Positions 1-64,000 of a stretch of DNA of 64,000 nt are shown here, piece after piece. The DNA is taken from positions 32,200,723 to 32,264,722 of the forward strand of contig CM075103.1 of assembly GCA_037576195.1 (NCBI GenBank), written 5' to 3'. A program made the position numbers and the translations under genes. The notes below the pieces were generated by a model, which did no database searches, had not been told where the DNA came from, and worked only from the letters and a program-made list of their open reading frames with translations. Each line of letters opens with the position of its first letter. Position 1 is the stretch's first letter. The stretch comes from Phytoseiulus persimilis (Eukaryota > Arthropoda > Arachnida > Mesostigmata > Phytoseiidae).

Positions 1-11
1 TCACCGACGCC

Positions 12-401
12 GTGATAGCCCTACGGGAGGTCACGGATCGGCTGCTTTCGGCGGTAGCCCGAGCCGGGGTGGGAGAACCGCCAGCTGAAGAGGAGGGAAG
101 GAAAGTTGCCCTCGCTCCGCGGCGGACCACGGTGGAATTTTACGCAGGAGACGAGATTGAGGAAATCGCCGAAGAAGAAGCCACGGCAGTGGAGGTCACG
201 GAGGCAGAACCGAAACCAGCAACGGACACGTGTGCGCAGTGCGGCGAGTACAGCCACGAGAGGGTACGGACCGTGCGCATGGCGCGAACCAAAAAGAGCT
301 TTCGCTGTGATCGCAAAGGGCACTTGTCACGACTGTGCCCAAAGAAGGCGACGATGCTGTGCTTCTGGTGCGGAGGACGGGGGCACGAGCGGCGGCACTG
401 A
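12..401 (+). pseudogene. Zinc-knuckle protein, 3' part of a Ty3/gypsy-type third ORF
   Basis: The frame is open from the window edge and has no ATG, so it is probably the 3' part of a longer gene. After an acidic stretch it carries C-x2-C and two CCHC-like fingers. In the first, the leading Cys position reads Ser. In the second (CFWCGGRGHERRH), the last Cys position is the TGA stop at 399-401, which differs by one base from a Cys codon. The finger spacing and the LCPK motif match the third ORF of gypsy-A (28610-29218) and the knuckles at 36689-36943, so I read it as the post-integrase ORF of another gypsy copy. Its role is probably nucleic-acid binding. That it is broken is an inference from the finger pattern. 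Confidence 0.55.
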
Positions 402-1114
402 GAACGGTTCCGCGAGTATCTCCTTGGAGTCAGACGAAGGAGGCATCGCGCGCACGGAGTAACCGGGAACGGTCATTATGATAAAACTACTTTTTGTATT
501 CTCTAGGCGACCGGCTACTCAGTCTTGGGATAGATATAGGTAAATGAGGACATTTATGGTGGTTAGCAGTGGCCGAACTGTAGGGAACGAGAGTAAAGGT
601 ACGTTTAGCAGTGCGAGGACGTGCACGGGAGATGATGTCAGTTGCACGTAGAGCACACAAGTAGTGTGTCGAGTGCCACCACGAGGAGAAGCAGCACGAA
701 TGAAGCGTCCGAGTATTCTCTACCCGGAGTTCCTTGTCAGTCCCCACACTTTAATTACACTTGAACATTCTTTGCACAGTCATTGTATGAATCGATTGGC
801 TATATTTCACATTGGTTGGCATATTTTCCTCTTGCTTCGGCGTGGATGGTTCCCAGACCGCCGTACAATTTCTTGAGATCGACGACAGAGAGAGCTTGTG
901 AGTAACACGAGTCTGTTTCGGAAACACGAGAGCCACTTATAAAACCGACGGTCCGCAGACTTTCAGAACTGCTTTTCTCGAATCTCCCCGAGACGACCGC
1001 TTTTGGAACCATTGCGACCGCGCTCTACAGCTCTAATGACCGAGTCGCTCCCACAACACGCTCCCCCGACCGCCCCGCCCGACGACCCAGTGCACCTGAG
1101 TTCGTCGTCACTAG
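402..1114. other. No gene seen; probable 3' flank of a gypsy element
   Basis: No convincing coding frame was found. By analogy with gypsy-A, whose LTR follows the third ORF by about 370 bp, a 3' LTR could start near 665 (TGTGTCGAG). I could not find its end or a partner copy. Confidence 0.3.
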
Positions 1115-1187
1115 TGTAACAGCCAGTGGGATTGTGGAGGAGAGCTAGCTGGAATGTTCTCTGGAGATGCATGTCGGAAGCGGCAAT
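1115..1187 (+). repeat. LTR-like fragment beginning TGTAACAGCC, copy 1
   Basis: This 73-bp stretch is closely similar to 38759-38831. Both begin TGTAACAGCC and both diverge at the same point. The copy at 38759 sits directly after the 3' end of gypsy-C, so the sequence is probably the start of a gypsy-type LTR. Confidence 0.5.
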
Positions 1188-1841
1188 GCCGGCGGATCGA
1201 CATAGGAAAGGGAAGCGGCGTTGACGAGAGAAGCCGCAAGTAGCTAGAAGCAGAGAGTAGAGAGAGCCGTAAACGGCGCGAAGAACCGTGGCTGCCTATC
1301 GAGGAGCCGGTCGAGAAGGAGTGAAATGAAGGGAAGTTGAACTACAGGGTAGTCATCGTAAGTCGGGGATTTTCTTACCCTCTCTTCTTTTGCTCATCAA
1401 TCGGTGAAAAGTTATCCGATTCTGTACTTTTTTTTTCATTCGATAACTGGAAGCACGGCGCATCTTTTTCTCGATTTTTGTGAATCGGTAGAAAACTGAA
1501 TTTCGCAAATCGGCTCAAAGATTGCCTTTTTTTTTCAAGTTTTCTCAAAGAACCAGTCGACAAACTTCTGAAGTCGATCGATCGAATTCGTATCTGTCAA
1601 GGTCGACGCAGGATGGGATGCTGCCCAAACGCTCAACTCCCGATTTCTAGCTCAGGATCTGTGAGGAGGACGAAAGATCGTTTCAACCTTGAGCTCAAGA
1701 TCGACCGCCTGACAAGATCGCGTCCTCTTCGCATTTTGGCACCTAACTCCTCAGGGAAGCCGAATTCGGGGAATCTCCCGATGGCAAAAAGTTCTCAGAT
1801 TGGTCCAAACTACCTGACGAAGAAGTTTACGGGTCGATCCG
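1188..1841. other. Unassigned flank of copia-A
   Basis: No recognised gene. A plus-strand frame is open from 1613 to the copia-A LTR at 1842 and then reads on into the LTR, so the tail of that ORF is artefactual. The first 76 codons could be a fragment of an older gene cut by the insertion, but nothing in them is recognisable. Confidence 0.3.
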
Positions 1842-2223
1842 TGATAAGCCTTTTGGGCCTGGCTCTAGCTTCTTTGCGGCTGGATGAGAAGATCGGTGGC
1901 GCGTACGAGACTTGCCTAGAGACGACGGCTACCGAATGAAAACGACAATTTTGGTGGACAGAATGTTTGGCTCCCCCAACACACTGAAGTTTTATTCCGG
2001 CTTTCATGGTCACTGACAGGGGAGAGTCACACGGCGAATACTGACGCTTGACGTCGGTCTACAGGCGTCCGATTTCTGTCTCAGTGATCTACAGTATCGC
2101 CTGAGCGCGGTTGATCATGCTCAAAGTCCACTGACGCTTCGCTTGCTCGACTGGCGTCTTCCCTGATTACCAAAACTGCGCCGACGACTGCTCTGGGTAA
2201 AAAAAAACATCAAATACTCAACA
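1842..2223 (-). repeat. 3' LTR of copia-A
   Basis: This 382-bp LTR pairs with 30296-30672, and a shortened third copy lies at 56939-57133. On the minus strand it contains an AATAAA signal in the segment complementary to GAAGTTTTATTCCGG. It is preceded directly by a polypurine tract, which fixes its outer edge. Confidence 0.9.
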
Positions 2224-2233
2224 GCTCCCTCCT
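2224..2233 (-). promoter_or_regulatory. Polypurine tract of copia-A
   Basis: On the minus strand AGGAGGGAGC lies directly against the 3' LTR start TGTTGAG. This is the expected plus-strand DNA priming site. It shows that everything up to here, including the extra genes at 2519-4876, lies inside copia-A. Confidence 0.75.
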
Positions 2234-2518
2234 ACACAGAACGGTCGTTTGCTGATCATCAACACACCTTCCGATGTTGGGAACATTGCATGTGACATTA
2301 CTCGGATGAGCGATTCCGCGATTACAGATCGCCTCAGCGGAAGCATCTATCGAACATGCAATAAGTAGAGACTTCACTAGATACTTTATCAGTTCAATGG
2401 TTCGAATTCTATAGAGAAACTCCAAGCTGATGTTTGTCTAGACATCTTTGTCGCGAAATTTGCTCTCGATTGAACTGACATACGACCGTATCACGAGACA
2501 AACTCTCGCCAAAAATCA

Positions 2519-2526
2519 TATAAAAG
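2519..2526 (+). promoter_or_regulatory. TATA box of the antisense gene
   Basis: TATAAAAG lies 61 bases upstream of the ATG at 2580, with an initiator-like ATCACTA about 28 bases downstream of it. It drives transcription antisense to copia-A. Confidence 0.55.
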
Positions 2527-2579
2527 GATTGCTCTTGAGAACTCAATCACTAGTCCCTTGAGCTAGTAACCGAGCAATC

Positions 2580-3102
2580 ATGCCGAAGCGAGACGACAGT
2601 GAAGAAGTTCGTCCAATTTACCAGCTGGTAGCAGCAACTCCCGTTGCTCGCCTGAGGATGGCGATTCAGCTGTTCCGCCTGTTTCGTCGGAGAGCCGGGA
2701 ACTTTACCCCAATTGTGGTGGTAATATTCGTGGGCATTACGCTCATTATCTGGTTTCGGTATGGTAAGCCACTCCTATTCAAACTCATCATGGTCATTTA
2801 CCGGATTCATCGATCAGTCTGAGCGTCACACCCCCTTTCCTTTTGCTGCTTCAGATTCGACCGGTCTCCCTCCCGTTATCCAACTGGAGGAGACAATTCG
2901 TGAGAGAATTGACTTGAGTCGTTCCATGTGCGAACGACTAAGCCGTTTCTGGGTGTGTCTTTCCCGAGAAACGAGGAGATGCCTGCTGCTGAGGGTTGAG
3001 CGACCCGTTCCGCCCGTGGCGACGTGTCGTAGGCCCATACTGGGTCTACAGATCTTTATAGAGATCTGCGGCGATCTCCGTGTATGTATGTGTATAGAAT
3101 AA
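2580..3102 (+). CDS. Spliced small membrane protein inside copia-A (antisense)
   Basis: I do not recognise a family. Exon 1 (2580-2763) encodes a charged N-terminus, then a hydrophobic span at about residues 42-60 (around FTPIVVVIFVGITLIIW). A textbook intron follows at 2764-2854: donor ATG|GTAAGC, then a pyrimidine tract ending CTGCTTCAG. Exon 2 continues to a stop at 3100-3102, giving about 143 residues. Without splicing the frame ends at 2822. The C-terminal part has several Cys. With no cleavable signal and the membrane span near the N-terminus, a type II single-pass topology is likely. AATAAA overlaps the stop codon. The gene lies antisense between the copia-A envelope-like ORF and the 3' LTR. 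Splicing is inferred from sequence only. Confidence 0.5.
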
Positions 3103-3103
3103 A
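3098..3103 (+). promoter_or_regulatory. AATAAA polyadenylation signal
   Basis: AATAAA overlaps the TAA stop (3100-3102) of the upstream spliced gene. The next possible start codon is only 30 bases downstream. Confidence 0.45.
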
Positions 3104-3132
3104 GCCAATACTACGTTCATTTTACAAATTTC

Positions 3133-4273
3133 ATGAGTTCTGTCTCTTGTGATAGATTCGGTTCAATTGCTCCGAACTCGCGCGCGCCCCGTGGTGTGGC
3201 GAACTACTTGTTGTTTGTGATTTCCGTGTTGTCGGTCGTACTCGGAATTCTGGTTCACTCGAGTATGATTAAGACGTCGTTGCATATCTTGATTACGTTT
3301 CCGTGAGAGCTGCATTCCAATTTTCCGTTACTCTCCCACAGTTTTCCTCTTAAGCTCCACTTCCACGAAGAGTGAGCGCATGGTTCGCGAGGCCATGCAC
3401 CCGCGAAACGCCACGAGTCTGCAGTCGGTCGGACTTCCGACAACGGCTGCAACGTCAAAACCGACATCGACTGTGAGGACCTCAACTATTCCGGAATCTG
3501 TGAGATCTGCATCACCGACTCCAACAACACCAATGTATCGTACTCTCACCGAACAAGTGACTCGAGGGTATTTTCCAACCACGACCTTTCGCGCTGTCAG
3601 ACATGGGGAACGTCGTCAAACAACAACTCGTCGCTGGGTACCGAGTTCCACAACTCCAAGGTATACCCTTTCTTTTGTAACGACGACTCATCGCTGGTAT
3701 GTCGAGCATACGACCGCCGGGCGATGCTCCTATCTCAGGCCGACTCAATCCATTTCGTCATCAACTCCATCTTTGCGGGTCACATCGTCGCTTCCCACGA
3801 CGGCAATTCCCACGGTATCAACTACAACCACCACTCGGTCTTCTTTGACCACTGCCGAGGGTGTTGTTGCCTCGGACCTGCCGCTTACGACAACAACTCG
3901 GACTCTTCCTTCTACTTCCACAACCAGGCGTCTCACTTCTCCAAAGTCAATCGCGCATTCGATGACAACTGACGCCGCTTCCATATCGACTCTCTCGAGT
4001 TCGATTTCGGAAATGAGCACCGACTCGATTTCATCGACTTTGCCACCCAGGCGATTCGAATTGGATATCCGTGGATATCACTGTTACCAGATGTCGTATG
4101 TGCGGACCTGCATGTACCGCAGGGATCGACGCTGTGTCGTCATTCCTCTACACATTCCTACTCCAGATCGCTTGTCAGCTCGAAACTATGATCCAAGTAG
4201 TTTCGCTACCTTTGGACAAGATGTATCCGAGATACAAAGGCTCCGTTCTAAGTTTTCGATCTTCTCCGCTTGA
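3133..4273 (+). CDS. Mucin-like type II membrane protein inside copia-A (antisense, spliced)
   Basis: No family is recognised. An ATG at 3133 opens a 57-codon frame with one hydrophobic span (NYLLFVISVLSVVLGIL). A GTATGA donor at 3263, just after the span, and a strong acceptor (TACTCTCCCACAG, ending 3341) would remove 79 bases. This fuses the anchor to a frame that stays open to 4273, giving about 353 residues. The joined exon is dominated by Thr, Ser and Pro, like an O-glycosylated stalk. It ends in a Cys-containing basic tail (about 4075-4140). A second possible intron (3661-3738, AAG|GTATAC to CTATCTCAG) would keep frame. The first intron falls directly after the anchor and in the same phase as in the neighbour at 2580-3102. 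AATAAA follows at 4280. Confidence 0.45.
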
Positions 4274-4279
4274 ACGACG

Positions 4280-4285
4280 AATAAA
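4280..4285 (+). promoter_or_regulatory. AATAAA polyadenylation signal
   Basis: AATAAA lies seven bases after the TGA (4271-4273) of the mucin-like gene. Confidence 0.45.
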
Positions 4286-4399
4286 GGTTCAAATCTTTGA
4301 AATTTGTAAATAGTGAGACGTGCGTTTTATTAATTGGGAAAAGCGAGATTCACAGGAAAGTGTTATATCTCAAATCTCTTCGGTTGTCGGTCGGTATGG

Positions 4400-4876
4400 T
4401 CAATCCTTCTGTTCAAGAGGCGGATCAGGCAAGTGAGCGTATGAACGCGCTCGAATTCGTCCGATCCATCTCGTGAGGATGACCAACCCGGCGAGCACCG
4501 AGAACACGTTTGTAACTACAAAGTGTATCGACAGGAATTTGAGCCAATATCCAATCGTCCGATCAGGGTCGGGAACCGGGGGCGATGGCGTCGACGGGTG
4601 CATATGGTTGAAGTATGGAATCCAAACGTCTTCTCCTCCTACGGCAGTCCTGTTCTTGATCAGGCATACAACTTCTCTTGACGCCAATCTGAGGCAGCTC
4701 GCTTCGAGCTCCACGCAGTCGCATGGAAAGTTGTTCTCGTTTGTTTGGGAAATCGTGCATGGCCAGTTCATCTTCTGGCAATCAGTGTCGTAGTCGGAGT
4801 ATGTGAAGTACCCCAACGCGCTACTGGCCATCATGCACACTGTGATGAACGTGATCATCATCTTGACGGTTTCCAT
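4400..4876 (-). CDS. Envelope-like type I membrane protein of copia-A
   Basis: The ATG at 4876 (METVKMM) gives 158 residues. Residues 1-21 form a signal peptide ending near SALG. An ectodomain with about eight Cys and one N-glycosylation site (NRT) follows, then a Pro-rich stalk (STPSPPVPDPD), one membrane span (about residues 112-132) and a basic tail. A longer in-frame start at 4939 is possible, but it would bury the signal peptide. The gene overlaps the last 56 bases of pol in another frame, in the place and orientation where retroviruses keep env. No family assignment is possible by eye, so envelope-like refers to position and topology only. It is intact, while the pol upstream is frameshifted. 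Confidence 0.6.
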   Translation of the reverse strand: METVKMMITFITVCMMASSALGYFTYSDYDTDCQKMNWPCTISQTNENNFPCDCVELEASCLRLASREVVCLIKNRTAVGGEDVWIPYFNHMHPSTPSPPVPDPDRTIGYWLKFLSIHFVVTNVFSVLAGLVILTRWIGRIRARSYAHLPDPPLEQKD

Positions 4877-6362
4877 CTGCAAGTGATCTGAGTCTTTGGA
4901 ACGTTTTTCTAGGCAGGCACTTCGTCCGAATGTCAGCAACGTTCTGTGCTGTCGGGCAATAATGGATTGTGATTTCTCCGCGCTGTAGTTTCTCTCGACA
5001 GTAGAAATGTCTCACCTCGATGTGCTTTGAGCGCTTGTGGAAGGATAGATTCTCAGCAAGAGCGATCGTCGACTGATTGTCAACGAGTAACTTTGGTACG
5101 ACTGGATGTCCAAGCTCTGCGAGTAAGCGCGCTGTCCAAATCGCGGTCTTGAGCGTCTCGGAGAGGGCCACAAGCTCCGCCTCCATTGAAGAGAGCGTCA
5201 CGGAGGCTTGGCGGTCGCTTGCCCAAGAGATGACTCCGCCGCCGAACCGAATCAATGATCCGGGGCTGCTCCGTCTCGTTTGCTCGTCGCCAGCAGAATC
5301 TGCATCGCTGAAGCACTCGAGCAGCTCTGGACCGCTCCCCGTGTACCGGAGACCGAAAGTCTTGGTACCTTTGAGGTAGCGCAGCACTTTCAACGCGAGA
5401 TCCCAAAGACGTCTGGTGGGACGATCCAAGAACCTTGACAGGTATCCCACCACGTAACCGAGGTCAAAACGCGTCGTTATCGTGAGGTACATCAAACCGC
5501 CAACAATTGAACGATACGGCAGTTCTGGCTCGATTTCGTCACTGGGATTCGACTTGTAGCTGCTGTCCATTGGGACTGCTGTTTCCTTGCATTTTGACAC
5601 CTGGAATCTGTCTAGCAGTTCTTGGATGTACTTTGATTGGTGGACACGAATGACGGAGTTTTCATCTGATGATTCGACATGTAGACCGAGAAAGAACTCT
5701 AACTTCCTGGAAGTGATTTCGAACACCTTACCGAGGTTCTCGAGAAACTCCTGCACGACCTTTTGGTCTGATCCCGCTGTCGATCCATCGTCAACGTACA
5801 AGGCAACCAAAATTCGTTCTGGGCCATTTGTGAAGTACACGCAAGGATCAGCTTGGCTCTTTGTGAGTCCAAGTCCTGTCAGAACCTGGTCGATCTTTAG
5901 GTTCCAAGCCCTTGATGCCTGACGAAGGCCGTAGACTGCCTTCAAGAGTTCGCAGACTCGATTTGTTCCATCTTCGAACCCTCTAGGTTGGTTCGTGTAG
6001 ATTTCTTCCGATAGTTCCGAGTGCAGAAATGCTGTCTCAACGTCGGATTGGTATAGCTTCAGTTTCTCCCTGGCAGCTATTGATAGAATTGTTTTGATGG
6101 TATCGAACCTAGCTACAGGCGAGTAGAGCTCTGTGAAATCTATACCTGGACGTTGGCTGAATCCTCGAATGACCCATCTTGGACGGAACCTTTCGATGTT
6201 ACCTAGGTTGTCTTTCTTTTCTTTGAAGACTTCTTGATCCATCGATTCCCAACCGTGCGTCTGCCTCTTCGGTGAGCTCCCAAACCTTGTGGAAATCGGG
6301 CGACACGATCTCCTCTGCCATTGCACTAAGCCACTGTTGGCTGTAATTGGACTTGTGAACAT
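4821..6362 (-). pseudogene. pol: copia-A reverse transcriptase and RNase H
   Basis: The frame is open over most of the RT and RNase H region. The copia RT landmarks are in order: FTELYSPVARFDTI, YQSDVETAFLHSEL with the first catalytic Asp, AVYGLRQASRAWN, and the active site ALYVDDGST. RNase H follows, with CFSDADSAGDEQTRRS and SSMEAELVALSE, then the usual C-terminal region NVADIRTKCLPRKTF. The end overlaps the envelope-like ORF. The N-terminus is in another frame (6199-6585), with a shift near 6250, so the gene is broken although its catalytic residues remain. Confidence 0.85.
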
Positions 6363-6888
6363 CTTCTATACATGTTGGTTCGTCAACCAAACTATTTACA
6401 CCGGTGCTTACTGTTTCGCTGACACTCATCGCAACGTGTGCGCTGCCGGCCTGGTACCTCTCCGGAGGACGCAACTTGGATCGATCTCGTAGCTCGTATC
6501 TCCCGCGCCGTTCGTTGCGTTTTTCACTTGGGGCAGCCGCTCCTGCGGCGCCATGTCCATCATTCGAGGATTCTCTTTCCGGCACGGGGCCCTGGTATCC
6601 GTTGACGGATTGGCTTCTTCGATCTGCTCTTCGCCGTTTCCTTCAGGCGCTCCTGCTTCGGCGGCATTCTCCGAGGCGACTCCTCCATCCAGTGGACTGG
6701 GGGTGCTCACTTTCACGTCCTTTGTCCTGACGATCTGTCTGGTCTCGGGATACCACACACGATAGCTGAGTCCATCTTCGTCGATCCCGACAATGTAGCC
6801 TGGGAATCCTCTGGGGTTTAACTTGTCCTTCTGCGGGGTGCGGTTGTAAAAGTTGCACTCTGTGACGAATGCTCTGATGAGACTGATG
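6199..6888 (-). pseudogene. copia-A integrase C-terminus and linker to RT
   Basis: Two overlapping frames together cover the linker. One begins around NRTPQKDKLNPRGF and runs through the GFPGYIVGI and YRVWYPETR region. The other holds RYELRDRSKLRPPERY and QQWLSAMAEEI, the normal lead-in to copia RT. The switch of frame near 6500 shows a frameshift. The segment usually present between the integrase core and NRTP is missing at the LINE insertion. Confidence 0.7.
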
Positions 6889-7936
6889 TATTGGATTGGA
6901 TTTATTTCGATCTTCCATATGCACATATGGTCCCCTTCATTCCAGGGGTGAGTCGTATTGCGTTCACAGATCTTGCCGCTCCCAGTTAGTTAGGGTTACC
7001 TTCGTCTTTCGCAGAACTTCATGTTTGCTATTGGGTGTGAGTCCAATTCGGAAGAGAAACTCCTCTGGGGGTAAAGTTCTTTCCTCGCACCCCAAGACTA
7101 CGTGTCTTTCTGTTTCGGGTGCTCCACATCTTGAACAGTTGATGTCGATGGAGGAATCGCGGTTGTGTTGCCGGGTCTTGGTGTTTAGCATTCCTGCCCT
7201 GGTTAACGCTAAGAGTTGGCTTCCGCGGGAGTTATCGTACAGTCCGGGGTTGATTCCTCTAGTCTCTCTGTATCGTCGGTATGTACTCAGTGTGGATTCG
7301 GACTTCATCCTGTCTTTCCAGGTGGCGTCCAATTTATTCCGCACCCTCAGTTTGAGTTCTTTGCGGAACGCCTTCCACATCAGCTTGCCGGATGTGTTTT
7401 TGGCCAGTCGGATGTCCCTACATTCGAATCGCATGCCCAGTTTTTTGAGTCTCTCGGATGCTTCGATTTTGGTTTTTGGCGAGTTCGATGGCCTCGAGGA
7501 CGAGTTTTGGCCATCTATGTGGATCCATTTGTTTTATCCTATAGAAGAACATCACTTTGCTTATGGTTTCTCTTGCATCGAAGGAGCTCCATCCGAGTTC
7601 TCTCTCAATGGTTTTCTCCTCATGATCATCTCGTACGGTGGGTACTGTTGCGGTTGGCTCCCGTTGAGAGAAAGCAGCCAAAATGGCGGGTTTACATAAC
7701 TCCAAACGGTGACCCCGCGCTCTCCACTTTGGAAGTGCGAGAGACGCTTCCATTGTAAACAAACCAGCCACTGAGCCCGTCAGGTCAGCCCTCCGTTCGC
7801 CTGCGCCGGCGTCTGATCCCGAAGCGCCGCCGCTGCACGGGAGCCAACCGCAACAGTACCGTACGGTGTCTTCTCGGTTGATTCGACAAACTTCAAGCAA
7901 TTCGTCGTGTGAGCGGAGGAGCTCACGGCTTCCGCT
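6889..7936 (-). mobile_element. 5'-truncated LINE fragment (LINE-A) inside copia-A
   Basis: Only the C-terminal part of a LINE ORF2 and its 3' UTR are present. Landmarks are RELGWSSFDARETISK, the LTRAGML region and a terminal C-x2-C...H-x4-C finger (CSRCGAPETERHVVLGC). A frameshift lies near 7434. The 3' UTR carries a CCATATGTGCATATGG hairpin at 6915-6930 and a tail of CCAAT repeats at about 6890. The protein is closely related to LINE-1 (60568-64000). A MITE lies within it at 7641-7860. The segment 7869-7936 is not recognisably LINE, so the 5' edge is uncertain. Confidence 0.75.
7641..7860. mobile_element. MITE with 24-bp perfect inverted repeats and 8-bp target duplication
   Basis: This 220-bp insert begins GGTACTGTTGCGGTTGGCTC. 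Its first 24 bases (7641-7664) are the exact reverse complement of its last 24 (7837-7860). It is flanked on both sides by GTACGGTG (7633-7640 and 7861-7868). It has no coding capacity. An 8-bp duplication fits hAT, P or Merlin transposons, and the leading GG favours Merlin slightly. No autonomous partner is in the window. Confidence 0.9.
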
Positions 7937-7937
7937 C

Positions 7938-8713
7938 AAAGGTACTTGGGAAAGCCACTGTCGATGAGCATGGTCCTTGCCAGGTCAAGCCACGACCGAT
8001 TCAAGCGCTCGTTCATACCATTAAGTTGAGGGGTAAAAGGAGGGGAGTAGCTTACATCAGCTCCGATGGCACTCATGATCTCCTTCACTCTCTGGTTCTT
8101 GAACTCAGTTCCTTCATCAGAGTGGAGATAATACACAGTGAAACCGCTTTGATTCTGGAACCATTTGACGAAGTCCGCGATGTGGTCAGGCACTTGATCC
8201 TTTGATTTCAAGAAGTACACTTTTCGAAACCGAGTCATGTCGTCAGTCAGCGTGAGAAACAGATTCGCTCCTCCAAGAGATCCCTCACGCATAGCGCAGG
8301 TGTCCGCGTGTATGTACCCTGGTCTTGGAGGTACCACTTTCCCGGACTTCGGCTTGTTGCTCGAACGATGCATCTTACCCTGGGTACATACCTCACATTT
8401 CACGAAGTCATTGATTATCTCGTATCCTTCGCGGTTCAGCACTTTTCTGCGGGTCTCAACGTTGATGTGAGCGAGCATCTCGTGCACCGCTTTCAGACTT
8501 ACTTTCTTCTTCAGTCCTGCAACGTTGCCCTCCACTGGTTCACTTGCATGGAACACGAACGGTCCATTTTGTTGCTCAGCTCGAACTTCTTCATTGTCCC
8601 GGAGTATGGTGATGGCTTCCTCAGTCACCAAAATGCGAAGCTCCTCGTTCACTAGCTTTGAAACTGATATTAGATTTCTGCGAAGCCTGGGTCCGTACAG
8701 AGCGTCCTTCAGA
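7938..8713 (-). pseudogene. copia-A integrase
   Basis: From the copia-B insertion point the frame reads DALYGPRLRRNLISVSKL, then the zinc-binding and core segments. These are the H...H and C-x2-C region (HEMLAHIN, CEVCTQGKMHRS), DDMTRFRKVYFLKS, HSDEGTEFKNQ and PPFTPQLNGMNERLNR, which supply the DDE residues. It ends at an in-frame TGA just after DSGFPKYL, where copia integrases normally continue into a Trp codon. The frame is continuous with the gag-protease part at 22412-23161 across the copia-B insertion. Confidence 0.85.
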
Positions 8714-8718
8714 CATAG

Positions 8719-9031
8719 TGTTGGAATACAGCCATATTTCTGGGTAGCTGTAATTAGTCTGAAACACTGATGGGTCCAGAATACGAGGACTTTCTGACCG
8801 GAACCATTTTCTGTGAGATACTGACAACGGCGTCCGTGAAGGGCTTCCGGTCTTCACGGACTGGTGCAGCTTTCCACACTGATATATAAACCCTGAATAA
8901 AGAACTGCTCGGGGAGCTACATGATTCTAACACCGAATCTCTGTCTCATAATTCCGTGCCGTGATCTTCCAGACTCACAGAGTACTTCCAGATCGTGTCC
9001 ACCGACTGACCCCAGTGGGTTATTTCCAACA
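8719..9031 (+). repeat. 5' LTR of copia-B
   Basis: It begins TGTTGGAATA and ends TATTTCCAACA, so its termini are inverted repeats. It has a TATATAA at about 8881 and AATAAA at about 8896. Confidence 0.92.
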
Positions 9032-9065
9032 TTCGTTATTGCGCACGATACCGCTCTACGGACCC
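9032..9065 (+). promoter_or_regulatory. tRNA-like primer binding site of copia-B
   Basis: The sequence just inside the LTR is not the usual 18-base TGG site. Its reverse complement reads like a tRNA 5' half (GTAGAGCGGTATCGTGC, then AATAACGAA) ending at the LTR edge. It resembles the site in copia-A. Drosophila copia is known to be primed by a 5' tRNA fragment cut in the anticodon stem. Confidence 0.45.
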
Positions 9066-9137
9066 ATACGACTGGACAGTGTACTGTGAGGTGTGTGACT
9101 CTCCCGTGAATAGTTCGGTGCAACTCCAACGAGTGAA

Positions 9138-9895
9138 ATGTATCAAATGGAGAGTCAGCCAACACACGAAGATTCCAGTAGCTCCCACGGCTCAAGCAAC
9201 GCAGGCGACCAGATGCCCGGGCACTCAGCAACAATAGAAAGTGGTAGGCTGAAAGCAGAAAACAAGCAGAAGCGAGAGTATGGTGAGGACATGGAGGACT
9301 TCAACAACCTCGACGTAGGCTCGAGAAACCGGTACCAATACATCGGTGTGCTGCGGCCTGATGGTGCGAACTACACCGAATGGGTTGTTTTCCGCGACTT
9401 TGGATGCAGACCCGTTCGCCCTCGATGTGACCCTGTGGAAACTAATGCCACCGTGAGCGATCTCCAGGCGGTCATTCACCGCGAGGGAGGAATCCGGAAA
9501 ATCCCTTGTGCCCCTAGTGAATGCCATGGAGATTGAAGCTCTCAGACTGGTACCAACGAGGTGACGGTTCTGTCCATGAAGCTCCAGGCTTCCCATGGTG
9601 AACAGCATCGCAGAAACACTCATACCCGTAGGGCCAGCATCAACCGAACGGTCACCAGTTCCAGCGAGAGATCCTGTTTCAATTGTGGAATGTCAAATGA
9701 TCTGACTGCCCAGTGTCGGGCCCCAATTCAGAAAAGGAACTCAAGCCGATAACGTCAACAACATCGTTCACAAAGCCCTCAACAGTCCCACCGATACCAG
9801 CATGTACGTCCCAGAGGACGACCCTTGAATCGACAACAGCTATGAAGTTTCAACGACACTGAAACTCACGTTATCGAAGCTCTCAACTGTGAGAC
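9138..9895 (+). pseudogene. copia-B gag remnant
   Basis: An ATG at 9138 opens 132 codons ending at 9536, with a copia-gag-like LRPDGANYTEWVV. A later frame has a knuckle (CFNCGMSNDLTAQC) in which the usual His is Asp. At least one frameshift or deletion separates them. The gypsy-B insertion at 9896 then cuts the region between gag and protease. Confidence 0.6.
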
Positions 9896-10016
9896 TGTCG
9901 TGGAAAGCGGCCTAGCAGACGAACCATCTAGTAAATAAACGCAAGAGATATAGCAGTCGCTCGCCGGCTCCCTGACCCGAGACTTGTGTGCTCTTATGGA
10001 ATGACCCATCTCGACA
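9896..10016 (+). repeat. 5' LTR of gypsy-B
   Basis: TGTCGTGG...CTCGACA, 121 bp. It contains AATAAA near 9935. Its terminus is followed at once by the primer site. Confidence 0.93.
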
Positions 10017-10030
10017 TGGTGGCAGCGGTA
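10017..10030 (+). promoter_or_regulatory. Primer binding site of gypsy-B
   Basis: TGGTGGCAGCGGTA directly follows the LTR. The leading TGG matches the CCA end of a tRNA. The tRNA itself was not identified. Confidence 0.5.
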
Positions 10031-10087
10031 ATATAACTTGAAAAGAAAGTGAGTGACGCCCAATCAAGGTTCAAAAGGTCAGCCGTC

Positions 10088-13000
10088 ATGGAGAAACTAG
10101 AAGTGATCAAGGATATAGCGGTGAAGACGAAGACCGCGGAAGAATGGCGCAGGTTTCGGGACGTGTTCGAGACGTATCTGCTGGCAACAGAGAAATCGGA
10201 GAAAGCTGAAGCAGTAAAGATCGCTTTGCTCAAGGTGCTAGGAGGAAGAATTGTGCTAGACGAATTCAACAACTTCTTCAGAGACAGGAACCCGCTCACC
10301 CTGAGCGAGGCGTTGGATTCAATGGAAACGCGATTTAAAATCGGCGAATCGGAACATTTTGTGTCACATGTGTTCTGGACAAGGTCCCAAGCATCCAATG
10401 AGAGGATAGACGAATGGATAATCGACCTCAGGAAAAAAGCAGCTCCGTGCAAATTCAAAGAGGAAGATCGAATGATTCGAGACCGAATTGTGGCCGGAGT
10501 GAACTGTAACCAGACCCGAAGAGAGCTGTTGAAGCAAAAGACGTTAACGCTGCAAGAGGCAATGGACATTTGTCTGGCGATGGAGAGCTCCAGGGAGCAA
10601 CTGCGAAGCTTTCAGCCTGAAAAAAGCGCGCGGTTGGACAGAGGAGAAAGTGCGGAAGAGGACGAGGCGAGTACGGATGCAGCGGCCGAGGCGTTTGCTC
10701 TGACGGGAAGAGGAGGTTTTCCAACCCGCCGAAACAGTCAATGGAGACCGTCGAATAACAACAACAGCAACTACGGCAGCCGAACAGCAGCGGCAAACGC
10801 GTTCACGCAGAGATGCAAGCAGTGCAGTAGGCGCCACCGATTGGGTGAGGCGAATTGCCCCGCGAAGGGCAAGCAGTGTTCAAAGTGCGGACGGTACAAT
10901 CACTTCGCTATCATGTGCTTTGGAAGACCACAGCGGATTGACGCGCTGGAGATATCTGAGCGTATGAGCTTCAGGGAGGCCGGAGAAGACGAATTTGTGG
11001 AGGCAGTATACTCTCTGGGAGACAAAAAGAAACAAATGATATATATCAACTGTGAAGTTCGAGAGAACCGGAACCTAACAACGAGGTTCCAAATTGACTG
11101 TGGCGCGACTTGTAACGTGATCCCACGGTCAATGGTTCCGTTCGCTCGAATAGACACCTCAAGCCGACCACTGCTCCGGGCATACAACAAACGAGTAGTC
11201 CGGTCACTCGGCAAGACAACATTGGAGATTAAACAAACCAAAGTGAACAGAAAACATCGGGTCGAATTCGTCGTGATCGAAGAGGAACTGCAACCCATCA
11301 TAGGGAGGTACCTAGCCGAGCATCTCGGCGTCATCAAGGTCGACTACAGCCAGATCGATTCCCTGCAGGACGTGGAGGAAGAAATCGCGAAAACGAAGAA
11401 GGCAAGTGAAAGTGTGGAACAGCTGGTGAAACGATTTCCGCGAGTGTTCGATGGGGAACTCGGGGAATTCCCGGGCGAGGTGACGCTGACGCTGAAACCA
11501 CAGACCTCTCCGTCGTGCAACGTGTCGTGTAGTGTGCCCCCACACCTCAGGATACAGCTGAAGAACAAGCTGCAGGAACTGATGCACCGGAAGGTAATCG
11601 AACGGGTCAATCTTCCCTCCCAGTGGGTAAATAGACTCTCCATACAATTGAAGAAAAACGGTGATCTCAGAATATGTCTCGATCCCAGAAAGCTGAACGA
11701 GGCACTCATCAGGGAAGTGTATCACACCCCAGCATTTGACGAAATTCTTCCCGACCTGAGCAGGGCACGAGTGTTCTCAAAGTTCGATCTATCCGATGGG
11801 TTTTGGCACTGCAGGCTGGACGACAAAAGCAGCGAGCTGACAACGTTTCAAACCCCCTTCGGCCGATTTCGCTTCATCAGGATGCCGTTCGGTCTCAGCG
11901 TGGCCCCGGAGATCTTTTACAAGAACCTGGTGCATCTCTTGGAGGGTCTGCGGGGAACCTACGCATTGGCGGACGACGTCCTGATTTGTGGCAGGGGCGA
12001 GACAATCACAGAAGCAGAGAGGGACCACGATCGAAACCTACACCAGTTTCTACAGCGCTGTGAAGAAAGGGGCATCAAACTCAACAAGCAGAAAACTACC
12101 TTGAGAACGCCAAACACCAAATTCTTTGGATTTGTGCTGACAAAAAAAGGGCTTCAAATCGACCCGGATAAGCAAAAGCAAATCGCCACAATGAAAGCAC
12201 CGAAGGATGTCACCGGCCTGAAAAGTTTTCTGGGCATGCTGGCGCACATTTCAAGATTTCTCCCGGACCTGGCGCAAGTTCTGACACCCTTGCGAGAGCT
12301 GTGCAGATCAGGGCAAGAATGGCAATGGGGATCGGCGCAGAAGGAGGCATTCGAAAAGGCGACGACACTAGTAAGTCGAAGCCCGATACTCGCGTTTTTC
12401 GATGTAGAGAAGAACGTGGAGATAGAATGTGATGCAAGCAAGGACGCAATTGGAGCGGCCTTGGTTCAGGACGACAAACCAGTGTACTTTGCGTCCAGAA
12501 CGATGACAACGACGGAAAGCCGGTACGCCCAAATCGAGAAGGAGCTGTTGGCGATCAAATACGCAGTGAGCCGGTTCCACTACTTCATTTACCCAAAGCC
12601 AGTCGTGGTCTACACCGACCACAGACCGCTCATTAATATCATGAGAAAACCATTGGATGATGTTCCCCTGCGACTCCAGCGCATGCTCCTGTCAATACAA
12701 CGATACAATGTCAAGCTCGTTTACAGACCCGGTCGGGAAATGCGATTCGCGGACGCGCTGTCTCGCTGCCCGATGGAGGAGCCACCAGCGAACACCGAGG
12801 AAATCAAAGTCATCAAATTGTTGCCGATGAGAGATGTCACCGTGGAACTCCTAAGAAAGCAGGCGCGAGAAAGTGAGCAGTACAAACAACTAGTCGAGAC
12901 GGTGCGACAAGGATGGCCGGAGTCGAAGCGGAAACTATCAGCGGCCACGGCTGAGCTCTGTCCCTTCAGATCACGACTCACTGTTGAGGATGATCTGGTT

Positions 13001-14329
13001 TTACATGGAGACACCATTGTGGTTCCGCAAGAGCTCAGGAAAGAATTCGTCAAACGTTCCTGTTACGCACACATGGCCGCTGACGCAACCTGGCGGCGAG
13101 TCAGATCGTGTATTTTCTGGCCTCGCATCCAACAAGACATAGAGTCGCATGTGGAACAATGCACTGGCTGCCAGGCGTACCCGAATCCGCCGAAAAAAGA
13201 GACGATGATACCGCATGAGATTCCGAGCAGACCCTGGCAGAAGATAGCCATGGACATCGCCACGATCGGCACAACAAAGCTCCTCGTCGTGGTCTGCTAC
13301 TATTCAAACCTAGTTATAGCAATGCGGCTGCCAGAGCGGCCGACCTCCAGGAGCGTTACGATCAGGCTCAGACAGCTCTTCATGACGTTCGGTCTCTGCG
13401 AGGTCTTGATCACGGATGCAGATCCACTGTTCCGAGCCGAAGGGTTTCAGGAGTTCGCAAAAGACTGGAGCTTTCGGCATGTGATGTCATCACCGATCTA
13501 CCATCAGAGTAACGGAAAGGCGGAAGCGGCGGTGGCAATCGTCAAAAAGATTATATATAGATCTGGAGCCGCAAGTCAGGCCTGGGAGCGAGGAGTCATG
13601 GCATATAACGACACTCCGCAGCATAAGCTCGGGGGAGCTACGCCGAGTCAAATGTTCTTCTCGAGAAGACTGAAGACAGACCTGCCGGCAAGACAGCGTT
13701 GGCTCCGGCCAGAGATTAAGTGGCATCGCAACGCGATTAAGGCAAGAAAAAAGCACGTTGAAGAAATGAAGAGAGCGTATGACAAAGGAGCGTGCGATCT
13801 TCCCCCGCTGCGGCCAGGCGACAACGTGAGGATCAGGCCCGCCAAGCTGGGAGTGAAGGAATGGACGCAGGGCCGGGTTCTCAGGAATCTGCCGTATAGG
13901 CGGCACCTGGTCCAGCTTAACAACGGATCCCTTTTGTATCGCAACCGGCGACACTTGGTCAAACAGCAAGGAAGAACGCGGGAAATCGAGAGGAGTCCGG
14001 AAACCGAGGAACGGATAAGAATCCCGGACCGGGCTTGCTCGCTGATGTCGTTCTGGGACTTGGTGGAGGTACCAGAGCCGGAAAACCAAGGTCGACGAGC
14101 CCCTCAAGAAGAAACGGCAACACGAGCACCACAACACACGGCGAGTCCGAGAGCGCCGCCGATGCAGGAGGACCCAAACACAATAGCAAGCTCCGAAGAT
14201 GAATATGGAAGCACAGAGGAGAATCCGGAGGATCCAGAGAGGAAGGAGGGCGCGCAAGCTGGGAAAATGGTTCTTCGAAATCGAGCGACGCTCCTACGGC
14301 CCCAAAGATATGGATGTGACAATAATTGA
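10088..14329 (+). CDS. gag-pol: Gag-Pol polyprotein of gypsy-B (Gag, protease, RT, RNase H, integrase)
   Basis: The open frame begins at 10049 with GTG. The first ATG is 10088 (MEKLEVIKD), giving 1413 residues. The order is capsid-like Gag, then two knuckles (CKQCSRRHRLGEANC and CSKCGRYNHFAIMC). Protease follows with IDCGATCNVIP, where the usual Thr or Ser is Cys. RT has KFDLSDGFWHC and ALADDVLICG, and RNase H has IECDASKDAIGAAL and YTDHRPL. Integrase has a zinc region whose first His position is Cys (SCYAHMAAD...HVEQCTGC), then AMDIAT, ITDADPLF and SNGKAEAAV for the DDE triad. A GPY/F-like tail and an acidic C-terminus end it. There are no internal stops or frameshifts, so it is probably functional. 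Confidence 0.93.
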   Translation: MEKLEVIKDIAVKTKTAEEWRRFRDVFETYLLATEKSEKAEAVKIALLKVLGGRIVLDEFNNFFRDRNPLTLSEALDSMETRFKIGESEHFVSHVFWTRSQASNERIDEWIIDLRKKAAPCKFKEEDRMIRDRIVAGVNCNQTRRELLKQKTLTLQEAMDICLAMESSREQLRSFQPEKSARLDRGESAEEDEASTDAAAEAFALTGRGGFPTRRNSQWRPSNNNNSNYGSRTAAANAFTQRCKQCSRRHRLGEANCPAKGKQCSKCGRYNHFAIMCFGRPQRIDALEISERMSFREAGEDEFVEAVYSLGDKKKQMIYINCEVRENRNLTTRFQIDCGATCNVIPRSMVPFARIDTSSRPLLRAYNKRVVRSLGKTTLEIKQTKVNRKHRVEFVVIEEELQPIIGRYLAEHLGVIKVDYSQIDSLQDVEEEIAKTKKASESVEQLVKRFPRVFDGELGEFPGEVTLTLKPQTSPSCNVSCSVPPHLRIQLKNKLQELMHRKVIERVNLPSQWVNRLSIQLKKNGDLRICLDPRKLNEALIREVYHTPAFDEILPDLSRARVFSKFDLSDGFWHCRLDDKSSELTTFQTPFGRFRFIRMPFGLSVAPEIFYKNLVHLLEGLRGTYALADDVLICGRGETITEAERDHDRNLHQFLQRCEERGIKLNKQKTTLRTPNTKFFGFVLTKKGLQIDPDKQKQIATMKAPKDVTGLKSFLGMLAHISRFLPDLAQVLTPLRELCRSGQEWQWGSAQKEAFEKATTLVSRSPILAFFDVEKNVEIECDASKDAIGAALVQDDKPVYFASRTMTTTESRYAQIEKELLAIKYAVSRFHYFIYPKPVVVYTDHRPLINIMRKPLDDVPLRLQRMLLSIQRYNVKLVYRPGREMRFADALSRCPMEEPPANTEEIKVIKLLPMRDVTVELLRKQARESEQYKQLVETVRQGWPESKRKLSAATAELCPFRSRLTVEDDLVLHGDTIVVPQELRKEFVKRSCYAHMAADATWRRVRSCIFWPRIQQDIESHVEQCTGCQAYPNPPKKETMIPHEIPSRPWQKIAMDIATIGTTKLLVVVCYYSNLVIAMRLPERPTSRSVTIRLRQLFMTFGLCEVLITDADPLFRAEGFQEFAKDWSFRHVMSSPIYHQSNGKAEAAVAIVKKIIYRSGAASQAWERGVMAYNDTPQHKLGGATPSQMFFSRRLKTDLPARQRWLRPEIKWHRNAIKARKKHVEEMKRAYDKGACDLPPLRPGDNVRIRPAKLGVKEWTQGRVLRNLPYRRHLVQLNNGSLLYRNRRHLVKQQGRTREIERSPETEERIRIPDRACSLMSFWDLVEVPEPENQGRRAPQEETATRAPQHTASPRAPPMQEDPNTIASSEDEYGSTEENPEDPERKEGAQAGKMVLRNRATLLRPQRYGCDNN

Positions 14330-14372
14330 CGATAATTGTGCTACCCGTCAGACGGGATAACTAATCTAGAAG

Positions 14373-14382
14373 AAAAGGGAGA
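14373..14382 (+). promoter_or_regulatory. Polypurine tract of gypsy-B
   Basis: AAAAGGGAGA lies directly before the 3' LTR. Confidence 0.8.
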
Positions 14383-14503
14383 TGTCGTGGAAAGCGGCCT
14401 AGCAGACGAACCATCTAGTAAATAAACGCAAGAGATATAGCAGTCGCTCGCCGGCTCCCTGACCCGAGACTTGTGTGCTCTTATGGAATGACCCATCTTG
14501 ACA
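14383..14503 (+). repeat. 3' LTR of gypsy-B
   Basis: It is identical to 9896-10016 except for C to T near the end. The GAGAC target duplication follows. Confidence 0.93.
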
Positions 14504-17500
14504 GAGACAGGTATCGTGAAATCAAGCAACGTACCAACCGATAATGAATACTTCGTGGACAGTGGAATGATCCCTCACACGATCATCTACACGCCCTATC
14601 ATCAGCCACGTGAGATCAGATCGAGTGGTTCTAGGACCCTGAGCGCTCCTGGGTTCGGAACCGTTCGTTTCACCTCCATCTACAACGGATGTTCTCAGAC
14701 TGTGCAGCTGAATGAGGTGTTGTATCTTCCACAAGCCCGACGAGATTTCTTATCAGTCTCAGGACTGGCTGACGATAACTTCGAGATGGCTGTTCTTCAA
14801 GACTTTATCACCTTGAAACAAGGGAACATGACTCTTCTGGAAGAACGCAAGAAATGTCTCCACGTTCTACGCTTTACCTACACTTCTGAAAGAAATGAAG
14901 CTGAAGGCAACAACAGTGTCAGCCTCGCGCCAATGGACCGGAGAGACGCTCACATCAACGTAGGATAGCTGAAGTCAATGTTTGAGAGAGAAGGATATGG
15001 AGTGATCCCAGAATTTACCAGCTGTGAGAGCTGTGTTGACGGAAAGATGCATCGAGCTGGCTACCGGCAGAAGCCTAGCAGCAGACTTGCCCCTCGCATT
15101 GTATGGATCAACTGCGCTGTCGGTTCCGTAAGCACGCCTTCTTACGGAAGACATGACGCATGCCTCACATTGACTTATGACCGCAGCCGTATCCGTAAAT
15201 CGTACCTCCTCCGGAAAGAATCCGAAGTCTTCGATCGGATTAGGGATATGCTCGAAAGGTTCTACAACTGCAAATCTTACAAGATCAAGCTCGACCAGCG
15301 AGTTATTGCCAGAACCGCTATCAACATAGAAGAAGATGGACCGAGTTGAAGAATCCTCAAACTCGGAACTAAGGACGTTCATCGAATCCGTGACATCACT
15401 GGACAGAAACCAGTACTACCCGATGGAAACGCTAACCGGCGTCCTCCACTGTCCCCAGATGAACCCAACTTCGACGGACATCATCGGGCTTCCCTTACCA
15501 AGAAGAAACGTGCCATCTCCCAGAAAAACATCGACGGTTGAGACAGCGTCAGAGAATGGCAACTGGAGTGGAGTGAGAAATCATGATAAGATGATGAGTT
15601 TGAAAGTTAGGAGTGGCTGTCGATCGCGTATCCAGCACTCAGATCCTGCCTGCCACAGGTCCGCGCGGACAAAATAGGATGGTTCCCGGCAAGGACAAAG
15701 GATCAAGACGAGGGATGCAAGTATGATTTGAGAAATCGAGGTTGCTCGTCGCTCGAAGTTCGTAGCTCATAGCTCGGAGCTTGTGAAAGCCAGATCGCAT
15801 TGAGGCTTGGATAGCCCACTGTGTCTCCAGTAGTACTACGACTGATAAGATTATCAAGAAACTAGGCAGTTCGAACCCACAGGTAGACGTACCTTCCCGC
15901 CTATAAGATAATAAGAACTTGACACATACACAGGAAAATGAACAGCTAACAGCGATGGCTTCTGAACTAGGATAGTTCGAATCGAACCGGTATGACAAGC
16001 TGGTCGATCCAGCTCCAGGATTGCGTGTCCTGTTGAGCCGCTTGGTTTCTCCTTGTAAGCAGACAAGGATTGAAACATGATCGAGCGAAAGGCGAGGCTT
16101 CAAGTAACAGATTGTGATCGGCATCACTTTCGGAAGCCATTACAGCCCTGTGGCGAGACTCGCAACTATACGGTCAATATTGTCTGTCTCGGCCAAGGAG
16201 CAATCATGTCTCACTCAGGCAGATGCTGGCACCGAGCACCTCTCAGTTCCTCTGGATGCGGAGCTCAGCTCGCGCAAACCAGCTGATCTCGTGCACGGAA
16301 GCGATTAAGGTCGCGAAGCCGATAGGACAGCAAATGTGACTGTTATCGAGTAATGCACTGCTGAGTTTGAGGACTGTTAACAGACAGGGAATGTACAGGA
16401 CCCTTGTCTGTTCTTCTCGAATTCCCCTCAGAGAGTTCCATGTCCACGCATGATCGTTCAATCAACTTCAGCAACGGCAAAGGCTTGAGGACACAGTTTG
16501 AAATCTCAAGAACTCACCTCGAAGTGGTTCGAGTTCGTCTTAGGATTGAGATTGAAAAATCCCTCCAGACTGAGGGAGGATACGGATCAATCAGACCCAG
16601 TTCAAAGCTGAGACTTTCGATTGCTCCCGAATGTCAATCCGAAAAGTGTTTCCGGTTCCTATCGATGTCACGTTCGGGCCGCCATTCGGGGAAGTGTTGA
16701 TCTCACTTTGAAGTATTGTCAGCGTATTGGAGTCTCTTAAGTTGACACCGATCGCAGGCAAGAATAAGATCAGTCACGTAGTAGGTTTTCTCTCAAGATG
16801 TCCAGAGTAACCTATACGTCATCTGTAGTATACAGTCTTCTCCCGCTACTTCCCGGTCCGATCATCACGGTTTCACTCTATTGCGGTTTTTTCCGAGCCG
16901 GCCGAAATAGGTCATTGAAACAGAGGACAGGCTCTTCATCGGACAGAACTCATGAAACCATGTAGATCGTGGAGTAAGCGTACCAGTTCGGGAGGGACTC
17001 TACTCGTCAAACCAGACGAGTACTGCAACACAGATTGGGCTGATTGCAAACGAACGAGAAGAGTGTTTGAGTGGCGCGTTTACAACGTTCGGCAGCGTCG
17101 CCGCAATTTGGTCAACGCGGCTCCACAGTTGCGCAACTCTCAGAAGCATGGAAAGTGCAGTCGTTACCCACAGTGAAACTAGCTGACTAGTCACGCTCAC
17201 GCTTTGTGTTGACTATGACGGACACCCTTAGCTGTTCACGAGGATTCAGGTAACAAATTGTAGAGAGCATATTGAGTCCAGGCGATTTCAATCCTACGAA
17301 AATATGGGGGGTAAAGAATTCAACATCGAAGGATATTCCATTGATAAGAATATTCCGTGGCCAGGAACTCACTACGCTCGCTTACAGAAACTAGCAGGAC
17401 TTGTGGATCATAATACAAGACAGAAACGTAAGCATCCACCTGCTGGCTGCAAGACCAGCCACGCTTTTCCAGTAAGGCTCTGAGTGTTCACCATCTTTCA
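14504..17500 (+). pseudogene. copia-B protease, integrase, RT and RNase H remnants
   Basis: Protease is at about 14545 (EYFVDSGM, Asp-Ser-Gly kept), followed by the linker VLYLPQARRDFLSVSGLA. Integrase begins at 14978 with CESCVDGKMHRAG. An RT remnant at about 16114 reads GITFGSHYSPVARLATIRSI, and the catalytic YxDD box is not visible. An RNase H remnant near 17020 reads EYCNTDWADCKRTRR. Several frameshifts and stops separate these pieces, and 15350-16100 has no recognisable domain. The gene cannot be functional. Confidence 0.7.
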
Positions 17501-17725
17501 TCAAACAAAAACTATCGTCAGGATTTCCGAGATAAGTCCGAACTTATTTCCCAGAAAATTGTCCCTCAGTTAGCACCACCTGTACAGAGAGAGCGTCAAC
17601 AAAGATAGCATGCCTGCTGTCGAATGGAACCTGTCTAGGCGAAGATGACAAACGGATCGCATATCAGCTACACTCATAGAATCACCAGCTTATCCATACA
17701 TGGAACAAACTTTCTCCAACTCTGA

Positions 17726-18208
17726 GCAGAGCTTGTAAGCAACTTGAGTTTGCTCATAGCACTTCTTACTGCAAGAGTTGTTCGCTCCAAAACAGGCGAC
17801 AGTCACGCTACCTGCAGCCCGGCGGAAACCAGCTTTCTTTCTCTGGCTTCCCAGTACTCGCTAGCTCTCCATGGAAAGTCTATAGTAGAGAAAGGTAGAT
17901 TCTCACCCCTCTTCCCCATTTCTGATGGACAAGTGGTCTTCAACATTTCGTACGAGTGCAACTTCATTCAGTCTTAGGTGATGAAATTATTGAAGTCGTG
18001 CCCTGATTCTGTGGTCAATTTGTTCTTTTCTGTTCATTGGGGAATCTCACGACTCTGTGCCCATGTGTTGCTGAATGGAAGTACAAAAGTAATTGTAATT
18101 GTTCCTCAGACGCTTGTCTCAAATAGATTGGGTGGACTCATGGATGGAGCAGTGGTAAGCGGAGCAGTGATAGGATTTTCGATGCTGGTTACTACGGTTG
18201 GACTATGA
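17726..18208 (+). pseudogene. Possible decayed membrane-protein ORF in copia-B
   Basis: One frame is open for about 160 codons except for a single TAG at 17975-17977. It starts after a stop at 17723-17725 and has no good ATG. It opens with a hydrophobic stretch (LSLLIALLTARVV) and ends with a second hydrophobic span (VVSGAVIGFSMLVTTVGL), a layout that could fit a signal peptide plus membrane anchor. There is no family match, and chance is possible. Confidence 0.25.
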
Positions 18209-21200
18209 GTGCTCGAAGCACCAGTATGTACTTGATTCACCGATAGTAGTTTCGGAAGCTGTTTTGTCAACAGAGGACTTGGTAGTCAACAATAACGCCA
18301 TGCCTCATCGTGGAGCTCTGTAGAGAAAGGAGACTGAGTGTTTAAGCTTGAATTGGAGTGGTTAACCAACGACCCTGACTCCAAAGCATCCGGGTCAAAC
18401 TTTGATACATTCTGAAGTGCTTGTCCAGCAGTCCCACCGCTGATATTCTTCAGCGTTGATAGAACCCTGGAACTCATGATTCCAAACAACCCAGTGAACT
18501 CAGTATCAAATGAGGCCGTGAACTCAGACGAAATGCTCGTCAGAGTGGATTCGATTCAAAGAAGAATCAGTACTCATGCCTACAGGAATGGTTGACGATG
18601 GCGCCAGAGTCGCGCGCTCTAAAATTTCTCTCTTGGTAACAACGATGTCAGGTGTGAGCACTTCCAATCCAGTAAAGTACATGGAAGATGAGTTGAGATT
18701 TCGTGGAGAGACTCGCTCGCAAGGAGTTCGAGTCACCACTGACCACGACACGCTGTCAGATCTCTTTGGTTCTGAACTGACAGTGACGGCTTTGTTCAAA
18801 TTAGAAAAAGCAAGCCTGTAGAAATGGTCTTGGGAAAGAAACCAGTTGGCAGAAGATGAGCTTGACTTCTAATGTTGCCGAGAAGCTGTTATGGATTTTC
18901 TGTTGCATTATTATGTTCTGCACGTGCTTGGAACCGAAGTCAATGATACCCTGCTCTCCTGCTGCTGCAACTTACGGTTCATGTTGGTAGACTCTGACCA
19001 AGGTTGACTCGGAGGGAGGACAATCCTTCGAGGTCCCTGTCAGAGCAATGCATGCCCTAGTGGATGAATGAACAGGTCACTGTACGAAGGCTATGCGTAT
19101 GAGCCACTGACTCTGTCAACACTGGGTATTGACTCGAAAGAAAATCACGCTCGACGAAAAGCGCGAGAGAAGCCGTGATTGACACGTCATCATGTGAAGT
19201 ATGGAATCCATGATAGACATTGCATGGTGCGGTCAACAAATGGTCCTATACTTAACAGGAGAGTGGGCTCCTGAAGCAGGGATAACTAAGTCCAGTCAAG
19301 GAACGGTTTTGGAGTTTCCCTCAGCATAGATGACTCTTGATCATCATAAAATTGGTGTATCAATTGAGTAACTCACAAGCTGTGAGAGTTGACTTAGCAG
19401 GAACGCATTCAGTCCGGAGAAATCATTGAGGACATGAACAAAGGTAATGAGCGTTCCTGAGCACCTCACCATTTAGGGATTCAAGTTGACGGTCTGATCA
19501 GCTGTTCTTTCATTGACTCTACTTGGTGCATGTACTGATGGTAAACATTGACCCCGCAGAAAATCGTGAGAGGGTCACATTCAGGTCTTCCAGTAACAGA
19601 GAACTGGTAAAGACGCAAGATACGAGAACAAAGATGAAGTCAAGTGCAAAATGACATGAGACAAAGAAGATTGTCTGAACATGCCGGCATGATTGAAACA
19701 GCATGCCCAATGAATCTTTGCTTCGAGTATCGAAAAGGAAATCGTAAAGCCTCTGAAGAAAGAGAGGATGGTTTCTGAACTCTCTCGGTGCTACTATAGC
19801 ATTCTGGTCAAGGATCCAATGGCGATTGTAATGGAGTTATCAATCTCGGATTCCTTGCTTCCTCGACCCTGCTTATGAATATGGCGGGTTAAATCCAACC
19901 GGAAGTTGAGATGGAGGGAGGAGAGTTCTGTGGTCGAAAGTTCGCGTGGAAGCGATTATGCTAGTGATTCTCGATTAAACTGAGAACACATCCACCGAGG
20001 CAAAGCGAATGCTTTAGAGAATGCTTCGCACACACCTCACTGATAGGCGAACTGACTAACGTAGATCTTACTGAAGCATGGGAGGATGAATTGATCCTAG
20101 GATTCAAAAGGATATTCCTCAGATAAGTGCCTGCAGAAGATCAGGGGTCTTTTATGACACCCAATCAGTTTTGATCTCGGTGAAATCTGTTCAATGGAGC
20201 AGACAAGAGCACCAGACTCCCGAGAAGGTCAGAGGTTGGAAGTATGAATCGTGTTGGATTCATCCCAATGAGAAAACGACTTGGAACAATCTCACTAGAA
20301 GGTAATCTCGAAAGTCTCACGTGAGAAGCTCATCTGAATACCTTGGTGATTGGAAAGTTCCAAAAGCAGCAAAACTGAAAACAAGGCAGAGCATTTCGAT
20401 GGAAATGTGGTTCCTATATGACATTCTCGCAGAGAGCAAATACAGAGCTGTCTCTCGAGAACCTCGAATGCTCATGTCCTTGATCCTGACTTGAACAATC
20501 GAGATCCGAAACGTGGTATCCATGTGAGAACCAGCTCCAGCTTATCGAGACTGTGATTTGAGGGGTGTTCTTGGTCTGGAACTCATCAAACATCGTTGAC
20601 AGCCCCACAGATATCGGAGATGTTCAAGTGCAGAGGACGAATGTGCTAAAACGGTTACAATATGAGCACCAGACTCATTTTCGGGATGACCGTAAGCCCA
20701 AATGGTTGAGATAACGTATCAGTTTGGACTATCGTCTCGGTACAGGTCTATTCAAGACTGTGTTAGACTGTACTGATCTGATCCCTGATATTGTCGCCGA
20801 TGTTACCGGTGAAAGCTCCCAAGATAAAAGATGAACAAAGCATCTTTGCTGACCAGAGTGTTCTGCAACGAACACTTCAAGGGTTGATTCATCGCGATCC
20901 CAGCTGTCTAAGTTCATTTAAGAGCTACGAACTCACGTTGCCTCTTGGTTTGCTATCCAAACAAGAGATCGAACTTGGCAGAATTCTATCAAACAAAATC
21001 AATGCATAAACATCAATTCTGAACTAACGGTTCTGAAGTTCCACGGTTTCACGCCTGAAGTGGTTGATCGTGACAAAGCATTGTGATGGAATCCAGTGGC
21101 AATACAAAGTGTATGCCTGGAGTAGAGAAACCAACGTTTCGGTTGTCACCTTACGATCGAACCCTCACTCAGTCGATTCCAGACAGGATGGAAGCCAGTA

Positions 21201-21530
21201 TTTAAGATCAGTAAGAGCTCACTAAAACATGTGACTCGATGATCTCCCAGTTATGTGAAGCAACCTAACTCCACGTGTCACGGAAGTGGAGAATCCCCAG
21301 AAATCACAATTCGATGATTCGCCGCGGTGGATACCAGAGGAACGAAGATAACCTTCTCAAGCTGAGGGTTAGACAGTTTTGGGAACAACGACGCGATTGA
21401 TCCCCGCTTACCATGATGGTGCGACCGGCACAGTTTCGAGAGGAAGAGAATTGATCCAAGAGAGACAATCTCCTCTGCGCCGTGGTGAATTACAACGTTT
21501 CGAAGTCTTCCTTTCTATCGGATGCGATGA

Positions 21531-21824
21531 GGTTACCCGGAAACAAAAGACCTCATTCTTGGCGTTTGTGAAAGACTAGTCGAAGATCCAAGTTACGCGC
21601 CCAAAGGGGAATGTGTAAGGTTCGCTTGCAAGTACATCATCGCATCAGAGACGGAAACGGAACACGACGAATTCGTTCGAGAGGACATTTCTGTCCGAAG
21701 ACAGAACAACTCTTCATCGATGATGAAGAAAGACCTAACATACATTGCCAGAGGGTACATCCTGGTCCGTCACCGAGTAGAATCAATCGAGATCCTCGGA
21801 AAGGATCATGAGGATCCACCTTGA
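21531..21824 (+). other. Open 97-codon frame without ATG start in copia-B
   Basis: The frame runs between TGA at 21528-21530 and TGA at 21822-21824. It has a balanced, protein-like composition (ECVRFACKYIIASETETEHD and RGYILVRHRVESIEIL). No start codon precedes the bulk of it, so it would be an exon or a remnant. The function is unknown. Confidence 0.3.
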
Positions 21825-22088
21825 GAACTTCAAGATGTCAGAAAGTTTCCAGGATGACCACTCCGAACGTTGTTCCGGAATCATACGGCAATGAGTGATC
21901 TAATATGACTAACGATTAGATACAATATCTCACGCGGAAGCCGCGTTGGAGATAAAATGAGAACCAGATAGAAATTAATGAACAAAAATTAATTTTTGTG
22001 GACTGCATGCCAGTGAAGTCTAGATAGGAAAAGGGGAAACTAAGTGTTCATCAGTGAAAGGTAAAAGCTCATTCAGACTTCTTCCATC

Positions 22089-22098
22089 TAAGGGAGGA
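22089..22098 (+). promoter_or_regulatory. Polypurine tract of copia-B
   Basis: TAAGGGAGGA lies directly against the 3' LTR start TGTTGAAATA. Confidence 0.8.
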
Positions 22099-22411
22099 TG
22101 TTGAAATACAGCCATATTTCTGGGTAGCTGTAATTAGTCTGAAACACTGATGGGTCCAGAATACGAGGACATTCTGACCGGAACCATTTTCTGTGAGATA
22201 CTGACAACGGCGTCCGTGAAGGACTTCCGGTCTTCACGGACTGGTGCAGCTTTCCACACTGATATATAAACCCTGAATAAAGAACTGCTCGGGGAGCTAC
22301 ATGATTCTAACACCGAATCTCTGTCTCATAATTCCGTGCCGTGATCTTCCAGACTCACAGAGTACTTCCAGATCGTGTCCACCGACTGACCCCAGTGGGT
22401 TATTTCCAACA
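22099..22411 (+). repeat. 3' LTR of copia-B
   Basis: It is 313 bp and pairs with 8719-9031. The target duplication CATAG follows at 22412-22416. Confidence 0.92.
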
Positions 22412-23161
22412 CATAGCGTTGCAGTCTTGTTGTCGTCCGTCATCCATTTCAGGCTGGTTAGCATGTGGTGGGTCGAGCCGCTATCAACAGCAAATATCTC
22501 TTCAGCACTTGCCTGATTGACTTCGGCTTGCTGGCACTCTACGATCGAGGCTTCAGCAATGTTGGCTTGCGGCGGTAGTGTTCTCGATTGTCCTCTGCCT
22601 CTTCCTCCGCCTCGAAATCCGCCTCTGCGTTGATTCCCGCCTTGTCGGGGAAGTCTGCAGGCTGATTGCATGTGTCCTCGTTGATTGCAGTTGTAACATA
22701 TCACTTCGGATGATTGTACAGATGTTCTTCGGTAGTTGGATCTTCTGGCGAAGTATCTTCTCCTGAAGTGTTGATTCCTTGAGGGGTTGAATCGGGAGAA
22801 CATCGCCGTGATCTCGTTGACGTCACTTTGGTTCCTTCGAATGGCTTCTCCTTCGATTAGATCCGTCAGTGTGTCCAGATGTTTGTCCGAGTCCAGTCGG
22901 GTGCTCCATCCCTGTCGGAACGGTTCCCATGAGCTTTGCAGCGCCTCTAGAAGTTTGGAGCACTGGACATCGTCTGGCCAGTCGATTCCAACTGTGTTGA
23001 GCTCGAAGATGACTTTCTTGTAAGCGAGGAGGTTATGGCCAACGGATAGTCCTGGCTGGTATTCGAACGTCATGAACTTCGACAATGCCAGGCCGTTCCT
23101 TGTGCCTGTTGCGCGCGTGAACTTGTTCGTGATTCGGCGCCATATCTCCTCTGCTGCTATG
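22412..23161 (-). pseudogene. copia-A gag C-terminal half and protease
   Basis: Reading leftwards from the gypsy-A insertion, the frame has the copia gag block (SKFMTFEYQPGLSVGHNLL), a CCHC knuckle (CYNCNQRGHMQSAC), an RGG-rich stretch (about 22590-22650) and the protease FAVDSGSTHHML with Asp-Ser-Gly intact. It is then cut by copia-B at 22411. Both ends join in frame to the other pieces (29799-30207 and 7938-8713) once the insertions and one duplication copy are ignored. The protease segment looks shorter than is usual in copia. Confidence 0.85.
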
Positions 23162-23417
23162 TGTCAGAGACGGAATTGGATATGTGGGAGCGGAATCAAC
23201 TATGGTGAACGCAGGGAGTGGATGGGAACGAAGGGGAAGGAGAAATGAGAGTGAACGTCCAAGGTAGAGAGGGAGGGAGTAGGTGTGAGAGAGAAGAGAG
23301 TGACAGAGGCGAAGCGCCGAGTGTGACTGGACAGAATAGCTGAGTAGAGAATAAATACTGTGGAGGTGTGAAGAGAGTGTGTGCGTACTAGATACTACCG
23401 GCCCTTGCAGGCTCACA
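23162..23417 (+). repeat. 5' LTR of gypsy-A
   Basis: TGTCAGAGAC...GGCTCACA, with AATAAA near 23351. It is followed by TTAGCAGCGGTGG, which resembles the gypsy-B primer site with TTA in place of TGG. Confidence 0.88.
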
Positions 23418-23506
23418 TTAGCAGCGGTGGTGAAAAAGAACAACGGTGTCAAAAGTACGGAGAGAAAGAAAAGAGAAGACCAATAGACTTGGAGCACGAA
23501 AACGAG

Positions 23507-25384
23507 ATGGAAAAGGAGACAGCGGAAACACTGAGGATGGTCATGGAGGGGATGAAGATGCTGAATCAACAAATGGTCGAGCAACAAAGAAAGAAAGAGG
23601 AAGGAACAGACGATACGAAGAGAGTCGAAAGGATGGAGCGTCTCGCTGACACCTCTACATCGTTGCGAGCATTCTCAGGTGGGTCCGTAGCGGTAGCAGA
23701 GGAGTGGTTACAAGATGTGATTCAGGCCAAAAAGACGGGTAGATGGAGTGAGGAATACACGAAAAGTGTGCTGCAAGTGAAGTTGGTTGGACCGGCGAAG
23801 TGGTGGTATAGGGACTATTGCGGGGAGGTGGAAACTTTCGAGGAATGGCAGAAACTATTCGAGGAGACCTACACACCAAGACAGAAACGGAGGGAATTAA
23901 TGAATGAATTTTTAAAAGGGATACAGAAAAGGGGAGAAGGTCTAGAGATGTACATCAGGAGGACGGAGCATGCGGCGAGAAAGTTAGGGCTCGGAAATGA
24001 GGAGATAAAGGAACAGATTATAGAGGGACTACCACCGGAACACGATTTCCTGCAACACTTAATGATGGGAAGAAGTCATAGGAACATGACGGAGTTGTAT
24101 AAGGATATTCGGGAAACAATGAAAAAAGAGAGGTTACGAATGACGTGCTACATCTGCAATAGGGAGGGACATAAGCAAGCATGGTGCCCAGAAAGGACTA
24201 GTATCGGACACGGACGAGGAAGTCCGGATCGGCGTGAAATTGGAGGATATGGGAACTCAGGGCAAGGAGAGGCAGGAAGAGGTAGGGCTCTGGGTTACGC
24301 GCCAGGGGAGCAACTTCGAGGAAGTCCAATGAGGGAAGGACCAAGGTACCAAGGAGGAACATGGGGACGGGCGGAACCAACTAGAGGACCACAGCCAGGA
24401 CTAAGAACACCAACAAGGGAGATTACATGGATGGAAACAACGAGCGGATCACGCGGGGGACCACCAGCAAGGGGAGGAGCGACAACGTCGGGTACATCGC
24501 CAGGTGTGACGTGCTTCAGATGCCAGGGAGTGGGACACACGGTGAGAGAATGTAGAAACATCAGGCACGTAGAAGAAGATTGGAGATTCGAAGGAATCAA
24601 ACGTGTGGCGTCAAGTCGAGAACGGGGGTTGAAAAAGGTTATGGTAAATGGCAAGGAATGGACAGCGAGGGTAGACACAGAAGCGGAGATAAGTTTCATA
24701 TCAGAAAAATCAGCGGAGGAATTGAACTTGAAACTGACACCGAGCGAGGTAAAAGCGATACGTAGCATCGGAGGAGGTTCTTGCAAACCGGTAGGACAAG
24801 CACAGGTACGACTGGAAGCGGACGGACTAGAGATAGAAAATGTGACGTTGACAGCGTTGCCAGAGGGAGCAATGGAAGAGAGGGAAATATTCCTGGGGAA
24901 GGATCTCATTGATAAAGAAATGGTGATAGTCTATCGCGGGGGAAAATCATGGATACTGAGGGACGAAACTTTTGAAGAAATCACGAAGATGTTGCCAAAA
25001 GAAGAAGAGCGAGTCAGGTTGCAGATGAAAGAAGAAGTGACGCTGGGACCGCGAACAGTAGCAATGGTACGAGTGATACCACAGGAGAAGACAGAGGGGA
25101 TCATAATGATAGAGGACCAACAAGACTGGGGAGCAATTTGTCAGTTACAGGAACAATTAGTGACACCGGTAGCGAATTTGGGGAGACAAGAAGTTATCTT
25201 AGGCGAAGGAACGATTGTTGCACGAGGGAAAAGGATAGGAGAAGGCGAACTTTTCAGACTCAAACGGACGGGAGCGAGTATACACCGCGTGGCGGTAGAG
25301 GAGAACACGGCCGAGAGGACTATTGGGGAAGAAGACATTCACGTAGACCCGGGTACACCGAAGGATACAGAACCGAACTCGTGA
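23507..25384 (+). CDS. gag: Gag and protease of gypsy-A
   Basis: The open frame begins inside the LTR at a GTG. The first ATG is 23507 (MEKETAETL), giving about 625 residues. The capsid-like region has LVGPAKWWYRDY and FLKGIQKRGEGLEMYIRR. Two CCHC knuckles follow (CYICNREGHKQAWC and CFRCQGVGHTVREC) around a Gly/Arg-rich stretch. A retropepsin fold comes next, but its active site reads VDTEAEISFI where gypsy proteases have Asp-Thr-Gly. The Gly to Glu change would be expected to inactivate it. The frame overlaps the RT frame by about 247 bases. Confidence 0.85.
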   Translation: MEKETAETLRMVMEGMKMLNQQMVEQQRKKEEGTDDTKRVERMERLADTSTSLRAFSGGSVAVAEEWLQDVIQAKKTGRWSEEYTKSVLQVKLVGPAKWWYRDYCGEVETFEEWQKLFEETYTPRQKRRELMNEFLKGIQKRGEGLEMYIRRTEHAARKLGLGNEEIKEQIIEGLPPEHDFLQHLMMGRSHRNMTELYKDIRETMKKERLRMTCYICNREGHKQAWCPERTSIGHGRGSPDRREIGGYGNSGQGEAGRGRALGYAPGEQLRGSPMREGPRYQGGTWGRAEPTRGPQPGLRTPTREITWMETTSGSRGGPPARGGATTSGTSPGVTCFRCQGVGHTVRECRNIRHVEEDWRFEGIKRVASSRERGLKKVMVNGKEWTARVDTEAEISFISEKSAEELNLKLTPSEVKAIRSIGGGSCKPVGQAQVRLEADGLEIENVTLTALPEGAMEEREIFLGKDLIDKEMVIVYRGGKSWILRDETFEEITKMLPKEEERVRLQMKEEVTLGPRTVAMVRVIPQEKTEGIIMIEDQQDWGAICQLQEQLVTPVANLGRQEVILGEGTIVARGKRIGEGELFRLKRTGASIHRVAVEENTAERTIGEEDIHVDPGTPKDTEPNS

Positions 25385-27099
25385 GGATCTTGAATACACA
25401 TCGGGAAGTAATAGCCACATCAATGAAGGAATTAGGACGAACGACACCGACTGATTTCGATATTGAAGAAATTAAGGACAGCCGGCCAGTGAGGTGCAAA
25501 CCGTTTCGATTATCCGTGGTAGAAAAACAAGCACTGAGGGACATAGTCCAACAATTAGCCGATGCAGGCATGATTGAACGCTCGAGCTCCGAATACGCAA
25601 GCCCGGTGATGTTGGTGAAGAAAGCCGACGGTGGATGGAGAATGGTCATAGATTATAGAAAACTGAATGCGCAGACCGTCAAATTGAACTATCCTTTACC
25701 ACTGATTGACGAGATTCTGGATGGCGTCGGAGGGAAAAACATATACTCAACGTTCGATCTAGCTTGGGGGTACTTCCAAATACCAATGACAAAGAGGGCG
25801 GCGGAAAAGGCGGCATTTGTCACGAGCGAAGGACATTACGAACCGAGGGTTTTAATGATGGGACTATGTAACGCACCCGCAAAATTCCAAGAACTAATGG
25901 TACGAGTGAAGGAGATGGTGGGCAAACAACGGGCATTCCCGTTCCTCGACGATTTGATAACAGCATCGGACCGATTCGACGAACATCTACAGCAGATTGA
26001 GAAAATTCTAGAAGCATTGAGGGCCGCTGGACTTACTATACGACTTGCCAAATGCAAATTTTTCATGGAGACGGTAGAATTTTTGGGATTCAAGATATCG
26101 AAAGAAGGGGTCCGACCGGGAACAAGGAAGCTGGCAGCAGTGTCGGAGTTCGCAATACCGAAAGACGTGCATGAGGTTAGAAGATTTCTGGGATTAACAT
26201 CATTCTTCAGACGATTCGTCAGGAATTACGCGACAATATCGAATCCTCTAACGGAGCTGCTGAGAAAAGGGGCAGAAGTCAAGTGGACTGAGAAGTGTAA
26301 GGAAGCGTTCGAAAGATTGAAACAAGAGTTACTAAGAGACGCGGTGCTGGAGCGATATGAACCCGGGAGGAGGACAGAATTACATACGGACGCAAGCTGC
26401 GTAGGACTGGGGGCGAGACTGATGCAAGAAGTAGAAGGAAAGATGAAAATGGTCTATGCGATCAGTCGGAAACTTTCGGAGACAGAGAAGAATTATCACT
26501 CAACAAAATTGGAGCAGCTAGCCGTAGTATGGAGTATGGAACGGTTGAGGCATTATTTGTACGGGCAAGAATTAACAGTAGTTTCGGATTGTAGTGCGGT
26601 AGCAGCACTGAAAAAAGAGGGAGGTTCAACACAGATGAATCGGTGGCTCGATAGGATCGCGGAGTTCAACTTTTCGGTGAGACATAGAGCGGGAACAGCG
26701 ATGGGGCACGTTGACGCGCTGAGCAGAGAAGCACTCGAAGACGGGAGAGACTTAGAGGAGAGGGAGTCACCGGCAGAAACCGAGGCGAAAACGATATTCA
26801 CAGCATTGGCGACCTACGATGAGTTTCAAATGATCCAGGCAGCCGATCAAGACATCAAAGAGAGACTGGAAGCGTTCAAGAAAACCAAAAAGGAAAGAAC
26901 AAAGAGGGAAAATAATATCAGGCAGGGGTTTTGCGTGAGACATGGAATACTATACAAAGAACTTGAGGGGAAACGATTGTTCGTTGTACCGAAGGCCATG
27001 AGGAAATACATATTGGTGGTGGCGCACGACAAAGGGGGACATTTCGGAATCGACAAAACTTTGGAAATTATGAGGCAACATATTGGTTCCCAAACATGA
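25138..27099 (+). pseudogene. pol: Reverse transcriptase and RNase H of gypsy-A
   Basis: The recognisable protein starts around 25375 (RTELVRILNTHREV). RT motifs are intact: STFDLAWGYFQIPM, the active site FPFLDDLITAS, and GVRPGTRKLAAV. RNase H has ELHTDASCVGLGARL and HVDALSRE. The frame is -1 relative to gag, so expression would need frameshifting. The integrase zinc region starts in this frame (AHDKGGHFGIDKT) and is lost near 27075, where a one-base deletion shifts it to the next frame. Confidence 0.85.
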
Positions 27100-28478
27100 G
27101 GGAATATACAAAGTGGCATCTGAAGGCGTGCCCAGAGTGCATCTTCAGTAAGGATCTTTCGGGGAAGAAAGAGGGATTGTGTCATGCGATACGTCCGGTG
27201 CATCGACCCTTTGGGAAATGTTTCATAGATCACTTGGGACCGTTGCCGAAATCCCATGGTAAACAACACTTCATAGTATTGGTGGATGGTCAAACGAAAT
27301 TCGTGATATTGGAGGCGGTGCAGACAACCTCGGCCGAGGGCGTTATAAAATTCCTGGAAAGCGTGTTCATGAGATATGGTAGAATTGATCAATTAGTGTC
27401 AGACAGGGGGACCGCGTATACTCATAAGGATACAGAGGCGTTTCTAAAGAGGGAGCAGTGCAAGCACACGTTAATATCCCCGCAGAAACCGAGCTCGAAC
27501 GGGCAGGTAGAGCGTCTGAATAAAGAGGTAGCCAGGCTACTGAGGGCATTGTGTCAAACAGTGGATCATAGGGATTGGGTCAAGTACTTACCAATGGTAC
27601 AAATGACGCTGAACGGGGTGGTCTCAAGAAGCACGGGGAAGTCGCCATTCGAGGTTCTACATGGGTACCTACCTAGGATCAATAATCATGCGCAGTTAGT
27701 CGAGCAGGAGCAGGATCAGGATAAGGTGTGGAGACCCGCGGCGGAAATTCAAGCAGAAGTGAGGGAACAGTTGGTACACAGCCAAAATAAGTATGCATAT
27801 TACTATGATGCCAAGCGGAGACCGCAATACATCCGGTATTCAACGGGGGATGTAGTCGTAGTGAAGCGGTTGCCGGTACACACGGGCCAACCAACCAAAC
27901 TGCAGCCTAAGTTTAGGGGACCGATGGTTATTTCGGAAATACTGCCTAACGATAAGTACCGTCTTGTTCAAATCGGCCGAAAGAATTACACAGGTACAGC
28001 TCACTGTTCACAAATCGAATGGTACCGACTGCATGATGAGAATGAGGAAGAAATTGAACCCTATGAAGGAGATTCAATGGAGCCAGGGACAAGTCAGGAA
28101 GGAAAGCCCGAGATGCAACGAACGCGAGAAAACTCAGCGTCAAGGAGGGCGGCAGTGGAAGAAGTCATCGAGGAAATAGAAAGACCAGAAGATGTTATCG
28201 AATCAACGAGGGTTAAGGAGGACGAACATGAGGAACAGCCGATTGAAGGGGACCAAGCGGGAACGGAAGACGACCCCATAGAAGTAGATTCATCAGCGTC
28301 GTCGGAAGATATAGTGATAACGATTGACCCCAGAGGGCATAGGCTGTTAAGCGATAGACCGACTAGGGACTTAAATACGGCACGATTAGAGAATCCAGGT
28401 AGAGTAGGGGAGTATCAGAGCACAAGTAGGGTACAACCAAGTAGAAGATCTAGGTATCAAGGGAGGTATTCCAAATAG
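27096..28478 (+). pseudogene. Integrase of gypsy-A
   Basis: After the frameshift the frame carries the Cys pair ACPECIF, catalytic FIDHLGPL, VSDRGTAY and NGQVERLNKEVARL. Then comes a GPF/Y-type module (TGDVVVVKRLP to KFRGPMVISEIL) and an acidic tail. It is complete apart from the upstream shift. The closest relative in the window is the gypsy-C integrase (34998-36434 and 44049-45485). Confidence 0.85.
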
Positions 28479-28609
28479 AAGTTGGGGACAACTTCGGTTG
28501 TAGCGTGGACGAGAACGGAACAAGGTGGAATGTAAACAACAAAGAATGAGAATCGAGGCGAGAGGAGCGTCGAGAGCGGAGAAAGCGAGGCGAGGGAAGT
28601 GCAGAGGAA

Positions 28610-29218
28610 ATGCGAGGAAACGCAGAAGAGATTATTTTCGCTCGAGCCTCTGGAACGTGCGCACAACGACGACTACCAAACCTCGTGAATCACCAAGGAG
28701 GGATGGACTGCCAGGAACAACCCAACCAAGGAGGCAATGAGGGACTCGGAGAAATAGAAAGATTCATCCGATTCAAGAAGGAGACGGAGGGACGGGTGAG
28801 CCCGGATTTCATACAGTTTCAAAAGGAGGGAGAGGCAACGGCGGATGCCAACGCCGTGAAAAGGAAGACATTAGAGGTGGACATCGAGAGAGCGGTCGCA
28901 TTTGAGGTCGACGTATTTAGACAGCTCAGTTTGGAAGAAGCCCATCAGGAGCGGAAGCCGCTGAGGCAAGCCTGCGGGCGCTGCGATGACAACACCCACG
29001 ACGATGATAGTCCGAGATGCAAGGCCCGTTGGGTGGAGTGCCGCTTGTGTAAACAGGTGGGACACTACAGCAGGAGCACGTTGTGCCCGCGAAACCAAGA
29101 GAGAGTCTGCTACAACTGCAACTCGAAGGGACACAAAGCGCGTGATTGTCGAGAGCGTGTGTACGGTGGAGCGGAGAGGCGCCCCGGTGGCCACGTACAC
29201 GAAGCAGTTCGGGTTTGA
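28610..29218 (+). CDS. Third ORF of gypsy-A: zinc-knuckle protein
   Basis: The ATG at 28610 gives 202 residues. The N-terminal two thirds is charged and unrecognised. The C-terminal third has a first C-x2-C with a His and Cys (CGRCDDNTH...SPRC), then CRLCKQVGHYSRSTLC and CYNCNSKGHKARDC. It lies where env would be but has no signal peptide or membrane span, so it is not an envelope. Nucleic-acid binding is the likely role. The remnants at 12-401 and 36689-36943 share the finger pattern, so this is a lineage-specific third ORF. Known Ty3/gypsy elements of this kind usually stop at pol or carry env. Confidence 0.65.
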   Translation: MRGNAEEIIFARASGTCAQRRLPNLVNHQGGMDCQEQPNQGGNEGLGEIERFIRFKKETEGRVSPDFIQFQKEGEATADANAVKRKTLEVDIERAVAFEVDVFRQLSLEEAHQERKPLRQACGRCDDNTHDDDSPRCKARWVECRLCKQVGHYSRSTLCPRNQERVCYNCNSKGHKARDCRERVYGGAERRPGGHVHEAVRV

Positions 29219-29589
29219 TCCGAAGACCTACGGCTACATTGTGGGAAAACGGTTGCAGCGTCGAGACCAGCGGAAGGTGGGACCCGTCTTCGCGCAACGA
29301 ACACCAGCCAAGCAGAATGTTTCGGACTCGGTCGCCGCGACAGTTGTTGCTGGTCAAGGAGGGGCCACCGCGACGAAGACGTACCACGCGGTCCCGCCGC
29401 AAGCGAAATACTGAGGGAAGTTCCACGTAAGATGCCCATGGAGGAAGTTCTCGCGAATGAATAATGTTAACGGAAGGATTACTGTGGGATACGAGGTGGT
29501 GTGCTCTATTTAATAACATGCCGTCGTATAGCTAGAATTAGGTGAGCAGAGGCGATGTCAGGAGACATCGGAGACGTAGCGTGGTCGAA

Positions 29590-29798
29590 TGTCAGAGACG
29601 GAATTGGATATGGAGGGGAAGGAGAAATGAGAGTGAACGTCTAAGGTAGAGAGGGAGGGAGTAGGTGTGAGAGAGAAGAGAGTGAATGAGGCGAAGCGCC
29701 GAGTGTGACTGGACAGAATAGCTGAGTAGATAATAAATACTGTGGAGGTGTGAAGAGGGTGTGTGCGTACTAGATACTACCGGCCCTTTCACGCTCAC
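29590..29798 (+). repeat. 3' LTR of gypsy-A
   Basis: It matches 23162-23417 with a deletion of about 47 bp near its start and several substitutions. AATAAA lies near 29732. No clear polypurine tract is seen just before it (GTGGTCGAA). Confidence 0.85.
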
Positions 29799-30207
29799 AT
29801 ATGTTATCTGCACTGTCGAGGAACAATGATGTGGCGAGATTCGGGTGTATCGAGTTGATTGGCACGTACCTCGCAGCTCTGTTTCCGATGGTGTAGTTCT
29901 TCATTTGCGTTTTGCCTTCTGATGTGTTCGCTTGATCTGGAGCTGGTGGGTTGAGTTTACCGATGGTAACTGGCCAGGCATACGGTTCTCCATCTAGAAC
30001 GGATGGCATGACTGTGCGCCAGGGTATGTAGTTCTTGCCGTCAATTGCTAGGATGATGTTGGTTGCGACTCGTGGTCTTGGTCCACACACGATGGGATCT
30101 CCGGATGTGCTGTAGCTGGGTTCTGGATCAACTTCGAGACCGTCCAGACCGTAGTGAACGAAGCCGAGGGGGCCTTGGGCATCTCTGGCGGATTGCTGTC
30201 TTGACAT
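29799..30207 (-). pseudogene. gag: copia-A gag N-terminus
   Basis: The ATG at 30207 (MSRQQSARD) opens the copia gag N-terminal block with the typical GKNYIPWRTVM and EPYAWPVTIGKL. The frame is cut by gypsy-A after LDSADN. It continues in register at 23161 once the insertion and one copy of TATG are ignored. Confidence 0.85.
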
Positions 30208-30264
30208 CGTGATGCTGAACTGTGACTTCCTCGATTGACCGATGTATACTTACGCCACCGACCC

Positions 30265-30295
30265 GCTCAACCAGAGCGTGTCGTGCTGATAACGC
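30265..30295 (-). promoter_or_regulatory. tRNA-like primer binding site of copia-A
   Basis: On the plus strand 30265-30295 reads like a tRNA 5' half. It has a D-arm (GCTCAACCAGAGC), then GTGCTGATAACGC with an Ile-type anticodon loop, ending exactly at the LTR edge. The element's sense strand is complementary to it. This fits priming by a tRNA fragment cut near the anticodon, as established for Drosophila copia with initiator tRNA-Met. The Ile identity is a by-eye inference. Confidence 0.55.
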
Positions 30296-30672
30296 TGATA
30301 AGCCTTTCGGGCCTGGCTCTAGCTTCTTTGCGGCTGGATGAGAAGATCGGTGGCGCGTACAAGACTTGCCTAGAGACGACGGCTACTGAATGAAAACGAC
30401 AATTCTGGTGGACAGAATGCTTGCCTCCCCCAACACACTGAAGTTTTATTCCGGCTTTTATAGTCACTGACAGTGGAGAGTCACACGGCGAAAACTGACG
30501 CTTGACGTCTGTCTACAGGCGTCCGATTCCTATCTCAGTGATCTACAGTATCGCCTGTGCGTGGTTGATCATGCTCAAAGTTCACTGACGCTTCGCTTGC
30601 TCGACTGGCGTCTTCCCTGATTACCTAAACTGTGCCGACGACTGCTCCGGGTAAAACATCAAATACTCAACA
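30296..30672 (-). repeat. 5' LTR of copia-A
   Basis: It is 377 bp and pairs with 1842-2223. It begins TGTTGAGTATTTG on the minus strand at 30672. Confidence 0.9.
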
Positions 30673-31249
30673 TTCCGACATGCGACGCTGCCTCACAGCC
30701 GACCGCCGTGCACCCTGGGACCGACTTAGCCATTTTTATTTCCATACAAATATTTGTTCGCCGTACTGCGGGCTGACACTTTACCTAGATACATGAATAT
30801 ATGTAGCGCCGTGGCGCTCCTCTCCAGATAATTTCACTGAACATGAAGCGATTCAGGAGTTCCGACCGGTGCGCTTGTGGCGCTCCCCGGCGGCCTACGG
30901 CCGAACTACCCGGAGAAGCTTCCACGAACGAGTCAAGACCCTGGGGTCCGACTACCTTTCGTGACACTCCAGCCGAACCGGGTTCCGGTTTTGACTAACA
31001 TGATGAATTAATCTTTCCACTCGTTGTACCCAGGGGCGTATTTCTTTTTGGGGGGGGGGGGGGGCGAGGATGTGATGATGATGATCATCATCTTCTCGAG
31101 ATTTTCATGACGCAATCAACATGGTTTTCAAACCTGTGAGACTTTCCTGATAAGACTGAATCTTTGTGGAACTTTTTCGTCCATTAAAGTAGAATACAAT
31201 CCACCCTCCCCAATATTATCGAAGAGTTTTGGGGGGGGGGCATGGAACG
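30673..31249. other. Flank of copia-A without genes
   Basis: It contains the repeat at 30798-30965 and G homopolymer runs near 31050 and 31232. No coding frame is recognisable. Confidence 0.5.
30798..30965 (+). repeat. 168-bp dispersed repeat, copy 1
   Basis: It is closely similar to 43325-43491, starting at ATATGTAGCGCCGTGGCGCT and ending at the same CGTGAC. It has no coding capacity. No target duplication or tail was found, so the class is unknown. Confidence 0.7.
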
Positions 31250-31289
31250 AAAATCATCGCGTACGCCGGAACCTTTCTTCTTCCCGAAT

Positions 31290-31921
31290 TTCTAACCGTG
31301 AGTGGTCCCGCGGCGTCAACCTCTGTCGTATGAAACGCCGGCACCGTGGCCACTCGGAACCCGGGCAGGTCCGGCATCTCTTCCGCCGCCGGTCGTGCTT
31401 TGAACCGATTTCACACCCGACACGCCGACAACGCCTTGCTAGCGGCACGACGTGCTCTCAGTACGAGGAACCGTGTTCTCAGCCGCTGTAGAATACCTTG
31501 CACCGCGCCGGCGTGCAGACACAACTGCTTATCGAGGCGGTCATTTCCTGCGAAATTCGAATGGTATCGAAAGATATGCCGCAACCACCTCGTCCTCTCC
31601 CGGGAGAATGACCGGATTCTTCACATCGAACGTGACATACTTGAGATTGCTCAACCTCGACCGACACCTGATGAGCCCGTCCGCATCCAGAAATTGGCTG
31701 AACTGGAAAATTTCGCTCTTTTTCGACAGCTCCTTGAGCCCCTGGCTGAGTTCTGCCCCAAAATGCTGGTGCTGTACCCGTTTGAACACTTCCCGTTCCG
31801 TAGCTTGCCATTTCGGCGCCGTGACCGTCTGCAACCATTGTGGTTTACAGGCCCTCCTGTTCCTTTTCCATCGAAAAACGTGCGCCAAGATTCTTATTGA
31901 TTTCGCCCATGACGACCTCAA
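31290..31921 (-). pseudogene. BEL-1 integrase N-terminal part
   Basis: One frame has the pre-integrase block (RILAHVFRWKRN, SQFLDADGLIRCRSRLSN). After a frameshift near 31540 another frame continues with the zinc-binding segment (LHAGAVQGILQRLRTRF and CRVCNRFKA) and the start of the core (EVDAAGPL). The core with its catalytic triad is missing. Confidence 0.7.
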
Positions 31922-31985
31922 GGGTATGGCTAGAGATTCTGCGTTTGCCGCGATTGCGCCAACGAAACACTGAGACCTTCTCTCG

Positions 31986-34118
31986 TTAGCAACCTCCCGC
32001 TCTAACTCGTCTGGATTCAGCGAATGATTTTTTCTTTCTTTTTTTTGTGTGAAGTGCGTTCACGCACACCACCAGTGGAGCGTCCACGAGCGCTGAGAAT
32101 CTCGAAACAAGATCGGCCGGATTGTCCGCTGTTCTGACATATCTCCACTGCCGTGCTTCCGAACTGCTCTGGATCTTCCTTATGCGGTTCTCAACGAAGC
32201 TCTTCCACCGCTCCGGTCGATCTCTAATCCAGGCTAGGACACACGCATCGTCGCACCAAAAGTTCACCGACACAAAAGGAATGTTCACCACCTCGCCTAT
32301 TTTCTTCGCGATTCTAGTGGCAACAATGGCACCCAGCAGCTCCAGCCTGTGGATGGATCATTCCTCCTTCAACGGTGCTACTCTGCCCTTCGCCATTATG
32401 AAGGCCACCTTCACATTACCCGGTTCAGCGATATCCCTCGCATAGGCTTCACAACCATAACCCAGCAAACTGGCATCGCAAAACACGTGTAGTTCCTGCG
32501 CGCTGGCGCAACTCCGCCCGACCATCTTACGAAAATTGCGCTCGACGCTGACTTCTTTCACATGGCCTAGGCGACCCGTGGTTTCCAAGTATTCCACTTT
32601 ATCCGCCCCGTCCAGCGGTGCGTCCTAATCTAACTTTTTCTGCCAGTACTTCTGGAGTAGCCTCTTGAACCCTAGCATTATCGGCGCGACGAGACCAATC
32701 GGATCGAATCCTTGACTGGCACCCTTCAGCAAAGCTCTCTTTGACGGAGAATCAGCCTTGAAGAACTCGATCGTCTTCGTCGCGTCTATATGCAGCGAAT
32801 CCGCTTTTTGATTCCATCGGACGCCCAGAAACTTGAAGTTCTCATCTTGGAAAGTAACGGTCGCATCGAGATATCTTGTTGTGATAAATTTACCGAGTTC
32901 CGCCGAATTGGTTGACCACTTTTTAAGGGGAAAGCAGCCCGACATAAACGACTCATTTAGCACCTCGACCACTCTCTGCCCCTGTTCGACATTCTGAGCG
33001 CCTGCCAGCAAATCGTCAGCGTAGAAATAATTCTTGACGAATTCCAAGAATGCTCGATGTTCTGGTCTCCGCGCGATATCATGCTCTCGGTGCAACCTGA
33101 TTCCCGCGCAGTGCCGAAACGGCGTCGAGATCAGACCAAACGACAACCGACACGATCGCATTTCACGAAACTTGGCTCTTGGATTCTTGCTGTTTCCCAA
33201 CGGCCACAGAAATCTCAGAAACTTCCTATGCTCTGGCGTGATTTTGAATTGCAAATACGCCCTTTCTATGTCTGCCGTTATGACGATCGGCAACTGGCGA
33301 AACTGCAACACCACCGCAATCAACTCCCCTATGAGATTTTCCCCCTGGAACAACACATCATTCAGGCCTGCCGCATTTCGTGATCGCGCACTGGCGTCGT
33401 TCACGACCCTGACTTTCATCTTTGAAGTGGCTGTAGCCTGTTTCTTGATTACTGCTAGCAACGGGGAATAATGAGACTGTTCTCCCAGCTCCGGAGGATC
33501 TGTGAGTTCTATGAACTCCTGCTCCAGCAGGTCCTGCATCTCTGCATCCACTGCTTCGAGCAACTGTGGATTCTTTCTCGCTTGGGCGAGAAAGCTCCTC
33601 AGCCGTCGTTCCGTGAGATCCCGATGGTCTCCTAAGATTTGAATGTTTGGCTTAAACGGCAACTGAATGACGTATCGACCATCCGGGTCTCTCGTTGTCG
33701 TTGATTCGAAAAACCGCCTGATCTCCTCATCCAGTGCTTCGTCATTCTCTTTGAAGTATGGTTCGATACCCATGACTTCCGTGTGCCAGAGGAATGAGAT
33801 GTCCTCCGGTTCGTATTTCGCGCGTACCGCAACCGCCAACGAATTCTCTGTTTCCCTTTTTGGTTCTTTTCCACCCGACCAAGCATCCCTCTTTTGTCTA
33901 ATGACCGACAATAATTGCGAGTCTGCTCGAGTCTCTTGCTGTTGTCCCGTTCCACACTGGGAATACCCGAACAACGTCTCGAACGCTACGAGACCCCCGA
34001 CTTTCTTTATGGACTGCCCAACAATTGGGTACAAAAAATCCACCCCGATGAGGATGTTAATCTCACTCGCCCATTGTCCTTCATTTCTGTCGGATATTGG
34101 GCTCAAGCCCCTACACAC
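31986..34118 (-). pseudogene. pol: BEL-1 reverse transcriptase and RNase H
   Basis: A single frame carries the BEL RT (VVNDASARSRNAAGLNDVLF, ITADIERAYLQFKI, active site YFYADDLLAGA, KWSTNSAELGKF). It then carries RNase H (LHVFCDASLLGYGCEAYA and VNFWCDDACVLAWIRDRPERW, with NPADLVSRF). It is interrupted by two nonsense codons: TAG at 32625-32627, where BEL proteins usually have Trp before Asp-x-Pro-Leu, and a stop at 32358-32360. The frame is otherwise maintained over 2.1 kb, so the decay is recent. Confidence 0.85.
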
Positions 34119-34390
34119 CCTGCCTCCGGCAAACAGCCTTCTACCACATTTGGCAACGCAGTGGCGTGTATGACCAAATGCTTATTCGAGAACCGACTCT
34201 TCAACGTGATCTCGACAATTCTTCCCTTGCATATTTTCGGCGCTGCTTGGCCCGCCGCCTGTAGGAAGAATTTATCCGTGCCCACCGATTTCGCCTTAAT
34301 AGCGTCCGCGAACCGATTTGAGATGAGCGTCTTCTGCGACCCCGTTTCTAACACGATCCTACCAACCGCTTCACAGTGGTTGCTCACCAC
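34103..34390 (-). pseudogene. BEL-1 aspartic protease
   Basis: The active-site segment reads RIVLETGSQKTLIS. BEL proteases have Asp before the Ser/Thr-Gly-Ser-Gln, and here the catalytic Asp is Glu, which should abolish activity. It overlaps the RT frame by 16 bases. Confidence 0.7.
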
Positions 34391-34946
34391 CTTGCGTACC
34401 CCGTGGGAAGCCGTCTTTCCGATACATTCGTTATCCTGATGGAATTCACGCTAGCACTCCCCATCGTTTGAGCCACAACCGGTGCCGACGCCGCGACATC
34501 TGCGTTTGATTTAACGCACAGGAACTCTAGATGTCTCCCCTTACATCTCGCATAAGGCGTGGCCTTGCACTTGTCGACCCGGTGATTACGGTTCAGGCAT
34601 TTGTAGCAGGCATTCTTCGTCGTTGCACATTTCCTGCGCTCCTCCTGAGACCTCGGCTTCCTACACTTATTCCTAGGGTGCTGCTCGGAACAAAAAATGC
34701 ACGCCCGATCTGCGGATTGATTTGTGGCATGAACTGCCAATGAGTGTTGGCTGCTCACAGCCCCGGTTGCACCGGCAACACTGAACCTATTGTTTTCTGC
34801 TCGCCGGAAAGGGTTGTTGCCTGAGGCGCCGCCGAAACGATTCCCCTTCATATTCTTTGGAGGACCTGCCGCATCCGCTATGCCTCTCGACGATAGCTTC
34901 AGCCGTTCGACTTGTTTTTTCTCCTCGGACGAAAAAGCGACCAACG
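34384..34946 (-). pseudogene. BEL-1 Gag C-terminus with zinc knuckles
   Basis: The frame starts with the EEKKQVERLKLSSRGIA block shared with BEL-2. It has three BEL-type fingers: CIFCSEQHPRNKC, CYKCLNRNHRVDKC, and a third whose first Cys position is Tyr (YARCKGRHLEFLC). The 5' end is cut at 34946 by the junction with gypsy-C. Confidence 0.8.
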
Positions 34947-34997
34947 ATGATTTGTTTTGCATCAAGGACTCCTATACAAGGAAATTGAAGGCCGAAC

Positions 34998-36434
34998 GTG
35001 GTTCCGAAGATACTGAGAAAAAACATATTGGTGCTGAATCACGATAAAGCTGGACACTTCGGAATGGAAAAGACGATGGAGTTGCTCAAGAGGAGATATT
35101 GGTTCCCGAAAATGAAGACGAACACGAAGTTCCATTTGCGAGCGTGCTTGGATTCCATCTATAACAAGGAGAAAAGTGGCAAGGCAGAAGGCCCCACGAA
35201 CATCATTCGATCGGAGAGACGACCATTTGAGAAGGTTTTCATAGATCACCTTGGACCACTGATAGAATCAAATAAGAAGGAACATATCATAGCGTTGGTC
35301 GACGGATTCACGAAACTCGTTCTTCTTGGAGCAGTGTCTAGAACCAAGACAAAAGAAGTGATCAAGTTCTTGAAGGACTTCTTCACAATGTATGGCAAGC
35401 CAGCGAAAATCGTCTCAGACAGAGGATCGGCATTCACATCGAAGGATTTCGAGGAACTGCTGAAGGAAAATGGAATCCCTCACGTCGAAATTAGCACACT
35501 ATTCGCATGTGCGAACGGTCAGGTGGAGCGCCCGAACAAGCAGATAGCTAGGTTGTTGAGATCCTCGTGTGAAAAGGAGGATCACAGCGATTGGTCATAC
35601 AAGCTGAAGGACGTGCAGGTTTGGCTGAACACAACTATGTCTAGGAGCTTAGGGAAATCCCCATTCGAGGTGTTACATGGATATTTGTCGCGAATAAATA
35701 ATCATGAACAAGTGTTTGAGGGGGTTCAGGAAAAGGTTTGGACACCCGCGGAGGAAATTCAGAACGAAATTAGGGGAGTTCTCAGGAAGAGTCAGGAACG
35801 GTATAAGTACTATAATGACTTGCGGAAGAGAATACACGTTCGCTTCAACGTAGGGGATGTCGTTTTCGTGAAACGGTTGCCAGTGCCAACGGGTCAGCCA
35901 ACCGAACTTCAGCGAGAGTTCAGGGGTCCCATGACCATAACCAAAGTCCTAGCCAAGGATTCGTACGAATTGATGGAGCTCGGAGCGAATCAAAACTACG
36001 TTTGCACAGCTCATAGTTCACAGTTGAAGTGGTTCCAACCGAACAACGAGGAAGACATCGAGGGAGATGAGGGGGACACAGAAGAGGAGGCGCAGAAGGA
36101 TGTCAACACAGGAGTCTCCAACGATATCTTGGACGAGATCGACACGCAGCCCATGGATTGGTCTTCTGTCACGACACCAAGACCACCGATGCGATTCGAA
36201 GTAGGGTACCGAGACAGGTCACAATTGTCATCGGAAGGAGATTCATCAGCGAATTCAGTGGAAGTGGAAGTGGAAGCGGACATTCAGACAGCACAGCATG
36301 GAAAACCCAGGAGAACGGTAGATCTAAATTCAGCAATCATAGAGTCTCCTGGCGAGGATAGAGGAGAACCTCAACGTAGGCAGCAGCCTTCTAGGCAGGT
36401 CAAGTTCAGACCCGGGTTCAGATACTCTAAGTAG
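34998..36434 (+). pseudogene. gypsy-C integrase, copy 1
   Basis: The frame opens at GTG (VVPKILRKNIL), so it is a fragment of a larger pol. It has the zinc region HDKAGHFGMEKT, then HLRACLDS, where gypsy-A has ACPEC: the second zinc Cys is Ser in both copies. Catalytic residues lie in IDHLGPL, VSDRGSAF and NGQVERPNKQIARL. A GPF/Y-type module and an acidic tail ending FRPGFRYSK follow. A frameshift lies near 34990, before this frame. Confidence 0.85.
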
Positions 36435-36688
36435 TTCTGTTGAGGACAACAGCGTGGGTAGGTGTGGCGAGCGATTAGGTATGAAGTAAACAATGCTGGA
36501 AAATCAGCTGGAAGAACAGCGGCAAGATTCGAATCAGGATGGAAATCGAGGCGCGAGAGGGGCGCGCAAGAAGATGAAGACCGTGACGTAAGAGGGCGCA
36601 GCGATCTATCTCGAGCTTCATCTCGGAAGAGCAACGGTCTTTCCTGTTTCGAACTTTGTCGGAGACACGCGCATCCGCATTCCGCGAC

Positions 36689-37342
36689 ATGAAATTCTGC
36701 GGAGCCTGCGTCGACAATAGGCATCAGGCAGGTTTCTCGGCCCGCGCGGCCCTGAGGCAACATGCATCTTGTGCCGAAGAGTGGGCCATTTCGGAAGATT
36801 ATGCCCGGAGCGACCTCTAGTGGGAAGCTCCAGGGCTGTGCAACAAGTGGAACCACGAGGTGAAGCCTCTGCGACGGCGAGGGAGCAGGAAGAGGATCCT
36901 GTTCGCACCACGGAGAAGAAACGAGGCACCGGAGGAACAAGCGTGAGAGCAGGCGGAGTTGACGGCGACAACGGAGGCGATCGATGATCTCTCTAGAAGG
37001 TTGGTGGAGATCCTGACGTGTTCGATCTGCCTCGAGGTGGCTGGACCCCCTGTGCAGCAATGCATCAACGGTCACGGGGTCTGCTCGCAGTGTCGGGCTC
37101 GGTTAGACAGGTGCGCACAGTGTCGGACGCCGTTGGAAGAGGGATTCCAGAGAAAACGCGCAGTCGAGGCGCTGGCCACGGGGATGACCTTTCCCTGCCG
37201 ACATAAGGAGTTTGGGTGCGTAGAGCGGCCCGAGTGGCAGCAGAAGGCCTCGCACGAGCGGGAGTGCCGGACGAGAGGGACGGAGTGCCAAAAAGAGAAG
37301 ATTCCAGCGTGGGCATTCTGCAGCATACAAGGTCGGATCTGA
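36689..37342 (+). pseudogene. gypsy-C third ORF, 5' part: zinc knuckle then SIAH-like RING and zinc finger, copy 1
   Basis: From ATG 36689 the frame reads CGACVDNRHQAG, matching the first finger of the gypsy-A third ORF. The knuckle CILCRRVGHFGRLC follows in a second frame. After a stop at 36944-36946 the first frame reopens with a C3HC4 RING (CSICLEVAGPPVQQC, NGHGVC, SQC, CAQC). A SIAH-type finger then follows (FPCRHKEFGCVER, SHERECRTRGTEC). The spacing and the FPC...GC...HE..C pattern are those of SINA/SIAH E3 ubiquitin ligases. No ATG precedes the RING in its frame. The frame changes mean either decay or splicing. Copy 2 has the same arrangement. Confidence 0.65.
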
Positions 37343-38237
37343 CAAAGGCGCAAGTGTCACATTTGAAACGGAAAGATTCGTGTAACTCGTAGTTGGGGTA
37401 TCGGAGGTGGGTAGAGTCGAGAGGAGTTGAGATTTGGGTTTCGGTGAGGGAAAGGAAGAAAGTGCGTTCGGTCTCAAGGTGTTAGTAGACTGAGGAAAGG
37501 TTGGAATGAAGGCCTCTGCTGTTGCAAAAGTGGATGGAGAGATTGCAACGTGGGGAGTTATTGGAGGCCGCGGAGGATGGGGTTCTTGGAGATGTGCTTT
37601 GGGTCATGGTAAGTTTAGAGTTGAGGAGGCAGAATGGAAGGGAAAATCATTCGCTGAAGGAACTCAACCGGGGACAACGCGGGAGACGTCCCCAGACCGC
37701 AGGTGGCGGTGCCTCGGCAGTACCCCCGAATCGACCCCCGAATAATCCTGCTCGATTCCCCTCCAGTCACGGGCTGGCAGAACAAGATCATCAGGATTAT
37801 GCACCACATGATGTGGCAGCCTCCCTATGCATCGGGTTCGGGCCACTGTACTGTATGGCGGTCAGTCCGCGAACGCTGTTTCACTGCTGTACCCTTTCCA
37901 CTGCAGGGGTCATAGGGGGCTCACGCATTGGGCCGGTCGAGTCCTCCCGCCATATGATAAGAAGAGTGAACATATGAGTAGGGGAGAAATGTGAGAAAGA
38001 GGGGAGAACGGGAAAGAGAAAGAAGGAAGCTTTCTAGTAGAGCGCGATAGGAAAGATAACCGGGTACCCTAGCCTGGTGACCGAACATGGCAGTGCCACT
38101 TTAGGTCATCAATAACATAGGGCGGTGGTTTCGCACCGGGCGACTGAGAATGTCTACCACCTTAAATAGAGGAGTGTCGTTGCCGAGGACCCAGCACGGA
38201 AGTCGGAGCTCACGCCGAAGGACGACACGGGCGCATC
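37343..38237 (+). other. Interval between SIAH-like RING and C-terminal parts
   Basis: After the RING frame ends, another frame briefly continues with SDLTKAQVSHLKRK, resembling the end of the SIAH finger region. Most of the rest has no recognisable domain. A strong donor (CATG|GTAAGT at 37609) and acceptor (CCTTTCCACTGCAG, ending 37906) would define a 298-bp intron. Confidence 0.35.
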
Positions 38238-38626
38238 ATGATTCGGGCGGATGCGCAGACGGAGTTCCGCATGCGTAGGATGAGCCGGCTAAACTACGAG
38301 GTCAGATGGATCTGGACCGAGCACGAGGAGTGGGTGGTGCTCAGACTCATGGTGGAGGCTGCGTGCGACCTTGTTGGTTCGAATTGGTTCTCAGCCAGAT
38401 GGTGCTGGGAACGGAGGAGCGAGCGTCAGCATTTCGAGGGCGCATTTCGGTCATGACGGCCCAAACGCAATTTATTTGGGAAGGGACGCCGTTGAGTTCC
38501 GATGTCGAGATCCGGGAAGCGGTTCAAGCCGGGTGCGGCTTCTACATCGACGGGCGAGGGATGATACGGCTCGACAATCCGCATCGCGGCGTCAATCGAA
38601 AGGATTCATCAATAAAAATATTGTGA
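38238..38626 (+). pseudogene. gypsy-C third ORF, 3' part: SIAH substrate-binding-domain-like, copy 1
   Basis: The useful frame (about 38372-38626, same frame as the RING) reads LSQMVLGTEERASAFRGRIS, then FIWEGTPLSSDVEIREAV, a Cys and SSIKI. SIAH substrate-binding domains have the same succession: a GT...A..F..R segment, WE-x-TP-x-S, and an Ile-rich last strand. The frame ends at 38626, where SIAH proteins also end. It lies downstream of the RING and SIAH finger, in the order of a SIAH protein. The identification is by eye and of moderate strength. Confidence 0.5.
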
Positions 38627-38758
38627 TAGATTAGTGTACGCTCGCGCACACCTGGAGTCATTATTCAGATAGGTAATTTATACTAGGGTTAGCTAGGATC
38701 GGAGAGATCCAGGTGAGCATATGCCAGGAGGCATAATGACTAGGGTAGCATGGTCATA

Positions 38759-39013
38759 TGTAACAGCCAGTTGGATTCTAAAGGAGAGCTAACTAGAATG
38801 TTCTCTGGGGATGCATGTCAGAAGCAGCAATGGCACCCGCGGCCGCGGACCGCGGTCTTCGGGTTCCCGTCTGTTGGGGAACCTGGCAACTGACTGCTTG
38901 TTCTCCGTATTGTGGACCACTGGCCCCTTGTCTAGCAGCTTTGCCTCTAGCAGCCTCCACAAGATGTGGAGCGACACCTGACTCGCAGGGCTAGGAAAGA
39001 TGTATTGGAACGG
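38759..39013 (+). repeat. TGTAACAGCC LTR-like sequence after gypsy-C, copy 2
   Basis: It starts after GTAGCATGGTCATA, which parallels the GTAGCGTGGTCGAA before the gypsy-A LTR, so it is probably the start of the gypsy-C 3' LTR. The first 73 bp match 1115-1187. The right end is undefined and runs into BEL-2. Confidence 0.5.
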
Positions 39014-40257
39014 TTGGCGCCGCCGAAACGATTCCCCTTCATATTCTTTGGAGGACCTGCCGGATCCGCTATGCCTCTCGACGATAGCTTCAGCCGTTCG
39101 ACTTGTTTTCTCTCCTCGGTCGAAAAAGAGACCAACGCCTCCAGCCTCGACTCACTTTCCACCTCTGGCTGAGCTCTGTATGCCCTGTCAAAATCTCTCC
39201 GCAAATCATACGTTAACGACTGCATTATCAACGTCGAAGCAAAGGCTGACATACCCTCGTAGCTGTTTCTCAACAGAACTAACGAATCGATGTTCTGTGC
39301 AAGATCTTCGACGAAGTCCACGAATTTGCGGTTTGCCACCGCCTCCCGCCTGAAGCTCCAGCCAGACCGGCTTATCACCGTGTTGACGTGCTGCTCCTCG
39401 GCCAGGACTATGTCGTCGAATCTGTCGTAGAGCGAATTTCTTGCGTCTTCGTAATTTTCAGCCGTGATGTCCCGACCTCCGAGGCATCTCGCTGCTCTAC
39501 CCGACAACGTCTTCAGCATGAGCTCGAATTTTTCCAGCGGATCCAGTGCCGATGAGTCCACTTGCAGCACGAATGCGTTCTTCCATCTTCGGAACCTCGT
39601 GGGATCGCCATCAAATCTCGGTATCCGCTCCAGAATATCCTTCCATGAGCTCCTTGGGCCCGGTGCCCTGTGTTCAAACGTGGAGTGGAAGCGTGTGTCT
39701 CTTCCCATGACGCTGTCGTGCTGGATCGAACCAGATTCTCGCCGGGACCCCGCGTTGTCGGAAGTCCCTGGCTCTAAGCTCCGGATGAATGCCCCGATCT
39801 CGAACTTCGCATCGGCGATCTTCAGCTCATAATCCATCGCTTCCGCAGCTTCCGCTTCCTGCACCTCATCCGAAAACAGCCTCGAGTCCACAACTCGCTG
39901 CGTCGCTCTGGCCAGCCGCTTTTCTTGTTCATCCAGAAAATTGGCTGCCTCCTTGGCATTTGCCCCTGCTTTCTCACAGGATCCCTGTTCAATCACGTTT
40001 TTGGTTCGCGTGATCGACCGGGTGACGAGGGCTCTGGCCAACGAGAGTTCCCGCTTCGGGCCTTCCAGATTTCCGCCCCGAATCTCTCGTCCCGACTGCT
40101 CGACATCCACTTTGTCGTCGATTGGCATCCTGCCACGATATTTCTTCGAACGTAAGTCGGAAATCTTTCCTCCGTGCGTGACCTTGTCTGACCTTGCTCG
40201 AGCGCTGGCTCTTCCGTGGATTTTTTTCTTAAACTTCTGACACCACTTGTCACGCAC
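39014..40257 (-). pseudogene. gag: BEL-2 Gag
   Basis: The open frame starts at GTG just after the LTR. The first ATG is 40128 (MPIDDKVDV). It has a charged coiled-coil-like N-terminus, then the BEL Gag core (RIPRFDGDPTRFRRWKNAF, EKFELMLKTLSGRAARCL) and ERKQVERLKLSSRGIADP. It is cut at about 39014. The last 120 bp before the cut overlap the homologous part of BEL-1 (34830-34946) but differ from it, so the two pieces come from different BEL copies. Confidence 0.8.
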
Positions 40258-40400
40258 TCGACAGAGTGATTATTGTTTATTGATAATACCGAATGAAGTG
40301 CATCCTCGACTGAACGCGTCGTGCTGCTTCTCCCGTGCGGTGGGCCCACCGCGCCTGCGCCGACCCTCCCCCGATTCCGGATAGATTCCCGCTAATTAGG
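40248..40400 (-). repeat. BEL-2 5' LTR, partial
   Basis: On the minus strand it contains ATTATCAATAAACAATAATC (a polyadenylation signal) and ends CGAGTGCGTGACA, followed by AGTGGTGTCAGAAG as a likely primer site. A related LTR lies at 60040-60257. The upstream edge is uncertain. Confidence 0.6.
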
Positions 40401-41960
40401 CGGATTTGGGAGCATAGCGTCTTCGACGTCTGCAACAAGCGCGAATCATGCGGCAGACCCTCCTCCACACCGTACATAGGGTACACGCTGCATCGGACCC
40501 CCCGCGATTGATTGATGGTTTGCTGATGATGGGAATGAATGGATAGGACATTCGATGCATGTCTCCAATCTCGATCAGCGTGGACGTTTGGGGACTCGAG
40601 CTGCGGGGATATAGAAAAGCGATCCTCCGCGCATTCCGAGCGGTCGCAGCCCCCTTCGCCGAAAGCTCGCTCAGCCTCAACTTAGCTCTTGGGCCGCTAG
40701 CTCGGCGATTCCTCACTCAATGCACGGAGTTAGGGAAGGAACTACCTTCCTTTCTACTCGTCGCTAGCGAATCATCACTGCCAGTGAAGGAGAGAGTGTA
40801 GGATTGAGGCGGGTCCGGAGACCCGCAATGAGGACGTCGTTGAGTTTTCCAAGTCGATCGACAATAATCACATGTCCGGGTGGTTCTCAAGCTTATCCTG
40901 TTGGCCCAAGGAGGGTAACGGAGGTTGCCTGTGCTAGAGCCATCGGAGCTTGAGCTTCCCCCATTGAGCTCATCGGTTCTGCCTAACTTCGCTACTCCAA
41001 TAACCCGCTGAATCAGCGGGGACCCATCCGGAGTCGGGAGAGTGTTTTATTCTGGCTTTTGAGTTTCTGGCATCTGAGAGTCTGGCATCTGAGTTTCTGG
41101 CATCTGAGGCTACGCCACTACAGAGGACTACGGTCGTTTTCGTTCTGTTGATTTCATTCTTCGATGCAGAAATAATCAGTGATGAGAATAATCTAATTCG
41201 ATGTCTCGGATTCGGAGTCTCGAGTTGAATACTCCTCTCCTTGCCTCGAGCAACAAGACCCGCAATAGAATCGGTAAGCCGGGTGTCTCTCGTCCACACC
41301 AATAATTTCCAATTAGCGCATGACATCCTTTTTCTTTGCATCTTTCATTCGATTTTCTTCTTCACATTCCAGTTCGGCTAATATGAAACGCGAGAAGTTT
41401 TTACCTCGTTTGAGAATCGAGACCTGCTTTGAAGGAGCGCCGAAATCTGTCGAGATTTCCATGGCATCACCGGGAATCCTGAGCCTCCGTTGCTCGGATA
41501 TCAAGAAAGTTTGTTTCGCTTTCAGAACAGAGTGAGCGAACGCTTTCAAGTTATAGATTGACCAGTCGATGGGAAACTCGCGGACGACTCCAGTCCGGCT
41601 GAGATATGAGTAATATGAGTGCCGAATCTGACATCATGCGATGTTCTGCGGCGGCTAATGTCGCACTGAGCTCATCTTTTGTGACGAATGACTGAATCTC
41701 ACAGAGGTGCACTTTCGTTGAATCTAGCTGGATGTGACAATCGCTTTCACTAGATGGGAGGAATCATCGGGTCTCATGACGTCGCATCGAAAGTCTCGAT
41801 CTAGGATCCCACAAAAGATATCAGGAGAAACTGCCGGATAGATTTGAAACGGACGTGTAGAACCCATGAACCCGAAAACCACTGATGTGCGGTAGAATCA
41901 AGAAGTACACAATTTCGTGAAATTAGCCGATTCTCCAACTCTCTGTGAGTCTCTGCTTCC
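40401..41960. other. No gene seen
   Basis: It holds a 15-bp unit repeated three times (41061-41108, TTTCTGGCATCTGAG type) and a GCGGGTC/GACCCGC hairpin (40809-40826). No coding frame is recognisable. Confidence 0.5.
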
Positions 41961-42983
41961 ATGTCCATGTTTCGCGAACAATATACGCGGTTCTCGACCG
42001 GTGGGCTCGGAGTTCTGTCGACAGCTGACCTTGCTCTCGGCGCACATTTGGGATCGCTTTGTCAATTCAAAGAGTTGTCCTCAAGTTTCTCTCCGCCTAC
42101 CGTGGCTGCTCATCTTGCTGCTCGCGTGGAGGACCATTCGGCTAAATTTCGTGACCGGTGGAACCAGATTCCCGATGAAATCTCTCAGTCAGCGCTGGTC
42201 GGCATCGTGACGGACGCACGGCGAGCCGAACTTACAAACGACGCTCTTGACGTCCGGGAAAAAGCAAGACTCAACGCCGCCTTCCACCCGAGCAGCGGGA
42301 AATGGCTTGACGCCGTCCCCTCGCCGTCGATTGGCACGATGCTGGACAACAACACACTCCGCATCGCTGCCGGTCTTCGGTTAGGAATCCCAGTCTGCGC
42401 CCCGCATACGTGCGCCCGCTACAACGCACAGGTATCCGAATTCGGGGATCACGGCCTGAGTTGCTCCCGAAGTTCCGGACGGCACCCAAGACACAGAGCT
42501 CTCAACAACGTCATCTCGTGCGCTCTGCGGTCCGCGAGGATCGCGAGCGATCTCGAGCCAACGGGTTTGTCGCGCAACACGGCTCTTCGCCCTGACGGCC
42601 TCACGCTCTCTTCATGGAGGGCGGAGAAGTCCCTCGTTTGGGATGCGACGGTTTGGGACACCCTGGCCCCGTCTCACCTGGCAGGTTCCGCCCGTTCCGC
42701 GGGTACGGTGGCTAGCTTGGCCGAGAAGAACAAGTTCTCGGAGTATCGGGAGCTAGAAAGCCGATACATCGTTCAGCCGGTCGCGATCGAAACTCTGGGA
42801 GTCATTGGACAGTTGACGGACGCTTTCCTCCGGGATCTTGGGAGGCGCATTGAGATTGCATCGGGGTATAGAAGAGCAGGAGGTTTCTTGCTGCAAAGGG
42901 TGTCGTTGGAGGTTCAGCGTGGTAACGGCGCGGCGGTGGCTGGATCGCTGCCATCGGGGGAAGTGCTCGCCGGAATCGGCTAG
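41961..42983 (+). pseudogene. Orphan C-terminal part of a LINE with restriction-like endonuclease region
   Basis: The 340-codon frame from ATG 41961 is uninterrupted. Early residues (GGLGVLSTADLALGAHL) look like the region after an RT domain, but no RT is present. A Cys/His cluster follows (CAPHTC...DHGLSC), then RPDGLTLSSWRAEKSLVWD, a PD-x15-D arrangement like the endonuclease of R2-type and related LINEs. The last third (VAIETLGVIGQL, FLLQRVSLEVQRGN) is typical of this family in invertebrates. Two AATAAA signals follow at 43024 and 43032. It is probably a 5'-truncated insertion, since no partner domains or 5' sequence are found. Confidence 0.55.
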
Positions 42984-43037
42984 AGAGTCTTTGTGATGTA
43001 CACACTCGTTATAGATCGCATACAATAAACCAATAAA

Positions 43038-43324
43038 GGAATATACGCGGTTAGCAGTGAAATTGCGGGGGCAGACGTAGACGTTCAATAGATCTCTCTC
43101 TTGTTGGTTTCCGAAACGCCATAAGTCCAAACATGATGAGTACCTAGCCGCCCCCTCCTGGGTCAATGATTTTCGAAGTACTCTGGATTAGGCTTTGTCC
43201 TTCTGCCTATCTGATCCCGAAGCTCTACCGTGATCATGCGCTCACAGCTTTCACCAGAATGAAAAAACGATTTCCTCGGAATAATCAAAAATGGACTTAT
43301 CGCCGTTTGGAGTCGAGCTCGTCA
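43038..43324. other. No gene seen
   Basis: Unassigned sequence between the LINE remnant and the 168-bp repeat. Confidence 0.5.
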
Positions 43325-43491
43325 TATGTAGCGCCGTGGCGCTCCTCTCTAGATAATTTCACTGAACATGAAGCGATTCAGTAGTTCCGACCGGTGCGCT
43401 TGTGGTGCCCCCCGGTGGCTTACGGCCGAACTACCCGGAAGCGCTTCCACGGACGAGTCGAGACCTGGGGGTCCGACTACCTTCCGTGACA
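43325..43491 (+). repeat. 168-bp dispersed repeat, copy 2
   Basis: It matches 30798-30965 and abuts the truncated gypsy-C RNase H at 43492. Confidence 0.7.
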
Positions 43492-43497
43492 ATAATA

Positions 43498-44001
43498 ATG
43501 CAGGAAGCCGAAGGGAAGTGGAGAATGGTCTACGCAATAAGCAGGAAGCTTTCGGACACGGAGCGAAATTATCATTCGACGAAGTTGGAACAACTTTCAG
43601 TAGTCTGGGCAATGGAGATGTTCCGGTATTACTTGCTGGGGATCCCGTTCGTTGTGGTGAGCGACTGTGTAGCGGTCTCAGCCCTGAAAGCAAAAGGAGG
43701 ATCCGCACAACTGAACCGTTCGCTCAGCCGAATCGCGGAGTTCACGTTCGAAGTCAAACTTCGACCAGGGACAGGCATGGCGCACGTAGATGCTTTGTCA
43801 CGAGAACCGCATGAAGAGGCTCAAGAAACGGGAGACGTAGACTTACCAACAGACGTAGCAACGGTGAACATGGTACAAGCCGAAGAAGATCAGTTCAGAG
43901 CGGTGCAAGCAACGGATAAGGACATCCAGAGAAGGATGAAGATTTTGGCAAAAGAGGAGCAAGACAGAACAAGTCAAGAAAGAGCGTTCATTGGAGGATG
44001 A
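43498..44001 (+). pseudogene. gypsy-C RNase H, copy 2 only
   Basis: The frame has WRMVYAISRKLSDTERNYHS, VVVSDCVAVSALKAKGG and MAHVDALSRE, the second half of a gypsy RNase H. The RT is missing upstream. It ends at TGA 43999-44001, and the integrase continues in other frames. The nearest relative is gypsy-A (about 26400-26760). Confidence 0.8.
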
Positions 44002-44048
44002 TTTGTTTTGCATCAAGGACTTCTATACAAAGAAATTGAAGGCCGAAC

Positions 44049-45485
44049 GTGGTTCCGAAGATACTGAGAAAAAACATATTGGTGCTGAATCACGATAAAG
44101 CTGGACACTTTGGAATGGAAAAGACGATGGAGTTGCCCAAGAGGAGATATTGGTTCCCGAAAATGGAGACGAACACGAAGTTCCATTTGCGAGCGTGCTT
44201 GGATTCCATCTATAACAAGGAGAAGAGTGGCAAGGCAGAAGGCCCCACGAACATCATTCGATCGGAGGGACGACCATTTGAGAAGGTTTTCATAGATCAC
44301 CTTGGACCACTGATAGAATCAAATAAGAAGGAACATATCATAGCGTTGGTCGACGGATTCACGAAACTCGTTCTTCTTGGAGCAGTGTCGAGAACCAAGA
44401 CAAAAGAAGTGATCAAGTTCTTGAAGGACTTCTTCACAATGTATGGCAAGCCAGCGAAAATCGTCTCAGACAGAGGATCGGCATTCACATCGAAGGATTT
44501 CGAGGAACTGCTGAAGGAAAATGGAATCCCTCACGTCGAAATTAGCACACTATTCGCATTTGCGAACGGTCAGGTGGAGCGCCCGAACAAGGAGATAGCT
44601 AGGTTGTTGAGATCCTTGTGTGAAAAGGAGGATCACAGCGATTGGTCATACAAGCTGAAGGACGTGCAGGTTTGGCTGAACACAACTATGTCTAGGAGCT
44701 CAGGGAGATCCCCATTCGAGGTGTTACATGGATATTTGTCGCGAATAAATAATCATGAACAAGTGTTTGAGGGGGTTCAGGAAAAGGTTTGGACACCCGC
44801 GGAGGAAATTCAGAACGAAATTAGGGGAGTTCTCAGGAAGAGTCAGGAACGGTATAAGTACTATAATGACTTGCGGAAGAGAATACACGTTCGCTTCAAC
44901 GTAGGGGATGTCGTTTTCGTGAAACGGTTGCCAGTGCCAACGGGTCAGCCAACCGAACTTCAGCGAGAGTTCAGGGGTCCCATGACCATAACCAAAGTCC
45001 TAGCCAAGGATTCGTACGAATTGATGGAGCTCGGAGCGAATCAAAACTACGTTTGCACAGCTCATAGTTCACAGTTGAAGTGGTTCCAACCGAACAACGA
45101 GGAAGACATCGAGGGAGATGAGGGGGACACAGAAGAGGAGGCGCAGAAGGATGTCAACACAGGAGTCTCCAACGATATCTTGGACGAGATCGACACGCAG
45201 CCCATGGATTGGTCTTCTGTCACGACACCAAGACCACCGATGCGATTCGAAGGAGGGTACCGAGACAGGTCACAATTGTCATCGGAAGGAGATTCATCAG
45301 CGAATTCAGTGGAAGTGGAAGTGGAAGCGGACATTCAGACAGCACAGCATGGAAAACCCAGGAGAACGGTAGATCTAAATTCAGCAATCATAGAGTCTCC
45401 TGGCGAGGATAGAGGAGAACCTCAACGTAGGCAGCAGCCTTCTAGGCAGGTCAAGTTCAGACCCGGGTTCAGATACTCTGAGTAG
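44049..45485 (+). pseudogene. gypsy-C integrase, copy 2
   Basis: It has the same 478-codon frame as copy 1, with ten amino-acid differences that I can count. The Cys to Ser change in the zinc region and the frameshift upstream are shared. The catalytic E context is NGQVERPNKEIARL. Confidence 0.85.
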
Positions 45486-45739
45486 TTCTGTTGAGGACAA
45501 AAGCGTGGGTAGGTGTGGCGAGCGATTAGGTATGAAGTAAACAATGCTGGAAAATCAGCTGGAAGAACAGCGGCAAGATTCGAATCAGGATGGAAATCGA
45601 GGCGCGAGAGGGGCGCGCAAGAAGATGGAGACCGTGACGTAAGAGGGCGCAGCGATCTATCTCGAGCTTCATCTCGGAAGAGCAACGGTCTTTCCTGTTT
45701 CGAACTTTGTCGGAGACACGCGCATCCGCATTCCGCGAC

Positions 45740-46393
45740 ATGAAATTCTGCGAAGCCTGCGTCGACAATAGGCATCAGACAGGTTTCTCGGCCCGCGCGG
45801 CCCTCAGGCAACATGCATCTTGTGCCGAAGAGTGGGCCATTTCGGAAGATTATGCCCGGAGCGACCTCTAGTGGGAAGCTCCAGGGCTGTGCAACAAGTG
45901 GAACCACGAGGTGAAGCCTCTGCGACGGCGAGGGAGCAGGAAGAGGATCCTGTTCTCACCACGGAGAAGAAACGAGGCACCGGAGGAACAAGCGTGAGAG
46001 CAGGCGGAGTTGACGGCGACAACGGAGGCGATCGATGATCTCTCTAGAAGGTTGGTGGAGATCCTGACGTGTTCGATCTGCCTCGAGGTGGCTGGACCGC
46101 CTGTGCAGCAATGCATCAACGGTCACGGGGTCTGCTCGCAGTGTCGGGCTCGGTTAGACAGGTGCGCACAGTGTCGGACGCCGTTGGAAGAGGGATTCCG
46201 GAGAAAACGCGCAGTCGAGGCGCTGGCCACGGGGATGACCTTTCCCTGCCGACATAAGGAGTTTGGGTGCGTAGAGCGGCCCGAGTGGCAGCAGAAGGCC
46301 TCGCACGAGCGGGAGTGCCGGACGAGAGGGACGGAGTGCCAAAAAGAGAAGATTCCAGCGTGGGCATTCTGCAGCATACAAGGTCGGATCTGA
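45740..46393 (+). pseudogene. gypsy-C third ORF, 5' part: zinc knuckle and SIAH-like RING, copy 2
   Basis: It has the same layout as 36689-37342, with the same frame changes. All RING and SIAH-finger Cys and His are kept. One visible change in the RING region is EGFRRK for EGFQRK. Confidence 0.65.
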
Positions 46394-47288
46394 CAAAGGC
46401 GCAAGTGTCACATTTGAAACGGAAAGATTCGTGTAACTCGTAGTTGGGGTATCGGAGGTGGGTAGAGTCGAGAGGAGTTGAGATTTGGGTTTCGGTGAGG
46501 AAAAGGAAGAAAGTGCGTTTGGTCTCAAGGTGTTAGTAGACTGAGGAAAGGTTGGAATGAAGGCCTCTGCTGTTGCAAAAGTGGATGGAGAGATTGCAAC
46601 GTGGGGAGTTATTGGAGGCCGCGGAGGATGGGGTTCTTGGAGATGTGCTTTGGGTCATGGTAAGTTTAGAGTTGAGGAGGCAGAATGGAAGGGAAAATCA
46701 TTCGCTGAAGGAACTCAACCGGGGACAACGCGAGAGACGTCCCCAGACCGCAGGTGGCGGTGCCTCGGCAGTACCCCCGAATCGACCCCCGAATAATCCT
46801 GCTCGATTCCCCTCCAGTCACGGGCTGGCAGAACAAGATCATCAGGATTATGCACCACATGATGTGGCAGCCTCCCTATGCATCGGGTTCGGGCCACTGT
46901 ACTGTATGGCGGTCAGTCCGCGAACGCTGTTTCACTGCTGTACCCTTTCCACTGCAGGGGTCATAGGGGGCTCACGCATTGGGCCGGTCGAGTCCTCCCG
47001 CCATATGATAAGAAGAGTGAACATATGAGTAGGGGAGAAATGTGAGAATGAGGGGAGAACGGGAAAGAGAAAGAAGGAAGCTTTCTAGTAGAGCGCGATA
47101 GGAAAGATAACCGGGTACCCTAGCCTGGTGACCGAACATGGCAGTGCCACTTTAGGTCATCAATAACATAGGGCGGTGGTTTCGCACCGGGCGACTGAGA
47201 ATGTCTACCGCCTTAAAAAGAGGAGTGTCGTTGCCGAGGACCCAGCACGGAAGTCGGAGCTCACGCCGAAGGACGACACGGGCGCATC

Positions 47289-47677
47289 ATGATTCGGGCG
47301 GATGCGCAGACGGAGTTCCGCATGCGTAGGATGAGCCGGCTAAACTACGAGGTCAGATGGATCTGGACCGAGCACGAGGAGTGGGTGGTGCTCAGACTCA
47401 TGGTGGAGGCTGCGTGCGACCTTGTTGGTTCGAATTGGTTCTCAGCCAGATGGTGCTGGGAACGGAGGAGCGAGCGTCAGCATTTCGAGGGCGCATTTCG
47501 GTCATGACGGCCCAAACGCAATTTATTTGGGAAGGGACGCCGTTGAGTTCCGATGTCGAGATCCGGGAAGCGGTTCAAGCCGGGTGCGGCTTCTACATCG
47601 ACGGGCGAGGGATGATACGGCTCGACAATCCGCATCGCGGCGTCAATCGAAAGGATTCATCAATAAAAATATTGTGA
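47289..47677 (+). pseudogene. gypsy-C third ORF, 3' part: SIAH substrate-binding-domain-like, copy 2
   Basis: The encoded frames are identical to those of 38238-38626. Confidence 0.5.
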
Positions 47678-47800
47678 TAGATTAGTGTACGCTCGCGCAC
47701 ACCTGGAGTCATTATTCAGATAGGTAACTTATACTAGGGTTAGCTAGGATCGGAGAGTTCCAGGTGAGCATATGCCAGGAGGCATAATGACTAGGGTAGC

Positions 47801-50800
47801 TTCCCTCCAGAGTTGGGAAGTAATGCTCAGATTGGTCTCGGAATCACCCCTCCAGAGTTGGGAAGTAATGCTCAGATTGGTCTTGGAATCACCCCTCCAG
47901 AGTTGAGAAGTAATGCTCAGATTGGTCTTGGAATCACCCCTCCAGAGTTGAGAAGTAATGCTCAGATTGGTCTCGGAATCACCCCTCCAGAGTTGGAAAG
48001 TAATGCTCAGATTGGTCTCGGAATCACCCCTCCAGAGTTGGAAAGTAATGCTCAGATTGGTCTCGGAATCACCCCTCCAGAGTTGGGAAGTAATGCTCAG
48101 ATTGGCCCCGGAATCATCCCTCCAGAGCTGGGAAGTAATGCTCAGATTGGCCCCGGAATCACTCCTCCAGAGTTGGGAAGTAATGCTCAGATTGGTCTCG
48201 GAATCACTCCTCCAGAGTTGGAAAGTGATGCTCAGATTGGCCCCGGAATCACCCCTCCAGAGTTGGGAAGTAATGCTCAGATTGGTCTCGGAATCACCCC
48301 TCCAGAGTTGGGAAGTGATGCTCAGATTGTTCTCGGAATCACCCCTCCAGAGTTGAGAAGTAATGCTCAGATTGGTCTCGGAATCACTCCTCCAGAGTTG
48401 GAAAGTGATGCTCAGATTGGCCCCGGAATCACCCCTCCAGAGTTGGGAAGTAATGCTCAGATTGGTCTCGGAATCACCCCTCCAGAGTTGGGAAGTGATG
48501 CTCAGATTGTTCTCGGAATCACCCCTCCAGAGTTGAGAAGTAATGCTCAGATTGGTCTCGGAATCACCCCTCCAGAGTTGGGAAGTAATGCTCAGATTGG
48601 TCTCGGAATCACCCCTCCAGAGTTGGGAAGTAATGCTCAGATTGGTCTTGGAATCACCCCTCCAGAGTTGAGAAGTAATGCTCAGATTGGTCTTGGAATC
48701 ACCCCTCCAGTGTTGGGAAGTAATGCTCAGATTGACCCCGGAATCACCCCTCCAGAGTTGGGAAGTAATGCTCAGATTGGTCTCGGAATCACCCCTCCAG
48801 AGTTGGGAAGTGATGCTCAGATTGTTCTCGGAATCACCCCTCCAGAGTTGAGAAGTAATGCTCAGATTGGTCTCGGAATCACCCCTCCAGAGTTGGAAAG
48901 TAATGCTCAGATTGGTCTCGGAATCACCCCTCCAGAGTTGGAAAGTAATGCTCAGATTGGTCTCGGAATCACCCCTCCAGAGTTGGGAAGTAATGCTCAG
49001 ATTGGCCCCGGAATCATCCCTCCAGAGTTGGGAAGTAATGCTCAGATTGGTCTCGGAATCACCCCTCCAGAGTTGGGAAGTAATGCTCAGATTGGCCCCG
49101 GAATCATCCCTCCAGAGTTGGGAAGTAATGCTCAGATTGGCCCCGGAATCACTCCTCCAGAGTTGGGAAGTAATGCTCAGATTGGTCTCGGAATCACTCC
49201 TCCAGAGTTGGAAAGTAATGCTCAGATTGGCCCCGGAATCATCCCCTTCAGAGTTGGGAAGTAATGCTCAGATTGGTCTCGGAATCACCCCTCCAGAGTT
49301 GAGAAGTAATGCTCAGATTGGTCTCGGAATCACCTCTCCAGAGTTGGGAAGTAATGCTCAGATTGGTCTCGGAATCACCCCTCCAGAGTTGAGAAGTAAT
49401 GCTCAGATTGGTCTCGGAATCACCCCTCCAGAGTTGAGAAGTAATGCTCAGATTGGTCTCGGAATCACCCCTCCAGAGTTGGAAAGTAATGCTCAGATTG
49501 GTCTCGGAATCACCCCTCCAGAGTTGGGAAGTGATGCTCAGATTGGTCTCGGAATCACCCCCTCCAGAGTTGGGAAGTAATGCTCAGATTGTTCTCGGAA
49601 TCACCCCTCCAGAGTTGAGAAGTAATGCTCAGATTGGTCTCGGAATCACCCCTCCAGAGTTGAGAAGTAATGCTCAGATTGGTCTCGGAATCACCCCTCC
49701 AGAGTTGGGAAGTAATGCTCAGATTGGTCTCGGAATCACCCCTCCAGAGTTGAGAAGTAATGCTCAGATTGACCCCGGAATCACCCCTCCAGAGTTGGGA
49801 AGTAATGCTCAGATTGGTCTCGGAATCACCCCTCCAGAGTTGGGAAGTGATGCTCAGATTGGTCTCGGAATCACCCCCTCCAGAGTTGGGAAGTAATGCT
49901 CAGATTGTTCTCGGAATCACCCCTCCAGAGTTGAGAATTAATGCTCAGATTGTTCTCGGAATCACCCCTCCAGAGTTGAGAAGTAATGCTCAGATTGACC
50001 CCGGAATCACCCCTCCAGAGTTGGGAAGTAATGCTCAGATTGGTCTCGGAATCACCCCTCCAGAGTTGGAAAGTAATGCTCAGATTGGTCTCGGAATCAC
50101 CCCTCCAGTGTTGGGAAGTAATGCTCAGATTGACCCCGGAATCACCCCTCCAGAGTTGGGAAGTAATGCTCAGATTGGTCTCGGAATCACCCCTCCAGAG
50201 TTGAGAAGTAATGCTCAGATTGGTCTCGGAATCACCTCTCCAGAGTTGGGAAGTAATGCTCAGATTGGTCTCGGAATCACCTCTCCAGAGTTGAGAAGTA
50301 ATGCTCAGATTGGTCTCGGAATCACCCCTCCAGAGTTGAGAAGTAATGCTCAGATTGGTCTCGGAATCACCCCTCCAGAGTTGGAAAGTAATGCTCAGAT
50401 TGGTCTCGGAATCACCCCTCCAGTGTCGGGAAGTAATGCTCAGATTGACCCCGGAATCACCCCTCCAGAGTTGGGAAGTAATGCTCAGATTGGTCTCGGA
50501 ATCACCCCTCCAGAGTTGGACAGTAATGCTCAGATTGGTCTCGGAATCACCCCTCCAGAGTTGGAAAGTAATGCTCAGATTGGTCTCGGAATCACCCCTC
50601 CAGAGTTGGAAAGTAATGCTCAGATTGGTCTCGGAATCACCCCTCCAGAGTTGGAAAGTAATGCTCAGATTGACCCCGGAATCACCCCTCCAGAGTTGGG
50701 AAGTAATGCTCAGATTGGCCCCGGAATCATCCCTCCAGAGTTGGAAAGTAATGCTCAGATTGGTCTCGGAATCACCCCTCCAGAGTTGAGAAGTAATGCT

Positions 50801-53800
50801 CAGATTGACCCCGGAATCACCCCTCCAGTGTTGGGAAGTAATGCTCAGATTGGTCTCGGAATCACCCCTCCAGAGTTGAGAAGTAATGCTCAGATTGGTC
50901 TCGGAATCACCTCTCCAGAGTTGGGAAGTAATGCTCAGATTGACCCCGGAATCACCCCTCCAGAGTTGGGAAGTAATGCTCAGATTGGTCTCGGAATCAC
51001 CCCTCCAGAGTTGGGAAGTGATGCTCAGATTGGTCTCGGAATCACCCCCTCCAGAGTTGGGAAGTAATGCTCAGATTGTTCTCGGAATCACCCCTCCAGA
51101 GTAAGGAAGTAATGCTCAGATTGTTCTCGGAATCACCCCTCCAGAGTTGAGAAGTAATGCTCAGATTGACCCCGGAATCACCCCTCCAGAGTTGGGAAGT
51201 AATGCTCAGATTGGTCTCGGAATCACCCCTCCAGAGTTGAGAAGTAATGCTCAGATTGACCCCGGAATCACCCCTCCAGAGTTGGGAAGTAATGCTCAGA
51301 TTGGTCTCGGAATCACCCCTCCAGAGTTGGGAAGTGATGCTCAGATTGGTCTCGGAATCACCCCTCCAGAGTTGGAAAGTAATGCTCAGATTGGTCTCGG
51401 AATCTCCCCTCCAGAGTTGGGAAGTAATGCTCAGATTGACCCCGGAATCACCCCTCCAGAGTTGGGAAGTAATGCTCAGATTGGCCCCGGAATCACCCCT
51501 CCAGAGTTGGGAAGTAATGCTCAGATTGGTCTCGGAATCACCCCTCCAGAGTTGGGAAGTGATGCTCAGATTGGTCTCGGAATCACCCCCTCCAGAGTTG
51601 GGAAGTAATGCTCAGATTGTTCTCGGAATCACCCCTCCAGAGTTGAGAAGTAATGCTCAGATTGTTCTCGGAATCACCCCTCCAGAGTTGAGAAGTAATG
51701 CTCAGATTGACCCCGGAATCACCCCTCCAGAGTTGGGAAGTAATGCTCAGATTGGTCTCGGAATNNNNNNNNNNNNNNNNNNNNNNNNNNNNNNNNNNNN
51801 NNNNNNNNNNNNNNNNNNNNNNNNNNNNNNNNNNNNNNNNNNNNNNNNNNNNNNNNNNNNNNNNNNNNNNNNNNNNNNNNNNNNNNNNNNNNNNNNNNNN
51901 NNNNNNNNNNNNNNNNNNNNNNNNNNNNNNNNNNNNNNNNNNNNNNNNNNNNNNNNNNNNNNNNNNNNNNNNNNNNNNNNNNNNNNNNNNNNNNNNNNNN
52001 NNNNNNNNNNNNNNNNNNNNNNNNNNNNNNNNNNNNNNNNNNNNNNNNNNNNNNNNNNNNNNNNNNNNNNNNNNNNNNNNNNNNNNNNNNNNNNNNNNNN
52101 NNNNNNNNNNNNNNNNNNNNNNNNNNNNNNNNNNNNNNNNNNNNNNNNNNNNNNNNNNNNNNNNNNNNNNNNNNNNNNNNNNNNNNNNNNNNNNNNNNNN
52201 NNNNNNNNNNNNNNNNNNNNNNNNNNNNNNNNNNNNNNNNNNNNNNNNNNNNNNNNNNNNGTTGAAAAGTAATGGCCAGATTGGTCTCAGAATCACCCCC
52301 CAGAGTTGGAAAGTAATGGCCAGATTGGTCTCAGAATCACCCCCCCCCCCCCCCCCCCAAAGTTGGAAAGTAATGGCCAGATTGATCTCGGAATCACCCC
52401 TCCAGAGCTGGAAAGTAATGGCCAGATTGGTCTTGAAATCACCCCCCAGAGTTGGAAAGTAATGGCCAGATTGGTTCCGGAGTCACCCCTCCAGAGTTGG
52501 AAAGTAATGGCCAGATTGGTCTCGGAATCACCCCTCCAGAGTTGGAAAGTAATGGCCAGATTGGTCCCAGAATCACCCCTCCAGAGTTGGAAAGTAATGG
52601 CCAGATTTGTCCCAGAATCACCCCACCAGAGTTGGAAAGTAATTTCCAGATAGGTCTCGGAATCACCCCTCTAAAGTTGGAAAGTAATGGCCAGATTGGG
52701 CCCGGAATCACCCCTCCAGAGCTGGGAACCAATGGCCAGATTGGTCCCGGAATCACCCCTCTAAAGTTGGAAAGTAATGGCCAGATTGGGCCCGGAATCA
52801 CCCCTCCAGAGCTGGGAACTAATGGCCAGATTGGTCCCGGAATCACCCCTCCAGAGTTGGAAAGTAATGGCCAGATTGGTACCGGAATCACCCCTCCAGA
52901 GTTGGAAAGTAATGGCCAGATTGGTCTCGGAATCACCCCCCAGAGCTGGAAAGTAATGGCAAGATTGGTCCCGGAATCACCCCTCAAGAGTTGAAAAGCA
53001 ATGGCCAGATTGGTCTCAGAATCACCCCCCCAGAGTTGGAAAGTAATGGCCAGATTGGTCTCAGAATCACCCCCCCCCCCCCCCCCCAAAGTTGGAAAGT
53101 GATGGCCAGATTGGTCTCGGAATCACCCCTCCAGAGTTGGAAAGTAATGGCCAGATTGGTCTCGGAATCAGCCCCCAGAATTGGAAAGTAATGGCCAGAT
53201 TGGTTCCGGAGTCACCCCTCCAGAGTTGGAAAGTAATGGCCAGATTGGTCTCGGAATCACCCCTCCAGAGTTGGAAAGTAATGGCCAGATTGGTCTCGTA
53301 ATCACCCCTCCAGAGTTGGAAACCAATGGTCAGATTGGTCTCGGAATCACCCCTCCAGAGTTGGAAAGTAATGGCCAGATTGGTCTCGGAATCACCCCCC
53401 AGAAATGGAAAGTAATGGCCAGATTGGTCCCGGAATCACCCCTCAAGAGTTGAAAATTAATGGCCAGATTGGTCTCAGAATCACCCCCCCAGAGTTGGAA
53501 AGTGATGGCCATATTGGTCTCAGAATCAACCCCCCCCCAAAGTTGGAAAGTAATGGCCAGATTGGTCTCGGAATCACCCCTCCAGAGTTTGAAAATTATG
53601 GCCAGATTGGTCTCGGAATCACCCCCCCAGAGTTGGGAAGTAATGGCCAGATTGATCTCAGAATCACCCCTCCAGAGTTGGAAAGTAATGGCCAGATTGG
53701 TCCCGGAATCACCCCCCAGAGTTGGAAAGTAATGCTCAGATTGGTCTCGGAATGACCCCCCAGAGTTGGAAAGTAGTGGCCAGATTGGTCCCGGAATCAC

Positions 53801-54740
53801 CCCCCCAGAGTTGGAAAGTAATGGCCAGATTGGTCCCGGAATCACCCCCCAGAGTTGGAAAGTAATGGCCAGATTGGTCTCAGAATCACCCCCCCAGAGT
53901 TGGAAAGTAATGCCCAGATTGGTCTCGGAATCACCCCTCCAGAGTTGGAAAGTAATGGCCAGATTGGTCTATGAATCACCCCCCAGAGTTGGAAAGTAAT
54001 GGCCAGATTGGTCTCGGGATCACCCCTCCAGAGTTGGAAAGTTATGGCCAGATTGGTCTCGGAATCACCCCTCCAGAGTTGGAAAGTGATGGCCAGATTG
54101 GTCTCAGGATCACCCCTCCAGAGTTGGAAAGTAATGGCCAGATTGGTCCCGGAATCACCCCCCAGAGTTGGAAAGTAATGCTCAGATTGGTCTCGGAATC
54201 ACCCCCCCAGAGTTGGGAAGTAATGGCCAGATTGGTCTCAGAATCACCCCTCCAGGGTTGGAAAGTAATGGCCAGATTGGTCCCGGAATCACCCCCCAGA
54301 GTTGGAAAGTAATGCTCAGATTGGTCTCGGAATGACCCCCCAGAGTTGGAAAGTAGTGGCCAGATTGGTCCCGGAATCACCCCCCCATAGTTGGAAAGTA
54401 ATGGCCAGATTGGTCCCGGAATCACCCCCCAGAGTTGGAGAGTAATGGCCAGATTGGTCTCAGAATCACCCCTCCAGAGTTGGAAAGTAATGGCCAGATT
54501 GGTCTCGGAATCACCCCTCCAGAGTTGGAAAGTTATGCTCAGATTGGTCTCGGAATCACCCCCCAGAGTTGGAAAGCAATGCTCAGATTGGTCTCGGAAT
54601 CACCCCCCCAGAGTTGGAAAGTAATGGCCAGATTGGTCCCGGAATCACCCCCCAGAGTTGGAAAGTAATGCTCAGATTGGTCTCGGAATGACCCCCCAGA
54701 GTTGGAAAGTAATGCTCAGATTGGTCTCGGAATCACCCCT
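47801..54740 (+). repeat. 45-bp minisatellite array, two subfamilies around an assembly gap
   Basis: The unit is 45 bp (TCCAGAGTTGGGAAGTAATG, then CTCAGATTGG, TCTCGGAATC, ACCCC). About 88 units lie left of the gap, mostly with AATGCTCAG. About 55 lie right of it, mostly with AATGGCCAG. Since 45 is divisible by three, several frames stay open for hundreds of codons in 15-residue periods, without any start context or domain. Two C18-like runs (52341-52358 and 53071-53087) occur in equivalent variant units. Confidence 0.97.
51765..52260. other. Assembly gap of 496 N
   Basis: The run of N lies inside the minisatellite, exactly between its two subfamilies. The true length is unknown. Confidence 0.99.
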
Positions 54741-55271
54741 GTCAGGTCCTGGTTGATCTCTAAGCCCATGATGCCTGACGAAGCCCGTGGACTGCCTTCA
54801 ACGGCTTGCAGACACGATTTGTTCCATCTTCGAACCCTCTTTGTATGTTCGTGTAGATTTCTTCCGAAAGTTCCGAGTGCAGAAATGCTCAACGTCAAAC
54901 TGGTATAACTTCAGTTCCTCCCTAGCAGCTATTGAGAGGATGATAAGAGCTCTGATGGTGTAAAATCTAGCCCCAGACGAGAAGAGCTCCCGGAAATCTT
55001 TACACCTGTACGTTGACTGAATCCTTGGATGACCCATCTTGCACGGAACCTTCCGATGTCACCCTGGGGCGTCTTTCTTCGCGTTGAAGATCCATCGATT
55101 CCCTACCGTGCGCCTGCCTCTCGAGAGATCAGTGATTTCCCAAACCTTGTGAGAATCGAGTGACGCCATCTCCTCCGCCATTGCACTAAGCCACTGTTGG
55201 CTGTAATCAGTTGTAAATGTTGCTTCGTCAACCAAATTCTTGACACCGGTGCTCACTATTCCTGACACACA
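54741..55271 (-). pseudogene. copia relic (copia-C), part 1
   Basis: It is related to copia-A 5890-6420. It includes LSIAAREELKLYQFDVE from RT and TDYSQQWLSAMAEEM before it, with many frameshifts. The left end abuts the minisatellite. The right end is cut by LINE-2, and part 2 lies at 59865-60012. Confidence 0.75.
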
Positions 55272-55353
55272 TGGTTCCGTTGCCTAACGCCATCCCAAGG
55301 AACGGTTGAGGTAAACACAAGGAACAGACTCAATTCGACTGTTTCATCTCAGA

Positions 55354-56500
55354 ATGGCTGCCAACTTCAACCCCGAACAGCTCGAAAAGAGCATAGATTT
55401 CGAAATACGTAACAGCTGCAAAAGAGAGTTGGGGGAATCAGACATGACCCCCGATGATTCTCCGATGCTAAGATGTCTCAGCTGCTTGCTTGATGAGCGA
55501 CGAGCTCTCTACGCTGAAAGAGCTACCACTGCCGCATATTTGGACTGGCAGGAGAACGAAATCAAGGTTCGGGAAGGCGAGATAGCCAGCAACGAAACCG
55601 TAATGCTGATACTGCAGACCCAGCCCAATGCTTGATAAGCAGTTGAGAGTAGCTATCTCAAAAACCCCAGTGGAGTTCAGAACTGCAGAATCTCGCGTAC
55701 CCTTTACGGGCCCGATGGTGCTGATGATGATGGACAGACACTGTTTTGATCTCATCCCGAAACAACTGAGCTTCGCTAAGCTCTTCAAAAACCACAGAGG
55801 CCTCAGATGAAGGCAGCGTGCGGTTAAAACGATTCAGCGGCTATGCCAAAGAGCAGCCGCCGATCTCGGAAAACTCGACATGCAGGACGGACTGACGGTT
55901 CGCGTGTGGGGAGGACCGCGGGCCCCACTCGCCGAATCAAATGAGAAGCAAACAGCTGTCAACGAGGCAGCGGAGGCCCTCAGGAATCTACACGCGAATC
56001 AGAATTTGTACAAGGTCGTCTTCGTAACCCCCAACGTGGATACGAAAGACTTCGAACAATCCATGTTCATGGAGGAGCTCATTCAGATACTCCCCACATC
56101 AGAGATTGTCGACCTAATATATATCTCGAGAAACCCCATGTACAATCACCGCAAAGAGTGGGCAGCAAGCGGCCGAGCGGATGCGTTTATTAGACTGGGG
56201 CGAGAGATCGCGAAACACCTGTCGATAGTAGACGCTGACATCGATCAATTGCTGGCGGGAATACCAGCCATGCTGCGTCAGAAAGTCTCGGGCGAGCCGA
56301 AAGCGAAGGACAAGGAGGTGAAAACCTCCGAAAAAAGTCCCCAGCAGACGACAAACGCCGGGGGAATCGGGATGAAGCCGACTAGGCCGTCCCGAAGATC
56401 GTTCAGGGCCAAGCTCCGAAAGGCCCAACAAACCACTTCACCCGCCGCACTCCATACCAGACTTTCCGAGGGAAACTGGGACAAAGAGGAGCACGGGTGA
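55354..56500 (+). pseudogene. LINE-2 ORF1
   Basis: The ATG at 55354 opens 93 codons (MAANFNPEQLEKSIDFE). After a frame change the protein continues from about 55628, and from 55880 for 206 codons (LYKVVFVTPNVDTKDFEQSM, a basic C-terminus). No zinc knuckle or RRM is obvious. It is assigned as ORF1 because it lies just upstream of the endonuclease. Confidence 0.5.
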
Positions 56501-56769
56501 CGGGTCGGTGGATCTCGGCCACAGCGACAACAAAAAGCAAAGACCAACTGGTCCGCGCAAAGACGGCCGGAGCTCGGGCAATCGTCCAACCAACTCCCAA
56601 GTGGGGAGGGAGCCAACCAGGCCTCGATCCTCCACACCAAACCCACGGCCGGAGAGGACGACGGGAGGAACCGATTGGGCGGCCTCCTTCGGAAACGCCC
56701 GGAAGAAGAAGGACCGACGACACGTACCCACCATAAAACGCAGAGTCAGACCAATAAAAAATTATTTTA

Positions 56770-59700
56770 CTCGCTTAAGACTCGGTGTTTTCAATATGCA
56801 GGGTCACAAATTGGAAATGCATTGCAGGAGATTTATTAGGAATTCACGGGAGGAGAACACCAACCTACGACGTGCTCCTCCTGTCTGAAACAAGTCTGAT
56901 GAATCTAGAGGAACCACCTCAAACAGAGGGTTACTGATTGATAAGCCTTTTAGGCCTGGCTCTAGCTTCTTTGCGGCTGAATGAGAACATCGGTGGCGCG
57001 GACAAGACTTGCCTAGAGACGCACGGTGATCACGCTCGGAGTTCACCGACACTTCGCCCACTCGAATGGCGTCGTCCCTGACTATCCAAATAGGGCCGAC
57101 GACTGCTCTGGGTGAAACATCAAATATTCAACACTCATTCCACGGAGGCAGTCGAATCGGTCTCTCAGGCGCAAAATCATCGGGCGGAACCGGAATACTT
57201 ATTCGGTCCGACCTGGGTGAGCCGCGCTGGATAGAAAAAAGGGAACGATTTCATTGCTATCGGGATTGATATTAATGTCCAACCATGGATCATTGTGTCG
57301 GTCTACGTGGCTGGAGCCCACCCCCAGGTGAATAAGGGACAAGTCAACGAGATTTGTATCGTTATTCAACGCCGAAAAACGGAGAACAGCAGAACTCTGG
57401 TGGGAGGCGACACGAACGCACACCTACCAGAACCATACGGGAGAATGGATAGGCGTGGTAAACTCCTCAGGGAGCTCGCCAGCGAAAACTACCTAACTAT
57501 TCTGGTAGGTACGACAGTTAACTCTAGATCCGAGACAGAGACTGTTCTCACCAGAGCTATCGAGACTAACGAGGCTCAGGAAAGAACGAAAGCGGGAATG
57601 AAGAAGAGCGAGGAAAATCAAACTCGACGACGTAGAAGCGGAAACACGATACCGACAGGCGCAGGATGCTGTACGGAACGAGGTGACACCCTTGCTCGAA
57701 ATTGAAGACCGTAAACTTACGATCGAATCATGGGTGCACCTCGACAAGCGAGATCCAAAGCTTCCTGGGACCTCATCAAAAGAGGGGGAAGGGAACCGCC
57801 AAACAGAGCCCAGCTGATAGATGAGAGTGACAACATCATTCAAACAGCAGAAATCGCGTCCTATCTCACTCTAGTAGCAAAAAGCCTGTTAGGCGCTAGG
57901 GAGCAATCACAAGAAGATGCAACCCGCCCCCTACCCAGGCAACCGGTAGAACTGACCATGACGGGGGAGATGATAAAGGCGACGTTCACGTCGATTTCCG
58001 CCTCCTCCGCTACTGGCCCAGACAAAATACCTGCCAAAGTCCCCAAAGCGCTGGACGAGGTTGGATATGAATGCATATCAAGCACCTTCAACGCGATTCT
58101 AGAAGGGAGACACGAACTCCCTGGGGAATGGAGGTGAGGAAGAGTATCCTTGATAGAAAAGCCAAACTCTTCGGGGAAACACATACAAGGATGGACGGAA
58201 GACAGTGGACAGCTATAAGAAATGCAAAATGGGCTTGGGAGAGATCGCAGGGGGAATGAAAATATCCTCATCCCCACCGCGGCCATTGAGATCGCAAGAT
58301 CCCAGGAGAAGGGACTATATTGCGTCTTCCTGGATGCCACGAAAGCTTACGACCGAGTCGATCGGGAGAAGCTCTGGCAAACACTAGAAGAGAGAGGAAT
58401 GAGCACACCACTGCTCGAACTCCTCAAATGTATGTACGAGGACACACAGGTGACCCTCGAACATGAGGAACACGCCTCCGATGTAGTATCCATACCGATC
58501 GGGCTTCACCAGGGCTGTCCGCTCTCCGTACCTCTCTTCTGTCTATACATCGCGAACCTGGAACGCGAGCTGCTTGCTACAATGATCGTATTCAGGGTTC
58601 CGACTGGAATAGACCATTACTGGAAAGAAGGGGGCAACGAGCCCCTCAGAATCCCAGGATTGCTATTCGCTGATGATATTATCTCAATGGCGAATAACTC
58701 AACAGACATGGAAAGACTCCTCGAGGTAACAACGAATTTCGGGGACAAAATGTCCATCAAATTCAACCCTCAAAAGAGCGGCGTGATGATATTCTCTCGA
58801 CCACGCGACGACCATATCGACGGTAGAGACCTCAAATTACAAGGGAATTCAATACCAATGGTAGAATTCTACAAATATCTTGGGCTCTAACTATCGGCAG
58901 AGGAAGAATATCTCACAAAACACTGGGAGAACATGTTCACTGAAGCCAATCTAGCTAGCCAGAGACTCAACTCGAGAACCCTTTGGAGCTTCAATAGATT
59001 TTAAGGGACGAAAATTCCCTGGAAAGCCACAGCAGTCCCTCGACTCACGTATTGCAACTCAGTGATAACCATGCCAAAGAGACAAGGGAACCCCATCGAG
59101 GTCAGGCAAAGAGAGGCGCGACGGTGGGCCCTTGGCATACCACACTCCACCATAGCCAACGAATTCACGGAAAATGAGCTAGGCTGGAGCTCGTTCGATG
59201 CCAGGGAGACCAGAAGTAAACTGATGTACTTCGAGAGGGTAAAACAAAGGGACCCACACAGATGGCCGAAACTTTTCCTCCAGGCTACCGAAACAACGGA
59301 CACCAGATTCAAAGCGACAGGGAGACTCAGGAAACTGAGAACACAATTTGACCTGAGTGACTTCGGAATAGACAGAAACACATCAGGACAGCCAATGTGG
59401 TACACATTCCGCAAAGACCTTTGAAAAAAACTACAAGATGAACTGGACTCTACATGGAAGCAAGCCATGCATTCCAAATCCATATTGGCGTGTTACCGTC
59501 AAAGCAAGGAGTCCAGAGGTCTCCAACAAAGGCTGTACGACAATACCCGCGGAAGCCAGCTTCTAGCTCTAGCAAGAGCAAGGATGTCAACCATCCTGGA
59601 AAAGCATCGGAACCGCGACCCTTCCATCGACATCACATGCCCAAGGTGCGGCAGAACCGAAGCGGACCGACACGTAGTTCTGGGATGCGAAGAAGACTCT

Positions 59701-59792
59701 TTCTCCACAGAGGAATTCCCGTACCGCATCGGACTTTCGGAGGACGGAGGACGAAAACTACCCTTATAAACTTGGAGAGACAAGATATGTGA
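56770..59792 (+). pseudogene. LINE-2 endonuclease and reverse transcriptase
   Basis: Endonuclease pieces are LGVFNMQG (about 56790), SGGTGILIRSDLGEPRW after the solo LTR, and GGDTNAHLPE. The RT frame 58222-58890 is open and includes FLDATKAYDRVDREKLW, LHQGCPLSVPLF and the active site LLFADDIISMA. The distal part (59062-59769) has NELGWSSFDARETRSK, then CPRCGRTEADRHVVLGC. Several frameshifts and in-frame stops are present, for example near 57700, 58137, 58888 and 59004. Confidence 0.8.
56939..57133 (-). repeat. Solo LTR of copia-A type, internally deleted
   Basis: It is 195 bp and matches both ends of 1842-2223, with the middle missing. The flanks CTGAT and CTCAT are a near-perfect target duplication. 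It splits the LINE-2 endonuclease. Confidence 0.85.
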
Positions 59793-59864
59793 CTACGACT
59801 CAACTCACCCCTGTGTTAGAAAGGGTTCATATGATGTATATGAGAGATCAAATAAACCCAATCC

Positions 59865-60012
59865 AAACATTTGCGCTGCCGGCCGCTCCGTTGGTGCCTT
59901 CTACTTCATTTAAGCATTCATCTTGTGCTGCGGGGCCTGCGGAAGCTGCTTCTTCTCTTGCTGATGCTGTGATGCCACTGTTTGAGCTTATTCTACTGGA
60001 TGGAAAACGCTG
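59865..60012 (-). pseudogene. copia relic (copia-C), part 2
   Basis: On the minus strand it ends in a segment matching copia-A around 6430-6460 (GCCGGCAGCGCA), then continues in an acidic linker-like frame. It is the other side of the LINE-2 insertion. Confidence 0.45.
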
Positions 60013-60039
60013 ATGTAGATCTGGAATCCTCCTGTAGAC

Positions 60040-60320
60040 GCCGTTGTGGCCGCTCCCTCCCGTGCGTTGTCTCTCAAACGCTGTGGCTGTGAGACACCTG
60101 ACTGCCGACCGACTGTCGGCTGCCCACCGGCATCGCCGCTGTCAGCGCATGCGCTGTGGGCGTACCGCACGGAGACAAGCAGCACGACGCGTACAGTCGG
60201 GGATGTAATTTATCCGGCATTATCAATAAATACTAAGCACTCTGTCGAGTGCGTGACACTCCCGGCCGAATTCTCAATTTATAACTGGTTTCCTGCCTAA
60301 AACACATTTGACACATTTTG
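60040..60320 (+). repeat. BEL-type LTR fragment
   Basis: It shares GCAGCACGACGCGTACAGTC, ATTATCAATAAATAC and CACTCTGTCGAGTGCGTGAC with the BEL-2 LTR on the opposite strand (40248-40400). It continues to ACACATTTGACACA, then TTTTGGTGACCCGAG, which looks like a primer site. The exact ends are uncertain. Confidence 0.5.
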
Positions 60321-60567
60321 GTGACCCGAGATGGTCGACCGGAACTTGAGAATTTGAGAAGCTAGAACTAGCGCGCGCGATGCAACCGAGACTTCCGGAA
60401 TCTGATCAATTGAGGTCTTGAGCCCGACACTGGATGAGCCTTACTAAGCCGGAACTCGTGTCAATTACTGAGAGGACACCGACATTCACCCTTTCTCCGG
60501 ACCGAAACTCTGGCTGTCTCGGACTTCCGAAATCAATCTGGCTCGAGCTTTCTGCTTCAAGAATGAT
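60321..60567 (+). other. Possible BEL leader, no gene
   Basis: The sequence after the primer-like site has no recognisable coding. It is cut by the LINE-1 3' end at about 60568. Confidence 0.35.
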
Positions 60568-60589
60568 TGATTGATTTTATTTCGATCTT

Positions 60590-60605
60590 CCATATGCACA
60601 TATGG
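60590..60605 (-). promoter_or_regulatory. 3' UTR hairpin of LINE-1
   Basis: CCATATGTGCATATGG on the minus strand forms a 7-bp stem close to the 3' end. The same hairpin is at 6915-6930 in LINE-A, and a covarying form is at 59827-59843 in LINE-2. In CR1/L2-type LINEs such hairpins are known to be recognised by the RT. Confidence 0.55.
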
Positions 60606-63063
60606 TCCCTTCCGTTTCAGGGGTGAAGTGTTTTGCATTCACAGATCATTTTTCTCGGTTCTCCCAGCATCGTAAGATTTCCTTCGTCCTTCTAATGTCC
60701 TTCGGTGTTGAGTCGGGGTGAAGTCCAATTCGGAACGGGAATTCTCGTGGGGGATACCTTCCTTCTTCGCATTCCATCACGACGTGTGTGTCGGTTTCGG
60801 GTCTTCCGCATATGTTGCAGTTCAAGTCGATAGAAGGATCGCGGTTATGTCGTTGGGTTCTGGTGTTGAGCATTCCTGCTCTTGTTAACGCCAGAAGCCG
60901 ACTGCCCCGCGAGTTATCGTACATATCCAGTTGGAGACCTCTTGTCTCTTTGAATTGTCGATAAATGCACAGTGTGGACTTGGATTCCATGTTTTGTTTC
61001 CATGTATTGTCCAGTTTATTCTGCACCCTCATTTTGAGTTCTTTGCGGAATAGAGTCCACATTGCTGTGCCCGATGTATTTCTGGTCAGCCCGAGGTTTT
61101 CCAGGTCGAATTGCAATCTCAATTTCTTGAGTCTCTCTGTTGCAGTGACCGAGGTGTTTGTTATCTCGGTCGCCGTGAGGACAAGCTTGGGCCATCTCGT
61201 TGGGTCCATAGATCTTATCCTTTCGAAGTACATCGTTTTGCTCGTGGTTTCCCGGGCGTCGAAGGAGCTCCAGCCTAGTTCTCCCTCGATGAACTCCTTT
61301 GATATGGTGGAGTGGGGTATCCCGAGAGCCCATCTCCCCGCATCTCTTTGCCTGACTTCGATGAGGTTTCTCAGTCTTTTGGGCATTGTGATTGCCGCGT
61401 TGCAATATGTGAGTTGCGGGACAGCGGTGGCTTTCCAGAGAATTTTGGATACTTCGAAACGGTTGACGCTCCAGAGTGTTCTCGCGTTGAGTCTTTGGAT
61501 CGCCTTATTTGCCGTTTCGGTCAACTTCACCCAATGTTGGGCCAAGTAGTCTTTTTCGGCTGATAATTCGATTCCGAGATACTTATATGATGCTACCTCT
61601 GGTATTTGCATCCCTTGTATACTCAGGTTTCGATTTTGGATATGTGTCTTTGGTGGTCGAGAGAAAACCAATGTGCCGCTCTTTTGAGGATTGAATTTGA
61701 TGGACCGGGCGTCTCCAAATTCTGTTGTTACCTTCAAAAGCGTTTCCATATCCTTCCATTCGTGTGCCATCAGAACGATGTCGTCGGCAAACATCAGGCC
61801 AGGGATCGTGAAATATTTTTTCTCTTTCACGTCCCAGAAATTGCCTTTTTTCGCAAATCTAAAGCCAATCTCTTTTGAGAGTAGTTGCCGCTCGAGATCT
61901 GCGATATACAGGCTGAAGAGGATCGGAGATAGAGGACATCCCTGACGAAGTCCGGTGGGTATGGACATTTCGTTCGAGGTGTGGTCACCGTATTGAATGA
62001 AGATGTAGGTGTCTTCATACAGGTGTTTAATGAGCTCAATCAGTGTTGGGTTCATTCCTCTTTCCTCAAGGGTTTGCCACAGCTTCCGTCGATCGATGCG
62101 ATCGAAGGCTTTCGTAGCATCCAAGAACACGCAAATCAGACCCGTTTGTTGGGCTCTAGCGGTCTCAATTGCCGTTGTTACAACAAAAATGTTGTCCTCG
62201 CCCCGGCGGTCTTTCCTGAACCCATTTTGCATCTCCGATAGTTGTTCTGTCTCCTCTGTCCATTTTTGTATGTGTTTCCCCAGTATTTTGGTGAATACTC
62301 GATACATGACGTCGGATACAGTGATGGGTCTGTAAGTGGTAAGGTTTCCCTTCGTTGAGTTTGGTTTTTCAAGAAGGGAGACCCTGCCTATCCTCCATTC
62401 CATCGGCAGCTCGTGAGTGCCTTCCAGAATGTCATTGAACACATCGGAGACATATTCGTAGCCGATATCGTTCAATGCTTTGAGGATTTTCGTCGGTATC
62501 TTGTCGGGTCCAGTGGCTGAATTCTCGGAGATTCCTGCCAGGGTGGTTTTCACCTCCGAACCTGTTGTGACAAGATCGACTCGTGGCCTCGAGAGGAAGC
62601 ATCGATCCTTATGGTGAGGATTGTCTTCGGCTTCCAGCAGGTGATTTGCTACTCTAGTAAGGTAAGCTGTCATATCCAGCGGTTGGACATCGTTACCAGC
62701 TTCATTTACTATTCGTATCCTGTCTGGTGCCTTTCTCTCGTTCTTCTTGATGTACTCCCAGAATGCTTTGGTTTTTGCTTGTCTGGGGGCTCTCATTATT
62801 TGATCGTACATTTTACGATCCCTGATATGGAGTTGGTTCGCGATTTCAGTTCGGACAGCGTCTTGTGCTATTCGATACTGCCTTTTCGCTTCTTCCACGC
62901 CAATTCCAGTGTGTCTGGCTTTCCTCCATGCACGATTCTGTTCCCTTCTGTATCTCGAAAGTTGTGATATTTCGGGGGTGAGTATTCTCTTTCTCGTGTC
63001 TACATTGATGAGTTTAGTACTTTTGGTCATTGCATTTTGGAGGGTAGTCGTTCCCCCCGACAA

Positions 63064-63087
63064 TCCGGAGTCACCCCTCCAGAGTTG
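63064..63087 (-). repeat. Minisatellite-like segment inside LINE-1
   Basis: These 24 bases (TCCGGAGTCACCCCTCCAGA to GTTG) are identical to variant minisatellite units at about 52475 and 53205. They lie 15 bases from the first hairpin at the break between the endonuclease and RT frames. Confidence 0.7.
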
Positions 63088-63102
63088 AATCGTTGCACGA
63101 CA

Positions 63103-63161
63103 GACTGCCAGCTTTGCTCCCTGGCAGTCACCTGGCCAACTACAGATCCCTGTAGTTGGCC
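63103..63161. repeat. Two adjacent perfect hairpins at the LINE-1 break
   Basis: A 9-bp stem (GACTGCCAG/CTGGCAGTC, 63103-63129, 9-base loop) is followed by a 12-bp stem with a 4-base loop (GGCCAACTACAG/CTGTAGTTGGCC, 63134-63161). The second stem contains the stop that ends the endonuclease frame. Confidence 0.85.
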
Positions 63162-64000
63162 GATCTTGGTGATCTGACCAAAGTTTCCAGTTCACTTGTG
63201 GCTGTTTCCGCTGCTTTTTGCAACCGTAATACTTTCACTCGTGCCTTTTGGAGTTTGCCGTTTCTCTTGCCCTTACCGAGGTGTAGGGTAATGAGGTTAT
63301 GGTCGCTCCAGTTAAGGACTTCTTTGTTCTCGTCTATGTGCATGGACATGACCTCTCGGTATGCTGCAGCGTTGCAGAGTACATAGTCGATTGAAGACGA
63401 ATGACCACCCTGTGTTCGGGTGATCCTTCCTTCGCATTTTTCGGACAGATTCAGAATTGTGAGGTCGTGTTGGTCGGCTAGCTCAATGATGAGCCGGCCC
63501 CGACCATCCAGTCTTCCGTCAAGCTGTTGGATAAGGGCGTTCATGTCGCCCGCAATCACTAGCTTGGTGTCCTTCTCAACTCTAGCTCGGATAACATCTC
63601 CTATATGTCGGAATTGTTCCTTATTCGAGTTTTGATCGGCGATGGCGGCGTAGACTGAGATGAAGACCCATTGTCGGTTTCCTATCTCAGCGCCTATTGC
63701 AATGAAATCAGTCCCTTTTTCGGTCCAGCGTATCTCGTCCATGGTAGATCGGATAAGTATCCCTGTTCCACCGGATGATTTACTGCCAGAGGGTCCGTTT
63801 CGATTGTTCCCGTAAAATGTGAACCCTTCGATCCGAGGTGGATTTTCTAGGTTCATCAGGTGGGTTTCTGAGAGGAGGAGGATATCATAGTGGTCTGATA
63901 GTCTCCTGGTTTCAATTTTGAGAAGGTCTTGGTAGAGACTTTCCCACTTGGCTGGGTTTTTCCCCCCTTGCATGTTGAAAACACCAATCTTAATGCGAAA
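63140..64000 (-). pseudogene. LINE-1 apurinic-type endonuclease part of ORF2
   Basis: It enters from beyond the window (KIGVFNMQGG). Endonuclease landmarks are LLLSETHLMNLE, GGTGILIRSTMDEIRW, AGDMNALIQQLDGR, SSIDYVLCN and NWSDHNLI, which supply the Asn, Glu, Asp and His of this family. It ends at a TAG that lies inside the 12-bp inverted repeat at 63134-63161, instead of running on into RT. Confidence 0.9.

Follow-up and report, generated by a model that had tools for sequence, protein, structure and literature searches.

A SIAH-type ubiquitin ligase sequence in the envelope position of a Ty3/gypsy retrotransposon family of the mite Phytoseiulus persimilis

Third ORFs of LTR retrotransposons and the SIAH ligases

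Many viruses carry or hijack E3 ubiquitin ligases to remove host defences. Errantiviruses and other env-bearing gypsy and BEL elements have a third ORF between the integrase and the 3' LTR. Among host ligases, SIAH proteins dimerise through their substrate-binding domain and recognise the degron motif PxAxVxP. That accessory ORFs may contain domains captured from the host is established, and the nearest precedent that we found is Burro of planarians. Its description presents giant Gypsy-like LTR retrotransposons with AIR1 (a RING Zn-finger), MATH_TRAF_C and BIR domains, and its authors suggest an interference with host apoptosis and ubiquitination (PMC6431247). A second kind of link between gypsy elements and SIAH is PEG10, a domesticated Ty3/gypsy-derived gene reported to bind host SIAH1 (PMC7212762, PMC3406341).

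Here, we describe gypsy-C, a Ty3/gypsy family whose third ORF (ORF3) has the RING, SIAH zinc finger and TRAF-like domain of host SIAH1/2 and Drosophila sina in the same order. It differs from SINA/SIAH proteins in being encoded by an LTR retrotransposon, in having zinc knuckles at its N-terminus plus an acidic linker, and in its sequence, which is only 28-30% identical and changed at several groove positions. ORF3 occupies the same slot as the third ORF of env-bearing errantiviruses but has neither an envelope match nor a clear membrane segment. Burro and gypsy-C are both gypsy-like elements with ubiquitination-related domains. Those of Burro belong to a giant polyprotein, the element itself being very large, and one species has MATH_TRAF_C in an accessory ORF located upstream (PMC6431247), whereas gypsy-C has a compact, separate ORF3 after the integrase, the complete SIAH order, and relatives adjacent to BEL/Pao sequences. 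In PEG10, a gypsy Gag-type protein is linked to SIAH but the ligase is the host's, whereas gypsy-C encodes its own predicted ligase. Within the searchable literature, gypsy elements that have a SIAH-type ligase where env would be, and related ORFs next to BEL/Pao integrases, are new: a search of titles and the beginnings of abstracts, mostly of open-access papers, retrieved no SIAH-bearing retrotransposon. The explanation that best accounts for the data as a whole, with a probability of about 0.7, is that ORF3 encodes a full-architecture SIAH-type RING E3 ligase behind zinc knuckles and that this protein benefits the element.

The gypsy-C copies of the window

The window, a stretch of 64,000 nucleotides of contig CM075103.1, contains two gypsy-C copies, both decayed and 5'-truncated (Table 1). 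Of pol they retain the integrase only, which in the first copy is the truncated end of pol and its last open frame upstream of ORF3, with 254 nt between the integrase stop and ORF3. Only this copy is shown with a partial 3' LTR. Its knuckle module includes the CCHC knuckle CILCRRVGHFGRLC at 36763-36804 and a first knuckle in a different frame, in which the fourth ligand is Arg. The RING and finger matches in the plus-strand ORF at 36947-37339 are each above the Pfam cut-off. The Sina_TRAF match (0.0012, at 38402-38545 in the plus-strand ORF 38279-38623) is below it, in the expected domain order.

Table 1. Features of the first gypsy-C copy, the second copy, and the third ORF of gypsy-A used for comparison (window positions).
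Feature	Position	Strand	Evidence
Third ORF of gypsy-A, comparison element	28550..29218	+	matches to zf-CCHC families only, none to RING or SIAH
gypsy-C integrase (H2C2 zinc finger and rve core)	34989..36431	+	Integrase_H2C2 1.1e-13, rve 4.6e-14
ORF3 start (ATG 36689) and zinc-knuckle module	36689..36804	+	Met and knuckle context also in other copies
SINA/SIAH-type C3HC4 RING	37019..37123	+	Sina_RING 4.1e-11; residues 25-59 of ORF 36947-37339
SIAH-type zinc finger, first part, cut by insert	37172..37289	+	Sina_ZnF 5.2e-8; break 37289/37290
Dispersed-repeat insert of about 870 bp, splits ORF3; outside the ligase gene	37290..38167	+	
TRAF-like (SIAH substrate-binding) domain remnant	38381..38578	+	88% identity to L015 ORF3 residues 317-382
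3' LTR start, TGTAACAG...	38759..38832	+	74 bp matched, 87.8% to the 290-bp LTR
Second gypsy-C copy	43997..47800	+	99.2% over 3804 bp; RING 46070-46174 (= C3:32246792-32246896)

The second copy has the same 5' truncation and the same insert (46341-47218), and passes into a 45-bp satellite at 47803. It aligns with 34946-38749 and shows the identical pattern of broken frames. Because the copies share both a start near the integrase N-terminus and the insert, we infer that they probably represent one truncated copy that was later duplicated, not two insertions.

A first-pass annotation of this DNA had described the frames as broken or spliced identically in both copies. The shared breaks are real, but splicing is ruled out as their cause, since a foreign insert splits the gene. 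We searched the assembly from which the window comes (127 contigs, 181 Mb in all), counting query positions from 36689. Query segments 1-601 and 1480-1938 are separated by about 10 nt in other gypsy-C copies, and segments 602-1431 and 603-1453 were found without these flanks at C1:372491 and C3:20563019. Because the flanks adjoin elsewhere and relatives of the insert occur without them, we class 37290-38167 as a foreign dispersed repeat.

Architecture, selection and deletion derivatives of ORF3

We fetched 20 genomic places, among which nine are SIAH-bearing gypsy-C copies without the insert (L009-L017). With the two window copies and a diverged one (L018), the number of gypsy-C copies with SIAH sequence is at least 12. 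The RING is whole or mostly so in six of the nine (L009, L010, L012, L015, L016, and L017), half present in L011, and lost in L013 and L014. The family has the features of Ty3/gypsy (Metaviridae): gag, protease (PR), RT-RNase H and integrase in that order, LTRs, and 4-bp target-site duplications (TSDs). Its elements measure about 6.6-7.1 kb, and the 290-bp LTR (TGTAACAG..CTGTTACA) has short terminal inverted repeats. L013, for which no 5' LTR was found, has knuckle plus PR, RT-RNase H and integrase in this order in three frame pieces. Retrotrans_gag matches L014 (2.4e-9) and L021 (2.2e-8) and gives no match in the knuckle and PR piece of L013. TSDs were identified in five copies (GAGG in L011, AAGG in L014, TATC in L012, CATG in L015, CGTC in L016). 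The LTR pairs differ at few positions (1 in 237 in L015, from a partial LTR; 4 in 290 in L012; 5 in 290 in L011; 5 in 300 in L014); these four insertions are therefore recent on the scale of the family. The LTRs of L016 are 98.1% identical over 103 bp.

The copy with an unbroken ORF that the annotation had called for is L015, where ORF3 is a single open frame of 397 codons, 3' of the integrase, with zinc knuckles, RING, SIAH finger and TRAF-like domain. Its Pfam matches are Sina_ZnF (1.2e-13), Sina_RING (8.2e-12) and Sina_TRAF (7.3e-5), with a knuckle match below the cut-off. The SIAH-type double zinc finger directly follows the RING in L015 and, cut by the insert, in the window. Visual inspection of the alignments shows that L015 retains all eight ligands of the RING as well as those of the SIAH finger. 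Its matches among PDB sequences include the SIAH1 RING and finger (9g0l, 1.2e-18), and residues 204-370 match the SIAH1 finger and substrate-binding domain (4c9z, 3.8e-12). Among the other copies, L012 (317 codons) retains RING, finger and TRAF-like part, L016 retains RING and finger and is interrupted by a stop at L015 codon 350, and in L014 the gag domain is fused in frame to the SIAH finger and the TRAF-like part.

The order of knuckle, RING, SIAH finger and substrate-binding domain proposed from the window is thus recovered by profiles, with Sina_TRAF weak in the window and clear in less decayed copies. This last domain gave a match in seven of eight SIAH-bearing ORFs, one of them over the cut-off (19.5-25.4 bits against 24.8), and six of seven gypsy-C places exceeded the cut-off in a six-frame search. 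We regard the Sina_TRAF match in gypsy-C as marginal and counted it against the full-architecture reading. Under the residue numbering assumed for SIAH1, some of its peptide-groove positions appear to be kept in the ORF3 alignments and several to be changed.

We also considered ORF3 as an env gene and rejected this, since no envelope family is among the Pfam matches of the ORF3s scanned and a clear membrane segment is absent (over 19-residue stretches, hydropathy peaks at 1.62, in the RING). The start of the ORF is itself conserved. A motif scan found 11 gypsy-C knuckle starts outside the window, and in 10 of them the first knuckle is immediately preceded by a Met (L009, L010, L015, L016, L019-L022, and L025 twice; the exception, L027, has GTG), a count that leaves out L030 and L031 because they are second views of L015 and L016. 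This Met lies about 250-260 nt after the pol stop.

The host sina gene is at C3:1397898-1399474. Among the best 120 of 1117 matches to its joined exons, the most similar are a Varroa jacobsoni SIAH1-like protein (87%) and Ixodes scapularis Siah1 (85%); ranked by E-value, a Drosophila protein (67%) comes first. These identities make a parasitiform mite the likely host. L015 ORF3 is colinear with residues 2-247 of host sina, with 28% identity over 251 positions (7e-33). A protein search with L015 ORF3, which needs shared 5-residue words, retrieved no close relative at E ≤ 0.001 among 2630 candidates, and a search with an alignment of six ORF3s retrieved none among the 8000 candidates sharing most words. 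Both searches also missed host SIAH proteins, though the database holds animal and mite SIAH, so that these negatives mean only that no close relative was reached.

We measured selection by placing the nine copies on the L015 frame over codons 190-397 (36 non-independent pairs, codon bootstrap). From the finger to the end, mean dN is 0.026 and mean dS 0.152, a ratio of 0.175 (0.110-0.269), against 1.00 and 2.34 in the two shifted frames of the same region. Ratios are similarly low for the RING (0.166, 0.061-0.327; 6 copies, 15 pairs), the TRAF part (0.147, 0.084-0.255), the finger (0.204, 0.089-0.445), and the knuckles (0.125, 0.039-0.341; 4 copies). Three of the nine copies have in-frame stops (L009, L010, L016), in a layout that hides frameshifts. 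From these substitution patterns, with a low dN/dS in frame only, we conclude that purifying selection preserved the ORF3 protein while gypsy-C spread. The claim that a Ty3/gypsy element has SIAH-type ligase sequence where env would lie therefore holds, given the open frame of L015 after the integrase, its LTRs and TSD, and this selection.

These results bear on two other readings. ORF3 could be mainly a nucleocapsid-like RNA-binding protein, its SIAH part serving as a dimerisation scaffold without ligase function. The knuckles are indeed the common denominator of these ORFs, and gypsy-A-like ORF3s have knuckles only, but L015 retains the ligands of RING and finger, and purifying selection acts on each of the two parts; we consider this reading improbable. 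Somewhat less improbable, though still unlikely, is that ORF3 is a decoy and not an enzyme, binding host SIAH or its substrates and dominantly blocking host ubiquitination. L013 and L014, which keep finger and TRAF-like part without RING, fit a decoy, as do the degenerate RING of the BEL-type ORFs described below (6.5e-4) and the multiplication of RING-less derivatives with knuckles and a partial SIAH tail, some with open frames. The gypsy-C RING, by contrast, is as constrained as the rest of the protein and L015 has kept its zinc ligands, and the tail in the RING-less copies amounts to only about 70 residues.

Five such RING-less copies (L019-L023) connect approximately position 36941 to approximately 38410 through one common junction, which suggests a single deletion that was later multiplied. 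Their frames are open in some cases (194 codons in L019, 216 in L022). The first-pass annotation had held that gypsy-C relatives lacking the RING, with clean flanks, would mean a one-off insertion of a host gene. These five copies fit that description on the face of it, but each retains part or all of the last approximately 70 residues of ORF3, at the end of the TRAF-like part, and because of this SIAH tail they look like derived deletions and not like the state before an insertion. Their multiplication means that an element can do without a RING in cis, at least when other copies are present, which we counted against the ligase reading.

Related ORFs in other elements and a proposed role

A protein search of the genome with L015 ORF3 gave at least 79 matches at E ≤ 0.001, including gypsy-C copies and knuckle-only places. 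In gypsy-A of the window (23372-28478), whose RT is 64.6% identical to that of gypsy-C, and in a related copy on C119, ORF3 has knuckles and nothing else recognisable (by eye for C119). In a second gypsy family (L041-L046), a SINA RING comes after the knuckles, and some copies also have the finger; these ORFs are mostly broken and are 27-39% identical to L015 ORF3 in the longer matches. In L042, an ORF with a knuckle and Sina_RING (1e-10) lies behind a gypsy integrase (rve 6.8e-7) whose pieces are 50-57% identical to that of gypsy-C. In L041, the RING (8.2e-12) and the finger (6.9e-11) are in different frames.

A third group of ORFs is associated with integrases of another superfamily. The ORF3 of L047, 32% identical to that of L015, follows an integrase end that carries DUF5641 (1.5e-10), a domain that we take to mark the integrase C-terminus of BEL/Pao (Belpaoviridae); L049 also has DUF5641 (2e-6) beside its ORF3. 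L047 ORF3 has Sina_ZnF above the cut-off (4.3e-10), a degenerate Sina_RING below it (6.5e-4), and two knuckle motifs seen by eye (0.0018 in Pfam, below the cut-off), and it ends earlier than the related frames of L049 and L050. Pfam recognised no TRAF-like domain in the BEL pieces scanned (C-terminal parts of L049 and L050) or in the second-gypsy ORFs scanned. A search with the L047 protein found ten distinct non-gypsy places. Nine have a same-strand integrase end directly upstream or overlapping, and the tenth (L050) has a satellite upstream; six extend into RING or finger, five of these with an integrase. No upstream pol frame of at least 120 codons with RT was found in L048, and no LTR pair in L047. 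Most of the 148 BEL integrase matches in the genome lack an adjoining ORF3 match, and the ORF therefore belongs to a minority BEL lineage. We weighed this rarity against the ligase reading, together with the knuckle-only ORF3s of gypsy-A-like elements, the lack of a recognised TRAF-like domain in the BEL and second-gypsy ORFs, and the BEL RING below the cut-off.

That such ORFs also occur in another gypsy family and next to BEL integrases weighs on a simpler scenario, in which host sina was inserted or retrocopied once into a dead gypsy element and has no function there. A SIAH part clearly related to sina and the decay of the window copies would be expected from such an event. The SIAH sequence is, however, present in at least 12 gypsy-C copies, five of them with clean LTR and TSD ends, its identity to host sina is just 28%, and its dN/dS is low. 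We consider this scenario extremely improbable, as it is refuted by the spread over many copies and several families.

The SIAH parts of the gypsy and BEL ORFs differ from one another about as much as each does from SIAH1 or host sina, so that this part does not distinguish a single capture from several. The knuckle modules of L015 and L047 are more similar (47.5% identity over 40 aa, 4e-9), share residues between the cysteines, and both closely follow a Met. The fusion of the knuckle to the SIAH part and the shared position speak for one ORF3 lineage present in both superfamilies. Transfer of the knuckle-SIAH unit between gypsy and BEL/Pao by recombination is more likely than its assembly twice. 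Going further, we tentatively suggest, at somewhat less than even odds, that a portable knuckle-plus-SIAH ligase gene spread between Ty3/gypsy and BEL/Pao elements in mites, with a role in counter-defence or particle handling.

We read gypsy-C ORF3, from its domains and their conservation, as a putative element-encoded RNA-binding SIAH-type E3 ligase, whose SIAH part would ultimately come from the host sina gene. It would be translated from its own conserved Met, probably through a subgenomic or spliced RNA. The knuckles may tether the protein to element RNA or particles, while the RING would recruit a host E2 and the TRAF-like domain would select the target. The most likely outcome would be ubiquitination of a host restriction or silencing factor, or of the element's own particle proteins, to the benefit of the element. 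The reported PEG10-SIAH1 interaction makes Gag or the SIAH pathway a sensible first place for targets. A SIAH degron in gypsy-C's own proteins was set aside as a candidate, since PxAxVxP is absent from the seven pieces scanned, which cover PR, RT and integrase of gypsy-C, the gag frame of L014, and ORF3.

Burro is the only precedent that our literature search turned up for ubiquitination-related domains in an LTR retrotransposon. The retention of a SIAH-type gene in gypsy-C suggests that such elements may manipulate the protein-disposal machinery of their host, and its occurrence in both gypsy and BEL/Pao would point to a modular exchange of accessory genes between retroelement superfamilies. 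A SIAH-type ORF3 under selection in the env slot would allow asking whether genomic parasites turn ubiquitin against silencing.

Variants of the gypsy-C third ORF

Five gypsy-C copies from elsewhere in the assembly (L019-L023) form a subfamily without the RING, in which the knuckles and part of the SIAH tail are kept and one junction is common to all. In both window copies of gypsy-C, the third ORF is interrupted by a dispersed repeat of ~870 bp, which has relatives on C1 and C3. Another gypsy-C copy, L014, is a 1.9-kb derivative bounded by LTRs, whose single open frame joins a gag domain with the TRAF-like part and the SIAH finger.

Other retroelement sequence and the 45-bp satellite

Around the gypsy-C copies there are frames with DUF1759 and Peptidase_A17, which are BEL/Pao domains. 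A separate Ty3/gypsy lineage is represented by an open frame of 1430 codons carrying RT, RNase H and integrase; its RT pieces are ~28-30% identical to those of gypsy-C. Another knuckle array (CAQC.., CDRKGHLSRLC, CFWCGGRGH) lies by the left edge of the window.

The window satellite comprises ~154 copies of a 45-bp unit, and 45-nt-spaced arrays also occur within the fetched stretches surrounding gypsy-C copies L020, L022 and L023. The 15-residue repeats adjoining L044 (a second gypsy family) and L050 (a non-gypsy place with a related third ORF) fit, by eye, the reverse complement of this unit.

Locations of the features (window positions unless prefixed)
Feature	Location	Strand
RING-less gypsy-C, L019-L023	C1:50795288, C4:23283226, C1:8773748, C1:2986131, C3:16725043	
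~870-bp insert	37290-38167, 46341-47218	
Insert relatives	C1:372491, C3:20563019	
gag-SIAH frame	L014:4902-5927	+
DUF1759/Peptidase_A17 frames	38947-40269, 32625-34181	-
Separate Ty3/gypsy frame	10037-14329	+
Knuckle array	~231-400	+
45-bp satellite	47803-54740
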